From contig CAITIX010000318.1 in the NCBI GenBank assembly GCA_903892565.1, positions 18,935 through 82,934 of the forward strand: 64,000 nt of DNA. Reading direction: 5' to 3'. A program made the translations under genes and the position numbers. The stretch's first letter is position 1. Each line of letters opens with the position of its first letter. Below the pieces are notes generated by a model. It ran no database searches and was not told where the DNA came from. It saw nothing but the letters and a program-made list of their open reading frames with translations. This DNA comes from an uncultured Acidobacteriia bacterium. Its GTDB lineage: Bacteria > Acidobacteriota > Terriglobia > Bryobacterales > Bryobacteraceae. Positions 1 through 64,000 of the stretch are shown one piece after another.

Positions 1-606
1 GGCAAGATTGTAGTAGCCGACGGGATCATCGGCGGCAGTTGGGCGAATCCTCCCGGAATTACGCCGCAGTATTACACCCTGACGGTTGCGGACGTGCAAA
101 GCGACGTCAATCTGACGCTAGAAGTTCCTTATCCCGGAGTGGGCTCTACGGCAACAGCTGTGTTTTACAACCCGTTCGACGTGGAATGGTTGGGTGCGGA
201 TGGTGGTGTGGGAATATTGGGCAGTATGCTGCCCTCTTGCTCTTACAACCTTGCGCCCTGCGGTTTGTTTGATTTCGTACCCAAATACGGAAAGTCGTTT
301 GGGATGGGTCCCGGGGCAGGAAATGTTCCGCTTTACATGGCGGAGCGGGTGGGCGGATTTGCGGGTGCCGCGAATCGAGATCTCATTGTCGCATTTGACC
401 TCGGCGGGGTTCCCAATGCAGCAGGGGTGACGGTTTCCGCTACAAACCCCGATCGGACGGTGGGGGCCAGCACTTGTTCTGTTTCGCCCTGTGTGGTGCC
501 AATCCGTGCCCACGAAGGCATTGCGATGATTACCATCGAATACCGTTCGGCAGCGGGCAAGTTGTTGTCCACGACCACGCAACAAGTCGTCGTAAAAGTG
601 CCGTAG
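1..606 (+). CDS. 3' end of a secreted-type protein, function unknown
   Basis: The frame is open from the first base of the window (GKIVVADGIIGG...) to TAG at 604-606, so the gene starts upstream and only its C-terminal 201 residues are present. The GTG the ORF track uses at 94 is an internal codon. The visible part is rich in Gly, Val and Thr, has four Cys residues and ends in beta-type sequence (ITIEYRSAAG, QQVVVKVP), as expected for an exported beta-sandwich domain. I do not recognise a family. The next gene starts 139 bases downstream in the same direction; it is a glycosyltransferase, which says little about this protein's role. Confidence 0.6.
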   Translation, partial: GKIVVADGIIGGSWANPPGITPQYYTLTVADVQSDVNLTLEVPYPGVGSTATAVFYNPFDVEWLGADGGVGILGSMLPSCSYNLAPCGLFDFVPKYGKSFGMGPGAGNVPLYMAERVGGFAGAANRDLIVAFDLGGVPNAAGVTVSATNPDRTVGASTCSVSPCVVPIRAHEGIAMITIEYRSAAGKLLSTTTQQVVVKVP

Positions 607-745
607 TCGGCGGCGTATTTAAAACACCTCTCGTGCCGGAGCGAGCATATCGCGCACTCGCCCGGCACGAGATCGTATTGCGGAAGCGAGTTTCTCGCGT
701 TGCCGCAGTCATTCGAAAAAAACGCTTTGATAAACTTGTGTCAGA

Positions 746-1696
746 GTGAAATGTTCTGTCGTCGTCCCGCTTTACAATAAGGCTGCCACGGTCGCGCGGT
801 CGCTCGAATCCATTCGTTCTCAAACCTTCCAGGACTTTGAAGTCATTGTCGTGGATGATGGGTCCACGGACGCCAGTGCGGAGTGCGCAGAACTGTTTCT
901 GAAGAGCGCGGATGGGCGATTTCGCATGGTTCGTCAGGCGAATGCGGGGCCGGGGGCTGCTCGAAATCGTGGAATCGCTGAGGCCAAGGGGGAGTTGTTG
1001 GCCTTTCTGGACGCCGACGACGAATGGCTCCCTGAGTTTTTGGAACGAGCCGTATCGCGTCTCGCCGAGACTGGTGCGGCAGGGATTGCGATGGCTTGGT
1101 TTGATGAGCCGGGACATCGATCTTCGTGCGAGTTATTTCTGAAAATGGGGCTAAAGACCGGGATTTGTACCATGCGTCCCGATACGGACCCCCGCGTTCT
1201 TGTTGCCATGCTCGTTCTGATGTGGCCCTGCACCACGATTGTGCGGAGGGACGTCATCGAAGCTTATGGTGGCTTCTATGAGAAGCGGTGCAAGTTTTCG
1301 GAAGACGCACATCTCTGGCTGAAAGTTTGTTTGAATCATCCGGTTTACGTGTATTTGGAGGAAGGCGCGCTGTTCCATCGCGAGAACTCGGATTTAAGCG
1401 GCAACTATCGCTCCATGCGTGACGTGGAGCCTTTCCTCACGGATCCTGGCGACGTGCGCGCTGTGTGCCCGCCGCAGCTTTCCCGGCTTTTGGACGAGGT
1501 GCTTGCCATACGAGCCATGAAGACGGCATGCGTAATGGCGTATTGGGGACAATGGCGGAACGCTCTCGCGCTGCGGCATGAATTTGCGATTCCGGGAGCA
1601 TGGCGGCTGCCGTGGTTTTTTCCGTCTCTCTTGGCGGCCTCACCACTCGGAGGATTAGCCGGCGCGGGACTCCGGGCATTGCGAGGCACGAATTGA
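746..1696 (+). CDS. Family 2 (GT-A) glycosyltransferase
   Basis: The 316-residue protein has the GT2 N-terminal pattern: SVVVPLYNKAATVARSLESI at the start, VIVVDDGSTDAS around residue 33, QANAGPGAARNRGI around residue 63, and the metal-binding LDADDEW near residue 90. It should transfer a sugar from a nucleotide-sugar to a glycan or lipid acceptor at the cytoplasmic face. Acceptor and sugar cannot be read from sequence. Start is GTG at 746, immediately giving the first beta strand. Its TGA (1694-1696) overlaps the start of the next glycosyltransferase, so the two are probably translationally coupled and act on the same glycan. Confidence 0.9.
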   Translation: MKCSVVVPLYNKAATVARSLESIRSQTFQDFEVIVVDDGSTDASAECAELFLKSADGRFRMVRQANAGPGAARNRGIAEAKGELLAFLDADDEWLPEFLERAVSRLAETGAAGIAMAWFDEPGHRSSCELFLKMGLKTGICTMRPDTDPRVLVAMLVLMWPCTTIVRRDVIEAYGGFYEKRCKFSEDAHLWLKVCLNHPVYVYLEEGALFHRENSDLSGNYRSMRDVEPFLTDPGDVRAVCPPQLSRLLDEVLAIRAMKTACVMAYWGQWRNALALRHEFAIPGAWRLPWFFPSLLAASPLGGLAGAGLRALRGTN

Positions 1697-2832
1697 AATC
1701 TTCTGCGCCGCTATCCATTCTCGCAATCCTGGAAGCGACTTCCCTCACCGGACCGGCCAAGAACTTGCTGCAATTTGCGGAATCCGTGCGCGCAGGAACG
1801 CCGGAATCCGCGCTCGTCCAATTGCGCGTGGCGACGTATCGCAGGCCGGGCCAACCGGAGACGAACGACTTTCTCTCCGCGGCAGCGAACATCGGCCTCC
1901 CTTGCGAAACCATCCACGAAAACAGCGCGCTAGACTTCGGGACGTTGTTGCAAATTCGAGCCTTAGTGCGACGCTTTCGGCCGGATGTCATTCAGACGCA
2001 TAACGTAAAAACCGCATTTTTATTGAAACTTTCTGGCGCCCAGCGAAGCGCATGCTGGATTCATTGGCATCACGGCTACACCGCACCGACGCGCAAACAG
2101 GTTTTCTACAATCAATTGGATCGTTTCTCCGTGCGGAGCGCCAAGCAAGTTGTTACCGTAACGTCCGCGTTCCTTCCGGAGCTAGAGAAGTTTGGCGTGC
2201 CGCGCAGCCGCATCGAAGTCATCCCGAACGCGATTCGCCCGGACTGGGGTGGAGCACCCACCGGCATTTCTGCCAGCGCCACCTCTGCGGAAAAAACGAT
2301 TCTCGCAATCGGCAGATTGTCGAAAGAGAAAGCGCACGCGGACTTGATCGAAGCTCTCTCCCTTCTGAAGGCGGATTCGCAACTTCCACGGCTGCGTCTG
2401 CTGTTGGTGGGGGACGGACACGAGCGGCAGAGTTTGGAAGATCTCGCGGCGTCCAAGGACGTCCCGATTACTTTCGCGGGGCACGTCACGGATGTTTGTC
2501 CTCTGTATCGGCAAGCGGATGTGTTCGTGTTGCCGTCTTTGTCGGAAGGTTCGCCCAACGTGCTGATCGAAGCGATGGCGGCAGGTAAGGCGATTGTTGC
2601 GACGTCGGTTGGGGGCGTTCCAGAGACAGTGACGAACGATGTCGAAGCGTTGCTGGTTCCTCCGGGTAAGCCGGTCGCTCTCGCGGCTGCGATCGCTCGC
2701 TTGTTGCGCGATCCGGAGTTGGCGCAAAGATTGTCCGACGCCGCGCAAGCTCGGGTGCGTCGCGAATTTCTTCCCGAAGCACGCGCGCGGAGGATCATCG
2801 AACTTTACCGCCACGTGCTCGACCGCGCATAG
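1693..2832 (+). CDS. Family 4 (GT-B) glycosyltransferase
   Basis: The protein begins LKSSAPLSILAILEATSLTG from TTG at 1693, which overlaps the TGA of the preceding gene. The track start at 1600 would add 31 residues lying entirely inside that gene and lacking family character. GT-B features: the GPAKNLL loop near the N-terminus, QTHNVKTAF in the donor-free domain, ILAIGRLSKEKAHADLIEAL opening the C-terminal Rossmann domain, LLVGDGHE, FAGHVTDV, and the donor-site signature LSEGSPNVLIEAMAAGKAIVAT. Length (379 aa) is normal for GT4. Probably works with the upstream GT2 enzyme on a surface glycan. Confidence 0.88.
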   Translation: MKSSAPLSILAILEATSLTGPAKNLLQFAESVRAGTPESALVQLRVATYRRPGQPETNDFLSAAANIGLPCETIHENSALDFGTLLQIRALVRRFRPDVIQTHNVKTAFLLKLSGAQRSACWIHWHHGYTAPTRKQVFYNQLDRFSVRSAKQVVTVTSAFLPELEKFGVPRSRIEVIPNAIRPDWGGAPTGISASATSAEKTILAIGRLSKEKAHADLIEALSLLKADSQLPRLRLLLVGDGHERQSLEDLAASKDVPITFAGHVTDVCPLYRQADVFVLPSLSEGSPNVLIEAMAAGKAIVATSVGGVPETVTNDVEALLVPPGKPVALAAAIARLLRDPELAQRLSDAAQARVRREFLPEARARRIIELYRHVLDRA

Positions 2833-2865
2833 GATGGATGAGCCTGCGGCGGGCTCTACTTCCGG

Positions 2866-3846
2866 TCAGACAAGCGTGTCTTGGAAACTCTGGATATAGC
2901 GTCCGAACGCGATGACGGCGAGCCACAGGACCAGAGAACTAGCGGCGATGAATTTGGCGGGCGCAGCAGCGTCTTCCCCGGCTTTCACGTGCTCGATCCC
3001 GCTGAAAATGTCCGTCAAGTAAAACGCTGCCGCGTTCAATCCGAGCAGCATCAGAGCCAGGAGCTTGCACCAAACCGCGATGTCGAACGTGTAATACGCG
3101 GGCATGCCGATCAGCACCAACATCCCGGTGGCGACGTTGATGCCCAAGCCTAGAAGTGCCCACGGGATAAATTTATGAATCGGTGCGATCGGGAGTTGCT
3201 TCGCGAAACCCAGGATCCGTAGATTCAGTGCGCCCACGGTTCCGACAATCAGCGTCAGTCCGATGAAATGCAGGTCCATCAAAAGAGCCGTTTCAAACTT
3301 GCTAAGCCCCACGGCCTTGATGAATTTGTCGGGCGCGGGTTCGAAGGCTTGCAGGATCGAGCCGACGCCGGTCTCTTGCAACGGCGACTGCTTGCTATCG
3401 GAGACTTCGGGATGGCGAATGTCCCCTCCGGTGTTCCCCGTTCGCGCCATAAGGCCTGCGGTCAGTAACGAAAACAGCAGGACCGCGAGAACGTTTCCAC
3501 GGGACGTGCGGGCGTCCCGATGCAATTGCCACAGACCCACGATCGCGAAGGCACCCGTGATCTCCATGAACCAGAAGGAAAGCATCGCGGAACCCAGGTG
3601 TCGCTGAATCACGGGCCCTGACACTCCGGCTTGGTGCGCGATATTTACTTGAGCGCCGAAGCCGCTCACGAAGGTGGGAATCGTCACCAACGCAACGCCT
3701 GCAAAAATGATGAGGCTCGAGCGCCGCAGGTCGCTGTTCTTTCCGCAGAACGAAATCAGGAATAGGGCAATGGCGATGATCGTCCCCAGAACGGGAACGT
3801 GGTTTAACAGCAAATGCAGATGTGCGAAATTGATGTGCAAGTCCAT
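2866..3846 (-). CDS. Polytopic membrane protein, DUF2231-like plus DUF6644-like halves
   Basis: A 326-residue membrane protein with about eight hydrophobic segments. The N-terminal half starts MDLHINFAHLHLLLNHVPVL, His-rich and resembling DUF2231-type membrane proteins. The C-terminal half (ALLMDLHFIGLTLIVGTVGA, LRILGFAKQLPIAPIHKF, then GINVATGMLVLIGMP) is clearly homologous to the whole of the neighbouring 170-residue protein (LLHNLGLALAVGTSIFVGFR, LLGFAPDLPIAPLKKF). Conserved His residues at the starts of helices could be haem b or metal ligands, but that is inference. It is the last gene of the minus-strand cluster and converges with the glycosyltransferase operon. Function unknown. Confidence 0.75.
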   Translation of the reverse strand: MDLHINFAHLHLLLNHVPVLGTIIAIALFLISFCGKNSDLRRSSLIIFAGVALVTIPTFVSGFGAQVNIAHQAGVSGPVIQRHLGSAMLSFWFMEITGAFAIVGLWQLHRDARTSRGNVLAVLLFSLLTAGLMARTGNTGGDIRHPEVSDSKQSPLQETGVGSILQAFEPAPDKFIKAVGLSKFETALLMDLHFIGLTLIVGTVGALNLRILGFAKQLPIAPIHKFIPWALLGLGINVATGMLVLIGMPAYYTFDIAVWCKLLALMLLGLNAAAFYLTDIFSGIEHVKAGEDAAAPAKFIAASSLVLWLAVIAFGRYIQSFQDTLV

Positions 3847-3860
3847 CGTCTACGTTCTCC

Positions 3861-4373
3861 CTACCCGGTCTGTCCATACAGCAGATATTTGAATGTGTAG
3901 GCTAACAGGCGGCCTGCCGAGACGGCGCAAAGCCATACCACCAGTGCCCGGGTCGCCAAAGACCTTCCTTGAGCCAAGGTGGCGGCCTCGCCCGCGCTTT
4001 CGCAATTGGAAACTACTTTCTCCATCCGCAGCATGATCCACACGCCAGTTGCGATCAGTGCCAGCTTTACGTAAAACAGTGGATTCGTCAGGGCCTTGGT
4101 GGGATACGAAAGTAAGAGCACGAGGCCGGATGCGCCGCTGATCCAGGCTCCGGCCCACAAGATCTTGAAGAACTTTTTCAGAGGTGCGATCGGCAGGTCC
4201 GGTGCAAAGCCCAAGAGGCGAAAGCCGACGAATATGCTGGTTCCTACGGCGAGCGCCAAGCCGAGGTTATGCAGTAAGAGGAAAAAATAAAACCCAAAGG
4301 GCGATTCCGTCTCGCGCAGCCAGGTGCTGATGCCGCTATCTTCAATCGTGCCTAGAAACAGGGGTACTTCCAT
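3861..4373 (-). CDS. Four-helix membrane protein, DUF6644-like
   Basis: A 170-residue protein with four predicted transmembrane segments (FYFFLLLHNLGLALAVGT; ILWAGAWISGASGLVLLL; FYVKLALIATGVWIML; LVVWLCAVSAGRLLAYT). It matches the C-terminal half of the next gene in the motif LLGFAxxLPIAPxxKF and the following Gly-rich helix, so one is a duplication of the other's module. It lies 14 bases upstream of that gene, same strand, and very likely forms a complex with it. The His in LLLHNLGLA is shared (MDLHFIGLT) and is the most likely ligand-binding residue. Family assignment is from memory of the motif. Confidence 0.72.
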   Translation of the reverse strand: MEVPLFLGTIEDSGISTWLRETESPFGFYFFLLLHNLGLALAVGTSIFVGFRLLGFAPDLPIAPLKKFFKILWAGAWISGASGLVLLLSYPTKALTNPLFYVKLALIATGVWIMLRMEKVVSNCESAGEAATLAQGRSLATRALVVWLCAVSAGRLLAYTFKYLLYGQTG

Positions 4374-4487
4374 AGCGCCTCCGTGACCCTTTCCCCTCTG
4401 GACTCAACCAGAAAAACCACGATTGGATAGCGTATCACCGATTTGGTCCTCTTGTCGCGAGGCTCACGTGAAGTGCAGCGTGAGCGA

Positions 4488-5294
4488 CTAGCGGGCGGCC
4501 TTCGGCGCTTTCTCTACGACGTCAGGAACCGGAAATACAACGTAAGGATTGTTTGCGTCGACTTTGCTCACGTTCAAGGTGAGGACGGTCGCTCCGCCTC
4601 GCTTTTGCACGATGCGCGCGGGGAACATGACATCCGTCGCGATCTCGCCGAGATCTTTGTAGCCCGCATACGTGGTTTCCATGTTCACGTTGCCGAGCGC
4701 AGCATTCGTGCCTGTCGCTTCGACTTTCTCTACTTCACTTTTCGCGTTGAGTGTCATCTTCACGGAGATGCCCGTCAGCGGTGCGGTGAGCGGAAAGCTG
4801 ACTACGGTCATCCCGCCTTCTTTCGATACTTTGGCGTCCCCTTTATTCGCGACGGCCGCACGTTCGGCCGCCTTGAGAACGCCGTGCGGCGTGGTCCACA
4901 TCTGTAGTGAGCGCTCGGCGAGAGTGGCTGGCAGCGGGGTAGCCGTCGAACCGGGGATGAATCCGCCACCGGGGACGCTTTCATTCCAGGAAAAATCTCC
5001 GTTGATTACCTCGATCTGTCGAGTGCCTCCGGTGGGTGAAACGTCAATGCGCATGGCTGGCGTGCGATAGCTGTAACTCGCGTGATAGTTGATCGCCACG
5101 GGTGGGCCACCTGCTGCGCGCGTGCCTGTGGCCCAGACTTCCATCGTATTGATCGCGTCGATACGTTGTGGTCCGCGAATCATGCCGAGCGCGTATTCGG
5201 CGGCTTTTATTGTCGCGAGCGCGTCCTGTGCGTGCACGGAGGGCGCGGCGAGTGCCGCGAACATCACTAGAGAGCTGAGGCGAAGTCGATTCAT
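4488..5294 (-). CDS. Exported protein, LolA/LppX-like fold suspected
   Basis: The 268-residue product begins with a clear signal peptide (MNRLRLSSLVMFAALAAPSVHAQ, cleavage after HAQ or HA). The mature part alternates beta strands with phrases such as YSYRTPAMRIDV, IEVINGDFSWNE, VKMTLNAKSEVEKVEATGTN, METTYAGYKDLGEIATDVMFPARIVQ. This style is seen in LolA/LppX-like half-barrels that bind lipids or hydrophobic ligands; the fold call is inference. It sits 33 bases after the third tandem paralogue and 114 bases before the DUF6644-like membrane protein, all on one strand, consistent with co-transcription. Confidence 0.72.
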   Translation of the reverse strand: MNRLRLSSLVMFAALAAPSVHAQDALATIKAAEYALGMIRGPQRIDAINTMEVWATGTRAAGGPPVAINYHASYSYRTPAMRIDVSPTGGTRQIEVINGDFSWNESVPGGGFIPGSTATPLPATLAERSLQMWTTPHGVLKAAERAAVANKGDAKVSKEGGMTVVSFPLTAPLTGISVKMTLNAKSEVEKVEATGTNAALGNVNMETTYAGYKDLGEIATDVMFPARIVQKRGGATVLTLNVSKVDANNPYVVFPVPDVVEKAPKAAR

Positions 5295-5327
5295 GTGAAG
5301 GGTCCTTTATCCAGTGATGGGCGTTTT

Positions 5328-6143
5328 CTAGTGATGATCTTTGGTGACAAGGTGCGAGAGATCGAGCTCCATGCAAGGGAGCGATTCGGCGAGCTCGGCT
5401 TTGGGATCCGGATTCAATGTGATCATGCGCCGATTCATCGTCCACGGCTTCAGCAGTACGTCGGAATCTTCGATCGTGGCTTCCCACGTAATGGCGTCGC
5501 CGTCGCGATGCAGCCGCTCGATGACGTGCAAATTCTCGCTATGGAAATATCCGCCGATATCGAGCCAGCTGGTGTCATTGAATCCGATGCTATCCACGAC
5601 GAGCGTGTCGCCCTCCCAATGGCCGACGGATTCACCCTTCCATGTCCCGTCCAGATCCTGCAGAGTTGTGTGCGCACGGCCATCCACCGGAATCACGCGG
5701 TAGGGATCGCCCCAACCCTGCGCCGGCGGACTGACGTAGAGGAACACGAGCTCCTTCGAGGTCTGCACGATCTTCATCGGCGGGCCGATGCGCGGAACGC
5801 CGCCGGGCATGCATCCATACGAAGGGTCTTGATTGTTGCCGTCCTGGTCGAGTTGTTGGATCTTTTCCCAGAACTCGGGTTTATAGATGGGCTTGTTTTG
5901 ATCGGCGCGCCGGACCAAGGCGCCGTCCCGTTCGAAATTCAAGAGACTTCCGCCACGCGAGGCCAGGTTCGCGGTGAGAGGGTCGGCGTCTTTCAAAAAA
6001 GGATTGAAGGCGTTGCCGTTCCATAGGCCGTTGAGATCCGGATGGCCGTCGGCCAGCAGCGGGGTGGATGCCTTGGAGCTTTGCGCGAGCGACAATGCTG
6101 CCCCAAAACACAGCGCCAAAGCGAGAGATGCAGCACGATTCAT
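5328..6143 (-). CDS. Exported protein of an uncharacterised family, tandem paralogue 1
   Basis: Start moved to ATG 6143, giving the signal peptide MNRAASLALALCFGAALSLAQ and only one base after the stop of the upstream paralogue. The mature part reads ADGHPDLNGLWNG, FERDGALVRRADQNKPIY, CMPGGVPRIGPPMKIVQT, GTWKGESVGHWEGDTLVVDS, IGFNDTSWLDIGGYFHSEN and ends CMELDLSHLVTKDHH. These blocks are shared with the next two genes. No enzyme family that I can name matches. The shared Cys and the terminal His pair are candidates for metal or redox chemistry. It acts outside the cytoplasm. Confidence 0.8.
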   Translation of the reverse strand: MNRAASLALALCFGAALSLAQSSKASTPLLADGHPDLNGLWNGNAFNPFLKDADPLTANLASRGGSLLNFERDGALVRRADQNKPIYKPEFWEKIQQLDQDGNNQDPSYGCMPGGVPRIGPPMKIVQTSKELVFLYVSPPAQGWGDPYRVIPVDGRAHTTLQDLDGTWKGESVGHWEGDTLVVDSIGFNDTSWLDIGGYFHSENLHVIERLHRDGDAITWEATIEDSDVLLKPWTMNRRMITLNPDPKAELAESLPCMELDLSHLVTKDHH

Positions 6144-6144
6144 G

Positions 6145-6984
6145 CTAGTGGTGTTCCTTCGTGACAAGATGCGATAGATCAAGTTCTACACAGGGTAGCG
6201 TTTCCACGAGCCAAGCCTTCGGATCCGCATTCATGCGCTGCACGCGGGGGTTCATAACCCACGGCTTCATCAGCACATCGGGATCCTCGACGGTGGCCTG
6301 CCAGATCAGCGAGTCGCCATCGCGCCGCACACGTTCGATCACATGCATGTTCTCGCTGTGGAAGTAGCCGCCGTAATCGAGCCAGCTCGTGTCGTTGAAT
6401 CCAATGGTATCGATCACCAGCGTGTCGCCGTCCCAGCGGCCGATGGATTCGCCCTTCCACGTTCCGTCGAGATCCTGGATCGGCGTGTGTGTGCGGCCAT
6501 CCGTGGGAATGACGCGGTACAGATCGCCCCAGCCACGTGCGGCAGGCGCGACATATAGGAAAAGGATTTCCTTCGCCGTTTGCACAATCTTATCGGGAGG
6601 CCCCATGCGCGGGACTCCGGCGGGCATGCATCCGTAAGACGGATCTGCCTCGTTGCCGTTCTGATCGAGCTCCTGTACTTTCCCCCAGAATTCCGGTTTG
6701 TAGAGAGGGCGGTTCGGATCGGCGCGGCGGATGAGCGCTCCATCGCGTTCATAGTTGACCAGGCTACCGTCGCGCGAAGGAAGATTCGTAATCGTGGGAT
6801 CGGCTGAGGCAATGTGAGGGCCGGCTACTGTGGTGGCGTTCCACAAGCCGTTGAGATCCGGATGGCCATCCGCCATGCGCGGAACCGCAGGCGAGGTTTC
6901 CGTTTTCGCATTCGGACGCTGCGCCGCCATGGATGGCAACGCCACTATCGCGACGATCACGACGACAATCACGGCGGCCTTCAT
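6145..6984 (-). CDS. Exported protein of the same uncharacterised family, tandem paralogue 2
   Basis: From ATG 6984 the product starts MKAAVIVVVIVAIVALPSMA, an export signal. The track start is TTG at 6999. An in-frame CTG at 7026, seven bases after a GAGGAG ribosome site, is also possible. Mature blocks ADGHPDLNGLWNA, CMPAGVPRMGPPDKIVQT, GTWKGESIGRWDGDTLVIDT, IGFNDTSWLDYGGYFHSEN and the tail CVELDLSHLVTKEHH make it a close paralogue of both neighbours. It is separated from paralogue 1 by one base, so the two are co-translated. No known catalytic motif is seen. Confidence 0.8.
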   Translation of the reverse strand: MKAAVIVVVIVAIVALPSMAAQRPNAKTETSPAVPRMADGHPDLNGLWNATTVAGPHIASADPTITNLPSRDGSLVNYERDGALIRRADPNRPLYKPEFWGKVQELDQNGNEADPSYGCMPAGVPRMGPPDKIVQTAKEILFLYVAPAARGWGDLYRVIPTDGRTHTPIQDLDGTWKGESIGRWDGDTLVIDTIGFNDTSWLDYGGYFHSENMHVIERVRRDGDSLIWQATVEDPDVLMKPWVMNPRVQRMNADPKAWLVETLPCVELDLSHLVTKEHH

Positions 6985-7080
6985 GGCAACGAAGGGCAAA
7001 CGAAACTGGAGCGCTGTGCGGATCAGGGTAAAACTCCTCTGAACAGTTTATACGGAACTGCGAGCGTTGGCCGAACTGGG

Positions 7081-7896
7081 CTAATGATGTTCTCGTGTCA
7101 CCAGATGCGACAGATCCCGCTCGCTGCACGGCAGCGTTTCTTCGAGCGTCGCTTTCGGATCCGGGTTGCGCGCCAACTCCCGTGTGTCCATCGCCCAGGG
7201 CTTCACTAGAACCTCGGGATCCTCTACCGTCGCCTGCCACGTCAAGGTATCTCCGTTGCGACGCAGGCGCTCAATGACGCGCATATTCTCGCTGTGAAAA
7301 TAGCCGCCGATATCGAGCCAGCTCGTGTCGTTAAAGCCAATCGTGTCGATCACCATCGTGTCTCCTTCCCAGTGTCCGATCGATTCGCCCTTCCATGTCC
7401 CGTCCAGATCCTTGAGCGGCGTGTGCGCGCGGCCGTCGAGCGAAACCACACGGTAGGTATCTTGCGGGCCCGCGTAAAAGAGCAGCAATTCGTCCGGTGT
7501 CTGCACAATCTTCATGGGAGGTCCCATGCGCGGAACTCCCAGCGGCATGCATCGATACGAGGGATCCTCCTCGTTGCCATCCTGATCGAGCTTCTGTACT
7601 TTCTCCCAGAACTCGGGCCGATAGATGGGCTTGTTCGGCTCCATGCGCCGGATCAACGCATTGTCACGTTCGAAATTGACAAGCGTGCCTTCGCGGGCGG
7701 GAAGCAACAGGCCGACTTTTTCTCCGGAGGAAAGAGTTCGCGGGACAATCGCTCCGTTCCAAACGCCGCTCAGGTTGGGAACTGCCGTCGCTTTGCGGGG
7801 CGCAGTTGCGGACGTCTGCGAGAGCGCAGGCGCGGCCAAGGCGCAAGCAGCGATGAAGCATCGCAGAAGCGAACGATTTAAAACCCGGTAGTGCAA
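7081..7896 (-). CDS. Exported protein of the same uncharacterised family, tandem paralogue 3
   Basis: TTG at 7896 is preferred over the track's GTG at 7914 because a GGGAGGG ribosome site lies six bases before it. The product then begins LHYRVLNRSLLRCFIAACAL and carries an export signal ending near APALSQ. Shared blocks: CMPLGVPRMGPPMKIVQT, GTWKGESIGHWEGDTMVIDT, IGFNDTSWLDIGGYFHSEN, tail CSERDLSHLVTREHH. It lacks the ADGHPDLNGLW opening in exact form (PNLSGVWNG instead) and is the most diverged copy. It follows the DUF6152-like gene by 33 bases. Confidence 0.8.
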   Translation of the reverse strand: MHYRVLNRSLLRCFIAACALAAPALSQTSATAPRKATAVPNLSGVWNGAIVPRTLSSGEKVGLLLPAREGTLVNFERDNALIRRMEPNKPIYRPEFWEKVQKLDQDGNEEDPSYRCMPLGVPRMGPPMKIVQTPDELLLFYAGPQDTYRVVSLDGRAHTPLKDLDGTWKGESIGHWEGDTMVIDTIGFNDTSWLDIGGYFHSENMRVIERLRRNGDTLTWQATVEDPEVLVKPWAMDTRELARNPDPKATLEETLPCSERDLSHLVTREHH

Positions 7897-7929
7897 GTGT
7901 GGCCCTCCCGGCACCGGTGCCCGTGCGAC

Positions 7930-8337
7930 TTACTTCGCGTTCGGATCGTCGGTCCAAATGGTAAAGACGCGGCCATCGGACATGGTAATTGTCTTGACGA
8001 GGCCAAGGTCGGTGCCGTCTTTGGCGAGAACGCCGTTGACCGTGATCGTGTCGCCTGCTTTGAGGCCGCCCCGATCACCGCGGCTGATTCCCGCTTTGCG
8101 CAGCGCGCCGGGGCCGGCCATTTCGAAGGCCCACTTCTTGACCTTGCCGGAAGGATCCTTCACATCAATAAAGAGGTATGAGTGCGGATTGATCCACTCC
8201 ACTTTGGTGACCGTGCCGTTGAGCTGGATGGGTTTTTCCAAATCAAACTGCGCCTGCACGGAATGGTGCGCCAGCAGTGGCACCGCGAAAATACAAAGCC
8301 CACCCAATGTCAAAAGCCGCGTAAGTCGCAAAATCAT
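7930..8337 (-). CDS. DUF6152-like small exported protein
   Basis: ATG 8337 is chosen because a GAGG lies nine bases upstream, whereas the track's TTG (8346) abuts the purine run. The product opens MILRLTRLLTLGGLCIFAVP and is cut around LLAHHS. The mature chain (about 110 aa) has HHSVQAQFDLEKPIQLNGTV, KVEWINPHSYLFIDVKD and GDTITVNGVLAKDG, an OB-fold-like beta pattern. AHHS plus EWxNPH is the pattern I associate with DUF6152 proteins. It is the first gene of the seven-gene minus-strand cluster and divergent from the nuclease operon, so the cluster promoter should lie in 8338-8391. Role unknown. Confidence 0.8.
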   Translation of the reverse strand: MILRLTRLLTLGGLCIFAVPLLAHHSVQAQFDLEKPIQLNGTVTKVEWINPHSYLFIDVKDPSGKVKKWAFEMAGPGALRKAGISRGDRGGLKAGDTITVNGVLAKDGTDLGLVKTITMSDGRVFTIWTDDPNAK

Positions 8338-8391
8338 TTCCCTCAACCTCTCTAATAGGGGTTAACAAACGGGGCGGGGGCTGTCAAGCCT

Positions 8392-11037
8392 ATGCGCGTC
8401 CGTTGCGACTGTCATTATATAGGACAGTTTCGCGAAACGAACCTAGTGCTCTCTTCGAATCCCATCGCACTCACGCCCGGAACCATCGTCGCCGCTAGCG
8501 CGCAAGCAAGCCGCCAGTTGCATCGCGATTACGATCGTGCGCGCCAGGCCGAGGGCCGCGCCGTGTGGGACTCGCCCGATATTTTGCCGCGCGACGCCTG
8601 GATGCGCAGAATGTGGCAGGAGTGCGCGTGGAAAGATCCTTCCAAGACGCCGGTCCTGTTGACGCGCTGGCAGGAACTCGCGTTATGGGAAGAATCCATC
8701 GCGTCGATCGAGCGGGACATTCTGCTGAACTCCAGTGCGACGGCCGGGATGGCGTCGCAAGCCTGGGAGCTCCTTCATTCGTGGGTTTATATGGGGGAAG
8801 CGCCGCTCGATTTCACGGCGTTCGACGCGTCCGAAGACAGCGAGGCGTTTCGTTCGTGGATGTCCCGCGTGCGCAAGAAGCTCCGTGAGCGGGATTGGAT
8901 TACACGCGCGGAGTTGCCCGATGCCTTGCGTGCGCGCGTTAGCTTAGACGTGGCGTTAGCCGCCGTGCCCCTGACGCTTTTTGGATTCGACGAACTTTCT
9001 CCGGCCGATCGTCGCTTGTTCGATGCTTGCGGCGTTCACGAAGTTGCGCCACTACCCTTGCACTCGCACGTCGCACAGATGGCTTGTCGCGATGCCGCCG
9101 ATGAATGGACCAGGGCCGCCGCTTGGGCGCGCAAAACGCTGGAGCGACAACCTGGCGCACAAATCGGGATACTCATTCCGGGCTTGGCTCCGGTGGTTGC
9201 CACCGTGGAGCGAATCTTCGACGACGTCCTGCATCCGTCGTTTGGATTTGCAGAGCAGGACTGCGGTGGTCGCAAAGCGTTTGCTATTTCCGCGGGCGAA
9301 TCGTTGGCCACCTGCCCGATGATCGCGGCGGCATTATCGATTCTGCGCCTCGTCAACGGATTGCCGCGCGAAGAAGCGGCCCCATTGTGGAGATCGCCAT
9401 TCCTGGGTATCGACGCGGAAGAAGGCGCAAAGCTCGACGTGGAGCTTCGGCTTAAGAATGCGGACGACATTCGTTTGACGAGGCATCCCGTGGAGCGCCG
9501 CTTTCCCGCGCTGGCCGCGGCAGCGCGAGCACTGCCGGAACGCGCAAAGCCCAGCGCGTGGAGTAGCGAATTCTCACGGCTGCTGAAGTCCGCCGGCTGG
9601 CCTGGCCCCCGCACGCTCACGTCGCAGGAATATCAAACGCTGGAAGCGTGGAAAGACTTGCTCTCGGAGTTCGCGCAACTGGACATCGTGATGGATTCCC
9701 TTTCCTGCGCATCCGCCGTATCGCGGCTGGAGCGAATGGCCGCGGCCGGCACTGCGCCAGCGCATGCGGACTCGGAGCCCGTGCAGATCCTCGATCTGGC
9801 GCATTCGGAAGGCACGCGCTTTGATGCGTTGTGGATCGCCGGATTACACGCAGCGGCTTGGCCGCAGCGCGCCAAACCGAATCCGTTCCTTCCGCTGGCC
9901 CTGCAGCGGCGGATGGGAATGCCGGGATCTTCCGCCGATCGCGAATTTGAAGCGGCGAGGCGTGTTGTCAATCGGCTGTTTTACTCGGCCTCTGAAGTGG
10001 TTTGCAGCTATCCGGCGCACGCGGCAGGTGAGGATCGGCAACCCAGTCCATTCATAGCGTTGCTGCCTTCGTTGCAGGAGTCCTATGCGGCCGATACTGC
10101 CGCCAGCCGTGTGTTCGCGATGGCGCCGCGCCTGGAACCCAGGCCCGTGGAAGCGAATCTGTCACTGCCGGAAGGCGAAGTGCAACGCGGAGGATCCCAG
10201 GTCCTGGCCGATCAGTCTGCCTGTCCTTTCCGTGCGTTCGCGGTTCATCGTCTGCGCGCCAAAGAGTTGGGCGAGCCGGATGTCGGCTTGGCTGCCTTGG
10301 ATCGCGGGAACCTGGCCCATCGCGTGTTGCAGCTTCTGTGGGACGATCTGCAAACGCAGGCGAATCTCCTGGCGTTGCCGTCGGATGAACTGGAGCGCCG
10401 GAGTCGCTCGTACGTTGAGCGAGCGTTGCAGGAATACGTCGCGAAACAGGAAGCCTCTGTTGCACTCGAAACGTTTCGGCACTTGGAGCAGGGGCGCTTG
10501 GAAAGCCTTGTGCGGAGGTGGCTGGAGGAAGTAGAAATAAAGCGCCCGCCCTTTCGCGTCATTGATCGCGAGAAAGACAGGCGCGTGACTGTCGAGGGGT
10601 TGCAGTTGGAACTTCGCGTCGATCGCATCGATCACTATGATGGCGACGGTTCCGGTGCCGGCGCGCACGCGATCATCGACTACAAAACGTCGAAACAGCT
10701 CAGCACAAATATGTGGCTCGGGGATCGTCCGGAAGCGCCGCAACTTCCGCTATATGCCGTCACCAGCCTGACCAGCGGGCTGTTGATCTCGGAAATTGCG
10801 TTTGGACAGCTGACCACAGGTTCCGTGGCTTGGAAATCGGTGCAGGGCGCCGAGCTCCAGCAGCATCTTCCGCAATGGCGCGCCGTAGTGCATAAGCTCG
10901 CGCGGGATTTCCGGCAAGGCCACGCCGAGGTGGATCCACGAGAGAAGCCGAATCCCTGCGAACGATGCAAGCTTCATGCGCTCTGTCGCGTGCGGGAATG
11001 GAAGCTGGAATCGCTCGAGGAGGCTGACGATGAGTAG
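8392..11037 (+). CDS. AddB-like helicase/PD-(D/E)XK nuclease, probable DNA repair protein
   Basis: An 881-residue protein of the 'probable DNA repair protein' type that pairs with an AddA/RecB-like helicase. N-terminal part (ALTPGTIVAASAQASRQLH onward) is the inactivated helicase-like region. Around residues 460-480 is VQILDLAHSEGTRFDALWIA, the AddB counterpart of helicase motif V. The C-terminal PD-(D/E)XK nuclease shows FRAFAVHRL, LELRVDRIDHY and AIIDYKTSK, then the iron-sulphur-type cysteines NPCERCKLHALCRV. The real start may be GTG 8446, since residues 1-18 look non-coding and overlap a possible -10 element. It overlaps the next gene by eight bases. Processes double-strand DNA ends for recombination. 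Confidence 0.85.
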   Translation: MRVRCDCHYIGQFRETNLVLSSNPIALTPGTIVAASAQASRQLHRDYDRARQAEGRAVWDSPDILPRDAWMRRMWQECAWKDPSKTPVLLTRWQELALWEESIASIERDILLNSSATAGMASQAWELLHSWVYMGEAPLDFTAFDASEDSEAFRSWMSRVRKKLRERDWITRAELPDALRARVSLDVALAAVPLTLFGFDELSPADRRLFDACGVHEVAPLPLHSHVAQMACRDAADEWTRAAAWARKTLERQPGAQIGILIPGLAPVVATVERIFDDVLHPSFGFAEQDCGGRKAFAISAGESLATCPMIAAALSILRLVNGLPREEAAPLWRSPFLGIDAEEGAKLDVELRLKNADDIRLTRHPVERRFPALAAAARALPERAKPSAWSSEFSRLLKSAGWPGPRTLTSQEYQTLEAWKDLLSEFAQLDIVMDSLSCASAVSRLERMAAAGTAPAHADSEPVQILDLAHSEGTRFDALWIAGLHAAAWPQRAKPNPFLPLALQRRMGMPGSSADREFEAARRVVNRLFYSASEVVCSYPAHAAGEDRQPSPFIALLPSLQESYAADTAASRVFAMAPRLEPRPVEANLSLPEGEVQRGGSQVLADQSACPFRAFAVHRLRAKELGEPDVGLAALDRGNLAHRVLQLLWDDLQTQANLLALPSDELERRSRSYVERALQEYVAKQEASVALETFRHLEQGRLESLVRRWLEEVEIKRPPFRVIDREKDRRVTVEGLQLELRVDRIDHYDGDGSGAGAHAIIDYKTSKQLSTNMWLGDRPEAPQLPLYAVTSLTSGLLISEIAFGQLTTGSVAWKSVQGAELQQHLPQWRAVVHKLARDFRQGHAEVDPREKPNPCERCKLHALCRVREWKLESLEEADDE

Positions 11038-14000
11038 TCCCGCTTATCGCCCTTCGCCTGATGAGGCCCAGCGCAGGGAAGCAATCGATCCCCACAAATC
11101 GTTCCTGGTGCAGGCGCCCGCAGGCTCTGGCAAAACGGAATTGTTGATGCAACGGTTCCTGTGCTTGCTTGCGCAAGTGGAGCGCCCCGAGTCCATCGTT
11201 GCGATCACCTTCACGCGCAAAGCCGCCGGCGAAATGGTGCAGCGGATCCTCAAGGCCTTACGCGATGCGCGGGACGAAGCGCAGCCAGGAGATCGATCCC
11301 GTGAGCGTAAGCCGCATGAACAGTTCACTCGTTCGCTCGCCCAAGCCGCATTGCAGAGGGATCGCGAACAAGGGTGGAATTTATTGGATCATCCCGCGCG
11401 CTTGCGCGTGCAGACGATCGATTCGCTGTGCGTCGCGATCGCCGCCGAGATGCCCTGGCTTGCGCGTCTGGGCGGAATGCCCGGCATTGAGGAAAAGGCT
11501 GGCGATCTCTATAACGAAGCGGCCAGGCGCACCGTTTTACTCGCGGGCGACTCCGAGCATGGCGGAGCGATTTCCGGACTGCTCCGCCAGGTGGACAACG
11601 ATGCGGCGCGTGCTCGTGATCTGATCGCCTCGCAGCTGCGTACGCGCGAGCAGTGGATGCCGCTCTTCATTGCCGCGTCGCAGCAGTCTGCCCGCGAACT
11701 ATTGGAAGAAGCCTTGCGGCGCCTGTCGGAACGAACGTGCGCAGCGGCCGCTCGGCTGGTTCCGCTGGAAACGCGAGAACAGTGGATGGATCTCGCGCGC
11801 TTCAAGGGCCACCCGGTAGTGTCTTGGCCCACGGAGCGAGTGGAGTGGGAGCCGCTTCTTGAGCTCGTCCTAAAAAAAGACGGCAGCTTGCGCAAGCGCT
11901 TTACGACGACCGAAGGTTTTCCGTCCGGCAATCCTGTGCGCAAACAGCAAGTCAACGCGCTCGCGGAGACGCTGGCCAGTATTCCGGGACTGCCGGATGC
12001 GCTCGCCGATCTTCGTGACGTTCCGCCCGTGCGCTATTCCGACCAGCAATGGCAGGCCACGTTGGCTCTCCTCGATTCGTTGAAATTGGCCGTCGGGCAA
12101 TTGCGCGAAGTCTTCCGTGAACAAGGGGTCGCCGATTTTGCGGAGATCGGAATGGCTGCGCGCCACGCTCTCGGCGATGACGAGCAAGCCACAGAGCTCG
12201 CCTTCCATTTGGATTCGCGCATCGATCATTTACTGGTTGACGAATTTCAAGACACGTCACGCGGGCAGCTCGATTTGGTTTGTCGACTCATCGCGAATTG
12301 GACGCCGGGGGATGGGCGCACGCTTTTCCTGGTGGGCGATCCCATGCAGTCGATTTATCGCTTCCGCCAAGCTGAGGTCGGCATCTTTTGGGAGACGCGA
12401 GAACGCGGCATCGGTCACTTGCGGCCCAATCCATTGAGCTTGATCTCGAACTATCGTTCGCATCCGGGCCTCGTAGGCCGCGTGAACGCAATCTTTGAAC
12501 AGCTGTTTCCAGAGCAGGAGGATTCGGCGGTCGGCGCGGTCCCGTTTCATGCGTCGGAGGCTTTTAACACGGTGGTCCGCGGCGGAGTAACGGTTCACGG
12601 ATTCCTCACGGGCGAGGATCACAGGGAAGCGGAACGTGTTGTGGCGCTAATCCGGCAGGCGCAAGAGCAAGCGCCGGAACAAACTATCGCCGTTCTGGTG
12701 CGCGCCCGCACGCATTTGCCGTGGATTGTGGATGCGCTGAAGTCCGCCCAGATGCCATTTCAAGCCGTGGATATTGATCCACTCGCGCAGCGGACTGTCG
12801 TTTTGGATTTGCTCGCGTTGACGCGTGCGATGTTGCATCGCGCCGATCGCATCGCTTGGCTTGCGGTGTTGCGTGCGCCGTGGTGCGGCCTGCAACTCGT
12901 CGATCTGGAAAAGCTGAGCCGCGGAGAAACATCCATTTGGAGTGCTCTCCAAGATACGAGCGCTCTCACCGAAGATGGACAGGCGCGGGCCGGCAAACTG
13001 CGCGATGTTTTGGGCGCCGCGTTTGAAGAGCGTGCGCGCTGGCCTCTGCGCCGCTGGGTGGAGCGCGTGTGGATCGAACTCGGAGGTCCTGCATGCCTTG
13101 CGGCCGATGCCAGTGCATTTGCAGATGCCCGTGCCTACTTCGATCATTTGGAAACGTATCAATCCGGGTCCGATCTGGTGGACTTGCCGCAGTTCGAGGC
13201 CGGGCTTGCCGAGCTCTATGCGCAGCCCGATCCTCATGCGACTGAGCGCCTACAGATCATGACGATTCACAAAGCCAAGGGCCTGGAATTCGATACCGTG
13301 ATCGTCGCCGGCCTGGGACGCACGGAGAAGGCCGATGATCGGCAGCTTGTCTTGTTTCACGAATGGGGCGAGGCGGACGAAGTCGAGCGTTTGATCGCTC
13401 CGATTCCGGAGCAAAGCGTGCCGGAGCCGGACGCCAAAGATCCGCTATACAGCTATTTAAGGGACCAGGACAAGCGCAAGAGCAGACTGGAAAGAGTCCG
13501 CTTGTTGTACGTGGCGGCCACGCGTGCGAAGCAGAACCTGCATTTTTTGGGGCAAGTGAAAGTCAGTAAGAAAGGGCTGTCGCCGGATTCGCGATCCATG
13601 CTCGCGGATTTGTGGCGCGCGTTGACCGAAGAAGAGCGTGCACGCTTCGCGGCGTCCAACGATGTTGCGTCAAGTGCAGTCGCGCCCGCCGGATCCATCG
13701 ACCTTGACGCGAATCCTGAACCGTCCATTCGCTTGTCGCGGTTGCCTCGTTCCTGGATGCCGCCCCTGCTGCCCGCAAACTTGTCCCAAGGGCCTCCGTT
13801 GCAACGCGCGCACGAGCCTACGTTCGAATGGGTCGGCGATAGCCTGCGCATCGCGGGCACCGTGGTGCACGAGCTGTTGCGGCGAGTTCCCGATGGACGC
13901 CGCGCCTCGGACACGGCCATGGACATTCCGGCACCGTCAGTCCTGCGCCGTTTGCTGGCGCACGCAGGCGTGCTCCCCTCGGAGATGACGATGACCCTGC

Positions 14001-14353
14001 GCCGCGTGACCGAAGCGCTCGGTCGCATGCAAAAGAGTGACCGCGCCCGTTGGATTCTCGAAGATCATCGGGACGCTCGCGCGGAGTACGCCATCAGCGG
14101 CGTCGAGAAGGGCGAATTCATCCGAGGCAAGGTGGATCGCACGTTCATCGATCAGCACGGCACGCGTTGGATTGTCGATTTCAAGACCAGTATTCACGAA
14201 GGCGGCGCGCTGGAGGATTTTCTCGATGAACAACAACGTCGCTATCGGGAGCAATTGGAGCGCTATGCGCGATTGCTTGCGCCCCTGGGGCAGCCTGTCC
14301 GCGTGGGCCTGTATTTCCCGCTGCTCGACGAATGGCGGGAGTGGGCCCCTTGA
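11030..14353 (+). CDS. AddA/RecB-like UvrD-family helicase-nuclease
   Basis: ATG 11030 has GGAGG seven bases upstream and removes 18 track residues that lie in the previous gene. The 1107-residue protein has Walker A APAGSGKTELLMQRF near residue 32, motif Ia ITFTRKAAGEMVQR, Walker B LLVDEFQDTSRGQ, motif III FLVGDPMQSIYRFRQAEV, motif IV SNYRSHPGL, motif V MTIHKAKGLEFDTVIVAGL and motif VI RVRLLYVAATRAKQN. The C-terminal nuclease shows RGKVDRTFIDQHGTRWIVDF followed by KTS. It forms an ATP-dependent end-resecting complex with the overlapping upstream protein, replacing RecBCD. Same-family members are sometimes labelled UvrD/Rep helicase only. Confidence 0.92.
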   Translation: MSSPAYRPSPDEAQRREAIDPHKSFLVQAPAGSGKTELLMQRFLCLLAQVERPESIVAITFTRKAAGEMVQRILKALRDARDEAQPGDRSRERKPHEQFTRSLAQAALQRDREQGWNLLDHPARLRVQTIDSLCVAIAAEMPWLARLGGMPGIEEKAGDLYNEAARRTVLLAGDSEHGGAISGLLRQVDNDAARARDLIASQLRTREQWMPLFIAASQQSARELLEEALRRLSERTCAAAARLVPLETREQWMDLARFKGHPVVSWPTERVEWEPLLELVLKKDGSLRKRFTTTEGFPSGNPVRKQQVNALAETLASIPGLPDALADLRDVPPVRYSDQQWQATLALLDSLKLAVGQLREVFREQGVADFAEIGMAARHALGDDEQATELAFHLDSRIDHLLVDEFQDTSRGQLDLVCRLIANWTPGDGRTLFLVGDPMQSIYRFRQAEVGIFWETRERGIGHLRPNPLSLISNYRSHPGLVGRVNAIFEQLFPEQEDSAVGAVPFHASEAFNTVVRGGVTVHGFLTGEDHREAERVVALIRQAQEQAPEQTIAVLVRARTHLPWIVDALKSAQMPFQAVDIDPLAQRTVVLDLLALTRAMLHRADRIAWLAVLRAPWCGLQLVDLEKLSRGETSIWSALQDTSALTEDGQARAGKLRDVLGAAFEERARWPLRRWVERVWIELGGPACLAADASAFADARAYFDHLETYQSGSDLVDLPQFEAGLAELYAQPDPHATERLQIMTIHKAKGLEFDTVIVAGLGRTEKADDRQLVLFHEWGEADEVERLIAPIPEQSVPEPDAKDPLYSYLRDQDKRKSRLERVRLLYVAATRAKQNLHFLGQVKVSKKGLSPDSRSMLADLWRALTEEERARFAASNDVASSAVAPAGSIDLDANPEPSIRLSRLPRSWMPPLLPANLSQGPPLQRAHEPTFEWVGDSLRIAGTVVHELLRRVPDGRRASDTAMDIPAPSVLRRLLAHAGVLPSEMTMTLRRVTEALGRMQKSDRARWILEDHRDARAEYAISGVEKGEFIRGKVDRTFIDQHGTRWIVDFKTSIHEGGALEDFLDEQQRRYREQLERYARLLAPLGQPVRVGLYFPLLDEWREWAP

Positions 14354-14382
14354 TAGAAGGCGCGTGATCCGCCTGCATCTAC

Positions 14383-14910
14383 TTATCCGCAAGCATTTAC
14401 CAGGATGAAAGCGATCCGGCACGGAACATTTCCACGATTCGCCCACGCATGATTCGTGGCCTGTTGCACGATCACGTCGCCCGCCGTGAGGTGCACGTCT
14501 TCTTCATCCAGCAGCATATCGACTTCCCCCGATAGAATTACCGCGTAGTCGATACTATTCGTCCGATGCATGCCGGGATGCCTTGGATTGTCCTTCTGCG
14601 CGCCCTCCGGCGCCAGCTTCATCTGCCGCATCGCCTGGCGACGAGCTTCCTCCGTCGCCGTGATCGTTTGTTCCGGCGCGAGTTCGATGACGCGAAAGAT
14701 GGTTCCGTTCGGCGGCGGCGCAATGCCCACCTGCGGCAAGTCGCTGCTCGTCGCGCGAACTTGCGGAGGCGACGAATCTGTCACCCACAATAAAGTTGGT
14801 GCGATGCCCAGTTCCGGTCGCCCGTGCGCGGCAAGCGTTTCGTCACTGAGGACGATCGCCTTGCCGTTGGCATCCTTGCCGGTGACGACCCTGCGTGTCG
14901 AAGTGGGCAT
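14383..14910 (-). CDS. Cupin-domain protein
   Basis: The 175-residue protein has a single cupin barrel in its C-terminal half: the conserved MHRTNSIDYAVILSGEVDML (motif 1 region) followed by HLTAGDVIVQQATNHAWANR (motif 2, with PGMH before). The N-terminal half (VVTGKDANGKAIVLSDE) matches cupins that accompany aromatic or hydroxy-acid catabolism. Ligands are probably the His of GMHRT, the Glu of SGEV and the His of NHAW. The substrate is not readable. It lies 18 bases downstream of the dehydrogenase on the same strand, so they may be co-transcribed and share a small organic-acid pathway. Confidence 0.8.
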   Translation of the reverse strand: MPTSTRRVVTGKDANGKAIVLSDETLAAHGRPELGIAPTLLWVTDSSPPQVRATSSDLPQVGIAPPPNGTIFRVIELAPEQTITATEEARRQAMRQMKLAPEGAQKDNPRHPGMHRTNSIDYAVILSGEVDMLLDEEDVHLTAGDVIVQQATNHAWANRGNVPCRIAFILVNACG

Positions 14911-14928
14911 CGCTTTATGGAACGCTGC

Positions 14929-15999
14929 CTAGACCGAGGCCAACGCTTCGACCACAGCCTTGCCGATATCCGTGGTGCTGGCCTTGCCGCCCATGTCCGG
15001 CGTGCGCGGTCCGTGCTCGGTGACGATTTCAATCGCTTTCACGATCGCGTCGCCTGCGGCCGGATATCCCAGATGATCAAGCATCATCGCGCCGCTCCAA
15101 ATTTGTCCAATCGGATTCGCGATGCCCTTGCCGTAAATATCCGGAGCAGAGCCGTGCACGGGTTCGAACAGGGAAGGGAATTTGCGCTCAGGATTTATGT
15201 TGCCCGATGGCGCAATCGCCACTGTGCCCGTACACGCGGGACCAAGGTCCGAGAGAATGTCGCCAAATAAATTGGACGCCACTACAACGTCGAACCAATG
15301 CGGATTGCGCACGAAATGCGCCGTCAAGATGTCGATGTGGAATTTGTCCTGTTTCACGTCGGGATAGTTTTTCGCCATCTCCGCCACGCGTTCGTCCCAG
15401 TAAGGCATCGAAATAAAAATGCCGTTCGATTTCGTCGCCGAGGTCAGATGCTTCTTCGGGCGGCGCTGGGCCAACTCGAACGCGAACTTCACCACGCGAT
15501 CCACGCCCAAGCGGGAGAACACGGTTTCCTGCAGCACCACTTCGCGATCCGTGCCCGGGAAAATCTTTCCACCCACCGAAGAATATTCGCCTTCTGTGTT
15601 TTCGCGGACGACGTAAAAATCGATCTCGCCCGGTTTGCGATTCGCCAGTGGGCTGGGGATACCCGGCATCAAGCGCACGGGACGCAGGTTGACGTATTGA
15701 TCGAACTCGCGGCGGAACAGGAGCAAGGAGCCCCACAAGGAAATATGATCGGGGACCTTCGCGGGCCAGCCGACGGCTCCGAAGAAGATTGCGTCGTGCC
15801 CGCCGATCAATTCCTTCCAGTTATCCGGCATCATTTTGCCGTGCTTCAAATAATAGTCGCAGCTGGAGAAATCGAAGTGATCGTAGTGTAGATCGATCCC
15901 GAACTTCGCGGCCGCCGCGTCCAGTACGCGCAGCCCTTCTGGAACTACTTCGTTGCCGATGCCGTCCCCTGGAATGACGGCGATTCTGTGTTTGGACAT
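14929..15999 (-). CDS. Tartrate/D-malate-type decarboxylating dehydrogenase
   Basis: From ATG 15999 the 356-residue product begins MSKHRIAVIPGDGIGNEVVP, the family N-terminus; the track start adds 12 unlikely residues. It belongs to the isocitrate/isopropylmalate dehydrogenase family: substrate Arg residues in the LLLFRREFDQYVNLRPVRL stretch, VVRENTEGEYS, the catalytic Lys in TSATKSNGI, the metal-binding Asp in FGDILSDLGP, and HGSAPDIYGKGIANP for NAD. VNLRPVRLMPG and AIFFGAVGWPAKVPDHISLW point to tartrate or D-malate dehydrogenase and away from LeuB, which normally sits with leuCD (absent here). NAD- and Mn-dependent, cytoplasmic. Exact substrate uncertain. Confidence 0.85.
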   Translation of the reverse strand: MSKHRIAVIPGDGIGNEVVPEGLRVLDAAAAKFGIDLHYDHFDFSSCDYYLKHGKMMPDNWKELIGGHDAIFFGAVGWPAKVPDHISLWGSLLLFRREFDQYVNLRPVRLMPGIPSPLANRKPGEIDFYVVRENTEGEYSSVGGKIFPGTDREVVLQETVFSRLGVDRVVKFAFELAQRRPKKHLTSATKSNGIFISMPYWDERVAEMAKNYPDVKQDKFHIDILTAHFVRNPHWFDVVVASNLFGDILSDLGPACTGTVAIAPSGNINPERKFPSLFEPVHGSAPDIYGKGIANPIGQIWSGAMMLDHLGYPAAGDAIVKAIEIVTEHGPRTPDMGGKASTTDIGKAVVEALASV

Positions 16000-16148
16000 C
16001 TCTAGCAGATTAGCATTTCGATGGCGGATCGCCACCGCGGCCTGCTCGCGCCTAACCCGCGCCTAACCCGGGAGACACCCACGAATCCCTGTGCTAGTAT
16101 CCCGGCTTGAGGTGTCTTTCTAATTCGTGAAGAAGGAGTGTACGTCCC

Positions 16149-18245
16149 GTGAAACTATACGAAACAAAAGATATCCGGAATGTTGCTCTGGCCGGCCATG
16201 GCCATTCCGGAAAGACTTCTCTGGCGGCGGCGATGTTGTTTGCCGCAGGAGCCACCAGCCGATTCACGCGAGTCGATGAAGGCAACACCATTACGGATTT
16301 CGACGACGAAGAGATCCAGCGCAAAATCACGATCTCCACAGGCGTTGCCTCTGCGGAGTGGGCCAAGAAAAAAATAAATATCCTCGATACACCCGGCTTC
16401 AATATTTTTATCAACGATACGAAAGCGTCCATGATTGCGGCCGATGCGGCTTTGATCGTCGTCGATGGCGTCGGCGGAGTTGCCGTGCAAACGGAAAAGG
16501 TCTGGACGTTCGCCGAGGAGTTCAAGCTTCCACGAGCCATCCTCATCAATAAATTGGACCGCGAACATTCTGGATTTGCGCGCACGCTCGAGAGCGTTCA
16601 GGGGGCCTTCGGGCGCGCCGCTGTTCCCATCCATCTGCCCATCGGCGAGGAGAAGGATTTCAAGGGCATTGTGGACTTGGTGCGCATGAAGGCCTACACG
16701 TACACGCCGGATGGGGATGGCCGCGGCAAGGAAGGCGACATCCCGGACGATCTCGCGGAAGCCGCGAAAAAAGCGCACGAAGTGCTGGTAGAGCTGGTCG
16801 CCGAAGGGAACGACGCGCTGCTTGAGGAATTTTTCGCAACCGGAACACTGCCCGTCGAACATATTAATGACGGCTTGCGCGAAGCGATTCACCAATTGCG
16901 GATCTTCCCCGTCCTGTGCGCGTCGGCGCTCCATAATATTGGCACCGATCTCTTGCTCGATTTTGTCGCCCAACATTTTCCGAATCCCGCCGAGCGGGGC
17001 CCCTGGAGCGGAACCCTGAACGGTGCGGACACCCAACGGTGCGTGAAAGACTCCGAGCCCGTTTCCGCGTTCGTATTTAAAACCATTGCCGATCCCTTTG
17101 CCGGGCGTGTTTCCTATTTCAAAGTAATTTCCGGCGTTTTACGGAATGACGCCAATCTGACGAATCCTCGCAATAATTCTGCCGAACGGCTTTCGCACCT
17201 TGGGACCATTGCCGGCAAAACGCTTCCCGCGGTGACGGAGCTTCACGCGGGCGATATCGGCGGTGTTGCCAAGTTAAAGGACGTACTGACGGGCGATACG
17301 CTCAGCGAGAAGAACTCGCCCATCGCCTACACCGCCGTACATTTGCCGGAGCCTTCCATCGCCTACGCCATTGCCGCGAAAACGCGCAACGACGAAGATC
17401 GCATGGGAAATGCCGTCCACAAAATTCTGGAAGAAGATCAATCCTTGCGCTTTTACCGCGATCCCCAGACGAAAGAGTTCTTGCTGGCCGGCGCGGGTCA
17501 ACAACATCTGGAAATCATCGTCAGCCGGCTGAAGAAGCGCTACCACGTGGACGTCGAACTGCACTCGCCGAAGATTCCCTATCGCGAGACCATCCGTGGA
17601 AAAGCCGAAGTGCAAGGCCGCCACAAAAAGCAAACGGGCGGCCACGGGCAATTTGGAGATTGCTGGATTCGACTGGAACCTCTGCCGCGCGGCGGCAAGT
17701 TTGCTTTCGCCAACGAAGTCTTCGGCGGCGCGATTCCCAAGAATTTTATTCCCGCCATTGAAAAAGGAATCGTCGAAACAGCGGAAAGAGGTTTTCTCGC
17801 CGGATTCCCGGTCGTCGATTTCAAGGTCACCGTGTACGACGGCTCTTATCACGACGTCGATTCGTCTGAAATGTCCTTCAAGATGGCCGCACGCAAGGCC
17901 TTCAAGGCCGCCATGGAGACGGCCAAGCCCACGCTGCTGGAGCCCGTCATGCACGTCGAAGTTCAGGCTCCTGTGGAATTTGCGGGCGATCTCATGGGCG
18001 ATATGAATGGCCGCCGCGGACGCATCTCCGGCATGGAAACCAAAGGAAGCACACAAGTTATCCGTGCACAAGCTCCCATGGCCGAGATGCTCAATTATCA
18101 GAACGACCTGATTTCCATGACTCAGGGTCGGGCCTCCTTTACCATGGAATTCGATCATTACGACTTCGTTCCCGCCTTGCAGGCGGAGAAGATCGTCGCT
18201 GCCGCCAAAGCCTCCAAGACAGGCGAAGAAGAGGAGGAGGAGTAA
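16149..18245 (+). CDS. EF-G-like translational GTPase (EF-G2 type)
   Basis: GTG 16149 is supported by AAGGAG about ten bases upstream. The 698-residue product has all EF-G domains: G1 GHGHSGKTSLA, G3 DTPGF at residues 80-84, G4 NKLDRE, domain II (FAGRVSYFKVISGVL), domain III (HLEIIVSRLKKRYHVDVEL), domain IV and V (HDVDSSEMSFKMAARKAFKA; GRISGMETKGSTQVIRAQAP). The His that follows DTPG in canonical EF-G and activates water is Phe here, a change typical of the EF-G2 side lineage. It is a single-gene unit without rpsL/rpsG/tuf neighbours, so it is a paralogue, not the housekeeping fusA. The C-terminus ends in a Glu run. Confidence 0.88.
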   Translation: MKLYETKDIRNVALAGHGHSGKTSLAAAMLFAAGATSRFTRVDEGNTITDFDDEEIQRKITISTGVASAEWAKKKINILDTPGFNIFINDTKASMIAADAALIVVDGVGGVAVQTEKVWTFAEEFKLPRAILINKLDREHSGFARTLESVQGAFGRAAVPIHLPIGEEKDFKGIVDLVRMKAYTYTPDGDGRGKEGDIPDDLAEAAKKAHEVLVELVAEGNDALLEEFFATGTLPVEHINDGLREAIHQLRIFPVLCASALHNIGTDLLLDFVAQHFPNPAERGPWSGTLNGADTQRCVKDSEPVSAFVFKTIADPFAGRVSYFKVISGVLRNDANLTNPRNNSAERLSHLGTIAGKTLPAVTELHAGDIGGVAKLKDVLTGDTLSEKNSPIAYTAVHLPEPSIAYAIAAKTRNDEDRMGNAVHKILEEDQSLRFYRDPQTKEFLLAGAGQQHLEIIVSRLKKRYHVDVELHSPKIPYRETIRGKAEVQGRHKKQTGGHGQFGDCWIRLEPLPRGGKFAFANEVFGGAIPKNFIPAIEKGIVETAERGFLAGFPVVDFKVTVYDGSYHDVDSSEMSFKMAARKAFKAAMETAKPTLLEPVMHVEVQAPVEFAGDLMGDMNGRRGRISGMETKGSTQVIRAQAPMAEMLNYQNDLISMTQGRASFTMEFDHYDFVPALQAEKIVAAAKASKTGEEEEEE

Positions 18246-18434
18246 CCCGGGTAGTACTCGGAAGCCATTCCGTTGGGGCGGGCCGGGCATCAAAATCGAC
18301 TCCGTTTTGTCGCCTAAGTTCTTCGAATAGATTCTGTTGCGGAAAAAATCATAAACGGTTAGAACTGTTTCGCGGCTCGAATTTGCATTTGGTTTACCGC
18401 ACCAGTAATGGTAAGTTAAGTACCTGGAGGCAAA

Positions 18435-19067
18435 ATGAGGGACAGAGCGCCACATGTCGTCTTCTTCGCAGCGCTACTCGCGGCACAGCTCTTCGTTGCG
18501 TAGGCTTGGGGGCAGCAGGCTCCTGGGCGCGGAATTTCGATCGTCGTAGTCGAAGGCGAAGGCGGGAGCAATAATGTTCGTTCCCGCGCGAATCGTCAGA
18601 TGGTGGTTCGCTTAGAAGATGATAGCCATCGGCCCGTGGTTGGCGCCGCAGTGAACTTCTTCCTCCCGAATCAAGGCCCCGGCGGCACGTTCATGAACGG
18701 GACCTCCTCCTTAACCACCACCACGGATAGTCGCGGTCGCGCCTACGCCGGCGGTATCCAGTTTAATCAGCAAGCGGGCCCCATGCAGGTTCGCGTGGCG
18801 GCGTCCTACGCGGGGCAGACCGCAAGTGCTGTGATCAATCAGTCCAATACGGTTGGCCCGGTAGTGACCGGTGGACCCGCGAAATCCGGTGGTGGCGGCG
18901 GCATGAGCACGACCACGAAAATTATCATTATTGTCGCCATTGCCGCTGGCGCGGCTGCCGGGGGAATTCTTGCGACCAGAGGGGGCAGCTCTTCCACTCC
19001 CGCTGCGGTCACTCCGACGGCCACGATTGTAGCGGGTCAGCCTACGGTTGGCGCGCCTGCGCCCTAG
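18435..19067 (+). pseudogene. Exported protein gene with an in-frame amber codon in the signal peptide
   Basis: ATG 18435 has GGAGG four bases upstream and starts MRDRAPHVVFFAALLAAQLFVA, a good signal peptide, then meets TAG at 18501-18503. The same frame continues without another stop as AWGQQAPGRGISIVVVEGEG and on to the 155-residue track ORF (VVRLEDDSHRPVVGAAVNFF), which ends at 19067. The body has an Ig-like/carboxypeptidase-regulatory-like beta domain, then Gly-rich linker and a membrane segment (KIIIIVAIAAGAAAGGIL). A CAG-to-TAG change would explain it. It could be a pseudogene, a readthrough case or a sequencing error. It heads a three-gene set of exported proteins. Confidence 0.65.
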
Positions 19068-19096
19068 AGTTTTCAGGATACGGAGATCTATAGCTT

Positions 19097-20053
19097 ATGA
19101 TGCGAGTCTTCTTAACTGCAACGCTAGCGGGTACGCTGGCCGTGGCCACTGCCCAGGCTCAGGTCGGTCCTCCGATGCTCGGTTATCTGCCCGACGGTGG
19201 AACGCTCCGCGCCATGAAAGGGATTCCGGCTTCGGGCTCTATCGGGCCGCTGCTGGGCTCCGGTCAAACTTTTGGCCAAGTCGCGGTTTCTCCCAGCGGA
19301 TCGTTCGCTCTCGCGACCACCCCTGACGGGGCCGTCGTCGTCTTGACGGTAAATGCGGATGGCACGACGCTGCAAACAGCAGCTATTCAGGGCGCGGTTC
19401 CAGGCAATCTGCAGCTTAGCCCCAACGGCTCGGCGGGTTTGGTCTCGAACGGTGGTCAGTTGCAGGTGATCGTCGGCCTTCCCGGATCTCCCGTCGCCCA
19501 ATCGCCGGTGGACGCCTCCTATTTGGGGAGCGTTTCGGCCTTGGCCGTGAGTGATGGTGGCCAATGGATCGCCGGAGTGTTCGGCGGCGCCGTGAGTGCG
19601 CTTGGCTCCGATGGAACGGCGACGCCTCTTCCCGCGCCGCCCGGTGTGACGGCTCTTGCGTTTTATCACGGAACTGCGGATCTGGCGGCCACGACCGGCA
19701 CCGAGGTGGTCAAGATTTCCGGCCTCGGCGGCACGCCCACAAGCACGGTGCTCTTCGGCGACGCCAGCGCCCCTCCTTCTGCCGTATCGCCCATCGCGCT
19801 CGCGCTTACCGCGGACAATGCGCAGGTTGTGCTCATCGAGCCGGATGGCGGCATTGGACAAATCAATTTAGCGAGCGGCGCGGTGACCACCGCGAATTGT
19901 GGCTGCACGCCGCAGGGTTTGAACGGTTTAGGCGGATCCGTCTTCCGGCTTAGCAATCTGGCCGAAGGCGCCGTGAAGTTATATGACGCGGGCTCCGGGA
20001 GCGTATTATTCGTGCCCCTTGCACCCGCCGGTACTGAAGGAGGCCAGCAGTGA
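19097..20053 (+). CDS. Exported beta-propeller-like protein, function unknown
   Basis: The 318-residue product begins MMRVFLTATLAGTLAVATAQAQ, a signal peptide. The mature chain repeats short blade-like strands: VAVSPSGSFALATTPDGAVV, LQLSPNGSAGLVSNGGQLQV, LAVSDGGQWIAGVFGG, ALTADNAQVVLIEPDGGIGQ. This spacing is typical of WD40/YVTN-type propellers, though no named signature is present. It follows the broken exported protein by 29 bases and its stop overlaps the GTG of the Ig-like protein (GTGA), so these three genes form one transcription unit. Likely surface or periplasmic; partner and ligand unknown. Confidence 0.78.
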   Translation: MMRVFLTATLAGTLAVATAQAQVGPPMLGYLPDGGTLRAMKGIPASGSIGPLLGSGQTFGQVAVSPSGSFALATTPDGAVVVLTVNADGTTLQTAAIQGAVPGNLQLSPNGSAGLVSNGGQLQVIVGLPGSPVAQSPVDASYLGSVSALAVSDGGQWIAGVFGGAVSALGSDGTATPLPAPPGVTALAFYHGTADLAATTGTEVVKISGLGGTPTSTVLFGDASAPPSAVSPIALALTADNAQVVLIEPDGGIGQINLASGAVTTANCGCTPQGLNGLGGSVFRLSNLAEGAVKLYDAGSGSVLFVPLAPAGTEGGQQ

Positions 20054-22536
20054 CCATCCGCCGCTTTAGCGTCTTCATCGCGTTCCTGCTTGTGACGGCC
20101 TTCGCCGCTTCGGGACAGATTCTCGAGTGGCAAGGCGCGCCGTCGCCCGCCCAGCCACTGCCGTCAGCGGGCTGTGCCCCCACCGGAAACCCCGCCACGA
20201 ACGCGTGCAGTATCTCGACTACAAACACTTACGCCGTTCAGTTGGCGGTGCTGTCTCCGCCGGCGGGGACGCCAACGTATTCGGTGGCCTCTGGCACTTT
20301 ACCGACGGGAATCAATCTATCCACGACCGGACTCCTTACGAGCACGGCGCCGATCCAGAGCGGGCAGTTCACGGTCGCCTTCAAAGCCACGTATGCATCG
20401 CAGACGGTCACTTCGACGACCTATCTCATTACTGTCCCTGGTGGCACGTTCTCCATCGCCCAGAATAGTCTGCCGAACAATGCTGTGGCAGGAACTGCGG
20501 TGAATGCGGGTGGAACTTGGTACACCGCGACCGCCACCGGCGGGACTCCGTTTACATCCGGCGGTAGTACTTATTACACCTGGAGCATCAATGGCCCTGG
20601 GTCCAACCCGGATGGCCTCACGATCGGTGCGCAGACGGGTATCATTTCCGGTATTCCGACCGCGAGCGGTACGTTCAACGTCATCATTGTTGCGACCGAT
20701 TCAACCAACACTTCTACTTCTTTCCAAACAACTCTGAATGTGTCCGCAGCAAGCGGCTTCTTTATCTCGACGACGTCACTGCCGAACGGTAGTACGGCCA
20801 TCGCATATAGCCAACTCCTCACGCAGTCCGGCGGTCCATCGACCGGCGTATCCTGGTCGCTCACATCCGGGACGCTGCCCCCAGGGTTGACGCTCGTAAC
20901 CAATGCGAATTCCACGGCCACCATCAGCGGCACCCCAACATCCTCGGGAACCTATAACTTTAGTGTCCAGGCCAGCTACACCTCCGGGAGCACCTTCACG
21001 GCGAATCAAGCGCTCTCGATTGTCGTCACGCTCTCTGCGAACCTCGCTTTGCCGAATCCGTCCCCGCTTTCCGGTATCCTCGGCCAAACGCTCAGCATGC
21101 AATTCTCCGCAACCGGCGGCACGCAGCCGTACAACTATCGTCTGCAGAGCGGCGTCTTGCCCGTGGGCCTGAGTTTGAATTCCACGTCGGGAACCATCAG
21201 CGGCACGCCCACGCAAATCGGGACCTCCACATTTGTGGTCCAGGTTACGGATGCGAATAATCTCACCGCAACGGCAACGGGTACGATCACCATCCTCACG
21301 AAGCTCACGATGGTGAATCCGCCCACCGCGACGGGCAGCCTGAATCAAAACATTTCGCTGCAATTCACAGCATCGGGCGGTACTCCTACGTATACGTACT
21401 CGCTGCAGACGGGCGTTCTGCCGCCCGGTACAGTGTTGAATCAGCAAACCGGCCAGATTACGGGAGTTGCCACACAGGTTGGCGTCTACACCTTCACGGT
21501 GCTGGCGAACGATTCCTCCGTGCCCACGCAGGCTGCCACGGCAACCGGCACCATTACGATTGCTACGCCGATCACGATGGCGAATCCCGCCAACGGCTCC
21601 GGAATCGTCGGGCAATCCCTCTCCGTGCAATTCACGGCCACGGGCGGAACGGCGCCCTATACCTATTTGTTCCAAGCGGGCACCTTGCCGACCGGAACAA
21701 CGCTCGATCCGGCGACCGGTTTGGTCACGGGTACGCTCACCCAGGCGGGGCCGTTCGTCTTTGTTATCCAAGCAAAGGATTCCAACGGATCTATCACGAC
21801 CGCTCAGGGCACGGTCAATGTTGTTCTGGCCAATATCTCCTCCGTGACGATTACGCCGAGCGGCCCTCTTGCGCTGGCTAAACAAATTCCGGTCACGGTC
21901 TCGATTGGAGCACCCATTAACCAACAAGTTACCGGATCGCTGCAGGTCGCGTATCAGCGCGCATTCGATGGCCAAGGGAGCCGTGAGGTTGTGTTCACCA
22001 ACGGCGTCCAGTTTATTAATTTCACGATTCCAGTCGGTCAGACGACGGTTCCACTTCCGGCCAACTTTGCCCTCATCACCGGCACGGCGACCGGAGCGGG
22101 CCAAATCGCCGTCAGCTTCCGGGATTCGCTGGGAAACAACATCACGGCGGCATCGGTGCAGCCGGTCGTCTTCTCCATTGCAGGCACGGCTCCCGTGATC
22201 TCTTCGTTTAAGATTTCGCAGCCGATCAACGGCATTTACACGGCCACCGTGAGCGGCTATTCCAGCACGCTTTCGATGACCACGGGCGTGTTTACCTTCA
22301 CGGCCACCACCGGGACGAATCTGGCATCATCCACCATCACGGTTCCACTGGCCGCGGCATTTGCCAACTGGTACGGCACGTCGCAGTCGAACCAATACGG
22401 CGGACAATTTTCACTGACGGTGCCGTTCGCCTTCAGCGTTGCAAACGGCGTCAGTACCAATCCGATTGCGGCGGCTACCGTGACTTTGACCAATTCGGTC
22501 GGGTCTACTACATCGGCGTCGGCGAATCCGCAGTAG
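20050..22536 (+). CDS. Large exported protein with putative-Ig (He_PIG) repeats
   Basis: GTG 20050 overlaps the preceding stop by four bases. The 828-residue product has a signal peptide (IRRFSVFIAFLLVTAFAASG) and then at least five repeats of about 90 residues of the putative-Ig type. Each has a strand pair around GTLPxGxxL, then GxxSGTPTxxGTxxFxVxxxD (for example LPVGLSLNSTSGTISGTPTQ). The C-terminal 230 residues (SSVTITPSGPLALAKQIPV onward) form a different beta domain. Very Thr, Ser and Gly rich and low in charge, as for surface or adhesion proteins. Its 3' end overlaps rsmD by 29 bases in convergent orientation. No membrane anchor or PEP-CTERM tail is visible. Confidence 0.82.
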   Translation: MTIRRFSVFIAFLLVTAFAASGQILEWQGAPSPAQPLPSAGCAPTGNPATNACSISTTNTYAVQLAVLSPPAGTPTYSVASGTLPTGINLSTTGLLTSTAPIQSGQFTVAFKATYASQTVTSTTYLITVPGGTFSIAQNSLPNNAVAGTAVNAGGTWYTATATGGTPFTSGGSTYYTWSINGPGSNPDGLTIGAQTGIISGIPTASGTFNVIIVATDSTNTSTSFQTTLNVSAASGFFISTTSLPNGSTAIAYSQLLTQSGGPSTGVSWSLTSGTLPPGLTLVTNANSTATISGTPTSSGTYNFSVQASYTSGSTFTANQALSIVVTLSANLALPNPSPLSGILGQTLSMQFSATGGTQPYNYRLQSGVLPVGLSLNSTSGTISGTPTQIGTSTFVVQVTDANNLTATATGTITILTKLTMVNPPTATGSLNQNISLQFTASGGTPTYTYSLQTGVLPPGTVLNQQTGQITGVATQVGVYTFTVLANDSSVPTQAATATGTITIATPITMANPANGSGIVGQSLSVQFTATGGTAPYTYLFQAGTLPTGTTLDPATGLVTGTLTQAGPFVFVIQAKDSNGSITTAQGTVNVVLANISSVTITPSGPLALAKQIPVTVSIGAPINQQVTGSLQVAYQRAFDGQGSREVVFTNGVQFINFTIPVGQTTVPLPANFALITGTATGAGQIAVSFRDSLGNNITAASVQPVVFSIAGTAPVISSFKISQPINGIYTATVSGYSSTLSMTTGVFTFTATTGTNLASSTITVPLAAAFANWYGTSQSNQYGGQFSLTVPFAFSVANGVSTNPIAAATVTLTNSVGSTTSASANPQ

Positions 22537-23077
22537 TCGATTCCGGCTCGTAAAAACTCAGGGTGTTATCGCCCTGCTGGATCACCCGGGTACGGCGCAA
22601 AACGCCGTACCCTTCTTTCATTTTGCAGCGCTTGGAATGCTGGGCGATTACCAACCCCGGCGCATCCTTCGCAAGCTTTTCCAGGATCAATTCGTATTCC
22701 TGCTCCATCTCGTACGGCGGATCCAAAAATACGATGCATGTCTCTGTTGGACGCACCATTCGGTCCACCAGCCCCACTGCCTTGCCCTGCCGAACCTCTG
22801 CGCGTTTGGTCAGTCCCAGCGTGGTGATATTCGAGCGCAGCGTATCTAAAGCCGCTTTGCCGCGCTCCACGAAGATCGCTCTCGCCGCGCCGCGGCTTAT
22901 CGCCTCAATTCCTACGGCTCCCGTCCCCGCGTAGAGATCGACGAACACAGCGCCATCGATGCGTGGCGCCAAAACATTGAAGAGCGTCTCGCGCAGCCGA
23001 TCGGGCGTCGGGCGCGTCTCCGTCCCCGGAACACTTGCCAATCGTCGACTTCGCAGCTCACCGCCAATCACTCGCAT
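22508..23077 (-). CDS. rsmD: 16S rRNA (guanine-966-N2)-methyltransferase RsmD
   Basis: A 189-residue RsmD: MRVIGGELRSRRLASVPGTE, RPTPDRLRETLFNVL, the SAM-binding FVDLYAGTGAVGIEAISRGA and catalytic FLDPPYEMEQEY. It methylates N2 of G966 of 16S rRNA during 30S assembly, in the cytoplasm. It lies three bases downstream of recG on the same strand and is probably co-transcribed with it. The C-terminus (YEPESTTADSPTPM) extends into the convergent Ig-like gene and may be a recent extension by stop loss. Confidence 0.93.
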   Translation of the reverse strand: MRVIGGELRSRRLASVPGTETRPTPDRLRETLFNVLAPRIDGAVFVDLYAGTGAVGIEAISRGAARAIFVERGKAALDTLRSNITTLGLTKRAEVRQGKAVGLVDRMVRPTETCIVFLDPPYEMEQEYELILEKLAKDAPGLVIAQHSKRCKMKEGYGVLRRTRVIQQGDNTLSFYEPESTTADSPTPM

Positions 23078-23080
23078 CTT

Positions 23081-25183
23081 TTATCCCACCAATACAAGGC
23101 CATAACGCCGCTGCCAGTGATCCCGAATGTAACCGACCACGCGCCGCAATTCGACATCAGAACTCGGCTGCCGGATGAACGACTGTGCCTGCCCGCGCGC
23201 GACCTCCAGAACATCGGTATCGCGCAGAATATTCGCCACGCGCAACGCCGGCACACCCGATTGCCGGGTACCGAAAAACTCCCCAGGACCACGCAAACGC
23301 AAATCCGTTTCGGCGATCTCAAACCCGTCGTTGGATTTCACCAGTGTTCGGATTCTTTCCCGCCCCGCGTCGCTCAACTTGCCTGTGACCAGAATGCAGT
23401 AGCTCTGCTCGCCGCCGCGGCCCACGCGGCCTCGCAACTGGTGCAACTGCGCCAAGCCAAACCGCTCCGCCTGTTCGACCACCATCACCGTGGCATTGGG
23501 GACATCCACCCCGACCTCAATCACTGTCGTGGCCACCAAAATCTTCGTCTCGCCTTTCGAGAACTTTTCCATCGCCGCTTCTTTGTCGGCGGCAGGCAGC
23601 TTTCCATGCAGCAGGCCCACGGGGACCAGCGGGAAAACAATCTTCGACAAATGTTCATACATCTTCAGCGCGGCCTTCATGGCCTGTGTTTCCGATTCCT
23701 CAATCACCGGATACACGACATATGCTTGCCGCCCCGCCTGAATCTGTTTCTTGACAGACGACCAGACCTGCTCGACGCGATCTTCCGTGACGTGTTCCGT
23801 CACAATCGGCTTGCGGCCTGGAGGCATCTCGTCAATCACGCTCACATCGAGATCGCCGTAAATGGTCAGCGCCAGCGTGCGCGGAATAGGCGTCGCCGTC
23901 ATCACCAGAACGTCCGGATGGGCTCCCTTTTCCATCAGCGCTTGCCTCTGTTCCACACCAAACCTGTGTTGCTCGTCGACAATCGCCAGCCCCAGCTTGT
24001 GGAACTCCACATCGGGCTCCAGCAGCGCGTGTGTCCCGACAATCACGTGCGCGAGGCCAGCGGCAGCCAGCCTCCGCAGCTGCAGCTTCTCGCGCGCCGT
24101 GCAGGATCCCGTCATCAGGATCACCACATAGCCCAGCTTCCCCAACTGCCGTTTGAAGGAGAAATAATGCTGCGTCGCCAGAATTTCGGTGGGCGCCAGC
24201 ACCGCTACCTGATAGCCGTTCTCGATGGCAATGATCGCGGCTTCCATCGCAACCAGTGTCTTGCCGCTTCCGACGTCCCCTTGCAGCAATCGATACATCG
24301 GATGAGGCTCCGCCATGTCGCGCGCAATCTCGCCCAATACTTTTTTCTGCGCGCCCGTCGGACGAAACGGCAGCATTTCTTTGATGCGCTCTCGAACGCG
24401 TTCTGTGAGCGCAAAAGCGATGCCTGGCTGCTGCCGCGCTTTGGTGCGCTTCAATTCCAGGCCGCATTCCAGCCAGAAGAATTCCTCGAAAATCAGGCGG
24501 AATTGCGCGGGAGAACGAAACGCATTCAAGAGCCGCAGGTCCGCGTTTGGCCCCGGACGATGCAGCTCTTGCAGGGCTGTCCATAAGTCCGGCAACTTGA
24601 GCATTGTACGAATCCCTGAAGGCAGAGGATCTTCGGTGATCGGCGCGATGCTCGCGAGGATCCGATTCGTCAGCGTCCGCAGCGCGCGCGTATTGACCTT
24701 GCCCGCCGCCTCGTAAATCGGGACAATGCGGCCCGTGTGGAGCGACGCGTCACCCTCGTCATCCACGCTCGAAAGGATCTCGTATTCGGGATGCATCATC
24801 GCCAAGTGGCCCGTGTAAGAATCGAACTCTACCTTGCCGAACAGAGACACGCGCTGCCCCGGTGCGAATACGTCCGACAAATAACCACCGTGAAACCACT
24901 TGCCCGTGAGCAATCCGCCCGTTGCGTCCGTGAAGCGAACCTGGAACAGCCCCACCTTGCGCCGCGGCATTCCCGTGGTTTTTGCCGATTGCACTTCGGC
25001 CAATACCGTCGCCATTTCGCCCGGCGCAAGATCGCGAATCGGTTTCACGTTGGTGCGATCTTCGTACCGAAACGGCGCGTACGTGAGCAGATCTTCCACC
25101 ACGCGCAGGCCCTTCGCCTCGAGCATGGCGGCTCGGGCTGGGCCAACGCCCTTCACGTACATGAGTGGAGTGGAAAGGTCCAA
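23081..25183 (-). CDS. recG: ATP-dependent DNA helicase RecG
   Basis: A 700-residue RecG. The N-terminal wedge/OB domain begins LDLSTPLMYVKGVGPARAAM, includes DLLTYAPFRYEDR and the OB strands VRFTDATGGLLTGKWF. Helicase motifs: Walker A LLQGDVGSGKTLVAMEA, VLAPTEILATQH, DEQH box VDEQHRFGVEQR, VMTATPIPRTLAL, VVEQAERFGLAQLHQLRGRV and the GR box after it. It remodels stalled replication forks and Holliday junctions. Start is TTG 25183, which fits the family N-terminus; no clear ribosome site is present. Divergent from fabI with 80 bases between. Confidence 0.94.
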   Translation of the reverse strand: MDLSTPLMYVKGVGPARAAMLEAKGLRVVEDLLTYAPFRYEDRTNVKPIRDLAPGEMATVLAEVQSAKTTGMPRRKVGLFQVRFTDATGGLLTGKWFHGGYLSDVFAPGQRVSLFGKVEFDSYTGHLAMMHPEYEILSSVDDEGDASLHTGRIVPIYEAAGKVNTRALRTLTNRILASIAPITEDPLPSGIRTMLKLPDLWTALQELHRPGPNADLRLLNAFRSPAQFRLIFEEFFWLECGLELKRTKARQQPGIAFALTERVRERIKEMLPFRPTGAQKKVLGEIARDMAEPHPMYRLLQGDVGSGKTLVAMEAAIIAIENGYQVAVLAPTEILATQHYFSFKRQLGKLGYVVILMTGSCTAREKLQLRRLAAAGLAHVIVGTHALLEPDVEFHKLGLAIVDEQHRFGVEQRQALMEKGAHPDVLVMTATPIPRTLALTIYGDLDVSVIDEMPPGRKPIVTEHVTEDRVEQVWSSVKKQIQAGRQAYVVYPVIEESETQAMKAALKMYEHLSKIVFPLVPVGLLHGKLPAADKEAAMEKFSKGETKILVATTVIEVGVDVPNATVMVVEQAERFGLAQLHQLRGRVGRGGEQSYCILVTGKLSDAGRERIRTLVKSNDGFEIAETDLRLRGPGEFFGTRQSGVPALRVANILRDTDVLEVARGQAQSFIRQPSSDVELRRVVGYIRDHWQRRYGLVLVG

Positions 25184-25249
25184 GGCTTCGAAGGGATTCG
25201 TGGTTACGAAAACTGCGCTCTGTTCAAAAGAAGCGCGTCGCTCCTAGTG

Positions 25250-25255
25250 TACAAT
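25250..25255 (+). promoter_or_regulatory. Candidate -10 box of fabI
   Basis: TACAAT, eight bases between its end and the fabI ATG. A transcript starting about seven bases after the box would begin at or just before the start codon, in line with the lack of a Shine-Dalgarno site. No convincing -35 hexamer at 16-18 bases; TTCAAA is present at a spacing of 21. Confidence 0.35.
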
Positions 25256-25263
25256 GCGATTTC

Positions 25264-26028
25264 ATGCCTCAATTACTGGAAGGAAAGACGGCGCTCATTC
25301 TCGGGATCGCCAATCGCTGGAGTTTGGCCTACGCCATCGCGCAAGCCTATCAACGAGAGGGCGCCCACATCCTGCTGACGTATCAAAACGAACGCCTCAA
25401 AAAAACAGTAGAAGAATTGGGCGCGTCCCTCGGAGCCGCGCGCATCATCGAATGCGACGTCACTCGCGAAGAAGATCTCGCGCGTCTTGGTGAATCGCTT
25501 GCCGGTGAGAAGTTGCACGCCGTGGTTCACGCTATCGCGTTCGCCAACGCAGAGGATTTGAGCCGCCCGTTTGTCGAAACCTCGCGTGACGGATTTGCGC
25601 TGGCCCACAACGTCAGCGTTTATTCGTTGGTCTCCGTGGCTCGCGTCGCCGCGCCTCATATGACCGAAGGTGGCGCCATCATTACGCTCACCTATCTGGG
25701 AGCCACGCGCGTGGTCGCGAATTACAACGTCATGGGCGTCGCCAAGGCCGCGCTCGAAGCCACTGTGCGCTATCTCGCCAGCGAACTGGGCGAAAAGAAC
25801 ATTCGCGTCAACGCGATTTCCGCGGGTCCGGTAAAGACCGCCGCTGCACGCGGCATCAAGGATTTCTCCACGGTCCTGGAAAAAGTGGAAGCGCGCGCGC
25901 CCATGCGCCGCAACGTCACACCGGCTGAAGTCGGCGATGTCGCTGTTTTTCTTGCGAGCGATTTAGGACGCGGCGTCACCGGCGATGTCCTGTTTGTCGA
26001 CGCCGGCTATCACATCATGGGGCTATAG
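25264..26028 (+). CDS. fabI: Enoyl-[acyl-carrier-protein] reductase FabI
   Basis: ATG 25264 gives MPQLLEGKTALILGIANRWS, the exact FabI N-terminus; the track start at 25165 adds 33 residues overlapping recG. The 254-residue SDR shows the NAD site GIANRWSLAYAIAQ, IECDVTREED, HAIAFANAEDLSRPF and the catalytic pair in LTYLGATRVVANYNVMGVAK (Tyr-x6-Tyr-x6-Lys). It reduces enoyl-ACP in the last step of each fatty-acid elongation cycle and is the target of triclosan-type inhibitors. No ribosome-binding site is visible; a TACAAT box ends nine bases before the ATG, suggesting a leaderless or near-leaderless transcript. Confidence 0.95.
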   Translation: MPQLLEGKTALILGIANRWSLAYAIAQAYQREGAHILLTYQNERLKKTVEELGASLGAARIIECDVTREEDLARLGESLAGEKLHAVVHAIAFANAEDLSRPFVETSRDGFALAHNVSVYSLVSVARVAAPHMTEGGAIITLTYLGATRVVANYNVMGVAKAALEATVRYLASELGEKNIRVNAISAGPVKTAAARGIKDFSTVLEKVEARAPMRRNVTPAEVGDVAVFLASDLGRGVTGDVLFVDAGYHIMGL

Positions 26029-26052
26029 CCGCCAACAAGCACCGCTCTGTAT

Positions 26053-27927
26053 TCAAGGCTCCACGCGCGGTTTGACGATCGCCTCGATCCAGTCCATCTT
26101 CTTTTCATCGCGCTCCAGTCGTGGATATTTTTCGCCATCGTGGTAATCCACATTCAATGTCCGCGTGCTGCCGCCGCTCTTCGTGATCAACTCGATGCCA
26201 TTCTCCGAGCTTGCCGCTGCATCCCGAATGGCCTCGCGCATTTGATCCAGCGAGAACGCGTGCCCATTCACAAATGTGATCGTCGAGCCCGGCGTCACGC
26301 CGGGTTTCTGCGCCGGGCTGCCGATCATCACATCTTTCACCGCGCCGTCGTTCTTCACAATCATGCCTATGGAAAACACTAAGTCCGCCGTCTTGCGCTC
26401 TTCCTCCGAAGCCGCCCAGTACCCGGAGCGCTTCTCTCCGAGCACCAGCTTCCATCCTGCGTTCGCGATTCCCTCGCGCGGAGTATGGCTGCCCACGGAA
26501 TCCACGCGTTGCGCAAAAAACGTTTCCCAGTCATAAGGCTGAATTGCTTGCAGCGCGGTCACGACCTCGGCCCGTGTGTACGACTTCACGGCCGCCTCGC
26601 TCTTTTCTCCACCGAAAAACGCGCGACAGAAATCGTCCAACGATCTCGCGCCCTTCGACTTCTGCCGGATCATCGTGTCGATGTCGAACCACAACAGCGC
26701 GCCTTCCGTATAGAAATCCACACTCCGGCGCAGGGCCGAATAATCGTCGCGTGATTCATATAAGATCTGCGCCGATACCGCCGTATCCGTCAACGACCTC
26801 CACTTCCTCCCGGACGATTCATCCAGCAGCGCCGCATCGCGCGCCAACCAATCGCGAAAGCGCTCGGGACTTCCCAGTCCGCTTCGCGTGGCCAGCACCT
26901 CGCCCAAATATTCCGTCAGCCCTTCGTAGATCCACAGCAAATCGCCCCGCATCGGCTCGTTGTAATTCGTGGTGATCAATCCCTCGGGCCGACGATACCT
27001 GCCGTTCCACGAGTGAACGAATTCGTGTGCCAGCATATCCGCGTCGAATTGCAGAACGGATTCGTCCGTCAACGTGCGTGCCGCCAGGCGATCGTCGCTC
27101 GATTCGTGATGCTCCAGCCCGAAGTTCGCCACAAAATCGCTCAACGCCAATAGAAAGTGATACTGGCTGTAGTGCCTGGCGCCGAACAGCGCGTTTGTCT
27201 CGGCCAGCAAGCGTTTCTGATGCTCAATCCATTCGGGCGTGGTTGCAATCAGGCGATCTTCGTCGGCGGCGATATGCAGGAAATGCGGCGCGCCATCGAC
27301 CATGCCGAGGTCGATGTTTTTGAAATGCGCACCCGAGAGCACCGGGGAATCGATCAGCGTCACCAAAGAAACGGGACGGAACTCGATCTCGGAATTCCTT
27401 GCCCGAGCAATCGGCAACGCCGTTCCGTACTGCCATCCTGCAGGGAGCCGCAGTTTGGCCTGATAGCGCAGGCGCTCGGCAGGCGTGCCCTGCGGATAGA
27501 GCACAAATTGATTCCAACTCAGGATCGCGAGCTCCGGTGTCATCGACGAGCCTGACGAAAAGCCGCCTGCATCCGGCGGAGAAATGAAATCGAACGTCGC
27601 GTCCACAGACTGGCTGCCTGCGGGAACATTCACGTGAAAGGCGAACAGATCCACGTTGCCGCGCTTCCATGTCAGCGCCTGACCACCCGCGCTGAAGTGG
27701 AGATTCACCAAATCCGCGATGGGTCCCGTTGGCCCGTGCTCGCCCGGGATCCATTTCGGATACAACAATGTCAGTGGTCCAGGCGCGGCCGGCAGCGTGA
27801 GTCTGACGTGAATCAGCCGCCGAGGCGCGTCAGTTGCATCTACTTCGAGCTTTGCTACGTCTTGCGCCGATGCATGGCCCAGAGCCGCAAATGTCGCAAG
27901 GATGACGATCCGCGCTGCGCGTCGCAT
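26053..27927 (-). CDS. M61 family (glycyl aminopeptidase-like) metallopeptidase with PDZ domain
   Basis: ATG 27927 starts the signal peptide MRRAARIVILATFAALGHAS; the track's 28 extra residues run through a hairpin and look non-coding. The 624-residue product has an N-terminal beta domain (LIHVRLTLPAAPGPLTLLYP), the catalytic site MLAHEFVHSWNGRYRRPEGL near residue 300 (HExxH-x-W), the third zinc ligand in WIYEGLTEYLGEV, and a C-terminal PDZ domain (IGSPAQKPGVTPGSTITFVN). M61 enzymes remove N-terminal Gly or Ala from peptides; this one is periplasmic or outer-membrane associated. Ends 24 bases from fabI in convergent orientation. Confidence 0.9.
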   Translation of the reverse strand: MRRAARIVILATFAALGHASAQDVAKLEVDATDAPRRLIHVRLTLPAAPGPLTLLYPKWIPGEHGPTGPIADLVNLHFSAGGQALTWKRGNVDLFAFHVNVPAGSQSVDATFDFISPPDAGGFSSGSSMTPELAILSWNQFVLYPQGTPAERLRYQAKLRLPAGWQYGTALPIARARNSEIEFRPVSLVTLIDSPVLSGAHFKNIDLGMVDGAPHFLHIAADEDRLIATTPEWIEHQKRLLAETNALFGARHYSQYHFLLALSDFVANFGLEHHESSDDRLAARTLTDESVLQFDADMLAHEFVHSWNGRYRRPEGLITTNYNEPMRGDLLWIYEGLTEYLGEVLATRSGLGSPERFRDWLARDAALLDESSGRKWRSLTDTAVSAQILYESRDDYSALRRSVDFYTEGALLWFDIDTMIRQKSKGARSLDDFCRAFFGGEKSEAAVKSYTRAEVVTALQAIQPYDWETFFAQRVDSVGSHTPREGIANAGWKLVLGEKRSGYWAASEEERKTADLVFSIGMIVKNDGAVKDVMIGSPAQKPGVTPGSTITFVNGHAFSLDQMREAIRDAAASSENGIELITKSGGSTRTLNVDYHDGEKYPRLERDEKKMDWIEAIVKPRVEP

Positions 27928-27943
27928 GCTACTGATGGTAGCA

Positions 27944-27964
27944 AGCCGGGACGAAATCCCGGCT
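27944..27964 (-). other. Hairpin in the 5' leader of the M61 gene
   Basis: AGCCGGGA and TCCCGGCT form an 8-bp perfect stem with a five-base loop, ending 16 bases upstream of the M61 start. A GGAGG lies on its far side in the mRNA, so the stem sits between that purine run and the ATG. It may affect translation or may be a remnant of an intergenic repeat. Confidence 0.4.
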
Positions 27965-28060
27965 GCGCCTCCAAGAATCGACGTCGCACAAGAAACCGGC
28001 TCCGCGGCCAAAAAAATCGACAGCCGCCACGAAAAACTCGTGTCGTGGAGATGCAGGCCT

Positions 28061-28069
28061 TGTTATACT
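28061..28069 (+). promoter_or_regulatory. Extended -10 promoter of tRNA-Leu
   Basis: TGTTATACT matches the extended -10 pattern TGnTATAAT with one mismatch. It ends 25 bases upstream of the mature tRNA 5' end. No good -35 is visible at 17 bases, as expected for extended -10 promoters. Confidence 0.5.
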
Positions 28070-28094
28070 GGTAAGTGCCAGTCATTTCCTCGTT

Positions 28095-28181
28095 GCTGGA
28101 GTGGCGGAACTGGCAGACGCACGGGACTCAAAATCCCGCGACCGCAAGGTCATGTGGGTTCGACCCCCACCTCCAGCACCA
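28095..28181 (+). tRNA. tRNA-Leu(CAA)
   Basis: An 87-base class II tRNA. The acceptor stem GCTGGAG pairs with CTCCAGC, followed by discriminator A and an encoded CCA. The D-arm contains TGGCGGAACTGGCAGACGCA. The anticodon stem CGGGA/TCCCG encloses CTCAAAA, giving anticodon CAA (reads UUG). A long variable arm (GACCGCAAGGTC region) and a T-arm GTGGG-TTCGACC-CCCAC complete it. It stands alone between the M61 peptidase and the efflux operon. Confidence 0.97.
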
Positions 28182-28576
28182 CTGTTAAATCAGCACTATG
28201 CCTTGAATATGCTCCGCCAGCGTGCCGTAGACGGCGCGCCATCCAGCACACTCAGGGAGAATGCGTCACCAAAGTTCCTAACTGGTTCGCCAATTTCCGG
28301 ACCGAGCGTGATGCGGAAGCTAAGCGCATCGATGCGCCTTAACCGTCCCCGAGTCACGGAAGAAGGGCATCAAGCCAGCAGCCGATCTCTTGTCGTGAAT
28401 GTGCGCCGCACGCCCTGCGCTCTCGCCCGGAGGCGGAAGACCACGTGGCCGATCTCTGGTCAATCTCGCTCCTGAACATCTGTTCAGAAACAATTCAGGA
28501 AAACGTCAGTGGTCTCCTTGTCGGCAGCCTTCTATACATATAAGGAGGGTCTCTGCTTTCTCCACGGCCTAAGGAG
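28182..28576 (+). other. 395-base stretch with no supported gene
   Basis: Downstream of the tRNA several short ORFs exist on both strands (for example 28101-28475), but they start inside the tRNA, lack ribosome sites and have Arg/Ser-rich shadow-like composition. No clear terminator is seen. Its end contains TAAGGAG at 28570-28576, the probable ribosome site of the efflux operon's first gene. Confidence 0.4.
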
Positions 28577-30058
28577 ATGTTACCCGGATTGGCTTTGCTT
28601 CGAGCCCGACTCGATATCGTCCTCATGCCCGCATCATTCGTATCGCACGCTTCTGATCGCGATCCACACTCTTCCTGTAGGGCGTCCATCGTTATGCTGA
28701 TCGTGATCCTCGCAACATGCGCGTCGCTATGCGCGCAACCGGCGCCTCCGGCCGGGATGAGCCTCGCCCAAGCGGTTGATGCCGCGCTTCGCAATTACCC
28801 GTCCATCCAGGTTTCGCAGGAACAAATCAACGCCGCAGCCACAGGGATTCAGCTTGCGCGCACCGGCTACCTTCCGAAGCTCGACGCCCTGGCGCAGGTG
28901 AATCTCGCGACCAGAAACAACGTGTTCGGCATGATGCTTCCGCAGAGCGTGATCCCTTCCATTTCGGGGCCTGTGCTAGGCACCAACAACTTCGGGACCA
29001 CGTTCGGCAGCGCGCTCGGGATGCTGGTCACGTGGGAGCCGTTCGATTTTGGTCAGCGCCGCGAGAGCGTCAACGCGGCGACCTCGGCGCGAATGCAATC
29101 GGAGGCCGCTCTGAAGAGGACGCGATTTGAAGTCTCCGCGGCTGTGGCCGACGCCTGCATTACTCTCATAGCCGCACAGGAAACCGTGCGCGCGGCGCAA
29201 GCCGGCGTGGACCGTGCAGAGATCGTGGCGCGAACCGTCAACGCGCAAGTCAACGCTCAATTGCGCCCCGGCGGCGATGCATCGCGAGCAACGGCGGAAT
29301 CGGCCGCCGCACGCACGCTTCTGATGCAGGCCCAGCAAGCGGTCGACGTGGCTCGCGTGAATGTATCGCAATTCGTCGGGCTGCCGCCCGTGCAGATCGC
29401 CGTCGCGGCGCCCAAATTATTGCAGCCGCCTCCGGATCGAACCATCTCGCCACTCGATACCAATACGAATCCCGTTGCGGTCGAACAGAGTGCGCTTATC
29501 GATCACTTGAAGTCCCAACTCAAGATTCTGGAGCGCTCGTACTTCCCGCGTTTTTACGCGCAAGCGTCCACTTACGCGCGCGGCACGGGAGCGGAGACTA
29601 ACGGACATCTGCTCGGAGGACTCAACGGGCTGGCTCCCACGATTCAGAATTCGGCTGTCGGATTTACCGTGACGTTTCCGGTGCTAGACCTACCTTCGAT
29701 TCGCGCAAAGGAAGAAGGACAAGCGGCGGCGATTCGCGCTGAGGCGGCGCGGCTGAAACAAATCGCGACGGATCTAACGGCGCACTGGAATCGAGCGGTG
29801 GCAACGGCCAATGGCGCTCGCAACGTTGCGATGAATACTCCGATACAAGTGGCGGCGGCGCGCGCGGCCACCGAACAGGCGACGGCGCGATATCAAGCGG
29901 GCCTCGGCAACATCAATGAAGTGGCCGAAGCACAGCGCTTGCTGACGCAGTCCGAGATCGACGACGCGCTCGCGCGCCTGGGCGTCTGGCGCGGACTGCT
30001 TGCGGTGGCAACCGCCGCGGGAGATATTCAGCCGTTTGTCATGGAGGCGAGCGAGTAA
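28577..30058 (+). CDS. TolC-family outer-membrane efflux protein
   Basis: The mature domain (MSLAQAVDAALRNYPSIQVSQ) is the OEP family start, with two coiled-coil repeat halves: LARTGYLPKLDALAQVNLAT, FDFGQRRESVNAATSARMQS, then IKSQLK-like segment ILERSYFPRFYAQASTYARG and ATEQATARYQAGLGNINEVA in the second half. It forms the trimeric outer-membrane/periplasmic channel of the RND pump encoded next. The start is unsure: AAGGAG abuts ATG 28577, and TTG 28589 is an alternative. The signal peptide appears to be MLIVILATCASLCAQ at 28694, preceded by an unusually long N-region. Next gene follows after three bases. Confidence 0.87.
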   Translation: MLPGLALLRARLDIVLMPASFVSHASDRDPHSSCRASIVMLIVILATCASLCAQPAPPAGMSLAQAVDAALRNYPSIQVSQEQINAAATGIQLARTGYLPKLDALAQVNLATRNNVFGMMLPQSVIPSISGPVLGTNNFGTTFGSALGMLVTWEPFDFGQRRESVNAATSARMQSEAALKRTRFEVSAAVADACITLIAAQETVRAAQAGVDRAEIVARTVNAQVNAQLRPGGDASRATAESAAARTLLMQAQQAVDVARVNVSQFVGLPPVQIAVAAPKLLQPPPDRTISPLDTNTNPVAVEQSALIDHLKSQLKILERSYFPRFYAQASTYARGTGAETNGHLLGGLNGLAPTIQNSAVGFTVTFPVLDLPSIRAKEEGQAAAIRAEAARLKQIATDLTAHWNRAVATANGARNVAMNTPIQVAAARAATEQATARYQAGLGNINEVAEAQRLLTQSEIDDALARLGVWRGLLAVATAAGDIQPFVMEASE

Positions 30059-30061
30059 AAC

Positions 30062-33000
30062 ATGCGCCTCGTATTAGCTGCGCTCAGCAGGCCCATCACC
30101 GTGGTGGTTGCACTCATCTCGATTGCGCTGTGCGCCTTCCTGGCAGTGCAGAGAATGCCCGTCGACATTTTCCCGAAAGGCGGCGATCCTGCGATTTACG
30201 TGGCGCAGCCTTATGGGGGCATGGATCCGGCGCAGATGGAAGGATACCTCACGTATTACTACGAGTATCACTTCCTCTACATCACGGGCATCGATCACGT
30301 CGAGAGCAAAAGCATTCAGGGCGCGACGCTCATGAAGCTGACGTTTTATGAAGGCACGGACATGAATCAAGCGATGGCGGAGACGATCGGTTACGTCAAC
30401 CGCGCGCGTGCCTTCATGCCTCCGGGAACTGTGCCGCCGTTTGTCACGCGCTTCGATGCCGGTAGCGTAGCCGTGGGGCAACTTGTTTTCAGCAGCGACG
30501 CGCACACGCAGGGCGAACTGCAGGATTACGCGATCAATCGCGTTCGTCCTCTGTTTGCGACGCTTCCCGGCGTTTCCGCGCCGCCGCCGTTCGGAGGAAA
30601 TCAGCGCACCATCGTCGTTACGCTGGACCCGGACAAGCTCAAGCAGTACGGCATTTCGCCGGACGAGGCCATCGCGGCCGTAAGCAAGGGAAGCCTGGTG
30701 ATGCCGTCCGGCAATATGTGGACCGGTAACATCAATCGCATCGCACGTACCAATGCGGCGCTAGGCGGAAATCTTGCCGAGTTGCTGAGCACGCCGATCC
30801 GCCCGGTCTCGGGAACCGCCGTCTATCTGCGCGACATCGGCACAGTAGAGAACGGCACGGACCTGGTCAGCGCATACGCGCATGTCAACGGAAAGCGAAC
30901 GGTGTACATCCCGGTGACGAAACGCTCGGATGCATCCACGCTGGACGTAATCAACGCGGTAAAGGCCTCGATTCCGAAATTCAAGAACGCGGTGCCGGAA
31001 GATGTCGACGTGCGTTTGGAATTCGACCAATCGCCTACGGTGACGAACTCCATCCGCAACCTGGTCACGGAAGGTCTGCTGGGGGCGTTGCTCACCGGCT
31101 TAATGGTGCTGATCTTCCTGCGCGATTGGCGCAGCGCACTCATCGTCGTGATGAATATTCCTTTCGCGCTGCTGGCTGCCGTGGTGTTCCTATGGGCCAC
31201 GGGGCAGACGATCAACATCATGACGCTCGGCGGACTCGCACTTGCAGTAGGAATTCTTGTGGATGAAGCCACCGTTGAGATCGAGAACATCCACACGCAT
31301 CTGCTCCCCGGAATTTCGCGTTCGCGCGCCGTAGTGGAAGCCTGCAGCCGAACGGCACTGGCGCGCTTGCTCTCCATGTTTTGCGTCCTCGCCGTGTTCG
31401 TGCCGTCTTTCTTTATGACGGGCGTGAACCGGCAGTTATTCGTTCCGCTCTCGATGGCCGTAGGCTTCTCGATGATCGCGTCGTACATTTTGTCGAGCAC
31501 TCTCGTTCCCGTGTTTTCCACATGGCTGCTGCGGACCCCGCAAGCTCAAGTCCACAAAAAAACCGGATTCTCCGATTGGCTCCGCTCCGCGTATGCCGGC
31601 TACCTGGGCTTCGTGCTGCGCCTCCGCTGGCCTTTGGTGTTGGGCTATCTGGCTGCTTCCGCTGCCATCATCTACGGATTGTTTCCCCACATGGGAACAG
31701 AGATTTTCCCCGACTCGAACTCCGCTGTTTTCCGGATTCGCTTGCGCGCTCCCTCGGGCACGCGCGTGGAGGAAACCGAACGCATTGTGCTCCGCGCGCT
31801 CGACACGATCCGGTACGAAGCGGGCGAAAACAATGTCGCGATCACCAGCGACTTCGTGGGCGTCATCCCCTCCAGCTACCCGGTCGACTTGATTCATTTG
31901 TTTACCAGCGGACCGCAGGAGGCCATAATTCAAGTAGCGTTGAAGCCCGACGCTCCGCGCGGCGAAGATCTGCGAGAGCGTCTGCGAAAGAGCCTGCACG
32001 ATAAACTTCCGATGTGCCAGGTTTCTTTCGAAGCGGGCGACATCGTGGGCCAAGTGATGAGCTCGGGTTCACCCACGCCCGTTGAGATCGCCGTGCTCGG
32101 CGGCAACCTGATGGACGTTTATGGCTTCGCACAGAAGGTGCAGGCGCAACTTGCGCCGCTGTCCTTCCTGCGGGATCTGCAATTCGCGCAAGACGTCAAT
32201 TACCCCACGCTCGACATCAATATCAATCGCGAGCGCGCCGGCCAGTTTGGATTGACCATGTCTGACGTGGTCCGCTCCGTTGTTCCCGCTACTTCCTCGT
32301 CGCGATTTACACAGCCGAACTATTGGCGCGATCCGGTCTCCGGCAATGCGTTCCAGATTCAGGTGGAGTTACCGCAGCAACGCTTGCAAGGTATCGATGC
32401 ATTGGGAGATATGCCCGTAATGCAAAACGGGCGCTCCAGCACAAGGCTCATCGATATCGCGACGCTGAAAACGGGAACCATGCCCGGTATGATTGAGCGC
32501 TACAACGGGCAGCGAGTGGTCAGTCTAACCGCGAATATCCACGGGATCACGTTAGGAGAAGCGGCGCAACAGATCAACGCGGCCATCGCGCGGGCGGGAA
32601 CTCCCCCGCGAGGTATCAGCGTGGCGCTGCGCGGCCAAGCTCCCGCCTTGGCGCAAACTATTTCCGGATTACGCACGGGACTGCTGCTCGCGATTCTAGT
32701 GATCTTTCTTCTTCTGGCCGCCAATTTTCAGTCCATCCGCATGTCCTTGGCGATTCTCCTTACGATTCCGGCGGTGCTGTGCGGCGTGCTGCTGATGCTG
32801 CGCTTCACCGCGACCACGCTCAATATTCAATCGTTCATGGGCGCGATCATGGCCATTGGAATCGCCGTGGCGAATTCCATCCTGCTGGTCTCGTTCGCCG
32901 AGCGCTTCCGTCACGATGGGATGTCGCTGCTCGAAGCCGCGCGCGAGGCAGCCAGTAGCCGTTTGCGCGCCATTCTCATGACCGCCTCCGCCATGATCTT

Positions 33001-33211
33001 CGGCATGTTGCCGATGGCGATCGGAATGGGCGAGGGCGGATCGCAGGCGGCGCCGCTCGGGCGCGCCGTGATCGGCGGCTTGATCGTCTCCACGTTTGCG
33101 ACCTTGACCATCCTTCCGTCGATCTACGCGATTTTGCAGCGCCGCGTCTCCGTGGCGTCCGCTTCCTTGAACCCGATGGACCCAGAGAGCCGATATTATG
33201 ATGCGAAGTAA
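30062..33211 (+). CDS. RND-family efflux pump (inner-membrane permease)
   Basis: A 1049-residue RND permease: TM1 in LSRPITVVVALISIALCAFL, followed by MPVDIFPKGGDPAIYVAQPY and the large first periplasmic loop. TM2-6 follow from about residue 340, with TM4 containing GILVDEATVEIENIHTHLLP. TM7 is near LRWPLVLGYLAASAAIIYGL and the second half repeats the plan, ending GRAVIGGLIVSTFATLTILP. The proton-relay pair is Asp-Glu (residues about 401-402) where AcrB-type pumps have Asp-Asp. It exports drugs or metals by proton antiport with the adjacent TolC-like and adaptor proteins. The following gene overlaps by 14 bases. Confidence 0.92.
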   Translation: MRLVLAALSRPITVVVALISIALCAFLAVQRMPVDIFPKGGDPAIYVAQPYGGMDPAQMEGYLTYYYEYHFLYITGIDHVESKSIQGATLMKLTFYEGTDMNQAMAETIGYVNRARAFMPPGTVPPFVTRFDAGSVAVGQLVFSSDAHTQGELQDYAINRVRPLFATLPGVSAPPPFGGNQRTIVVTLDPDKLKQYGISPDEAIAAVSKGSLVMPSGNMWTGNINRIARTNAALGGNLAELLSTPIRPVSGTAVYLRDIGTVENGTDLVSAYAHVNGKRTVYIPVTKRSDASTLDVINAVKASIPKFKNAVPEDVDVRLEFDQSPTVTNSIRNLVTEGLLGALLTGLMVLIFLRDWRSALIVVMNIPFALLAAVVFLWATGQTINIMTLGGLALAVGILVDEATVEIENIHTHLLPGISRSRAVVEACSRTALARLLSMFCVLAVFVPSFFMTGVNRQLFVPLSMAVGFSMIASYILSSTLVPVFSTWLLRTPQAQVHKKTGFSDWLRSAYAGYLGFVLRLRWPLVLGYLAASAAIIYGLFPHMGTEIFPDSNSAVFRIRLRAPSGTRVEETERIVLRALDTIRYEAGENNVAITSDFVGVIPSSYPVDLIHLFTSGPQEAIIQVALKPDAPRGEDLRERLRKSLHDKLPMCQVSFEAGDIVGQVMSSGSPTPVEIAVLGGNLMDVYGFAQKVQAQLAPLSFLRDLQFAQDVNYPTLDININRERAGQFGLTMSDVVRSVVPATSSSRFTQPNYWRDPVSGNAFQIQVELPQQRLQGIDALGDMPVMQNGRSSTRLIDIATLKTGTMPGMIERYNGQRVVSLTANIHGITLGEAAQQINAAIARAGTPPRGISVALRGQAPALAQTISGLRTGLLLAILVIFLLLAANFQSIRMSLAILLTIPAVLCGVLLMLRFTATTLNIQSFMGAIMAIGIAVANSILLVSFAERFRHDGMSLLEAAREAASSRLRAILMTASAMIFGMLPMAIGMGEGGSQAAPLGRAVIGGLIVSTFATLTILPSIYAILQRRVSVASASLNPMDPESRYYDAK

Positions 33212-34319
33212 AACTGCCCTCAGCATAATGGCGTGGAGCGCGCTGCTTTGCAGCCTGAGCGCCCCGCTGGCCTGTGCACAGACCGTGGAACTGGTTCCCG
33301 TCGTCGCCAAGCAAGCGTCGCGTGTGGCAGATCTGCCGGGGGAATTCTTGCCGTTCATGAGCGTTGCCGTGCACGCCAAAGTCAACGGCTACGTGGAACG
33401 AATCCTGGTAGACCGCGGCAGCGTGGTCAAGGAAGGGCAGTTGCTCGCCGAATTGAGCGCACCGGAAATGGCCGCGCGGATTGCTGAAGCGGAATCGAAA
33501 GTACAAGTTCTGGAAGCCGACCGGCTGCAGGCCGTCGCGCAAGTGGCCGCGACGCAAAGCACCTACGACCGATTAAAACGCGCGGCGGAGACTCCCGGAG
33601 CCATCGCCGGCAACGAGCTCATTCAAGCGGAGCAACAAGTGGAAGCGGCGAACGCTCTGGTCCGTTCGCGCGAACAAGCTAAGCGCGCCGCGGAAGCGTC
33701 GGTGAACGCGGAGAAGGAAATGCAGTCTTACTTGAAGATTGCCGCGCCTTTCGATGGCGTTGTCACCGAGCGCTTCATTCATCCCGGCGCACTGGTTGGT
33801 CCGGGCGCGAGTCCCGCACTATTGACCATCGAACAGATTTCGCAATTGAGACTCGTGGTCGCGTTGCCTGAGGAATACGTCGCCGGCATCGGCCAAGGCG
33901 CGAAAGTAGCGTTTCAAGTCCCGGCCTATCCGGAGCGCACGTACACAGGGACGGTCGCGCGCGTTTCCCATTCGCTCGATAAGGCGACTCGCACGATGGC
34001 CGTCGAGCTAGACGTCGCCAATCGCGATGGTTCGCTCGCCCCCGGCATGTATCCGACGGTGAAATGGCCGGTGCGGACTGCTCGTACCGCGCTTTTCGTT
34101 CCTAAAACCAGCGTCGTGACTACCGCCGAGCGGATGTTTGTCATCCGTAATAGTGACGGCCGGGCCGAATGGGTCGACGTCCGCAAAGGTGCCGCCGACG
34201 GCGATCTGGTGACGGTGCTGGCGGATTTGAAACCGGGCGACATGATCGTTCGCCGCGCCAGCGACGAGATGCGGGATGGGTCGCCGCTGCCCCATCGAAC
34301 ACCGCCGGGCAAGCCATAG
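33198..34319 (+). CDS. RND efflux periplasmic adaptor (membrane fusion protein)
   Basis: A 373-residue adaptor with signal peptide (MMRSKTALSIMAWSALLCSL, cut near ACAQ). Domain order: first lipoyl half (VAVHAKVNGYVERILVDRGS), a coiled-coil hairpin of about 90 residues (AEAESKVQVLEADRLQAVAQ ... AEQQVEAANALVRSREQ), second lipoyl half (KIAAPFDGVVTERFIHPGAL), beta-barrel (LRLVVALPEEYVAGIGQGAK) and membrane-proximal domain (VFVPKTSVVTT-like). No lipobox is obvious. It bridges the permease and the outer-membrane channel. Starts inside the permease gene, so translation is coupled. Confidence 0.92.
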   Translation: MMRSKTALSIMAWSALLCSLSAPLACAQTVELVPVVAKQASRVADLPGEFLPFMSVAVHAKVNGYVERILVDRGSVVKEGQLLAELSAPEMAARIAEAESKVQVLEADRLQAVAQVAATQSTYDRLKRAAETPGAIAGNELIQAEQQVEAANALVRSREQAKRAAEASVNAEKEMQSYLKIAAPFDGVVTERFIHPGALVGPGASPALLTIEQISQLRLVVALPEEYVAGIGQGAKVAFQVPAYPERTYTGTVARVSHSLDKATRTMAVELDVANRDGSLAPGMYPTVKWPVRTARTALFVPKTSVVTTAERMFVIRNSDGRAEWVDVRKGAADGDLVTVLADLKPGDMIVRRASDEMRDGSPLPHRTPPGKP

Positions 34320-34350
34320 CGAACTCGGTAGAATAGACGCGAGACTCTTT

Positions 34351-35085
34351 TTGAGATCGCAACCGAGTACTCCGCAATCCGACGACGAAGCTGCCGTCTC
34401 CCGCATTCTGGTCGTTGAAGATGATCGCAAGATCGCCGCGGCCATTGGAGAAGGACTGCAAAGTAGCGCCTATTCCGTTGCTCTTGCCTACACGGGCGAA
34501 GATGGATTTTTCCTGGCCAATTCGCAGCCCTTCGAGTTAATCGTCTTGGATGTGATGCTTCCCGGTCGCAGCGGGATTGAGGTGCTTTCGGCAATCCGCA
34601 AGCTGGGGCGAAAAGTTCCCGTCTTGCTGCTCACCGCGCGCGACTCGGTCGAGGATCGCGTGCTCGGTCTGGATGCCGGCGCCGATGATTACCTCGTGAA
34701 GCCCTTCGCATTCCCGGAGCTGCTCGCCAGAGTTCGAGCGCTGCTGCGGCGCGGCACGGCGGAAACAGTGCGTCCTCTTCGCGTACTCGATCTGGAAATG
34801 GATCTGGCCAGCCGCTCGGTCAAGCGCGGCGCGCGCGCCATCGAGCTGACGGCCCGAGAATTTGAGCTACTGGAATACCTGCTCCGGCATCAAGGCGAAG
34901 TGGTCTCGCGGGAGATGCTGGTGCGCGATGTGTGGAAAGAACAAGTGCGGCACACGCCGCTCGATAACGTCATCGACGTCCACATGGTCCGTCTGCGCCG
35001 AAAGGTGGATGAAGGAACCGTGGTCAAACTGCTGCACACGGTTCGCGGCGTAGGGTTCGTCCTGAAAGGGGAGGCTTCGCGCTAA
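34351..35085 (+). CDS. OmpR/PhoB-family response regulator
   Basis: Receiver domain: ILVVEDDRKIAAAIGEGLQS, phospho-Asp in LIVLDVMLPGRSGIEVL, Thr/Lys switch in VLLLTARDS and DDYLVKPFAFPELLARV. DNA-binding winged helix: LTAREFELLEYLLRHQGEVV, LDNVIDVHMVRLRRKVD, LLHTVRGVGFVLKG. The track start 34276 overlaps the adaptor gene. TTG 34351 is the nearest plausible codon but leaves about 18 extra residues before the receiver; no strong ribosome site decides it. Highly similar in layout to CusR/CopR-type regulators; with its kinase it probably controls the efflux operon upstream. Confidence 0.9.
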   Translation: MRSQPSTPQSDDEAAVSRILVVEDDRKIAAAIGEGLQSSAYSVALAYTGEDGFFLANSQPFELIVLDVMLPGRSGIEVLSAIRKLGRKVPVLLLTARDSVEDRVLGLDAGADDYLVKPFAFPELLARVRALLRRGTAETVRPLRVLDLEMDLASRSVKRGARAIELTAREFELLEYLLRHQGEVVSREMLVRDVWKEQVRHTPLDNVIDVHMVRLRRKVDEGTVVKLLHTVRGVGFVLKGEASR

Positions 35086-35091
35086 CAGATC

Positions 35092-36492
35092 ATGCGACTT
35101 CCTTGGCTACGGCACATCCGGACGCGGCTCACCCTGTGGTACGTGGCGATCCTCGCTGCAGCGCTCTTGATCTACGGCGGCAGCACATGCGCGATCGTGC
35201 TGTTGCAATTGCGAACCCAAGTGGATCAGCTTGCGATCGAGGATCTGGAAACGGTGGAGGGCATCCTCACCTTCGGTGCCGATCAGAAGCTGCACGTGCG
35301 CGAGGACTACCACGATCATCCGTATTCCGAAGAAATGGAGGAGCGCTACCTGGAGGTTCGTGCCGAAGACGGGACGCTGCTTTATCGCAACGAGCACCTG
35401 GGGGAACGCGCGCTCGGAGGCAAGCCAGAGCCCGGCGAAGGCGTAAATACGTATTCGCCCCGATCTGGCCGCTTAGCGGATGGCACGCGGATTCGCCTCA
35501 TCAGCCGCCAGCACATGATCAATGGGCATCCTACGCTCATCCGGTTGGCATTTAGCGAAGAACCAATGTGGCAGCGCTTCTGGCAATTGGCCATCGGCCT
35601 TCTGATCGGCCTGCCTTTCGCGCTGGGCGTGGCGGGAGCGGGAGGCTATTTCCTCGCCAGGCGCGCCCTCGGGCCGGTGGAGCGAATGGCCCGCCGCGCG
35701 CGGGAAATCAGCGCGGAACAGTTAGGCGCCCGTCTGCACGTTGAAAATCCTCAGGATGAGCTTGGATTGCTGGCGCATGCGTTCAACGAGACGTTAGCGC
35801 GTCTGGAACAGTCCTTCGAGCAACTCAAGCGCTTCACTTCCGATGCGTCTCACGAACTGCGCACGCCGCTGACCGCGATCCGCAGCGTCGGCGAAGTCGG
35901 TTTGCAGCGGGAAGGTAATCCCGAACACTATCGCGAAGTGATCGGCAGCATGCTCGAAGAAGCGGAGCACCTGGGACGCCTGGTGGAGAATCTGCTGACC
36001 ATCTCGCGCGCGGATTCGGGCCAGATCCGGCTGCAGAAATCGGCGCTCAACCTGACGCCGCTCGTGCGGGAAGCGGCGTCGCTGTTGGAAGTGCTTGCCG
36101 AAGAGAAGGGGCAGTCGGTTTCCATCGACGGCGACGCGGCCATCGGAGTGAACGCGGACCCCGTGGTCCTACGGCAGATCGTCATCAACCTGCTGGACAA
36201 CGCGATCAAGTACTCGCCGCGCGGTGGTAGGATCTCGGTCCGCATCGGGCAAAAAGATGCCAATACTGTTTGCGTTGAAGTCGAGGATAGCGGCTCTGGA
36301 ATTCCGGCGCAGCACCGGGATAAAGTGTTTGACCGCTTTTACCGCATCGACGACGCCCGTTCGCGGGACGCCGGAGGAGCCGGTCTTGGCCTCGCAATCG
36401 CCAAGTGGGGCGCAGAAGCGCACGGCGGAAAACTGGAGCTGGAATCGCGCGAGGTCGGGTGCGTTTTCCGTCTTCTGCTGCCTGTTTCTTAG
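35092..36492 (+). CDS. Sensor histidine kinase
   Basis: A 466-residue kinase. TM1 at about 10-38 (RLTLWYVAILAAALLIYGGS), periplasmic sensor region of about 130 residues with an acidic/His patch (VREDYHDHPYSEEMEERY), TM2 (LAIGLLIGLPFALGVAGAGG), HAMP domain (ALGPVERMARRAREISAEQL), H-box SDASHELRTPLTAIRSVGEV, N-box INLLDNAIKYSPRGGRIS, G1 VEDSGSGIPAQHRDKVFDRF, G2 GGAGLGLAIAKWGAEAHGGK. Six bases separate it from the regulator. The His/Glu patch could bind a metal such as Cu, Ag or Zn; that is inference from CusS-like architecture. Confidence 0.92.
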   Translation: MRLPWLRHIRTRLTLWYVAILAAALLIYGGSTCAIVLLQLRTQVDQLAIEDLETVEGILTFGADQKLHVREDYHDHPYSEEMEERYLEVRAEDGTLLYRNEHLGERALGGKPEPGEGVNTYSPRSGRLADGTRIRLISRQHMINGHPTLIRLAFSEEPMWQRFWQLAIGLLIGLPFALGVAGAGGYFLARRALGPVERMARRAREISAEQLGARLHVENPQDELGLLAHAFNETLARLEQSFEQLKRFTSDASHELRTPLTAIRSVGEVGLQREGNPEHYREVIGSMLEEAEHLGRLVENLLTISRADSGQIRLQKSALNLTPLVREAASLLEVLAEEKGQSVSIDGDAAIGVNADPVVLRQIVINLLDNAIKYSPRGGRISVRIGQKDANTVCVEVEDSGSGIPAQHRDKVFDRFYRIDDARSRDAGGAGLGLAIAKWGAEAHGGKLELESREVGCVFRLLLPVS

Positions 36493-36812
36493 GTGCGGGA
36501 CGAGTACGAAGTGTTTTTGGAGTCACGGTATAGCTCCCGTATCATCGCATCCTCGGAGGTTGGCTGGACTCCTTTAGGCGGATCTGAGCCCATACCGCCG
36601 GTTGGTTTTCCCCCACCACTTCCAGCACTAAAATCTATCTATCGATCTTCTTCCTAGGGCCTTAAAACTCAGTTATCCCCCCTGCGGGGAATCCGTACTA
36701 CGGCGATTTTTCTCTAAGACTGCACTCTATACGGATACTCAAAATCGTTATACCCGCGTAATCTTGAACTGTACCCGAGTTCTACCTCTGGTACCCCGGG
36801 GGGGGAGCATCC
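36493..36812 (+). other. 320-base leader or intergenic region before the Flp pilin
   Basis: No ORF of note. It contains small palindromes (CCTCGGAGG at about 36561), pyrimidine-rich tracts, TATACG and TATACC boxes in the last 100 bases, and an eight-G run just before the pilin start that supplies GGAG five bases before ATG. No known riboswitch consensus or sigma-54 site was found by eye. It is unusually long for this window and may carry the pilin promoter and a structured 5' UTR. Confidence 0.4.
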
Positions 36813-37013
36813 ATGAATAAATTGAATCGGCTGGCTTATAGATTCCTGATCTGGAAAGATACACGCGGTCAGGATCTCATTGAATATTCGCTCATGGCTG
36901 GTTTTGTCGCCGTGGCCGCTGGCGCCATCATGCCCGGCGTCTCCTCGAATATCAGCAAGATATTCTCCAAAGTCGGTTCCGTGATGACGGCGGCCAGCTC
37001 GCAAGGCAGTTAG
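36813..37013 (+). CDS. Flp/Fap-type type IVb pilin
   Basis: A 66-residue prepilin: basic leader MNKLNRLAYRFLIWKDTRG, then the prepilin-peptidase site before QDLIEYSLMAGFVAVAAGAI, with the Glu+5 and Tyr+6 typical of Flp pilins, and a short hydrophilic tail. GGAG lies five bases before ATG. The assembled pilus mediates tight adherence. No tad/cpa assembly genes or prepilin peptidase are in the window, so this is an orphan copy relying on machinery elsewhere. Its long upstream leader suggests separate regulation. Confidence 0.9.
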   Translation: MNKLNRLAYRFLIWKDTRGQDLIEYSLMAGFVAVAAGAIMPGVSSNISKIFSKVGSVMTAASSQGS

Positions 37014-37112
37014 GCCTTCCTGCCGTTCTCATATCGCGCAGTTGAACAGATCCTTCGCATCAGATACCCTGACCAAGGTACCCCCGAATCTTGGTGAAGG
37101 AGAACGATCCGA

Positions 37113-37688
37113 ATGATTTCTCAGAAGCTACTCGTCGCGACGCTCGTCGCATCCGCCTGCTGCGTCAGCGCGCAGGACAAAGGCGGCAAGAAGCAAGGCC
37201 CCCCGCCGATGCTCAACGTCAAGGTTGCCGATTTCGCCGATGGCGCGCGCATCCCTGTGAAATTTACTTGCGCCGCCGGGCAGAATAGCCCGTCGCCCGC
37301 GATTTCCTGGTCCAACGCACCTGCTGGCACCCAGAGCTTCGTCCTCATCATGCACGATCCCGATCCCGTCATCGGCGGCTCCATCATGGACGTACTGCAT
37401 TGGGCGATTTACGACATTCCGGCAACAGCAAAAGGCCTTCCTGAGAACGTCGCCAAGGGCGATCTCCCGGATGGTTCCAAGCAGATCAAGAACATCGCTG
37501 GTGGAAACAGCTACCTCGGCCCCTGCCCGCCTCCCGGCCACGGCGATCATCACTACACGCTCGAACTTTACGCGCTCAACGCCAAGCTCGGTCTCGCCTC
37601 CACGGCGTCCCGCCAGGAATTATTGAAGGCCATGGACGGCAAGATCTTGTCGAAGGGCGTGTACATCGGCATTGCCGGACAAAAGTAG
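37113..37688 (+). CDS. Exported YbhB/YbcL-family (PEBP, Raf kinase inhibitor-like) protein
   Basis: The 191-residue product has a signal peptide (MISQKLLVATLVASACCVSAQ) and a complete PEBP fold: ARIPVKFTCAAGQNSPSPAI, SWSNAPAGTQSFVLIMHDPD, VLHWAIYDIPATAKGLPE, GGNSYLGPCPPPGHGDHHYT and LELYALNAKLGL. The DPD-x-HW and GPCPPxGxxHxY motifs form the anion-binding pocket. AAGGAG lies ten bases before ATG. Bacterial members bind small anionic or phosphorylated ligands; the physiological role is unclear. Only three bases separate its stop from that of the convergent DUF2277/SMP-30 gene. Confidence 0.9.
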   Translation: MISQKLLVATLVASACCVSAQDKGGKKQGPPPMLNVKVADFADGARIPVKFTCAAGQNSPSPAISWSNAPAGTQSFVLIMHDPDPVIGGSIMDVLHWAIYDIPATAKGLPENVAKGDLPDGSKQIKNIAGGNSYLGPCPPPGHGDHHYTLELYALNAKLGLASTASRQELLKAMDGKILSKGVYIGIAGQK

Positions 37689-37691
37689 CTT

Positions 37692-38930
37692 CTACTTTGC
37701 GCGTCCCTTGAAGCCCTGGGCGAGGGTGGCGATTCTATAAATCGTCTTGGCGTTGTTCCTCACGCCTTGCGGTGTTTGAAATTCTTTGCCATCCGGACCC
37801 AGGGCTCCCGCGCCAACCACATACATTGTCTTCTTGCCCTTGCCCGCAAATGCCACGCTGATCACAGGACGCGGCGTCGGGATCACGCCTACATACTTTC
37901 CTTCCGCGCCGAAAACCTGCACACCCGGAGCCGAAGTCACGTACAACCGACCCTGCGCATCAATCGCCATTCCATCGCCGTTGCCTCCGGCTTCCAGCTT
38001 TGCGAATACGCGCTGATTCGTCGCGGAGCCGTCGGGCTGCACGTCGAACGCCACCACTTCCTCCCGGTTCGTCACATAGAGGATCTTCTCATCGCGACTC
38101 AGCATGATTCCGTTCGTGCGCAGATTCTTGCCTACTTCGCTGACCTTCCCGGCGAGGTCCACATGAAATAGTCCCTCCGACGTGAAGTACACGTGTCCCT
38201 TTTTGCTGACGATCAAATCGTTCACGCGCCCTAGCGATTTTCCGTCGATGTTATCGGCAATCTTCTTGCGCTCTGGCGCGAGCATCGCAACGGCCGTCGG
38301 CTCCGCGCACGTGGGACCTTTGCGGCCCGGGTCCGTGCACGTTCGTTCCACCACGAACACGCGGCCTTTCGCGTCCAGCGACACCGCGCCGGTGCCGTGC
38401 GTGTCTTCGAGGAACGACGTCACATGATCCTTGCCGTTCAGCTTGCTGATTTTGTTTGGCTGCTCCTGCGCGAACAAAAGTCCACCATCGGACGTTCCGA
38501 CGATTCCATCGGCGTTGTCCGAACCCTGCCACGCGATGGACCACTGAGATCCTGCGGCGACCACGCCCGGAATTGCGGACACCGCAATATTGCGAGCCCC
38601 CGGCATCGGAGCCTGCGCCGCAGCGCGCGGCACATTCCACAGTGCCAGGAACGCCACGGCGACCGCGGCAAAACGTGTCAAATTTCGTGCGCGCGCCTTC
38701 GCCGCTTCCTCTTCGCGATTCTTCGCGGGAGCGTTGGTCTCCAACGCGCGCAGCAATCTCCCGGAGATCGCCGCAGCATCGTCCACCGCCGCGTGGAACG
38801 CAATCTCGTTCGATTTCGACGGCTTCGTGAAGCCGCAAATCTTACGGACGAATTGCAGCGAGGCCGCGCGCACTTCTTCTTCCGTTACCGGCGGATCGAA
38901 ATTGAACAACGTTTTGATATTTCTGCACAT
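37692..38930 (-). CDS. DUF2277 domain fused to an SMP-30/gluconolactonase-like propeller
   Basis: ATG 38930 begins MCRNIKTLFNFDPPVTEEEV, the exact start of DUF2277 proteins, which are normally separate proteins of about 90 residues. The domain runs to about residue 92 (KNREEEAAKARARNLTR), then a membrane or signal segment (FAAVAVAFLALWNVPRAAAQ), then about 300 residues of beta-propeller: WSIAWQGSDNADGIVGTSDG, GAVSLDAKGRVFVVERTC, GRVNDLIVSKKGHVYFTSEG, RTNGIMLSRDEKILYVTNRE, GDGMAIDAQGRLYVTSAPGV. These are the SMP-30/strictosidine-synthase-like blade motifs. The two parts would lie on opposite sides of the membrane. Likely a stop-loss fusion of two neighbouring genes. Confidence 0.82.
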   Translation of the reverse strand: MCRNIKTLFNFDPPVTEEEVRAASLQFVRKICGFTKPSKSNEIAFHAAVDDAAAISGRLLRALETNAPAKNREEEAAKARARNLTRFAAVAVAFLALWNVPRAAAQAPMPGARNIAVSAIPGVVAAGSQWSIAWQGSDNADGIVGTSDGGLLFAQEQPNKISKLNGKDHVTSFLEDTHGTGAVSLDAKGRVFVVERTCTDPGRKGPTCAEPTAVAMLAPERKKIADNIDGKSLGRVNDLIVSKKGHVYFTSEGLFHVDLAGKVSEVGKNLRTNGIMLSRDEKILYVTNREEVVAFDVQPDGSATNQRVFAKLEAGGNGDGMAIDAQGRLYVTSAPGVQVFGAEGKYVGVIPTPRPVISVAFAGKGKKTMYVVGAGALGPDGKEFQTPQGVRNNAKTIYRIATLAQGFKGRAK

Positions 38931-38986
38931 GTTCGATAGTCTCGCAAGTTTATGGGCCGCCCGGAGCTCGCCGAGCCCCATGCGTC

Positions 38987-39007
38987 ATTCTGTCTCCTGA
39001 CTTCTGT
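38987..39007 (+). repeat. Copy A of a 21-base inverted repeat
   Basis: ATTCTGTCTCCTGACTTCTG plus one T. Its exact reverse complement occurs at 40517-40537, so the pair brackets the NTF2-like gene and its terminator. Related CTGACTTC/TGACTCC text also occurs at 40111-40144. Confidence 0.8.
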
Positions 39008-39011
39008 CTCC

Positions 39012-39038
39012 TTGACTTCACCCGCGCCATATTATACT
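39012..39038 (+). promoter_or_regulatory. Sigma-70-like promoter of the NTF2-like gene
   Basis: TTGACT (39012-39017) and TATACT (39033-39038) with a 15-base spacer, slightly short. It lies 97 bases before the ATG at 39136, giving a leader of roughly 90 bases. It directly follows copy A of the inverted repeat. Confidence 0.5.
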
Positions 39039-39135
39039 GAGGTTCGGTACCAACTCCGGCTCTGCTGGACTTATCCGCTTCGGTTCAGTCGCACTCAGCG
39101 CTCTGCTTGCGGATTAGCGTATCGAAAGGGGAACT

Positions 39136-40038
39136 ATGAATCGTACTACTACTAAGTTTTTTGCCTCCGCCGTTGCGTGCGCCGGTCTGATGACCTCCGT
39201 CGGAATTGCTTCCGCGGCTGCTGCTGGCGATCCTGTGCTCGCGGCAGATCGCGCCGCTTTTGCTGCGCTCTCCAAGGGCGACCACGCCGCCGCCAACAAG
39301 TGGCTGGATCCTGATTTCAATTGGGTGGACGCCGAAGGCATCATGTGGCTGAAGAGCGACGCCTTCCGCGCCAACATCAAGCCGCTCATCGCCGCGCCCA
39401 CCGCCGACGTCAAAGTGATCGAACACAAGTACGGCGCGAGCGTTGTCTGGATTCAGTGGAGCCAGGGCGATAAGTACTCCGCGCACTTCTGGGTGAAGCG
39501 CCCCGGCGGCTGGAAGCTGCTGCACGCTACCGAAATCGCCGCCGTTCCCAAGCGCGACTTCACCGTGGTCGAGCCCACCTACGAGATCCCCTGCAACAAC
39601 CCTTGCAAGGCTGTGCCCTACAAGCCTCTCACCGAAGGCGAGAAGGCCTCGCTCGAAGAATGGCAGGATCAGGAATCCGGCATGGAGCGCTGGGCCGTGC
39701 GCGTCGCCGACGATCAGGATCAACGCGTGGTCAGCACCTACGGCGGGGCGTCACCCTCTAAAGCCGATCGCCTCGCCGGTATGCGCAAGCGCGCCGCAGC
39801 GATGCCCAATGCTCCGAAAGTGGGAGCCGCTCCCGCTCTCTGGATCCGCACCTGGGATTTCGGCGATACCGTCGTGATGGTCTCCGTGCAGCCCACCTAT
39901 GGCGACAAGCCGTATTGGTCCAGCCGCGTTCTCTCCAAGGACGCCAAGGGCTTCTGGCAGATGCGCGAAAGCTATCACAACTTCATCCTGGCCGCGCCCG
40001 TCATGACCGCCGTCCAGAATCAGCCGAACTTGAAGTAA
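39136..40038 (+). CDS. Exported NTF2-like (DUF4440/SnoaL-type) protein
   Basis: The 300-residue product has an export signal (MNRTTTKFFASAVACAGLMT, cut near ASAAAAG). Two similar alpha+beta parts follow. The first reads DRAAFAALSKGDHAAANKWL, DPDFNWVDAEG, VVWIQWSQGDKYSAHFWVKR; the second WDFGDTVVMVSVQPTYGDKP and RVLSKDAKGFWQMRESYHNF. This is the DUF4440/NTF2 pattern of a cone-shaped ligand-binding fold. Two Cys (PCNNPCK) sit between the halves. Codon use is strongly biased to C-ending codons, suggesting high expression; it also has its own promoter and a strong terminator. Ligand unknown. Confidence 0.78.
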   Translation: MNRTTTKFFASAVACAGLMTSVGIASAAAAGDPVLAADRAAFAALSKGDHAAANKWLDPDFNWVDAEGIMWLKSDAFRANIKPLIAAPTADVKVIEHKYGASVVWIQWSQGDKYSAHFWVKRPGGWKLLHATEIAAVPKRDFTVVEPTYEIPCNNPCKAVPYKPLTEGEKASLEEWQDQESGMERWAVRVADDQDQRVVSTYGGASPSKADRLAGMRKRAAAMPNAPKVGAAPALWIRTWDFGDTVVMVSVQPTYGDKPYWSSRVLSKDAKGFWQMRESYHNFILAAPVMTAVQNQPNLK

Positions 40039-40074
40039 CCTCGCACCAACGATCAAAATCGTAAATTACGAACG

Positions 40075-40103
40075 AAGGGACCGCTAAAAACGGTCCCTTT
40101 TTT
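40075..40103 (+). terminator. Intrinsic terminator of the NTF2-like gene
   Basis: AAGGGACCG, loop CTAAAAA, CGGTCCCTT followed by a run of T to 40103. Nine base pairs, 37 bases after the stop codon. The clearest terminator in the window. Confidence 0.92.
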
Positions 40104-40110
40104 CATGCGA

Positions 40111-40144
40111 GACTCCTGTCTTTTGACTCCTGACTCCTGACTCC
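40111..40144 (+). repeat. TGACTCC heptamer tandem repeat
   Basis: Three perfect head-to-tail copies of TGACTCC (40124-40144), preceded by the related GACTCCTGTC. Sequence style matches the 21-base inverted repeats on either side. Confidence 0.75.
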
Positions 40145-40516
40145 TATTCCCCCTCCCCTCAAGCACTTCCCGTTTCGATTCCACGAACGTCCAATGCTCC
40201 CGGTGTACACCATAATCAAGCGTCTGGGTTCGGCGATCGGAAACCAGGCCACGAAACGTGAGGAGTACTCGAGTTCCTTCGCGTTCAGCGTAAAAGCTGC
40301 CCGGAGCAGCGAGTGCGATCCGCTGAGGGCTGCGAGCGATACAGGAGCCGATGGTGCGTGCGTCACAGCACCGAGCGTCACGTGCGTTACAGTGAACCCT
40401 CGCCGTTGCGGGCAAAGAAACGGCAGCACTCTACCGCTCTAAACGTCGGTAGTCCGCCTAGCCGTGCGGGTCATCAACCGGTAGAAAGCGCGCTTTCGAA
40501 ACAAAGAAGTCAGAAT

Positions 40517-40537
40517 ACAGAAGTCAGGAGACAGAAT
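40517..40537 (-). repeat. Copy B of the 21-base inverted repeat
   Basis: ACAGAAGTCAGGAGACAGAA plus T, the exact reverse complement of 38987-39007, about 1.5 kb away and on the other side of the NTF2-like gene. Confidence 0.8.
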
Positions 40538-40579
40538 TCCGAACCGTGATGGGAACGTGGCGCACGGCCGTGCCGTGCC

Positions 40580-40601
40580 GCGTCCCGACTCATCGGGACG
40601 C
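40580..40601. other. 9-bp perfect hairpin
   Basis: GCGTCCCGA, loop CTCA, TCGGGACGC. No T-run follows on either strand, so it is a weak terminator candidate for the hydrolase gene ending at 40652 on the minus strand, or an intergenic repeat element. Confidence 0.55.
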
Positions 40602-40651
40602 CTAGGCGGTGACCTTCCGAACCAAACGTCTCGTGTGTGGGATACCTGCGT

Positions 40652-41890
40652 CTACGCGAACAACCGCGCCTTGAACCACTCCGCCAATCCGCGCGCCACC
40701 CGTGGACCCTGCTTGCTCCCGCGGCCCATGTGCGCTCCATCGGCGATGATCCGCACCGTCTTCGGATCTCCCGTCTCAATCAACAGCGGAATTTCCTGCG
40801 GCGATATCCACGGATCCTTCGCGCCGTTATACGCGAACATCGGCGCGCACGGTTTATCCAGCCATCCTTGCGCTTCGAGCGACATCGCGGGAGCCGTCTT
40901 CACCAGCTCCGCATAATCCTTCACACCGTTCGAATAAATCATCGATTCCAGAAACGGCCAGAAGTAATCCTTTTCCGTGATCAAGCCCTTGAGCCACGGC
41001 TCCTGATACGTGTAATGGATGGGACCACCCGCCATGACTGACGCCTTCAAGCGCTTCGCTTCCACGTACGCCATCTTGCCGCCCCAATATCCCGCGTAGC
41101 TGTTTCCTCGGAAGCCCATCCGTTTGCCGTCCAGATCCGGCCGCCCCAGCAGATACTCCATCGTCGCGATGTACAGCTTTTCCGTATCCGGCTTGTTGAA
41201 CACGGGACATTCGCCCGCGCCCGGCATGTCCATGGAAAACGCCGCCGCGCCGAGGCTCAAAATGTCGTTGGTGTTGCGCTCCTCCTTATACACATCCACG
41301 CCGCCTGTTGCGATCACGATCGGCGGGCGTGTCACATCCTTCGGCTTGCGCAGGTAGCCGATGATTTCCTTGCCTTCGAACGGAATCGCGATGCGCTCCA
41401 TTGCCGGATCGAGCGATCGTGCGCCTTTTAAATAGTTCTCGATCGCCTTCTTATACGCGGCCTTCTTCGCCGGATGATTGATCACCGGAAATTTCGCGAT
41501 GCCGTAGTGCGCCGCCGCCTTGCGATACAACTTGTTCGCTTCGTCCAACTGGCCTTTCTTTTCGAGCTCGTCTGCTTGATGCTCGAACGGTTCGGCGAGC
41601 TTGGTCCACTCGGCAACCCACGGCTCGGCATCGAGCGACGTCAGTGTGTCGAAGATCCGCGCCACTTCTTTCGGATCGGCACCGCGTCCAACGAACTCCT
41701 GCGCGCGCATTTTCGCGCCTGCCGCATATCCCGGATCTTTGAACGGATTCACGCCCACGGGCCGCAAGATTGGGTTTTGGTCGGAAGACGCCGTCTGCGC
41801 CACGCCCTTCTGTGCGGCGGCCAGCGCTACACTTGCACCGGCAGCAAGTTCGATAAATCCACGGCGGGAAGGAGATTCGTTTGTAGACAT
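40652..41890 (-). CDS. Tat-exported alpha/beta hydrolase (FrsA/dipeptidyl-peptidase-like)
   Basis: ATG 41890, with AGGAG nine bases upstream, gives MSTNESPSRRGFIELAAGAS, a Tat signal peptide; the track start adds 33 residues without support. Catalytic alpha/beta-hydrolase features: oxyanion region PIVIATGGVDVYKEE, nucleophile in MGFRGNSYAGYWGG (GxSxG), acid in YNGAKDPWISPQE and His in IIADGAHMGRG. An N-terminal helical cap of about 150 residues (VARIFDTLTSLDAEPWVAEW onward) is typical of FrsA-like esterases. Substrate unknown. It is divergent from the Tat-exported flavoprotein gene with 107 bases between. Confidence 0.85.
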   Translation of the reverse strand: MSTNESPSRRGFIELAAGASVALAAAQKGVAQTASSDQNPILRPVGVNPFKDPGYAAGAKMRAQEFVGRGADPKEVARIFDTLTSLDAEPWVAEWTKLAEPFEHQADELEKKGQLDEANKLYRKAAAHYGIAKFPVINHPAKKAAYKKAIENYLKGARSLDPAMERIAIPFEGKEIIGYLRKPKDVTRPPIVIATGGVDVYKEERNTNDILSLGAAAFSMDMPGAGECPVFNKPDTEKLYIATMEYLLGRPDLDGKRMGFRGNSYAGYWGGKMAYVEAKRLKASVMAGGPIHYTYQEPWLKGLITEKDYFWPFLESMIYSNGVKDYAELVKTAPAMSLEAQGWLDKPCAPMFAYNGAKDPWISPQEIPLLIETGDPKTVRIIADGAHMGRGSKQGPRVARGLAEWFKARLFA

Positions 41891-41997
41891 GATCAGGAGC
41901 TCCTCACGGATTATGGCATATCGACTGAATACGCATGCTTCCGGGAATTGCCTGCAGTACCATGTCGTAGAGCACACGTCTCTCATCAATCATCGCC

Positions 41998-43641
41998 ATG
42001 CCCAAAAAAGTGAACAATTCCCGCCGCGATTTCTTTCGTAAGGGCGCCGCTGTAGGCGCAGGCGTTGCCGCGCTCGCCAGTGAATCGGAAGCCCAGAAGC
42101 TCCGCTACGATCAAACCGCCGACGTCGTCATCATCGGCGCCGGAGCCTCCGGCGTTCCGGCTGCGATCATGGCGCGCGATCAGGGAGCAACTGTTATCGT
42201 GATCGACGCGCATCACGACATTGGCGGCCATGCCATGGTCAGCGGCGGACGCATTCCCCTTGGCGGAGGCACGCGCCTACAGAAGAAATTCGGCATCGCG
42301 GATTCCGCCGATCAAGTTTTCCTCGACCACACCAGCGTCAAGAACAAGGAGTTCCGCTTCGGCGATCGCGAGCTCATTCGCATGTGGGCCGATGAAAACG
42401 CCGCCACGTTCGATTTTCTGCTCGATAACGGCGTGCTCTTTAATGAAGTCGCGCCGGAGATCGTCAACGGCGGATCGATTCCTCGCCTGTTCATCGCCGT
42501 GCCCTATTCCGACAACTTAAACGAAACCATCAACGGCAGTCCCGGCTCCGGCCTCATGCGCCACTTGGAAAAAAGCGCGCGCGCGAAAGGCGTCAAGTTT
42601 CTGTTGAAGCATCGTATGACGCGCCTGCACCGCGAAGCGTCCTCGGGACAAAACCCCGCCGGCCGCGTCACCGGACTCACGGCGTCTTTCGAAGGCAAAG
42701 AAGTTCACATTCAAGCGCGCCGCGGCGTCATCATCGCCACCGGAGGCCACACCGCGAACGTCGAATTCCGTCGTATGTTCGATCCTCGCTTGACCGACGA
42801 ATACCAAACCGCGGGCGAACCGTGGACCAAGCAGATGGCCGAAGGCGAACTCGCCGCCATGGACCTCGGCGCGTCCATGTGGGCTACGAACAACATTGCG
42901 AGCGAACGCGGCTACTCCATTACGAAGACCATCCACATTGGATGCAAGTACGGCTATCGCAATTTGAAGTGGGATCCGAAGAGCCCCATGTTCGATGGCG
43001 CGGGAGCCACCGGACTCACCGTCCGCAATTTTCAGGACCTCATCATGGTCAACCAAATCGGCCAGCGCTTCTGGAACGAAGTGGACGAGTCCTACGATTT
43101 CTTCAACGCCGCCCTCGGCACCAATGGCAACATGGGCAAGGAAGCCAAGCGCAACGGTGGCGGACCCATCTGGGCCATCTTTGATTCCGGCGCCGTGGAA
43201 CGCAATAAATGGGACCCGCGCCCTCCATATGTGGATCGCAGCGGCTATTTCTTCACTGCTGACACGATCGCGGAGCTCGCCGCGAAGATCGCGAATCCGT
43301 ATCAACTGCATCCCATGCCCTCTGCGGCGCTCGAAGACACCGTCAAGCGCTACAACTCTTTCGTCGACGCCGGAGGAGACGCGGACTTCAACAAGCCCGC
43401 GCCGAAATACAAAATCGAAAAAGGACCGTTCCACGCCGCGTGGTCCACGCCGATTCTGCACGATTGCCTCGCCGGCTTGCGCATCAACACCAAGTGCCAA
43501 GTTGTCGACATCCGCAGTAAAGTGATCCCCGGTTTGTACGCTTGCGGAGAATCCGCCGGAGGCTTCGCGCTGCACGGACTGCCTCGCGTAATTGTTTTCG
43601 GCCGCGTCGCAGGACGAGAAGCCGCGTTGGCAAAAGCCTAG
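41998..43641 (+). CDS. Tat-exported FAD-dependent oxidoreductase (fumarate reductase-like flavoprotein)
   Basis: A 547-residue flavoprotein. Tat motif NNSRRDFFRKGAAVGAGVAA at the N-terminus, FAD-binding ADVVIIGAGASGVPAAIMAR, then HDIGGHAMVSGGRIPLGGGT, and the C-terminal FAD signature CGESAGGFALHGLPRVIVFG. It belongs to the FAD_binding_2 family (fumarate reductase, ketosteroid dehydrogenase, urocanate reductase relatives). No cytochrome or FMN domain is fused, so electrons must come from a separate donor. Substrate not readable. The start ATG lacks a clear ribosome site. Confidence 0.87.
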   Translation: MPKKVNNSRRDFFRKGAAVGAGVAALASESEAQKLRYDQTADVVIIGAGASGVPAAIMARDQGATVIVIDAHHDIGGHAMVSGGRIPLGGGTRLQKKFGIADSADQVFLDHTSVKNKEFRFGDRELIRMWADENAATFDFLLDNGVLFNEVAPEIVNGGSIPRLFIAVPYSDNLNETINGSPGSGLMRHLEKSARAKGVKFLLKHRMTRLHREASSGQNPAGRVTGLTASFEGKEVHIQARRGVIIATGGHTANVEFRRMFDPRLTDEYQTAGEPWTKQMAEGELAAMDLGASMWATNNIASERGYSITKTIHIGCKYGYRNLKWDPKSPMFDGAGATGLTVRNFQDLIMVNQIGQRFWNEVDESYDFFNAALGTNGNMGKEAKRNGGGPIWAIFDSGAVERNKWDPRPPYVDRSGYFFTADTIAELAAKIANPYQLHPMPSAALEDTVKRYNSFVDAGGDADFNKPAPKYKIEKGPFHAAWSTPILHDCLAGLRINTKCQVVDIRSKVIPGLYACGESAGGFALHGLPRVIVFGRVAGREAALAKA

Positions 43642-43655
43642 TATCGCGTCGGTTT

Positions 43656-43748
43656 GTGGGGCAGGTTGTAAACCTGCGCGCGATTGGCAATCGCGCAGCT
43701 TCCAACGGGCGGGTTGGCAACCCGCCGCAGCTTGCCAAGCTGCCCCAC
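43656..43748. repeat. Palindromic multi-hairpin intergenic element (about 93 bases)
   Basis: GTGGGGCAG at 43656 pairs with CTGCCCCAC ending at 43748. Inside lie four perfect hairpins in a row: GCAGGTT/AACCTGC, GCGCGATTG/CAATCGCGC, GGCGGGTTG/CAACCCGCC and GCAGCTTG/CAAGCTGC, three of them with TTG-x-CAA tops. The order gives a cloverleaf-like fold on either strand. It is not coding and looks like a REP/BIME- or MITE-type element. Confidence 0.85.
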
Positions 43749-43805
43749 CTCGCCGCACAGCACAAAAGAACGAGAGGCAGAGAAAGATAGCCTCGCGTCA
43801 CGCAC

Positions 43806-43814
43806 TGTTATAAT
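43806..43814 (+). promoter_or_regulatory. Extended -10 promoter of the Ig-like secreted protein gene
   Basis: TGTTATAAT is a perfect TGnTATAAT. It lies 44 bases before ATG 43859. No -35 is seen at 17 bases, as allowed for extended -10 promoters. Confidence 0.6.
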
Positions 43815-43858
43815 TGGCTCAGAAATTCGGCCCTTGGGGCCAACGGAGTTCAGACCAA

Positions 43859-46126
43859 ATGATTCGTACAATCGCGATGCGTACAATCGCGAAGCTCGGT
43901 TTTGCGTTCATTTTGTGCTCCGCATTGATGTGGGGACAAGCAACCGTTTCTCCCACGCAACTTCCCAACGGCGAACTCGGATTCGCCTACTCGACCACGC
44001 TTGCCGCGACCGGTGGATCGCCGCCCTACACCAACTGGATCATCAGCAACGGAGCACTTCCGCAAGGATTGACGCTGAACGCGTCCACGGGCGTCATCAG
44101 CGGGACGCCGCTCAGTGTGTTTACTTCGAACTTTAGCATCACCGTGCGCGACAGCACGGCGACCACGTCCGCCGCGCAGAATTTCTCTATCGCCATCGGA
44201 TCTCCGATAAAGATTTTGGGACCAAGCTCGTTGCCCGGAAGCGTGCTCGGCAACGCGTATCCTCCTGCCGGCGGCGCAATCGCGTTTTCCTCCACGGGGG
44301 GCTGGCCTCCGCAAACGTGGTCCGCTACGGGATTGCCCCCAGGCATGAACATGACCATTACGGGCCTTTTGTCGGGCACGTCCACCGCGCAGGGAAACTA
44401 CACGCCGCAGTTCACCGTCACCGATTCGATTGGCGCCACGGCCTCGGTCACCCTGCCGATTGCCATCACCACGCTTCCCACGTTGCAGATCACTACAGGC
44501 CAGACGCTGCCCTCGGGAATCGTCGGCACGTTCTACGGGCAGCAACTTCTGGCCGCGAATGGAGTGCAGCCTTACAGTTGGGCGCTCATCTCCGGATCGC
44601 TGCCGCCGGGGATCTCTCTGTCGCGCGTCGGGGAAATTACGGGCACGCCCACCACCACAGGAACATCCACGTTCACGGCGAAAGTCACCGACGCGGCGTC
44701 GAACACGCAGACACAAAGCTACAGCATCACTGTGGGACTCGGCCTGATCGGCTCCATGCCGCACCTGGCTGCCGAAGGCGGTTGGAACACCACGTTCACG
44801 ATCATCAATAAAGGAACGACCTCCGCGCAAACGCAACTGAGCTTGTACGCGAACAGCGGAAATCCTCTGCCGCTGCCGTTGACGTTTCCGCAAACCTTTC
44901 CGCCGCCTCCGGTCGCATTCAATCCGCAGCCTGTGGCAACGACCACGCTCGCCACGAATGCGTCCTGGATCGTGCAGGCTTCCGGACCCGCGAACGTTCC
45001 GTTCGTGGAAGGCTCTGCCGAATTAAACGCGTTCGGAAATCTCGACGGCTTCGCGATCTTCCATTTCGATCCGTCGCAGCAGGAAGCCGTCGTGCCTATG
45101 GAAATACGCAACGCGGCGTCCTATTTGTTGCCGTTTGATAATACCAACGGCGTGCTGACGGGCGTGGCGCTGGAGAACGTTTCCAACGCGCCCGCGAATA
45201 TCCCGGTGATCGTTCGCGACGACGCAGGCAGTTCGTATATTGCGACGACGATCGCGCTACCTGCGTTTGGTCACACGTCGTTTGTCTTATCGACGCAGTA
45301 CCCGTCCACCGGCAACAATCGTGGGACGGTGGAGTTCGATACGCCGGGTTTCGGCGGGAGCAATCCCCAGCAAATCAGTGTGCTCGGGATTCGCTACACC
45401 GGCGGGACGCTGACCACGATCCCGGCGCTTGCCAACGTGGGGAAAACCGGCGGACTCATGGCGCATCTCGCCTCCGGTGCCGGATGGCAGACCACCTTCG
45501 CGCTGGTCAATACAGGCAACACGCCGGCGAATGCAACGCTGAGTTTCTTGGGCGATAACGGAACACCACTGGCGCTGCCGTTGACCGCACTGAGCGGCAT
45601 CAATGCCTCGCCGCTGCCGGGCTTCCCGACATCGTACTCGCAAATCATCGCCCCCAACAGTTCGCTATGGTTGCAAACTTCGGGATCCGCGATCAGTGCG
45701 CTGCTTACGGGATCCGCGCAATTGATCACCTCTGGAAATGTGAGCGGATACGCGATTTTCCGTTACAATTCGAACGGCCAGGAAGCGGTAGTGCCGCTGG
45801 AATCGCGCAATCCCGGATCGTTCCTGATCGCCTTCGACAACACGAACAGCACGGCTACGGGTATCGCGATCAGTTCCGGATCTGCGCAGCCTGTGACGAT
45901 TCCCGTTGTGATTCGCGACGACTCCGGCAAGGTGCTTCCCACGGCGCCGATCCCGCTGGTTGCCAACGGTCACATGTCGTTCATGCTGGCGCAGCAATAT
46001 CCGCAGACCGCGGGCATTCGAGGAACGGTGGAGTTTGCGGTCCCCACGGGCGTGCCAATCAGCGTCCTGGGAATACGCAGCCCTCCGGCGCTCACGTTTA
46101 CGACGTTGCCGGCACTGTCCAAATAA
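43859..46126 (+). CDS. Large exported protein: putative-Ig repeats plus a duplicated beta domain
   Basis: ATG 43859 has GGAG ten bases upstream and gives MIRTIAMRTIAKLGFAFILC, a signal peptide cut near MWGQ; the track start at 43814 falls within the -10 box. Residues about 25-295 are three putative-Ig repeats (GALPQGLTLNASTGVISGTP; LPPGMNMTITGLLSGTS; LPPGISLSRVGEITGTPTTT). Residues about 297-522 and 530-756 are two copies of one domain: HLAAEGGWNTTFTIINKGTT versus HLASGAGWQTTFALVNTGNT, both ending VLGIR-x-TLxAL. Each copy has EAVVPxExRN. Probably a surface or adhesion protein. The He_PIG part is related to the 828-residue protein at 20 kb. Confidence 0.85.
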   Translation: MIRTIAMRTIAKLGFAFILCSALMWGQATVSPTQLPNGELGFAYSTTLAATGGSPPYTNWIISNGALPQGLTLNASTGVISGTPLSVFTSNFSITVRDSTATTSAAQNFSIAIGSPIKILGPSSLPGSVLGNAYPPAGGAIAFSSTGGWPPQTWSATGLPPGMNMTITGLLSGTSTAQGNYTPQFTVTDSIGATASVTLPIAITTLPTLQITTGQTLPSGIVGTFYGQQLLAANGVQPYSWALISGSLPPGISLSRVGEITGTPTTTGTSTFTAKVTDAASNTQTQSYSITVGLGLIGSMPHLAAEGGWNTTFTIINKGTTSAQTQLSLYANSGNPLPLPLTFPQTFPPPPVAFNPQPVATTTLATNASWIVQASGPANVPFVEGSAELNAFGNLDGFAIFHFDPSQQEAVVPMEIRNAASYLLPFDNTNGVLTGVALENVSNAPANIPVIVRDDAGSSYIATTIALPAFGHTSFVLSTQYPSTGNNRGTVEFDTPGFGGSNPQQISVLGIRYTGGTLTTIPALANVGKTGGLMAHLASGAGWQTTFALVNTGNTPANATLSFLGDNGTPLALPLTALSGINASPLPGFPTSYSQIIAPNSSLWLQTSGSAISALLTGSAQLITSGNVSGYAIFRYNSNGQEAVVPLESRNPGSFLIAFDNTNSTATGIAISSGSAQPVTIPVVIRDDSGKVLPTAPIPLVANGHMSFMLAQQYPQTAGIRGTVEFAVPTGVPISVLGIRSPPALTFTTLPALSK

Positions 46127-46161
46127 GACGGCGAAAAGAAGTGCGAACGATCGCGCTTGAA

Positions 46162-46380
46162 CTAGGCCTTGGCGGAAGCTTGCACCGGGTAATGATCCCC
46201 GAGCCACTTCTCGATCTTTTCGCGCTGCGCAGTGACCACCACGCGCTGCCATTTGACAATGCCCGTGCGTTCGCTGTACTCGGCCATTACGTAAGAACCC
46301 TCGTTCAACACCTGGATCGAGCCTTCCGGCTTCGTCCGCTTAAAAGTAAAGGACGGAGGCGCGGTGTGTTCTTTTTTCAT
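46162..46380 (-). CDS. Small protein of unknown function
   Basis: A 72-residue product: MKKEHTAPPSFTFKRTKPEG, then SIQVLNEGSYVMAEYSERTG and IVKWQRVVVTAQREKIEKWL. AGGGG lies three bases before ATG. The middle part reads as three beta strands followed by a short helix, without a signal peptide. I do not recognise a family. It is convergent with the large exported protein gene and divergent from the DEAD-box helicase, with a 187-base gap. Confidence 0.6.
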   Translation of the reverse strand: MKKEHTAPPSFTFKRTKPEGSIQVLNEGSYVMAEYSERTGIVKWQRVVVTAQREKIEKWLGDHYPVQASAKA

Positions 46381-46567
46381 GTACCCCTAGGATAGCAGAT
46401 TTGCCCGGTATTCGCCCAATTCTGCGAAAAACGCGTGAATCGGTACGCGCAGCCCAAAAACAAGCTATACTGGAAATGTAGCGGAAGTTATCGCGCCCTC
46501 CTTGATTGAAAAGCGGATTCGTACTTGTTCCTGCCTGGCTCGCTGATTCCCACAATAAAACCAAGTA

Positions 46568-47917
46568 ATGAAAACCTTTTCCGAGCTTCCCCTGTCCCGT
46601 GTCTTACAGACCAACCTGACCAATAATGCGTTCGTAATTCCGACGCCTGTTCAGGCCCAATCCATCCCCCAACAACTCAACGGCCAAGATCTTGTCATCA
46701 CTGCGCAAACCGGCACCGGAAAAACGCTGGCATTTGTGCTCCCTCTGCTTGAAAAACTTTTGAAAAATCCTCCGGTGTCGGGATCCGGCCCAGCCGCTTT
46801 GATCCTGAGCCCCACGCGCGAGCTCGCGATTCAGATTAGCGAATGCTTCGCGAAGCTGGCCGTTGGCACAGGCATCCGTGCAGCGGTTGTCGTGGGCGGC
46901 ATGAACGAGAACGCGCAGCTCAACTCCATTCGCAAGGGCGCACAAGTGATCGTCGCCACGCCCGGACGGCTCAACGATTTTCTGGATCGGAAGGTCGTGA
47001 AGTTGAGCGGCACGCACCATTTAGTATTTGACGAAGCCGACCGCATGCTCGACATGGGTTTTCTGCCCACCATCAAGCGGATTCTGGGCGAACTGCCTGC
47101 GGGCCGCCAAACCGTGTTCTGCTCGGCGACCATCGAAACGTCCGTCGCGCACCTGATTCATAAACATCTGAAGAACCCGGTCCGCGTGGCGATTGGCTCC
47201 ACGACGAAGCCGGCCGAACACATCGAGCTTCACGTTTACGAAGTGGATCAGGACCGCAAACTCGGCTTGCTCGAAAAAATGTTGCGGGACGCCGAGGGAT
47301 CTTTCCTCGTGTTCGCGCGCACCAAGCACGGCGCCGATCGCCTGGCGAAGAAACTCGCGCGCAGCGGATCGAAGGCCATCGCGATTCACGGAAATCGAAC
47401 GCAATCGCAGCGCAACCAAGCGCTCAAGGGATTCCAGGACGGCAACTATCGCGTGCTGGTCGCGACAGACGTTGCGGCACGCGGCGTTCACGTCGAGGGC
47501 ATCGCTCACGTCGTCAACTACGATCTTCCGCAGGTCCCCGAGGATTTCATCCATCGCGTGGGTCGCACGGGACGCGCAGGACAACGCGGAACGGCGTCCA
47601 CGTTTAGTACGCGTGAGGAACGCAACGAGATTCGCAAGATCGAGAAGCTACTGGATCTTCGCTTGACGCAGCAACCGGTGCCTGCGGGCCTGGAACGCGA
47701 GTCGAAATCCGCCAACGCCGCTCTTCCTCCGATGCACGCTTCGCGCGAACCGCGCGGCCGCCACGAACAAGGCTTCGGCAGCAAATCTTCCGGCCCCAAG
47801 GGCTTCGGAACGAAAAGCTCGGGGGCCAAGAGCGGTCCGCCGAAACGTTTCGGAAGCAAGAGTTTTGGTCCGAAAGGCAGCGGCCCCAGGACGGCTGGCC
47901 GCCGCCGCGCCAATTAG
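46568..47917 (+). CDS. DEAD-box RNA helicase, RhlE type
   Basis: A 449-residue helicase with Q motif (FVIPTPVQAQSIPQQL), motif I AQTGTGKTLAFVLPL, PTRELAIQ, motif II VFDEADRMLDMGFLP, motif III SATIE, motif IV FVFART-like VFARTKHGADRLAKKL, motif V ATDVAARGVHVEGIAHVVNY and motif VI HRVGRTGRAG. The last 75 residues are a basic tail of repeated GFGSKSSGPK-like units that should bind RNA nonspecifically. It unwinds RNA in ribosome assembly, decay or cold adaptation. The 5' leader is about 95 bases if the TATACT at 46466-46471 is its -10 box, in keeping with post-transcriptional control. Confidence 0.94.
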   Translation: MKTFSELPLSRVLQTNLTNNAFVIPTPVQAQSIPQQLNGQDLVITAQTGTGKTLAFVLPLLEKLLKNPPVSGSGPAALILSPTRELAIQISECFAKLAVGTGIRAAVVVGGMNENAQLNSIRKGAQVIVATPGRLNDFLDRKVVKLSGTHHLVFDEADRMLDMGFLPTIKRILGELPAGRQTVFCSATIETSVAHLIHKHLKNPVRVAIGSTTKPAEHIELHVYEVDQDRKLGLLEKMLRDAEGSFLVFARTKHGADRLAKKLARSGSKAIAIHGNRTQSQRNQALKGFQDGNYRVLVATDVAARGVHVEGIAHVVNYDLPQVPEDFIHRVGRTGRAGQRGTASTFSTREERNEIRKIEKLLDLRLTQQPVPAGLERESKSANAALPPMHASREPRGRHEQGFGSKSSGPKGFGTKSSGAKSGPPKRFGSKSFGPKGSGPRTAGRRRAN

Positions 47918-48031
47918 TTCTCCGAGTAAAAAACTTTTTTCAAGTAGTCTTCCCCGTGTCCGGGTGCTTGCGCCCGGATGCGACGGACCGGATCCGAAAC
48001 GAAAGACTTGCTTGCATCCAGCATCATCGAA

Positions 48032-48060
48032 TTGTAATCTTATCGTCACGGCTATGTAAT
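48032..48060 (+). promoter_or_regulatory. Candidate sigma-70 promoter of the TPR gene
   Basis: TTGTAA (48032-48037), a 17-base spacer, and TGTAAT (48055-48060), 40 bases before the start codon at 48101. Confidence 0.45.
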
Positions 48061-48100
48061 TCTTTTTGGTGCGGCTGCCGAAAAGAAAACCGGAGGACGC

Positions 48101-48700
48101 ATGAGAAGCGCAATTTCGTGGCTCCCTTTCATCCAGCGATCACTCGTTGCGGTAGCTGTCAGTGCAATTTTTGTGACGCCGCCGCTCTGGGCGCAGTTGT
48201 CTGCGTCCACGAATCGCACCGGCTCGATTGCTGACGATTTGCATGCCGAGGCCCTGGCCAGTCAGCGGGACGGTCAGCCGGCCAGAACTCGCCATCCGCA
48301 GGGGCTGGTTTCTTCTGACACTCTCCGTCATCCGGTGAGCGATCGGGTCCGCAAGCTGTTGCGCCGCGCGCTCGATGCGATGAATATAGGCAAGCACGAA
48401 GAGGCCATTGGGCAGCTCCAGGAAACGTTGTCGAGATATCCCAATTCCGCCCCGTATGTTCATAGTTTCCTGGGCGTAGAGTACATCAAGACTCGCCACT
48501 TCCATGAAGCGGCGAACTCATTTGAACAGGCCGCGGTGTATTTTCCGCACGACGCGACCACGCACTACAACTTCGGCGTATCGCTCGTATTGGTCGGGGA
48601 TCTCGACCGCGCGGAGCAGGAAGCACGCCGCGCGCTAGAGCTCGATCCGAAGATTCAGCCCGCGCAAGAGCTGCTACATATCTTGCACCAATCCCAGTAG
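48101..48700 (+). CDS. Exported TPR-repeat protein
   Basis: The 199-residue product has an N-terminal export signal (MRSAISWLPFIQRSLVAVAV ... PPLWAQ). Residues about 85-190 form three TPRs: LLRRALDAMNIGKHEEAIGQ, FLGVEYIKTRHFHEAANSFE and YNFGVSLVLVGDLDRAEQEA, with the usual small and aromatic positions. It probably scaffolds an envelope complex; the partner is not evident from neighbours. A basic stretch (RDGQPARTRHPQ) links signal and repeats. A GGAGG-like run (CCGGAGGACGC) precedes the ATG. Confidence 0.82.
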   Translation: MRSAISWLPFIQRSLVAVAVSAIFVTPPLWAQLSASTNRTGSIADDLHAEALASQRDGQPARTRHPQGLVSSDTLRHPVSDRVRKLLRRALDAMNIGKHEEAIGQLQETLSRYPNSAPYVHSFLGVEYIKTRHFHEAANSFEQAAVYFPHDATTHYNFGVSLVLVGDLDRAEQEARRALELDPKIQPAQELLHILHQSQ

Positions 48701-48804
48701 CGCCCGCGACGCAGGGCTTGGTCGAGGCCTGATATTGCCTCCGTTGTTATGGGATTGCAGAGATTCTCGGCTTACCTCAGCGCCTAGCGATCCCTCAGCT
48801 TGAC

Positions 48805-49902
48805 ATGAGCCTGCCGGTTGGAAATAATCGGCAGGCCATGGATATTTCAAAGGACACATCGAAACTTATGTCGCCCACCCGCCGCGATTTGCTGGCGGGA
48901 TTGGCTGCGCTCGGCGCGGGTGCGGCGCTCTCTCGCGGACGCCTGACGGCGCAAACACCGGGAGGAACAACGCGGCGCATCGATGTCCACCATCACTTTG
49001 CGAACCCCGAGCTCATCAAGCTCATGGCCGATAAGAAAACGGCCGGCTGGAACACGTGGACGCCTTACTCCCCGGCCAAGGCCGTCGAGGACATGGACAA
49101 GGGCGGGGTGCAAGCGTCGATGCTTTCGATCACCACTCCGGGTATTTGGTTTGGAGCCGCGGACGAAACCAAGCGTCTGGCGCGTGAGCTCAACGAATAC
49201 GGCGCTAAGATATGCCGCGATTATCCAGGACGCTTCGGCTTGTTCGCCGTGCTCCCTTTGCCGAACGCGACCAACGCGCTGAAGGAAATCGAATACGCGT
49301 TTGACGTGCTGAAGGCCGATGGCGTGGGCTTGCTTAGCAGCTATGCCGATAAGTGGCACGGCGACGCGGCCTTTGCGGAAGTCTTTCGCGAGCTGAATCG
49401 CCGCAGGGCGATCGTCTACACGCACGCGCAGGTGGCCGATTGCTGCCAAAGCCTGGTCACGGGTATCAGCGATACGACGATCGAATACAACACAGACACG
49501 GCGCGGACCATCATCAGCTTGATCGACAGCGGCCGCGCGGCGGAAACTCCCGACATCAAATACATCTGGTCGCATGCCGGCGGAACGATCCTGGCGCTGC
49601 CGGGACGTTTTCTGGGCCAGCAGGCCACGCGCGCGAATCTCGCTAAACAGGCCGATCCGAAATCAAAGCTTGGACAATTGCGCCGCTTCTACTACGATAC
49701 GGCGGGGGCGACGAATCCGATCCAAATGACGGCATTGAAAACGCTGGTGGGCACCTCGCAGATCATGTTCGGCACGGATTTCCCCTTTGGGCGGAGCGCC
49801 AACATCGCCGCCGGCCTGGAGGAATCCGGCACGCTGAATGAGGCTGAGATGAAGGCAGTGAATCGCGAGAACGCGGTGAAGATCCTGCCCAAGTGGGCGT
49901 AG
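48805..49902 (+). CDS. Exported amidohydrolase-family (ACMSD-like) metalloenzyme
   Basis: The 365-residue product has a Tat-like signal (TRRDLLAGLAALGAGAALSR). Catalytic features of the amidohydrolase-2 family: metal-binding RIDVHHHFANP (HxH), central AVLPLPNATNALKEIEYAFD, VYTHAQVADCC, IWSHAGGTILALPGR with the second His, and GTDFPFG with the catalytic Asp. These are the marks of ACMSD/gamma-resorcylate decarboxylase relatives, so a C-C lyase or hydrolase on a small aromatic acid is likely. Start is uncertain: ATG 48805, 48838 and 48868 are all in frame and the last just precedes the Tat motif. Confidence 0.85.
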   Translation: MSLPVGNNRQAMDISKDTSKLMSPTRRDLLAGLAALGAGAALSRGRLTAQTPGGTTRRIDVHHHFANPELIKLMADKKTAGWNTWTPYSPAKAVEDMDKGGVQASMLSITTPGIWFGAADETKRLARELNEYGAKICRDYPGRFGLFAVLPLPNATNALKEIEYAFDVLKADGVGLLSSYADKWHGDAAFAEVFRELNRRRAIVYTHAQVADCCQSLVTGISDTTIEYNTDTARTIISLIDSGRAAETPDIKYIWSHAGGTILALPGRFLGQQATRANLAKQADPKSKLGQLRRFYYDTAGATNPIQMTALKTLVGTSQIMFGTDFPFGRSANIAAGLEESGTLNEAEMKAVNRENAVKILPKWA

Positions 49903-49935
49903 GGATCAGGATCGCTAACGGCTCGTCCGAGCAAT

Positions 49936-50022
49936 GGTAGAACCCCGCGCGTAAGTGCGGGGATACATTTGCGGGTGCGTAAATCATAGATGTATCCCCG
50001 GGCTCATGCCCGGGGTTCTACC
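49936..50022. repeat. Palindromic multi-hairpin intergenic element (about 87 bases)
   Basis: GGTAGAACCCCG (49936) and CGGGGTTCTACC (ending 50022) form a 12-bp outer stem. Inside, CGGGGATACAT and ATGTATCCCCG form an 11-bp stem, and CCCCGGGC/GCCCGGGG an 8-bp hairpin; CCCCGC/GCGGGG is a competing hairpin on the left arm. Same design as the element at 43656 but different sequence. Located between the amidohydrolase and the convergent metallo-hydrolase. Confidence 0.8.
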
Positions 50023-50040
50023 CACAGATGGACAGCGTTA

Positions 50041-50080
50041 AAAGCAAAGGGCACGTCCCGCGATCGCGAGAGCGTGCCCG
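50041..50080 (-). terminator. Intrinsic terminator of the metallo-beta-lactamase-fold gene
   Basis: On the minus strand GGGCACG pairs with CGTGCCC around a CGCGATCGCG-containing loop and is followed by TTTGCTTTT. It starts 26 bases after the stop codon at 50106. Confidence 0.7.
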
Positions 50081-50105
50081 ATTCTTCAACGTAAGAACTG
50101 ACGGG

Positions 50106-51014
50106 CTACTTGCCCGCTTTGATTTCCTGATACACCTGACCGATAAAGCGGTCACGCGTCATTCCGACTTCCAGAACCTTGGCATCCAGATCGGCCGTGG
50201 GCTTCGCGGCGATCACTTCGTCCTGGCTCTTGCCTTCGGAGATCAGCTTCATCACGCGATTTTTCACCGTCAGCAAAATATCGCGATGCGCGATCACGGC
50301 ATCGCGGCCTACGGTGGCGCCGTGGCCCGGGATGATCTTCGTGTTCGGACCCGCCAGGCCAATCACCATTGCGAGTCCATCGAGCATGCCGTTCATGTTG
50401 CCGCCGTTGCCGCGGTCGATGTTCGGATACTGCACGGAGCGGTAAAAATCGCCCGTCATGATTACGTCGTTGTTGGGGAACACCACCAGCGTGTCGCCAT
50501 CGGTGTGCGCGGCCTTGACCGGCAGCAGGCGGATGTCTTCGCCGTTCATGTGCATGGTCACCGGAGCATCATAGGTGATCATCGGCAGGCCCACGGAGGG
50601 CATCGCGGGAGTCGGTTGGCCGTTGGCGCCTGGATTCGGATAGGCCAAACGATAGCGCAGGTTTTCGCGCGCCAGAATCGTCACGCCCATTTTGCCGAAG
50701 TTTTCGTCGCCACCGGTGTGATCGCCATGCACGTGCGTGTTGACCATGAAGCGGATCGGCTTATCGCTGATCTTCTTGATCGCAGCGGCGAGCTTGTCGC
50801 TCAAGGGAGCGAACTGGCTATCCACCATGAACACGCCGTCGGGGCCCACCAGGACGCCGACCATCCCGCCCGAGCCTTCGAGCGTGTAGAAATTGTTCGT
50901 GACCTTCGTGGTTTTGATCTCCACCTTGCTGAGATCGCCCTGTGCGCTTGCCGTGAGGGCTGCCATCGCCATCGCTGCGGCTAAAAACGTCGTTCGAATT
51001 GCCAGTTTTGCCAT
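50106..51014 (-). CDS. Exported metallo-beta-lactamase-fold hydrolase
   Basis: A 302-residue product with signal peptide (MAKLAIRTTFLAAAMAMAAL, cut after ASA or near it). All metal ligands are present: NTHVHGDHTGGDENF (HxHxDH), AHTDGDTLVVFPNNDVIMTG (third His and bridging Asp) and IIPGHG. The family hydrolyses esters, thioesters or lactams with two Zn; a specific substrate is not indicated. It is a close structural relative of the C-terminal half of the 618-residue protein at 62-64 kb, but keeps the complete metal site. The product ends with a helical tail (FIGQVYQEIKAGK). Confidence 0.88.
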   Translation of the reverse strand: MAKLAIRTTFLAAAMAMAALTASAQGDLSKVEIKTTKVTNNFYTLEGSGGMVGVLVGPDGVFMVDSQFAPLSDKLAAAIKKISDKPIRFMVNTHVHGDHTGGDENFGKMGVTILARENLRYRLAYPNPGANGQPTPAMPSVGLPMITYDAPVTMHMNGEDIRLLPVKAAHTDGDTLVVFPNNDVIMTGDFYRSVQYPNIDRGNGGNMNGMLDGLAMVIGLAGPNTKIIPGHGATVGRDAVIAHRDILLTVKNRVMKLISEGKSQDEVIAAKPTADLDAKVLEVGMTRDRFIGQVYQEIKAGK

Positions 51015-51168
51015 ATTCGTAGTTGCTCCTTGTAAGGAATGATCGCCCTTCAGAATAACAGACGCATGAATGTCGAAAGCCCCGCTGGTCCACGTCCCGC
51101 AGTTCGCGTATCATTACGAGAGCTAGATCTCCGGAACGAAAGCTCTATTTCCAGAGGAACAACTGCTT

Positions 51169-52707
51169 ATGATGAAACGTCGTTCGATTGCCGCTGCCCT
51201 GTTCGCGCTCGCCGCTGTCTTTATTTACGAGCAGCCCGCGATGGCCGCCACCTGTGAGAGCCTCGCGTCTCTCACCTTGCCGAATACGAAAATTACTTCC
51301 GCTCAGACCGTCAGCGGCGGATCCTTCACCGCGCCCGGCACGACGAACCCGATGGGCAATCTGCCGGCCTTCTGCCGCGTCATGGCGACGCTCACGCCTT
51401 CGAGCGATTCCGATATTCGCATGGAGCTGTGGCTCCCCATGGAAGGCTGGAATCAAAAGTTTCAAGGCGTCGGCAATGGAGGCTGGGCGGGCAGCATCAC
51501 TTACGGAGCGCTTGCGACGGCGTTGCGGCGCGGCTATGCGACGGCATCGACGGACACGGGCCATCAGGCTCCTGTGACCAGCGCGGAATGGGCGCTGGGG
51601 CATCCGGAAAAGGTGGTGGACTACGCGTGGCGCAGCGAGCACGAAATGACCGTGCAATCGAAAGCCATCCTCAAAGCGTTTTACGGCATGGCGCAGAAAT
51701 ATTCCTATTGGACCGGATGCTCCGGCGGAGGCAAGCAGGGCTTGGCCGAAGCGCAGCGCTTCCCGGACGATTACGACGGCATCGTTTCCGGTGCGTCCGC
51801 CTACGATCTGGTTCCGCTGCACGCCGCCTGGATCCGCCTGGCGCAGGTCGCACACAAGACCGAAGCCAGCTACATTCCGCCGGAGAAATATTCGTTGATC
51901 CACAACGCCGTGCTCGAAGCGTGCGATGCCGCGGACGGCGCGAAAGACGGGCTGCTGGAGAATCCTCTGAAGTGCAAGTTCGATCCCAAGGTGCTGGCTT
52001 GTAAGGGAGCCGATGGTCCCAACTGCCTGACTGGTCCGCAGGTGGACGCGGCGATCGCCATCTGGTCTCCCACGAAGAATTCGAAAACGCAGAAGGTGAT
52101 CATGCCGCCGCTGCTCGCGGGCAGTGAGAACGCCTGGGGCACGCTGGCCGGGCCGCTGACGGATAACCAGCCCGCGAGCCGCGAAAGCTCGGTCGCGATC
52201 AATACCTACAAATACTGGATCTTCAAAGACGCCAAGTGGGATTACAAGTCGCTCAACTACGATAAAGACCTCGCGTTTGCGTACAAGGCCGACAACGGAT
52301 TGAATGCGACGAACGATCCCAACCTGAAGCCGTTCTTCGCGCGCAAGGGCAAGCTGCTCATGTATCACGGCTGGGCGGATCAGATCGTGCCTCCGCAGCA
52401 CAGCATTGAATACGTGGCAGCGGTGCAGAAGAAGACGGGCGCGGCGGCGGCCGATTCGCTGCGCTTGTTCATGGTCCCCGGCATGGAGCATTGCGGCGGC
52501 GGCGTGGGTCCCAACCAGTTCGATTACGTCACGGCGATGGAGCAGTGGGTGGAGCAGGGTAAAGCTCCCACGGAAATGATCGCGACGCATATGACCGCGG
52601 GCAAGGCCGACCGCACGCGTCCGCTGTGCGCGTATCCGCAGCAGGCGAAGTACAAGGGCTCGGGGAGCATCGACGAGGCGGCAAACTTTAGCTGCGTGGC
52701 GCAATAG
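51169..52707 (+). CDS. Tannase/feruloyl esterase family protein
   Basis: A 512-residue exported esterase: signal peptide MMKRRSIAAALFALAAVFIY up to AMA, then CESLASLTLPNTKITSAQTV. Catalytic serine in YWTGCSGGGKQGLAEAQRFP, Asp in MYHGWADQIVPPQHSIEY, His in VPGMEHCGGGVGPNQFDYV. The Cys next to Ser (CS) and after His (HC) fit the CS-D-HC motif of tannases, in which a disulphide brings the triad together. It splits galloyl or feruloyl esters from plant polyphenols or cell wall. Divergent from the metallo-hydrolase, consistent with plant-litter degradation. Confidence 0.92.
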   Translation: MMKRRSIAAALFALAAVFIYEQPAMAATCESLASLTLPNTKITSAQTVSGGSFTAPGTTNPMGNLPAFCRVMATLTPSSDSDIRMELWLPMEGWNQKFQGVGNGGWAGSITYGALATALRRGYATASTDTGHQAPVTSAEWALGHPEKVVDYAWRSEHEMTVQSKAILKAFYGMAQKYSYWTGCSGGGKQGLAEAQRFPDDYDGIVSGASAYDLVPLHAAWIRLAQVAHKTEASYIPPEKYSLIHNAVLEACDAADGAKDGLLENPLKCKFDPKVLACKGADGPNCLTGPQVDAAIAIWSPTKNSKTQKVIMPPLLAGSENAWGTLAGPLTDNQPASRESSVAINTYKYWIFKDAKWDYKSLNYDKDLAFAYKADNGLNATNDPNLKPFFARKGKLLMYHGWADQIVPPQHSIEYVAAVQKKTGAAAADSLRLFMVPGMEHCGGGVGPNQFDYVTAMEQWVEQGKAPTEMIATHMTAGKADRTRPLCAYPQQAKYKGSGSIDEAANFSCVAQ

Positions 52708-52737
52708 TCGGCGCGCTGTTAGCGGAGGAATATTGAT

Positions 52738-53412
52738 ATGCCCGATGTCGATTGGGAATTTCACGATACTGGTCGGGTTCTCGCCGCGTCGCTGAAATGT
52801 TGCGGCGAGCCTAGATTGGAGAGCGGAAAACGAGGGTGGTACCAAGTCTCCGAACATATCCCCTGGCGTTTCAATTGGCAGCTTCAGGTTCGGTCTCTGA
52901 TCGCGGAACCAAAGGCGGACTACGGGCTAGCGATGTCGCCGAAAGGGCAGCGCAAGATAACATTCGACGATGGACTTGGTTGGATCGATATCGACGGTGA
53001 GAGCTTGGCACTAAGCTTCCGGATCCCTGACTGTCTTGACCCGCCGAAGAAGAAGTCATTTATCTGGCAAGGGGGTATCTACTTAGCAGAGACGGCGTTC
53101 CACAGCCAAATCAAGCTCGTAATAGTTAACCCCAAGGATGGAAGCGATTTGAGGCGTTTCGAGGCCACATCTACTCGTACCGGCGGTGTCGCTTTCGTGT
53201 CGCCCGACGGACGCGACCTAGGCCAAATACGGGATTCAGAAGTACGCGGGCGAAGCGAGCGGATTCGTGCAAGAGTACGCGAGAAGAGACCGGAATACCT
53301 GGAGGGCACTCCAGACTCGAAAGGGCGAACCCGCATTAATCAAAGATCGTTTTTTGATACATTGGCGGAAGCTGCGAAGTTTGTCGACTCCCGCCCGGCC
53401 GACGGCGAGTGA
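52738..53412 (+). CDS. Protein of unknown function
   Basis: A 224-residue cytoplasmic-type product without signal or membrane segments (MPDVDWEFHDTGRVLAASLK, KITFDDGLGWIDIDGESLAL, LIVNPKDG-like VIVNPKDGSDLRRFEA, RSFFDTLAEAAKFVDSRPAD). I recognise no family. GGAGG precedes ATG by about 11 bases. Its codon use is richer in A/T at third positions than the flanking genes (ATA, CTA, GTA and TTA-type codons appear), which suggests recent transfer. It lies alone between the tannase and the aminopeptidase, same strand as both. Confidence 0.55.
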   Translation: MPDVDWEFHDTGRVLAASLKCCGEPRLESGKRGWYQVSEHIPWRFNWQLQVRSLIAEPKADYGLAMSPKGQRKITFDDGLGWIDIDGESLALSFRIPDCLDPPKKKSFIWQGGIYLAETAFHSQIKLVIVNPKDGSDLRRFEATSTRTGGVAFVSPDGRDLGQIRDSEVRGRSERIRARVREKRPEYLEGTPDSKGRTRINQRSFFDTLAEAAKFVDSRPADGE

Positions 53413-53522
53413 TTGTGCAAACAGTTAGTGTAAGTTCCTAATTCCCGTCCAATCCTAGCCAAGCCTTTTAGAATTTTACAATCCGCTTCTGAATCTTCTC
53501 CCTCGGCTCTCCTCGTGTCACA

Positions 53523-54788
53523 ATGATGGCCATGAGCAGCCAAGGCGCTTTCCTCCACACACCCGAGTTTGAACACAACCTAAACAATTTGGCCGCGGTC
53601 GCCATCGGTGCTGGCCTGGGACTTGCGCCCGGACAGGAGCTCGTGATGACCGCCACGCTCGATGCGTTGTCGCTGGTGCGGCGCATCACGGAGCAGGCGT
53701 ACAAAGTGGGCGCGTCCTTGGTGACGACGCTGTTCACGGACGAAGCATCCACGCTGCTGCGCTATCGCCACGGCACGGAGGCCACGTTCGACGCGGCTTC
53801 AGGATGGCTGTACGAAGGCATGGCGCAAGCCTACAAGAACGGTGCCGCGCGGCTCGCGATCACCGGTAACGATCCATCGCTGCTGTCGAAGGAAGACCCG
53901 GCCAAGGTGAGCCGCGTGAATCGTGCGACGTCGAAAGCGTATCGCCCAGCGCTCGAGTTGATCACGCGCCACGACATCAACTGGACCATCGTCGCTTGCG
54001 CCACGCCTGCTTGGGCCAAGGCGATGTTCCCGGATCTGGCGGCGGATGACGCGCTCGCGAAGTTGTGGCAGGGGATCTTCGCGGCCTCGCGCACGAATGT
54101 GGCGGATCCCGTGGCCGCGTGGAAGGAGCACGACGCCAAGCTCCACGCGCGCGCCGAGTGGTTGAACAACAAGCGCTATTACGCCCTGCATTTCAAGGGG
54201 CCGGGCACGGATCTGCGCGTCGGCATGGCGGACGATCATCTGTGGCTCGGCGGAGGCACCACGGCGCACAACGGGTTGTACTGCATCCCCAACATGCCTA
54301 CGGAAGAGGTCTTCAGCACGCCGCACAAGGATCGCGTGGATGGTACCGTCACCAGCACCAAGCCTTTGTCGCACATGGGCACGCTGATCGAAGGGATTTG
54401 CGTGCGCTTCGAAGGCGGGCGCATTGTAGATGCGAAGGCCACGCGCGGAGGCGAAGTGCTGCAGAAGATGATCGAGACGGATGAAGGAGCTCGCCGGTTG
54501 GGTGAAGTCGCGCTGGTGCCGCATTCGTCGCCCATTGCTTCGAGCGGACTGCTGTTCCTGAATACGTTGTTCGATGAGAACGCCGCGTGCCACATCGCTC
54601 TGGGCCAGGCCTACAGCACGTGCGTGAAGGACGGCAACAGTCTGACGCCCGAACAGCTCGCTGCGCGCGGAGCCAACACCAGTCTGATTCACGTGGATTG
54701 GATGATCGGCTCGAACAAGATCGACGTCGACGGGATCAGTGCGTCGGGTGCGAGTGAGCCCGTGATGCGCGCGGGAGAGTGGGTTTAG
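53523..54788 (+). CDS. M29-family aminopeptidase
   Basis: A 421-residue protein of the thermophilic aminopeptidase family (AmpS/AmpT). Seen: LAAVAIGAGLGLAPGQELVM, ITEQAYKVGASLVTTLFTDE, the metal-site segments NMPTEEVFSTPHKDRVDGTV, GEVALVPHSSPIASSG, NAACHIALGQAY and HVDWMIGSNKIDVDGIS. The Glu, His and Asp residues in these are the expected Co/Zn ligands. It cleaves N-terminal residues in the cytoplasm with broad specificity. ATG could be 53523, 53526 or 53532. The stop overlaps the convergent glycosyltransferase gene by four bases. Confidence 0.92.
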   Translation: MMAMSSQGAFLHTPEFEHNLNNLAAVAIGAGLGLAPGQELVMTATLDALSLVRRITEQAYKVGASLVTTLFTDEASTLLRYRHGTEATFDAASGWLYEGMAQAYKNGAARLAITGNDPSLLSKEDPAKVSRVNRATSKAYRPALELITRHDINWTIVACATPAWAKAMFPDLAADDALAKLWQGIFAASRTNVADPVAAWKEHDAKLHARAEWLNNKRYYALHFKGPGTDLRVGMADDHLWLGGGTTAHNGLYCIPNMPTEEVFSTPHKDRVDGTVTSTKPLSHMGTLIEGICVRFEGGRIVDAKATRGGEVLQKMIETDEGARRLGEVALVPHSSPIASSGLLFLNTLFDENAACHIALGQAYSTCVKDGNSLTPEQLAARGANTSLIHVDWMIGSNKIDVDGISASGASEPVMRAGEWV

Positions 54789-55927
54789 CGCGGCTTCGAA
54801 GACGTCGCCGATTGCAGAATATTTTCGAGCATATCGGGGATTTCAAAGATCGCGCGATTTTCGATTTTTTCTACCGCTTGGTGATACTGCGCGAGCGATG
54901 CGATCATTTTCGCGGCCGCTTCGCGAATGCCGCCGAAATTTTTCAGCACCACGCCGACGCCCTTTTCCGTGACCCAGTCCGCGTTGTAGCGCTCCTGCGG
55001 CAAGGTCCACGCGTTGCGCTCGACGATCACCGGGAGCTTCATTGCCACGGCCTCGCTAATGCTTCCCGGACCGGGCTTGCCGATAAAGAAATCGGAAAGG
55101 TGCATGTAATACGGGACCTCTTGCGTGAAGCCTTCGATAAAATGCGGCGCTCTTGTTGGCAGGGCCTTTAGCTTGGTGGCGAGTTCGGTGTTCTTGCCGC
55201 AAATCATGATGAGCTGCGTGTCTTGCAGTTCGCGTGCGATGTCCAGCATCACGTTCGATCCTTGGCCGCCGAACAACACGAGCCCGGTGGGTTTTGTCGG
55301 ATCGAGCCCGAGCTTTATGCGCTGCGCCGCGCGATCCACGTTAACGGGATCGTAAAAGCGCGGACGCAGAATCATTCCCGACGTTTTCAAGATGCGTTCC
55401 GCGGGATGCCCCAGCGCACGCGCCTGCGCGACGGCGTGCTCGGTACCGCAGATGAAGTATTGGTCCTGGTTGGGCTCAATCCAGAAATGCGGGGGAAAAT
55501 CCGCCATATCGGTTAGAATGGTGGTGTAGGGCACTTGCGGTAAAGCCGCGCGGAGGCTTTCATACATCGCGCGATTAAAGTTCGGCACCACCGAGACGAC
55601 CATATCCGGTCGGGTCGCCTTCCAGTGCTCCGTCAACAAGCGCACCACGGGCTTGTGATTCAGCCGAATCACCGCATGCATAAACACCAGGCCTTGCGCC
55701 GAGCCCAGCGTCCAACCCTTTGCCAGCATCAGGTTATAGACATCTTCGAGCCGAATGCCGGTGACCTTTTTGAAGACGTCGAGGGGCTCCAGAATCTCCT
55801 GGAGATTTACCAAACGGACGTCCCAGTCGCGCGCCTGCGATTCGGCCACGGCCTTGAGCGCCGTCGCTGCGGCGCGATGACCGCCGCCGGCGTCGAAGAA
55901 GATGAAGTCGATTTTGGGTTTTGTCAC
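54785..55927 (-). CDS. MurG/MGDG-synthase-like (GT28) glycosyltransferase
   Basis: GTG 55927 gives MTKPKIDFIFFDAGGGHRAA, fitting the family N-terminus; the track's TTG 55957 lies at the expected transcription start. The 380-residue GT-B protein has the MGDG-synthase N-domain (GGGHRAAATALKAVAE), ILTDMADFPPHFWIEPNQDQ, and C-domain donor site LVLFGGQGSNVMLDIARELQ and IGKPGPGSISEAVAMKLPVI. The DAGGGHRAAA start and PGPGSxxEA donor loop are characteristic of diacylglycerol glycosyltransferases; the sugar acceptor is likely a membrane lipid. Divergent from a PAP2 phosphatase, which could supply diacylglycerol. Confidence 0.87.
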   Translation of the reverse strand: MTKPKIDFIFFDAGGGHRAAATALKAVAESQARDWDVRLVNLQEILEPLDVFKKVTGIRLEDVYNLMLAKGWTLGSAQGLVFMHAVIRLNHKPVVRLLTEHWKATRPDMVVSVVPNFNRAMYESLRAALPQVPYTTILTDMADFPPHFWIEPNQDQYFICGTEHAVAQARALGHPAERILKTSGMILRPRFYDPVNVDRAAQRIKLGLDPTKPTGLVLFGGQGSNVMLDIARELQDTQLIMICGKNTELATKLKALPTRAPHFIEGFTQEVPYYMHLSDFFIGKPGPGSISEAVAMKLPVIVERNAWTLPQERYNADWVTEKGVGVVLKNFGGIREAAAKMIASLAQYHQAVEKIENRAIFEIPDMLENILQSATSSKPR

Positions 55928-55960
55928 ATTTGTGGGCCGAAACAAAGTCGTCACCAATGT

Positions 55961-55969
55961 TTTATACCA
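55961..55969 (-). promoter_or_regulatory. Extended -10 promoter of the GT28 gene
   Basis: On the minus strand TGGTATAAA matches TGnTATAAT with one change. Transcription would start near 55954, about 27 bases before GTG 55927. Confidence 0.5.
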
Positions 55970-56009
55970 GTGTCACTACGGTGTCATGCAAGGGCCTTAA
56001 AAAGATAAC

Positions 56010-56549
56010 ATGGCGGCACCGGTTTTACATCTCCAGGAATGGATCGTCACACGCGACCACCGCGTGATGCGCCGCGTGAACCGCTGGACGCCTCCTCGCT
56101 GGCTGCGCCTGTGGATGATGGCGGCTACTCGTGGCGGCGACGGATGGCTATGGTATGCCATGGCAATCGTCATCGCCGTCGTCGGCGGACCGGAACGTTT
56201 TCATGCGCTCGGCGCAGCGTTCATTGCCGTATCGACGGGGATCGCGCTCTTCATCCAAATGAAACGGACCTGCAAGCGCCGCCGTCCTTGCCACATTGAA
56301 CCGCATTGCTGGGCGACGCTGCTCCCGCCCGATCAATTTTCTTTCCCCTCGGGCCATACGATTACGGCTTTTGCCGTGGCCACGTCGCTGAGCATGTACT
56401 ATCCGGAAATGATTGCCGGGCTTTTCTTCTGCGCGCTGAGCGTGGCGGCTTCCCGCATCATTCTGGGGATGCACTTCCTGACGGACGTGATCGTCGGCGC
56501 TGCGATGGGCGGATTGCTGGGATACGTCGCTGCGCAGTTGATGCTGTAG
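56010..56549 (+). CDS. PAP2-family membrane phosphatase
   Basis: A 179-residue protein with the three phosphatase motifs: KRTCKRRRPC (KxxxxxxRP), FPSGH in QFSFPSGHTITAFAVATSLS, and SRIILGMHFLTDVIVGA (SRxxxxxHxxxD). Several membrane helices lie in WLWYAMAIVIAVVGG, AAFIAVSTGIALFIQM, GLFFCALSVAAS and GAAMGGLLGYVAAQ. It removes phosphate from phosphatidic acid, PGP or undecaprenyl pyrophosphate at the outer face of the membrane. Next to a lipid glycosyltransferase, phosphatidate phosphatase activity is the most likely. Its start is an ATG after an A/T-rich spacer. Confidence 0.92.
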   Translation: MAAPVLHLQEWIVTRDHRVMRRVNRWTPPRWLRLWMMAATRGGDGWLWYAMAIVIAVVGGPERFHALGAAFIAVSTGIALFIQMKRTCKRRRPCHIEPHCWATLLPPDQFSFPSGHTITAFAVATSLSMYYPEMIAGLFFCALSVAASRIILGMHFLTDVIVGAAMGGLLGYVAAQLML

Positions 56550-56561
56550 TAATCCTCAAGG

Positions 56562-57005
56562 TCAACGGCGTCTGAATATTCGTTTCCACCAGGACAGTTT
56601 TGGCTTTATCTCAAAACCTACGGGATCGCGATTCACCATCGGCTGTAATGCAATACGTTGGATCAGCCATTCATTCGCGGCTATCACGGACGAACCCTCT
56701 GCGCCGGATTCGACGAGGCGAAATTCGAGATGCAGATTCACCTCTCGACCAGCACAATTCGCCGGAAATCGAACGGACATGATTGATTCAGCTACAGGAA
56801 AGGCAATCAGCGGATGCCCTTCATAGTCCGCGAAGGCAATTATTCCGTCCTCTCCCACGACGGTGTGGATTACCACGACACCTTGGATACTCGCGGCTCT
56901 CGCGAGCGCCGGATATAGGAACTCACCGCCCTGCGCGACGCACGTCACCTCCGGTGCTTGCCAAAAACTCAGCAATCCGAGAAGTGCGGTTGTCGCGAAT
57001 GGCAT
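56562..57005 (-). CDS. TonB C-terminal-domain-like exported protein
   Basis: The 147-residue product begins with a weak signal (MPFATTALLGLLSFWQAPEV) and includes a TonB_C-like stretch: EFLYPALARAASIQGVVVIH, TVVGEDGIIAFADYEGHPLI, FPVAESIMSVRFP. These fit the YPxxARxxxxxGxVxVxxxVdxdG pattern of energy-transducer TonB-like proteins, but there is no N-terminal membrane anchor or Pro-rich spacer, so it may not transduce energy. The C-terminus is basic (KLSWWKRIFRRR). Its stop converges with the PAP2 gene. VapC-like gene ends one base upstream, so they might share a transcript. Confidence 0.68.
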   Translation of the reverse strand: MPFATTALLGLLSFWQAPEVTCVAQGGEFLYPALARAASIQGVVVIHTVVGEDGIIAFADYEGHPLIAFPVAESIMSVRFPANCAGREVNLHLEFRLVESGAEGSSVIAANEWLIQRIALQPMVNRDPVGFEIKPKLSWWKRIFRRR

Positions 57006-57006
57006 G

Positions 57007-57429
57007 TCAGTCCTCTTGCCAGGGGTTCAAGAGCAGAACTCCCGTCTGCTTGAAGTCGGCAACGTTTCGCGTCATGACGTGCAAGCCGTGACGTCGGGCG
57101 GTGGCCGCGATCAGGCCGTCAGCGGCAGGAATAATGAGCCCGGCAGATTGAGCCGCAGCCGTCAATTCGCCCCAAATGTGTGCCGTCTCCAGATCGATTC
57201 CGAGCAGGCGATCCGCATAGTGCCGTTCTAATGCGCGGAGCCATCGTTCCAGATCGCGCTTGTTGTGACTTTCGCGCAGCCGGGCGACGCCCTTGGCGAT
57301 CTCTCCAATGGAAAGCACGCTCACGAAAAGATCTTCACTCGCGAACTCCTCGACGGCCTTGAGAACTCCGGAGTGCGGCCTGGGACGGCGCACTTCAGAC
57401 AGAACGCAGGTATCGAGCAGCACTCTCAC
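57007..57429 (-). CDS. VapC/FitB-type PIN-domain toxin
   Basis: A 140-residue PIN-domain ribonuclease: MRVLLDTCVLSEVRR (first Asp), SVLSIGEIAKGVARLRE (Glu), AADGLIAATARRHGLHVMTR (Asp) and NVADFKQTGV (last acidic position). The catalytic quartet of Asp, Glu, Asp and Asn/Asp is complete. It cleaves RNA, in many members initiator tRNA or tRNA anticodon stems, when its antitoxin is lost. It lies ten bases downstream of the Phd/YefM antitoxin gene on the same strand, giving a classic antitoxin-first operon. Confidence 0.92.
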   Translation of the reverse strand: MRVLLDTCVLSEVRRPRPHSGVLKAVEEFASEDLFVSVLSIGEIAKGVARLRESHNKRDLERWLRALERHYADRLLGIDLETAHIWGELTAAAQSAGLIIPAADGLIAATARRHGLHVMTRNVADFKQTGVLLLNPWQED

Positions 57430-57439
57430 AGCTTGACCC

Positions 57440-57694
57440 TCAAAGCTTTACGGCGCGCATTGGCGACCGGTCACGTTTCAGGTCCACCCGTTCCAGGCTG
57501 GGCCCCTTGCCTACTAGGAAATCCTTGAAGTCGGCGCGCGCTCCGGACAGTTGTTCGTAGTCCTTCTGGTTGATCACGACAACGGTTTCATCGCGGCGGC
57601 GTACCGTTTGCGGCCCTTCCGAAAGGGCTCGGTTGACGAGTTCGCTAAAGCGATTCTTGGCGTCGGCAAGTTTCCACTGGGCGTTACGGTTCAT
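57440..57694 (-). CDS. Phd/YefM-family antitoxin
   Basis: An 84-residue protein: WKLADAKNRFSELVNRALSE is the DNA-binding Phd/YefM N-terminus, GPQTVRRRDETVVVINQKDY the dimer strands, and the charged tail DFKDFLVGKGPSLERVDLKR the toxin-binding region. It precedes the PIN toxin by ten bases, binds and neutralises it, and represses the shared promoter. The operator is expected in 57695-57749, where CTAGCCAATCTAGCTA contains overlapping repeats of CTAGC/GCTAG. Confidence 0.92.
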   Translation of the reverse strand: MNRNAQWKLADAKNRFSELVNRALSEGPQTVRRRDETVVVINQKDYEQLSGARADFKDFLVGKGPSLERVDLKRDRSPMRAVKL

Positions 57695-57725
57695 AGCAAT
57701 CTAGCCAATCTAGCTACATTCTACC
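57695..57725 (-). promoter_or_regulatory. Candidate operator of the toxin-antitoxin operon
   Basis: Between the antitoxin start and the next gene, AGCAATCTAGCCAATCTAGC holds two direct copies of CAATCTAGC, spaced nine bases apart. Small repeated boxes just upstream of the start codon are the usual place for Phd/YefM binding. Confidence 0.4.
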
Positions 57726-57749
57726 ACCGGCCTTCCTATCATCCATCGT

Positions 57750-58358
57750 TCAATTCACGCGAAATTGTCCCAGCGCCTGCTTCAGCACATCCGCGAAATT
57801 GGCGCCGCTTTCCGACCACACTAGCCGACGCTCCAGATCGAGGCCTTTTTCGAGCTCTCCGGTCAAATGCAGCAAGCTCTTCAAATTCGACTGCCCCATG
57901 CGCAAGCTGCCCTCTACTCCGGGGATCGGTAAAAAACGCGCGTCGGGACCAAATTCGATGCGCAGGCTGTCGTCCTGATCGCGCACGAAGTCGGGACCGA
58001 AGCAGAAGAGCGTCGCGGCGGATGGCGACAACTTCCAGTCGCCGTTTTCCAAGTTCCACAAATCCCAATATGTGTCGATTTCGCAGGCGGAGTCCGCTTC
58101 CATGAACTCGCGCGCAGCGTTGATGATCTCGCTCACGGGAATCTCGGGAGGGAACTCGCGCTCCAACAACGAAGGCTCGGCATGCTCGATTGCATACACG
58201 CGCAGCACGGGGCCGCGCGTGGCGAGCTTCGACGTCGGGAAGCGCTCCAACATCTTCTGGAATTGGTGCAGGACCGGCTGAGTGCGCTTATCGTTCACCC
58301 AGCCCGAAAAGTAGAGTCGATCGGGCACCTTCAAATTGTATCGCCCTAAGGCGCACAA
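57750..58358 (-). CDS. Cytoplasmic protein of unknown function
   Basis: The 202-residue product: VPDRLYFSGWVNDKRTQPVL, HQFQKMLERFPTSKLATRGP, VLRVYAIEHAEPSLLEREFP, EIDTYWDLWNLENGDWKLSP, LRIEFGPDARFLPIPGVEGS. No signal, membrane segment or motif known to me. The track start is TTG 58358; TTG 58334, eight bases after AGGG, or GTG 58328 are also good. Divergent from the cysteine-cluster protein with 17 bases between at most, so they share a promoter region. Length and composition match a conserved hypothetical of Acidobacteriota type, which is inference. Confidence 0.65.
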   Translation of the reverse strand: MCALGRYNLKVPDRLYFSGWVNDKRTQPVLHQFQKMLERFPTSKLATRGPVLRVYAIEHAEPSLLEREFPPEIPVSEIINAAREFMEADSACEIDTYWDLWNLENGDWKLSPSAATLFCFGPDFVRDQDDSLRIEFGPDARFLPIPGVEGSLRMGQSNLKSLLHLTGELEKGLDLERRLVWSESGANFADVLKQALGQFRVN

Positions 58359-58375
58359 CCTGTACTCTAAAGAGA

Positions 58376-58909
58376 GTGCTGACCGATCTTGTTCAAATCC
58401 GCCGCCTCGGCGAGCAAAAGAAGGAAGAGAACCTGCGCTTCCGCAAACACATGAAGTCGCACGTGTTCGTGGAGCGCCAGTTCCGTAAGGCCGCGCAGGA
58501 TGTCGAGGACGCCATCGATTGCAAGGCGTGCGCCGAATGCTGCCGCGTAACGGAAGTTCAACTGGTGGAGCGCGACGTCGCGAAGCTCTCGCGCTTCCTG
58601 GGCATGAAGGAGCACGAGTTCTTGCGAGATCACGCCGCTGAGGATGAAGACGGCCAGGTGATTCTCAAACGCGTGCCGTCGAAAGATCCGAAGGCCAAGC
58701 CGGGCGACCTTGCCTGCGAATTCCTGGATGGCAACGAATGCACGGTGTATGAAGCGCGTCCCACGAATTGCGAGCGCTTTCCGCACTTGCTGCGCGGTGC
58801 CGGATCGCTCGAAGCGCGCATGTGGGCGTTTGTGGACCGTGCGACGTATTGCCCCATCGTCTACAACTGGCTGGAAGCGGTTAAGAAGCTAACGAAATTT
58901 CGCAGCTAA
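58376..58909 (+). CDS. YkgJ-family cysteine-cluster protein
   Basis: GTG 58376 is chosen over 58190, which lies wholly inside the divergent gene. The 177-residue product has an N-terminal helical region (KKEENLRFRKHMKSHVFVER) and the Cys cluster CKACAECCRVTEV, followed by EFLDGNECTVYEARPTNCER and RATYCPIVYNW. Eight Cys are present in the CxxCxxCC and C-x(n)-C-x-C layout of YkgJ (Pfam UPF0153), proposed to hold zinc or an iron-sulphur cluster. Biochemical role unknown. Cytoplasmic. Confidence 0.82.
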   Translation: MLTDLVQIRRLGEQKKEENLRFRKHMKSHVFVERQFRKAAQDVEDAIDCKACAECCRVTEVQLVERDVAKLSRFLGMKEHEFLRDHAAEDEDGQVILKRVPSKDPKAKPGDLACEFLDGNECTVYEARPTNCERFPHLLRGAGSLEARMWAFVDRATYCPIVYNWLEAVKKLTKFRS

Positions 58910-58934
58910 GCGCGTCACTTAATCGTGCCCGCGA

Positions 58935-59228
58935 TTAGCGTCCCAGCAACAATCTCGCTACACGATTTTGCGTAGTCGATTCCATCCTGCATGTGCGCAA
59001 GCCGGAGCGCGCCTCCACGCGCAGCGTCCCCTGGCGATCGCTGACTCTGTAAGCCGCGCGAGCTCCATGCTCGCCCGCCAGCGAATCCAGCGGCCAGTCC
59101 GAATCCGCAAACATCCGGATGGCGCCGTCTTGTGTAACGAGCACGGTCCATTCGGAACAAGACAAGCCCTTGGCTGCGGCCGATTCCGCCGCCTCCAGGA
59201 TTTCGTACGCCTGCTCCGTGAAGCTCAC
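58935..59228 (-). CDS. Small protein of unknown function
   Basis: From GTG 59228 the 97-residue product reads VSFTEQAYEILEAAESAAAK, GLSCSEWTVLVTQDGAIRMF, ADSDWPLDSLAGEHGARAAY, RVSDRQGTLRVEARSGLRTC. The track start at 59342 adds 38 basic residues with weaker coding character. The helix-strand-strand order suggests a small alpha/beta domain, with no known motif. I think it is real because the frame has GC-ending codons and balanced composition. It converges with the YkgJ-like gene. Confidence 0.5.
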   Translation of the reverse strand: MSFTEQAYEILEAAESAAAKGLSCSEWTVLVTQDGAIRMFADSDWPLDSLAGEHGARAAYRVSDRQGTLRVEARSGLRTCRMESTTQNRVARLLLGR

Positions 59229-59573
59229 GTTTACCGTATCGCCCTTTCCCCGTGGAATTCGAGCTATTTTCGTCGCGCGCCGCCGCCCGCATTTCAAGTC
59301 GTAGGACCGTGTGCCCCAAACGTACTGGGACGACGCGCGCAAGCGACTAGTCCCGAGTGCCAGAAAGATCTATGGTCGGGGCCATTTCCACAGCGCAAAC
59401 TAAAGTCCTAAGTGAGGTTTGTCCGGTGCAGCCGGGAGTTGGGAAATATTGATGGGTTACGAAAGGAAACGGCAAATCGCGCGCACATCGATGCCACGGG
59501 CCTCCAACGGGAGGGCTGAACGTATGTCCCTATTCTCGTGTCTGAATCCCCGAGCGCATTCGGAGCGTTGTTT

Positions 59574-60728
59574 ATGAGACGCTTGCTGCGCACAGCCGCC
59601 ATTGTTCTCGCGCTCGCGGATGTATGGGTGGTCTATCGCTTGTGGCAACCCATTCCTCTGCCGTTTTCCGTCGAATTTCTTCATCCACCGCCGCCTTTGT
59701 CCGTACGAATGATGGGCGTCAGATCGGTGGAGTTCCCCTATTCCGTTGTGATGGGGGGCGTGCATGACGCGCAGGAACTGCAAGGATTTGCAGCGATCGA
59801 CCCGGTTGTCAGCCGCCACTATGCGGACATCAACACGTCGCGGTTGGTGCTGACTGCGTTTTCGGAAGACACGCAACGCTTCGTGTCTTACCGCGTAGGA
59901 GCCAACGTCTATTGGACCGCGAAGCCGGTCACGATCAAGGCTGGCGAACCCGTGCTCTTCGATGGCAAGAATTACGTGCGCGTACGTTGCGGCAATCGCA
60001 TCTCCGCCGTGCGCATGTTTCCGATCCTGCCGCATGGGCCAACCGAAGCCGACCTGGAGCTTCCCACCATTGGGGCTCCTCAGGAAATTGCTTTTGCCAC
60101 GCCGCCGCCAGAACTCCCGTTTGGGACGCCTGAAAACGTCCCCGGGCCTGCTCCGGAGAGTCCGTCTGCATCGGCGCCGGGAAGTCCCGAAACAGAGGCA
60201 CCCGGCCCTATTGTCGTATCACCCGAGCGGCCAGGCTTCCCTCTGCCGGGACCGCCGCAGGTAATCATTCTACGTGGACCCCGGCGTCGGCGTCCGCCTG
60301 CTCCCCCGGTATTCCCGCCCGTGACTCCGCCAGTCACACCACCCGTGACTCCGCCAGTCACTCCACCGGTGACTCCGCCAGTCACTCCACCTGTGACTCC
60401 ACCGGTCACACCACCCGTGACTCCGCCAGTCACACCACCCGTGACTCCGCCAGTCACACCACCCGTGACTCCGCCAGTCACTCCACCGGTGACTCCGCCA
60501 GTCACTCCACCTGTGACTCCGCCAGTCACACCACCCGTGACTCCGCCAGTCACACCACCCGTGACTCCGCCAGTCACGCCGCCGGTGATTCCGCCAGTCA
60601 CGCCACCCGTGATTCCGCCGATTATTCCGCCCGTGACTCCGCCCGTGGTGACGCCGGAACCGAGCACGTATTTGCTGATCGCGACGGGCTTCGCCGCGAT
60701 GGCGTGGTGGAAGCGAAGGAAGAATTGA
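59574..60728 (+). CDS. PEP-CTERM protein with a (PPVT)n linker
   Basis: ATG 59574 has GGAG eight bases upstream; the product begins with a membrane/signal segment (MRRLLRTAAIVLALADVWVV). Residues about 25-170 form a globular exported domain of unknown type (VVSRHYADINTSRLVLTAFS, KPVTIKAGEPVLFDGKNYVR). Pro-rich linker follows, then about 110 residues of PPVT repeats, and then the sorting tail TPEPSTYLLIATGFAAMAWW with RRK at the end. The PEP motif, hydrophobic helix and basic end are the exosortase signal. The linker should be rigid and span the envelope. The exosortase itself is not in the window. Confidence 0.82.
   Translation: MRRLLRTAAIVLALADVWVVYRLWQPIPLPFSVEFLHPPPPLSVRMMGVRSVEFPYSVVMGGVHDAQELQGFAAIDPVVSRHYADINTSRLVLTAFSEDTQRFVSYRVGANVYWTAKPVTIKAGEPVLFDGKNYVRVRCGNRISAVRMFPILPHGPTEADLELPTIGAPQEIAFATPPPELPFGTPENVPGPAPESPSASAPGSPETEAPGPIVVSPERPGFPLPGPPQVIILRGPRRRRPPAPPVFPPVTPPVTPPVTPPVTPPVTPPVTPPVTPPVTPPVTPPVTPPVTPPVTPPVTPPVTPPVTPPVTPPVTPPVTPPVTPPVTPPVTPPVTPPVIPPVTPPVIPPIIPPVTPPVVTPEPSTYLLIATGFAAMAWWKRRKN
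60315..60645 (+). repeat. 12-base tandem repeat array coding PPVT
   Basis: About 25 or more units of the form CCNGTNACNCCN. Two synonymous versions, CCCGTGACTCCG and CCAGTCACACCA, tend to alternate, so GTGACT is followed by AGTCAC and each pair forms a six-base inverted repeat. The edges degrade into ATT-containing units (PPVI, PPII). The array is inside the PEP-CTERM gene, in frame. Confidence 0.9.
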
Positions 60729-60957
60729 ACCAGGGTTGGGCTAGGCGGTGAACGTCGCACCTGGTTGCCACTATCCACTGCACCTCCGCTTCGCCTAGGA
60801 GAGCCAATCATGACACCATTTGTCAGATCTCGACGACGGAAATCGCAAGGGATTGCTGGCCCAACCGGGTTGTTTGTCGCGCCAGGTTCCGGCGGGAAAA
60901 ATGTTCCGAATGATCAAAGTAGCGTATTCTACGAGCATAAGAAGGAGGATCCACCCT

Positions 60958-61908
60958 ATGCGGTCCCAGGTTGCTGTTCTCGGAGTTTTCGTATTGTTAT
61001 TTGGCGGATGCGAACAGATTGTTGCCGGTGGATTTACCTTTCAAAGCGTTTCCGATCCGAGTAATCCCAACTTTACGAAACTTCTCGGGATCAATAATTC
61101 CAGTACGATCGTGGGAACCTCCGGCAATCCTACTGCGCGGGGCTTTGTATTGACGTTGCCAAGCTCATATACTCCCCAAAATTTTCCAGCCTCCGCGGCA
61201 GGCATGGTGACGGGGATCAATGCGAGCGGCAGTACCGTCGGAGTCTACGTGGACGGTGGCGGGACCACTCATGGCTATACAGATATCGGCGGTACGTTCA
61301 CGACCGTCGACAGCCCGGGCTCTGCTTTCAATCAGGGATTGGGCATCAACAACGGGAACACTACCGTGGGCTATTCGTCCTCCGATGCCACCGGGGCGAC
61401 GGGACAGAAGGCCTACAGCCAGACGGGCGGAGCTTTCACGAGCCTTGACGGGCTGCTGCCCAGCAACCACAATAGCCAAGCCGTTGGTATCAACAACGCT
61501 GGTAACGTGGTGGGCTTCTATATGCCCACGACCACCACCTCGATCGGCTTTCTGGATATTGGGGGAGTCATCACCACGCTCGACCCGTTCAGTTCCACAT
61601 TCACTCAGGCGCTCGGGATCGATAACAACGGAGTGATCGTCGGCATTTACAGGGACGGTTCCGGTAATCAATATGGCTACATTGACAACGGTGGCACATA
61701 CACGAGCATCGATCCTTTCGGGTCGACAAATGTTACCGTGAGCGGTTTGAACGACCTGGGCCAGATCGTCGGTTTTTATAGGGACGCCAATCAACACACG
61801 ATCGGCTTCGTTGGAACTCCCTCGTCGGTTCCTGAGCCCGCTTCGGCGGCCCTCATGGGCGCGGGACTCCTCGCCTTTGCCGCTGTGCTTCGGAAGAAGC
61901 GCACCTAA
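60958..61908 (+). CDS. PEP-CTERM protein with HAF-type extracellular repeats
   Basis: ATG 60958 follows AAGGAGG by nine bases, so the earlier track start at 60820 is not used. The 316-residue product has a signal peptide with a Cys near its end (LLFGGCEQIVAGG), then about six repeats of 40 residues in HAF style: GINNSSTIVGTSGNPTARGF, GINASGSTVGVYVDGGGTTH, GINNGNTTVGYSSS, GINNAGNVVGFYMP, GIDNNGVIVGIYRDGSGNQY, GLNDLGQIVGFYRDANQHTI. The end is the PEP-CTERM tail VPEPASAALMGAGLLAFAAV with LRKKRT. A surface beta-propeller of unknown function. Sits 229 bases after the other PEP-CTERM gene. Confidence 0.87.
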   Translation: MRSQVAVLGVFVLLFGGCEQIVAGGFTFQSVSDPSNPNFTKLLGINNSSTIVGTSGNPTARGFVLTLPSSYTPQNFPASAAGMVTGINASGSTVGVYVDGGGTTHGYTDIGGTFTTVDSPGSAFNQGLGINNGNTTVGYSSSDATGATGQKAYSQTGGAFTSLDGLLPSNHNSQAVGINNAGNVVGFYMPTTTTSIGFLDIGGVITTLDPFSSTFTQALGIDNNGVIVGIYRDGSGNQYGYIDNGGTYTSIDPFGSTNVTVSGLNDLGQIVGFYRDANQHTIGFVGTPSSVPEPASAALMGAGLLAFAAVLRKKRT

Positions 61909-61951
61909 CGCACGTCACACCGCAGTACCGCATCGCTACGCATAACGCGTT

Positions 61952-63808
61952 CTAGCGCCGCCCCGATTTCACGGGACCGTTCTTCAAGCTGGTATAGATC
62001 GCTTCCACGAACATATCCGTGGTCCACGGTCCGGACGTCGCGCCATAGCGAGTATCGTATTCCACGGTCAAGTGCGCCGCTTTGATCTGATCGAGCGTGG
62101 CGCCTTTGTCCATCATGGCTTGCACGCGATCGCGAATAATCACCAGCATGTCGCGGTTTTCCGCCACTTCAAATTCATCGCAGATACGGCCGTGCCCGGG
62201 GATCACCAGCGTTCCGCCCTCGCCCTGATGCTTGTAGACCGTGCGATCCAGAATCGCATTCAGCGCCGCGATCAACCCTTGTAGGCTGCCACCATTCTTG
62301 ATGTCGATGAATGGATAGCGCGTGGTATCGAACAAGTCGCCTGTGACGATCACGTCCGATCTGCGGAAATGCACAAAGCTATCGCCGTCGGTGCTGGCGT
62401 TGGGGGTCCAGAAAATCTCCACGGCTTCGTCGTTGTAATACTTGCGGCGACGTCCTTCGAGAAACGTATCGGTGGGCCAGCCCTTCGAGTCCGTTGGCGC
62501 GACTTTGCCTGTCGGCGCGCTCATGCGCGTCTGTACATTCTGCTGCGCAATGATCGTCGCGCCCAAACCAACGTACGGATTGGATCCGGAAAAGAACGAA
62601 CCCGGCAAGCTGGGGTCCGCGCCCGCCTCCCACATCTTTGCATTCCCTCCGGTGTGATCCGCATGAAAGCTGGTGTTGGCCACGAACTGAATCGGTTTCT
62701 CTCCGATCATTTTCTGAATCGTTGCGGCGATCTTTTCCGTGAGCTTCCCGGCGCCTGTGTCCACCACGAACGCGCCCTGTTCGCCAATCTGCACGGCGAT
62801 GTTCGCTCCATCGCCCACGAGCAAATAGATGTTGCCCTGCACCGGGAGCACGTGAATGTCGCCATCGTGCGGATCCGGATCCACCGCCTTGCTGGTTTGT
62901 TGCGGACCCGCGGCGGGAACCAGCAGCGCTTTTGCGGCCGCCTCTGCCGCTGCCCGATTCTGTAGCTTCGGAACCATCTCCGGATACTGCGACTCCACGC
63001 CGCCCATCGTGCCTAATAGCGGAATCTCGTATTTATCGGCAAACTCGCGCAAGTACGGATTCGCGCCAAACGCGTAGGCGGGCACTTGATCCGCGGCGCG
63101 GCCGATGATCTGCTCGCCGTCGTCGCATGCATAGAGCCACGCATCCGGATTCCGGTCGTAGCGCCGGAACAGCGACGTGCGGATCAGAGGCTCCGCCAAA
63201 TAAACGGGATCCGTAATGATGCTGGTGTAGGTGAGCAAATCTGCGTGACGCATGAAGTGTTCGACCAGCGTCGCCTGATCGCTCATGGCCACGCCGTTGG
63301 TGCGGATGTAGTTGCGCTTCAGGTGCGTGGTATACACCGTCAGCACGTTGCCTTCGTACTTGCCGGTGGAAAATCCCAGAAAGCTGTGTTTTGCGTACGC
63401 AGGAGGATGCGGACGTCCGTCCATCCAAATGGTGCGCGTGCCTTCCGTGATCTGGCCGTAAATCTTGATGTCGATCAGCTTCTGTGTGAACGGATCGCGA
63501 TCTTCCCAGAAACGATCGTTGCCGCCGCCGTGCAACAGACGCGTCGGCTCGTAAGCCATGCACTGCTGTTGACGCGACGTCCAACGCGAGGGATCCCAGG
63601 TGAGTGCGTAGAGCCGCCCGGCTTCATTGAACGGAACCCCGCCGTAATCCGTCAGCATGACGGTCGCGCCGCCGACGCCGGTCTCCGCGATCGTCACCCA
63701 GCTGCCGGCGATATCCAGCCCGGAAGATTGGCTCTGCGCGAACGCAACCGAACCGCTGCCTAACGTGAGTGCTACTGTCAACCCTGCAAGATGGACCCGA
63801 TGCTTCAT
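61952..63808 (-). CDS. Exported two-domain protein: uncharacterised N-terminal domain plus degenerate metallo-beta-lactamase fold
   Basis: A 618-residue product with signal peptide (MKHRVHLAGLTVALTLGSGS, cut near AFAQ). Residues about 30-290 have the plan of the tripled exported family at 5-8 kb: QCMAYEPTRLL, IWMDGRPHPPAYAKHSFLGF, STGKYEGNVLTVYTTHLKRN, HFMRHADLLTYTSIITDP. Residues about 310-600 are a metallo-beta-lactamase fold: IYLLVGDGANIAVQIGEQGA, NTSFHADHTGGNAKM, NASTDGDSFVHFRRSDVIVT, VIPGHGRICDE. Two site-1 histidines are Ser (SFHADH and STDGD), while site-2 residues and PGHG remain. Converges with the PEP-CTERM gene. Length is well above ordinary MBL hydrolases. Confidence 0.85.
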   Translation of the reverse strand: MKHRVHLAGLTVALTLGSGSVAFAQSQSSGLDIAGSWVTIAETGVGGATVMLTDYGGVPFNEAGRLYALTWDPSRWTSRQQQCMAYEPTRLLHGGGNDRFWEDRDPFTQKLIDIKIYGQITEGTRTIWMDGRPHPPAYAKHSFLGFSTGKYEGNVLTVYTTHLKRNYIRTNGVAMSDQATLVEHFMRHADLLTYTSIITDPVYLAEPLIRTSLFRRYDRNPDAWLYACDDGEQIIGRAADQVPAYAFGANPYLREFADKYEIPLLGTMGGVESQYPEMVPKLQNRAAAEAAAKALLVPAAGPQQTSKAVDPDPHDGDIHVLPVQGNIYLLVGDGANIAVQIGEQGAFVVDTGAGKLTEKIAATIQKMIGEKPIQFVANTSFHADHTGGNAKMWEAGADPSLPGSFFSGSNPYVGLGATIIAQQNVQTRMSAPTGKVAPTDSKGWPTDTFLEGRRRKYYNDEAVEIFWTPNASTDGDSFVHFRRSDVIVTGDLFDTTRYPFIDIKNGGSLQGLIAALNAILDRTVYKHQGEGGTLVIPGHGRICDEFEVAENRDMLVIIRDRVQAMMDKGATLDQIKAAHLTVEYDTRYGATSGPWTTDMFVEAIYTSLKNGPVKSGRR

Positions 63809-63931
63809 CCGCCGCAGCTCCTTGGTGGAAATCGTCGCTCAGTATACATCACGGGTTGCTCGGTGGCATCCGTTGCTGTCGGCACTGTCGCTAGTATGTG
63901 ATCTGTCCGGTCTAATTCACACATGAACTGT

Positions 63932-63949
63932 CCGCTTTTGAAAAAGCGG
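63932..63949. other. 8-bp hairpin at window end
   Basis: CCGCTTTT, loop GA, AAAAGCGG. The repeated CTGTCCG just before it (at about 63904 and 63929) suggests the terminal repeats of a mobile element continuing past the window, but no transposase is visible. Confidence 0.35.
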
Positions 63950-64000
63950 CGGGGGAAGCTGGAGGTTGGACACCTCACAGCAGTACTCCGCGGCGGAAAC

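Follow-up and report, generated by a model that had tools for sequence, protein, structure and literature searches.

A conserved, fused and co-expanding gene module of exported and membrane proteins, represented by a seven-gene acidobacterial locus

Background

The question raised by this locus is whether seven adjacent genes for exported and membrane proteins, several from families without assigned function, form one system, and what such a system might do. The window, which is the whole stretch of 64,000 nucleotides that was analysed, covers bases 18935-82934 of contig C318 in a 4.6 Mb assembly of a soil acidobacterium. A sequence-only reading had taken the seven genes for an undescribed multi-component envelope system, possibly redox- or metal-dependent and built around a tripled protein family, and had named a lack of co-occurrence of the families in other genomes as one result that would refute the proposal.

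Results

Seven consecutive minus-strand open reading frames run from 8337 to 2866 (Table 1) with gaps of 15, 96, 1, 33, 114 and 14 bases, as had been read from the sequence. The genes on both flanks are plus-strand and unrelated in kind, and therefore the seven genes form an isolated same-strand run. Translation of T-a may start at GTG 7914 or at TTG 7896. No cytochrome or hydrolase gene is present among the seven, and none of the seven proteins has a Pfam match to CopC, CopD or HupE. Elsewhere in the window, the open reading frame at 59538-60728 contains an extended Pro-Pro-Val-Thr repeat, and its C-terminus is sorting-like.

Table 1. Genes of the seven-gene run and its flanks (window positions)
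Feature	Position	Strand	Description	Basis
Gene 1, D	7930..8337	-	DUF6152 protein, 135 aa; signal peptide ending in Ala, then His-His-Ser, later Asn-Pro-His	PF19649, E=4e-27
Gene 2, T-a	7081..7914	-	Exported, T family; placed with group-5 acidobacterial T	64% identity to gene 3; tree
Gene 3, T-b	6145..6984	-	Exported, T family; has both family-invariant Cys	64-65% identity to genes 2 and 4; no Pfam, NCBIfam or PDB relative
Gene 4, T-c	5328..6143	-	Exported, T family; sister of T-b	65% identity to gene 3; tree
Gene 5, E	4488..5294	-	Exported; predicted LolA/LolB-like fold	AlphaFold model of E-T fusion relative, Foldseek
Gene 6, M	3861..4373	-	Membrane; related to second half of gene 7, DUF6644-like	BLASTP, E=3e-11
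Gene 7, N-M	2866..3846	-	Membrane; two four-helix bundles in the model, second half DUF6644-like	Model; DUF6644 21.7 bits, below cut-off
Flank	8392-11037 and 10976-14353	+	Nuclease/helicase-type pair	Judged from sequence
Flank	1600-2832	+	Glycosyltransferase-like open reading frame	

The first gene had been called DUF6152-like, and D is indeed a clear member of that family (94.5 bits against a cut-off of 27); the Pfam search also gave it a weak OB-fold match, and the D profile found chance-level matches only in the PDB. When a simple pattern rule was applied to 72 D proteins, the signal peptide, whose cleavage is predicted, stood directly before His-His in 69 of them, ending in Ala (68) or Ser (1), and the downstream Asn-Pro-His motif is conserved in the family (Pro in 100%, His in 98%). 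A histidine at the N-terminus after signal cleavage is a hallmark of histidine-brace metal sites, and the His-His that follows the Ala of the D signal peptide is a possible N-terminal metal site. DUF4198, identified through this hallmark, binds nickel, and DUF6152 is not named in those parts of the same paper that were covered (PMC12537917).

The description of the three T genes as tandem paralogues holds as far as similarity is concerned, since T-a and T-c are 64-65% identical to T-b, but a single triplication does not. In the tree, T-b and T-c are sisters (support 94/80) and T-a clusters with those of group-5 acidobacteria (99/90), which rules out a simple tandem triplication. Nor is it supported that the tripling is special to this locus; the genome holds approximately 95 T members and the three copies have two origins. 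The closest T relatives, at 65-71% identity, are chiefly from group 2 and group 5 acidobacteria, and the best T matches in congeners are open frames of 601-668 aa, the size of an E-T fusion, with 42-45% identity. A source outside the genus is possible for the seven-gene copy. All of 101 T proteins (100%) share two Cys, and no Pfam, NCBIfam or PDB relative was found for the family; neither the T nor the E profile matched the PDB, and a Pfam search with 40 T and 21 E members gave nothing relevant except a hydrolase domain in one fusion. T, E and M have no Pfam or NCBIfam model above cut-off.

AlphaFold was used to model an E-T fusion that occurs naturally at a Bryobacterales locus (L078; 79 sequences, mean pLDDT 79.8). 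Its E domain was well predicted, and the best PDB matches found for it by Foldseek were LolB, LprG and LolA, starting from E=1.8e-6 for LolB, all of which are carriers of lipoproteins or lipids. On the model of this relative, E is predicted to have a LolA/LolB-like fold. The T part has eight main strands, and a Foldseek match to a bile-acid-binding protein (3em0), which is weak (E=0.096) and for which the part of the fusion covered is not stated, hints at a barrel; T might be a small beta-barrel that a disulphide stabilises.

The last two genes had been read as homologous membrane proteins, and BLASTP does align M with the second half of N-M (Table 1). N-M itself falls below the DUF6644 cut-off of 27 bits, and M has no relevant Pfam match. 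The N-M model is confident (mean pLDDT 89), and a fold search with it against the PDB gave only unspecific helical matches, as the M profile gave matches only at chance level. The conserved histidines of N-M (H9, H11, H16, H83 and H145) all lie close to the side of the membrane that would be periplasmic by the positive-inside rule, given the distribution of charges. Within the genome, 23 of the 25 DUF6644 genes adjoin each other within 1 kb, whereas a D or T gene is rarely found at that distance, and M may therefore be less tightly tied to the module. A tandem DUF6644 pair is located on the plus strand at C318:13534-14511 of this genome (G000), about 5 kb before the window starts, and at another of its loci (L094, G000:C428:3362-6658) six DUF6644-type genes, two minus and four plus, lie close together near two T genes and a tannase gene.

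Starting from the window proteins, we delimited the families through repeated HMM searches at the level of domains, and a genome collection was scanned with T peptides, which makes T the bait and leaves only its partners to count as evidence. The resulting 41 loci span Acidobacteriota (groups 2, 5 and 6 and Bryobacterales), Caulobacterales, Rhodospirillales, one gammaproteobacterium and other Proteobacteria. D, T and E are no more than five genes apart in 25 of the 41 loci, M joins them in 14, at least one partner is present in 34, and E and T are fused as one protein in seven. When 60 Acidobacteriota genomes were drawn evenly, T and D were present in the same three, the own genome included. 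Across 41 relatives, the number of T candidates followed the number of D genes (Spearman 0.95); the T counts come from a first look at candidates, in which the noise floor is about 5-13. Copy numbers reach tens, perhaps 200, per genome in some relatives. Within the genus, D genes range from 1 to 73 per genome (G060-G081 compared with G000), a very fast gain and loss. The families thus occur together outside this genome, as the sequence-only reading would require, and its proposal that the exported and membrane proteins form a conserved multi-component envelope module is borne out by this co-occurrence.

The same association is found within the genome of the window. A search with T-b gave 99 matches, corresponding to about 95 genes in 4.6 Mb, together with 37 DUF6152 and 25 DUF6644 matches. 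A same-strand T gene lies within 1 kb of 23 of the 37 D genes, against a strand-specific expectation of 2.2% (binomial p ~5e-29). The assembly is broken into 454 contigs, so that these numbers are minimum values. Two genes of this genome encode D-T fusions, and one full-length protein of 522 aa is a T-T fusion. Its halves represent two sister subfamilies, which several loci encode as separate neighbouring genes.

Cytochromes and hydrolases are the other company of the module. Of the 16 genes for CytoC_RC-type cytochromes genome-wide, 15 have a D or T gene within 3 kb (p ~8e-14), and 14 of 116 D/T neighbours in this genome match CytoC_RC. Most CytoC_RC genes carry a C-terminal domain weakly similar to E-hydrolase proteins (9e-9). 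Fusions of T and of E to metallo-beta-lactamase-fold domains also occur, and in NCBIfam the hydrolase domains of these fusions often match "quinoprotein relay" hydrolases best, with scores below cut-off. A link to PQQ dehydrogenases was considered and rejected, since their genes show no enrichment around the module (3 of 20 within 3 kb, compared with 11% expected). One fusion to a metallo-beta-lactamase-fold hydrolase, with a T-like domain, is in the window itself at 61952-63808 on the minus strand; a similar fusion was seen by Pfam at locus L109, and L112 and L120 have T proteins that are close to it in length. Five further open reading frames of the window (50106-51014, 48805-49902, 51169-52707, 40652-41989 and 41998-43641) encode hydrolases or oxidoreductases, some with export signals, that comprise a metallo-hydrolase, an amidohydrolase, a tannase, a FrsA-like esterase and a FAD-dependent protein, perhaps for the breakdown of aromatic compounds.

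Discussion

We are confident that the seven genes represent a conserved gene module whose parts are fused with one another and expand together. Its function is a more tentative matter. The suggestion of redox or metal dependence made from the sequence has gained independent hints, namely the His-His N-terminus of D and the c-type cytochromes beside D and T, from which we infer an activity of this kind. In the mechanism that we tentatively favour, at somewhat below an even chance, the proteins would make up a periplasmic metal/redox module with swappable partners. The His-His at the mature N-terminus of D would, together with Asn-Pro-His, bind a metal ion that is probably copper, and T and E would bind small molecules of hydrophobic or aromatic character. 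These domains could hand the molecules to a partner that differs from copy to copy and may be the metal site on D, a cytochrome with two haems or a hydrolase of the metallo-beta-lactamase fold. The four-helix proteins M and N-M would serve as the membrane anchor and would transfer electrons or metal across the inner membrane. With many copies, a genome might then have a repertoire tuned to different substrates.

The same parts could serve as a carrier system for hydrophobic molecules or lipids that involves no redox chemistry, in which E would act like LolA/LolB, T would be a receptor or a second carrier, M and N-M would be the inner-membrane partner and D a structural OB-fold subunit. The predicted fold of E, the E-T fusions and the membrane proteins beside E, T and D in 14 of 41 loci are consistent with such a system; however, there is no LolCDE-type ABC transporter among the seven genes to serve as a partner, and the cytochromes beside D and T and the conserved His-His of D would be left unexplained. 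We consider it unlikely, at about one chance in a few.

The conserved His-His with which mature D is predicted to begin, together with the His cluster on the predicted periplasmic side of N-M, might also point to a system for metal (copper) uptake or sequestration resembling CopC/CopD or the N-terminal-His "anglerases", and other DUF families with an N-terminal His are described as metal-binding in the covered parts of PMC12537917. Nevertheless, the absence of CopC, CopD and HupE matches argues against it, and 37 D and about 95 T genes in one genome, or 73 D genes in one relative, exceed what metal homeostasis would seem to need, so that we regard this explanation as quite improbable. That the families have no joint function and were duplicated and kept together by chance or by recent tandem copying, as the swing from 1 to 73 D copies within one genus and the tandem T copies might suggest, is very unlikely, being already disfavoured by a gene order kept between phyla (Acidobacteriota and Proteobacteria) and further by the domain fusions, the matching presence and absence and the strongly correlated counts.

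Returning to the periplasmic metal/redox module, we can put forward a broader version, possible and yet somewhat unlikely in its full extent. It would be a new kind of modular periplasmic oxidative system in which an OB-fold metalloprotein with an N-terminal His-His is combined with interchangeable substrate-binding domains, T and E, that could be attached to a cytochrome, a hydrolase or one another. Some soil bacteria would have amplified it to tens and perhaps as many as 200 copies to cover a range of substrates, following a SusCD-like logic with redox chemistry. In any case, a family that lacks a Pfam model and has approximately 95 members in a genome of 4.6 Mb leaves a large gap in our view of soil bacteria. 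Should D prove to be a metalloprotein, and T and E to bind substrates, a sizeable part of the exported proteome of these organisms would gain a testable role, and DUF6152, DUF6644, T and E could be annotated jointly.

Comparison with known systems

The expectation that the system is undescribed agrees with our literature search, in which no paper was found for DUF6152, DUF6644, the T motif or the module, and the covered part of a paper on duplication in Solibacter (PMC3174227) does not mention the family. D belongs clearly to DUF6152 (PF19649), a family without assigned function for which the His-His N-terminus and the partnership with T and E were not found described in the literature searched. 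D may resemble N-terminal-His metalloproteins (CopC, LPMO, DUF4198, DUF6702 and the anglerases; PMC12537917, PMC10952591) in a signal peptide predicted to leave His-1 and in a further conserved His, whereas it differs from them in its weak OB-fold match in place of their folds, in having His-His first and in its partners. The second half of N-M resembles DUF6644 (PF20349) and the first half weakly DUF2231 (PF09990), both matches being under the Pfam cut-offs and both families without assigned function. Quinoprotein relay hydrolases (TIGR04558/TIGR04559) score best or near best against the hydrolase domains fused to T or E, but these matches are far below the curated cut-offs and such proteins are not among the seven genes. 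E shares a predicted fold with the LolA/LolB carriers, in contrast to which it has no sequence match to any solved structure and no LolCDE partner in the cluster. Within the scope of our searches, no described system corresponds to the assembly, and its parts appear to be of known kinds: N-terminal-His metal sites, LolA-type folds and two-haem cytochromes.
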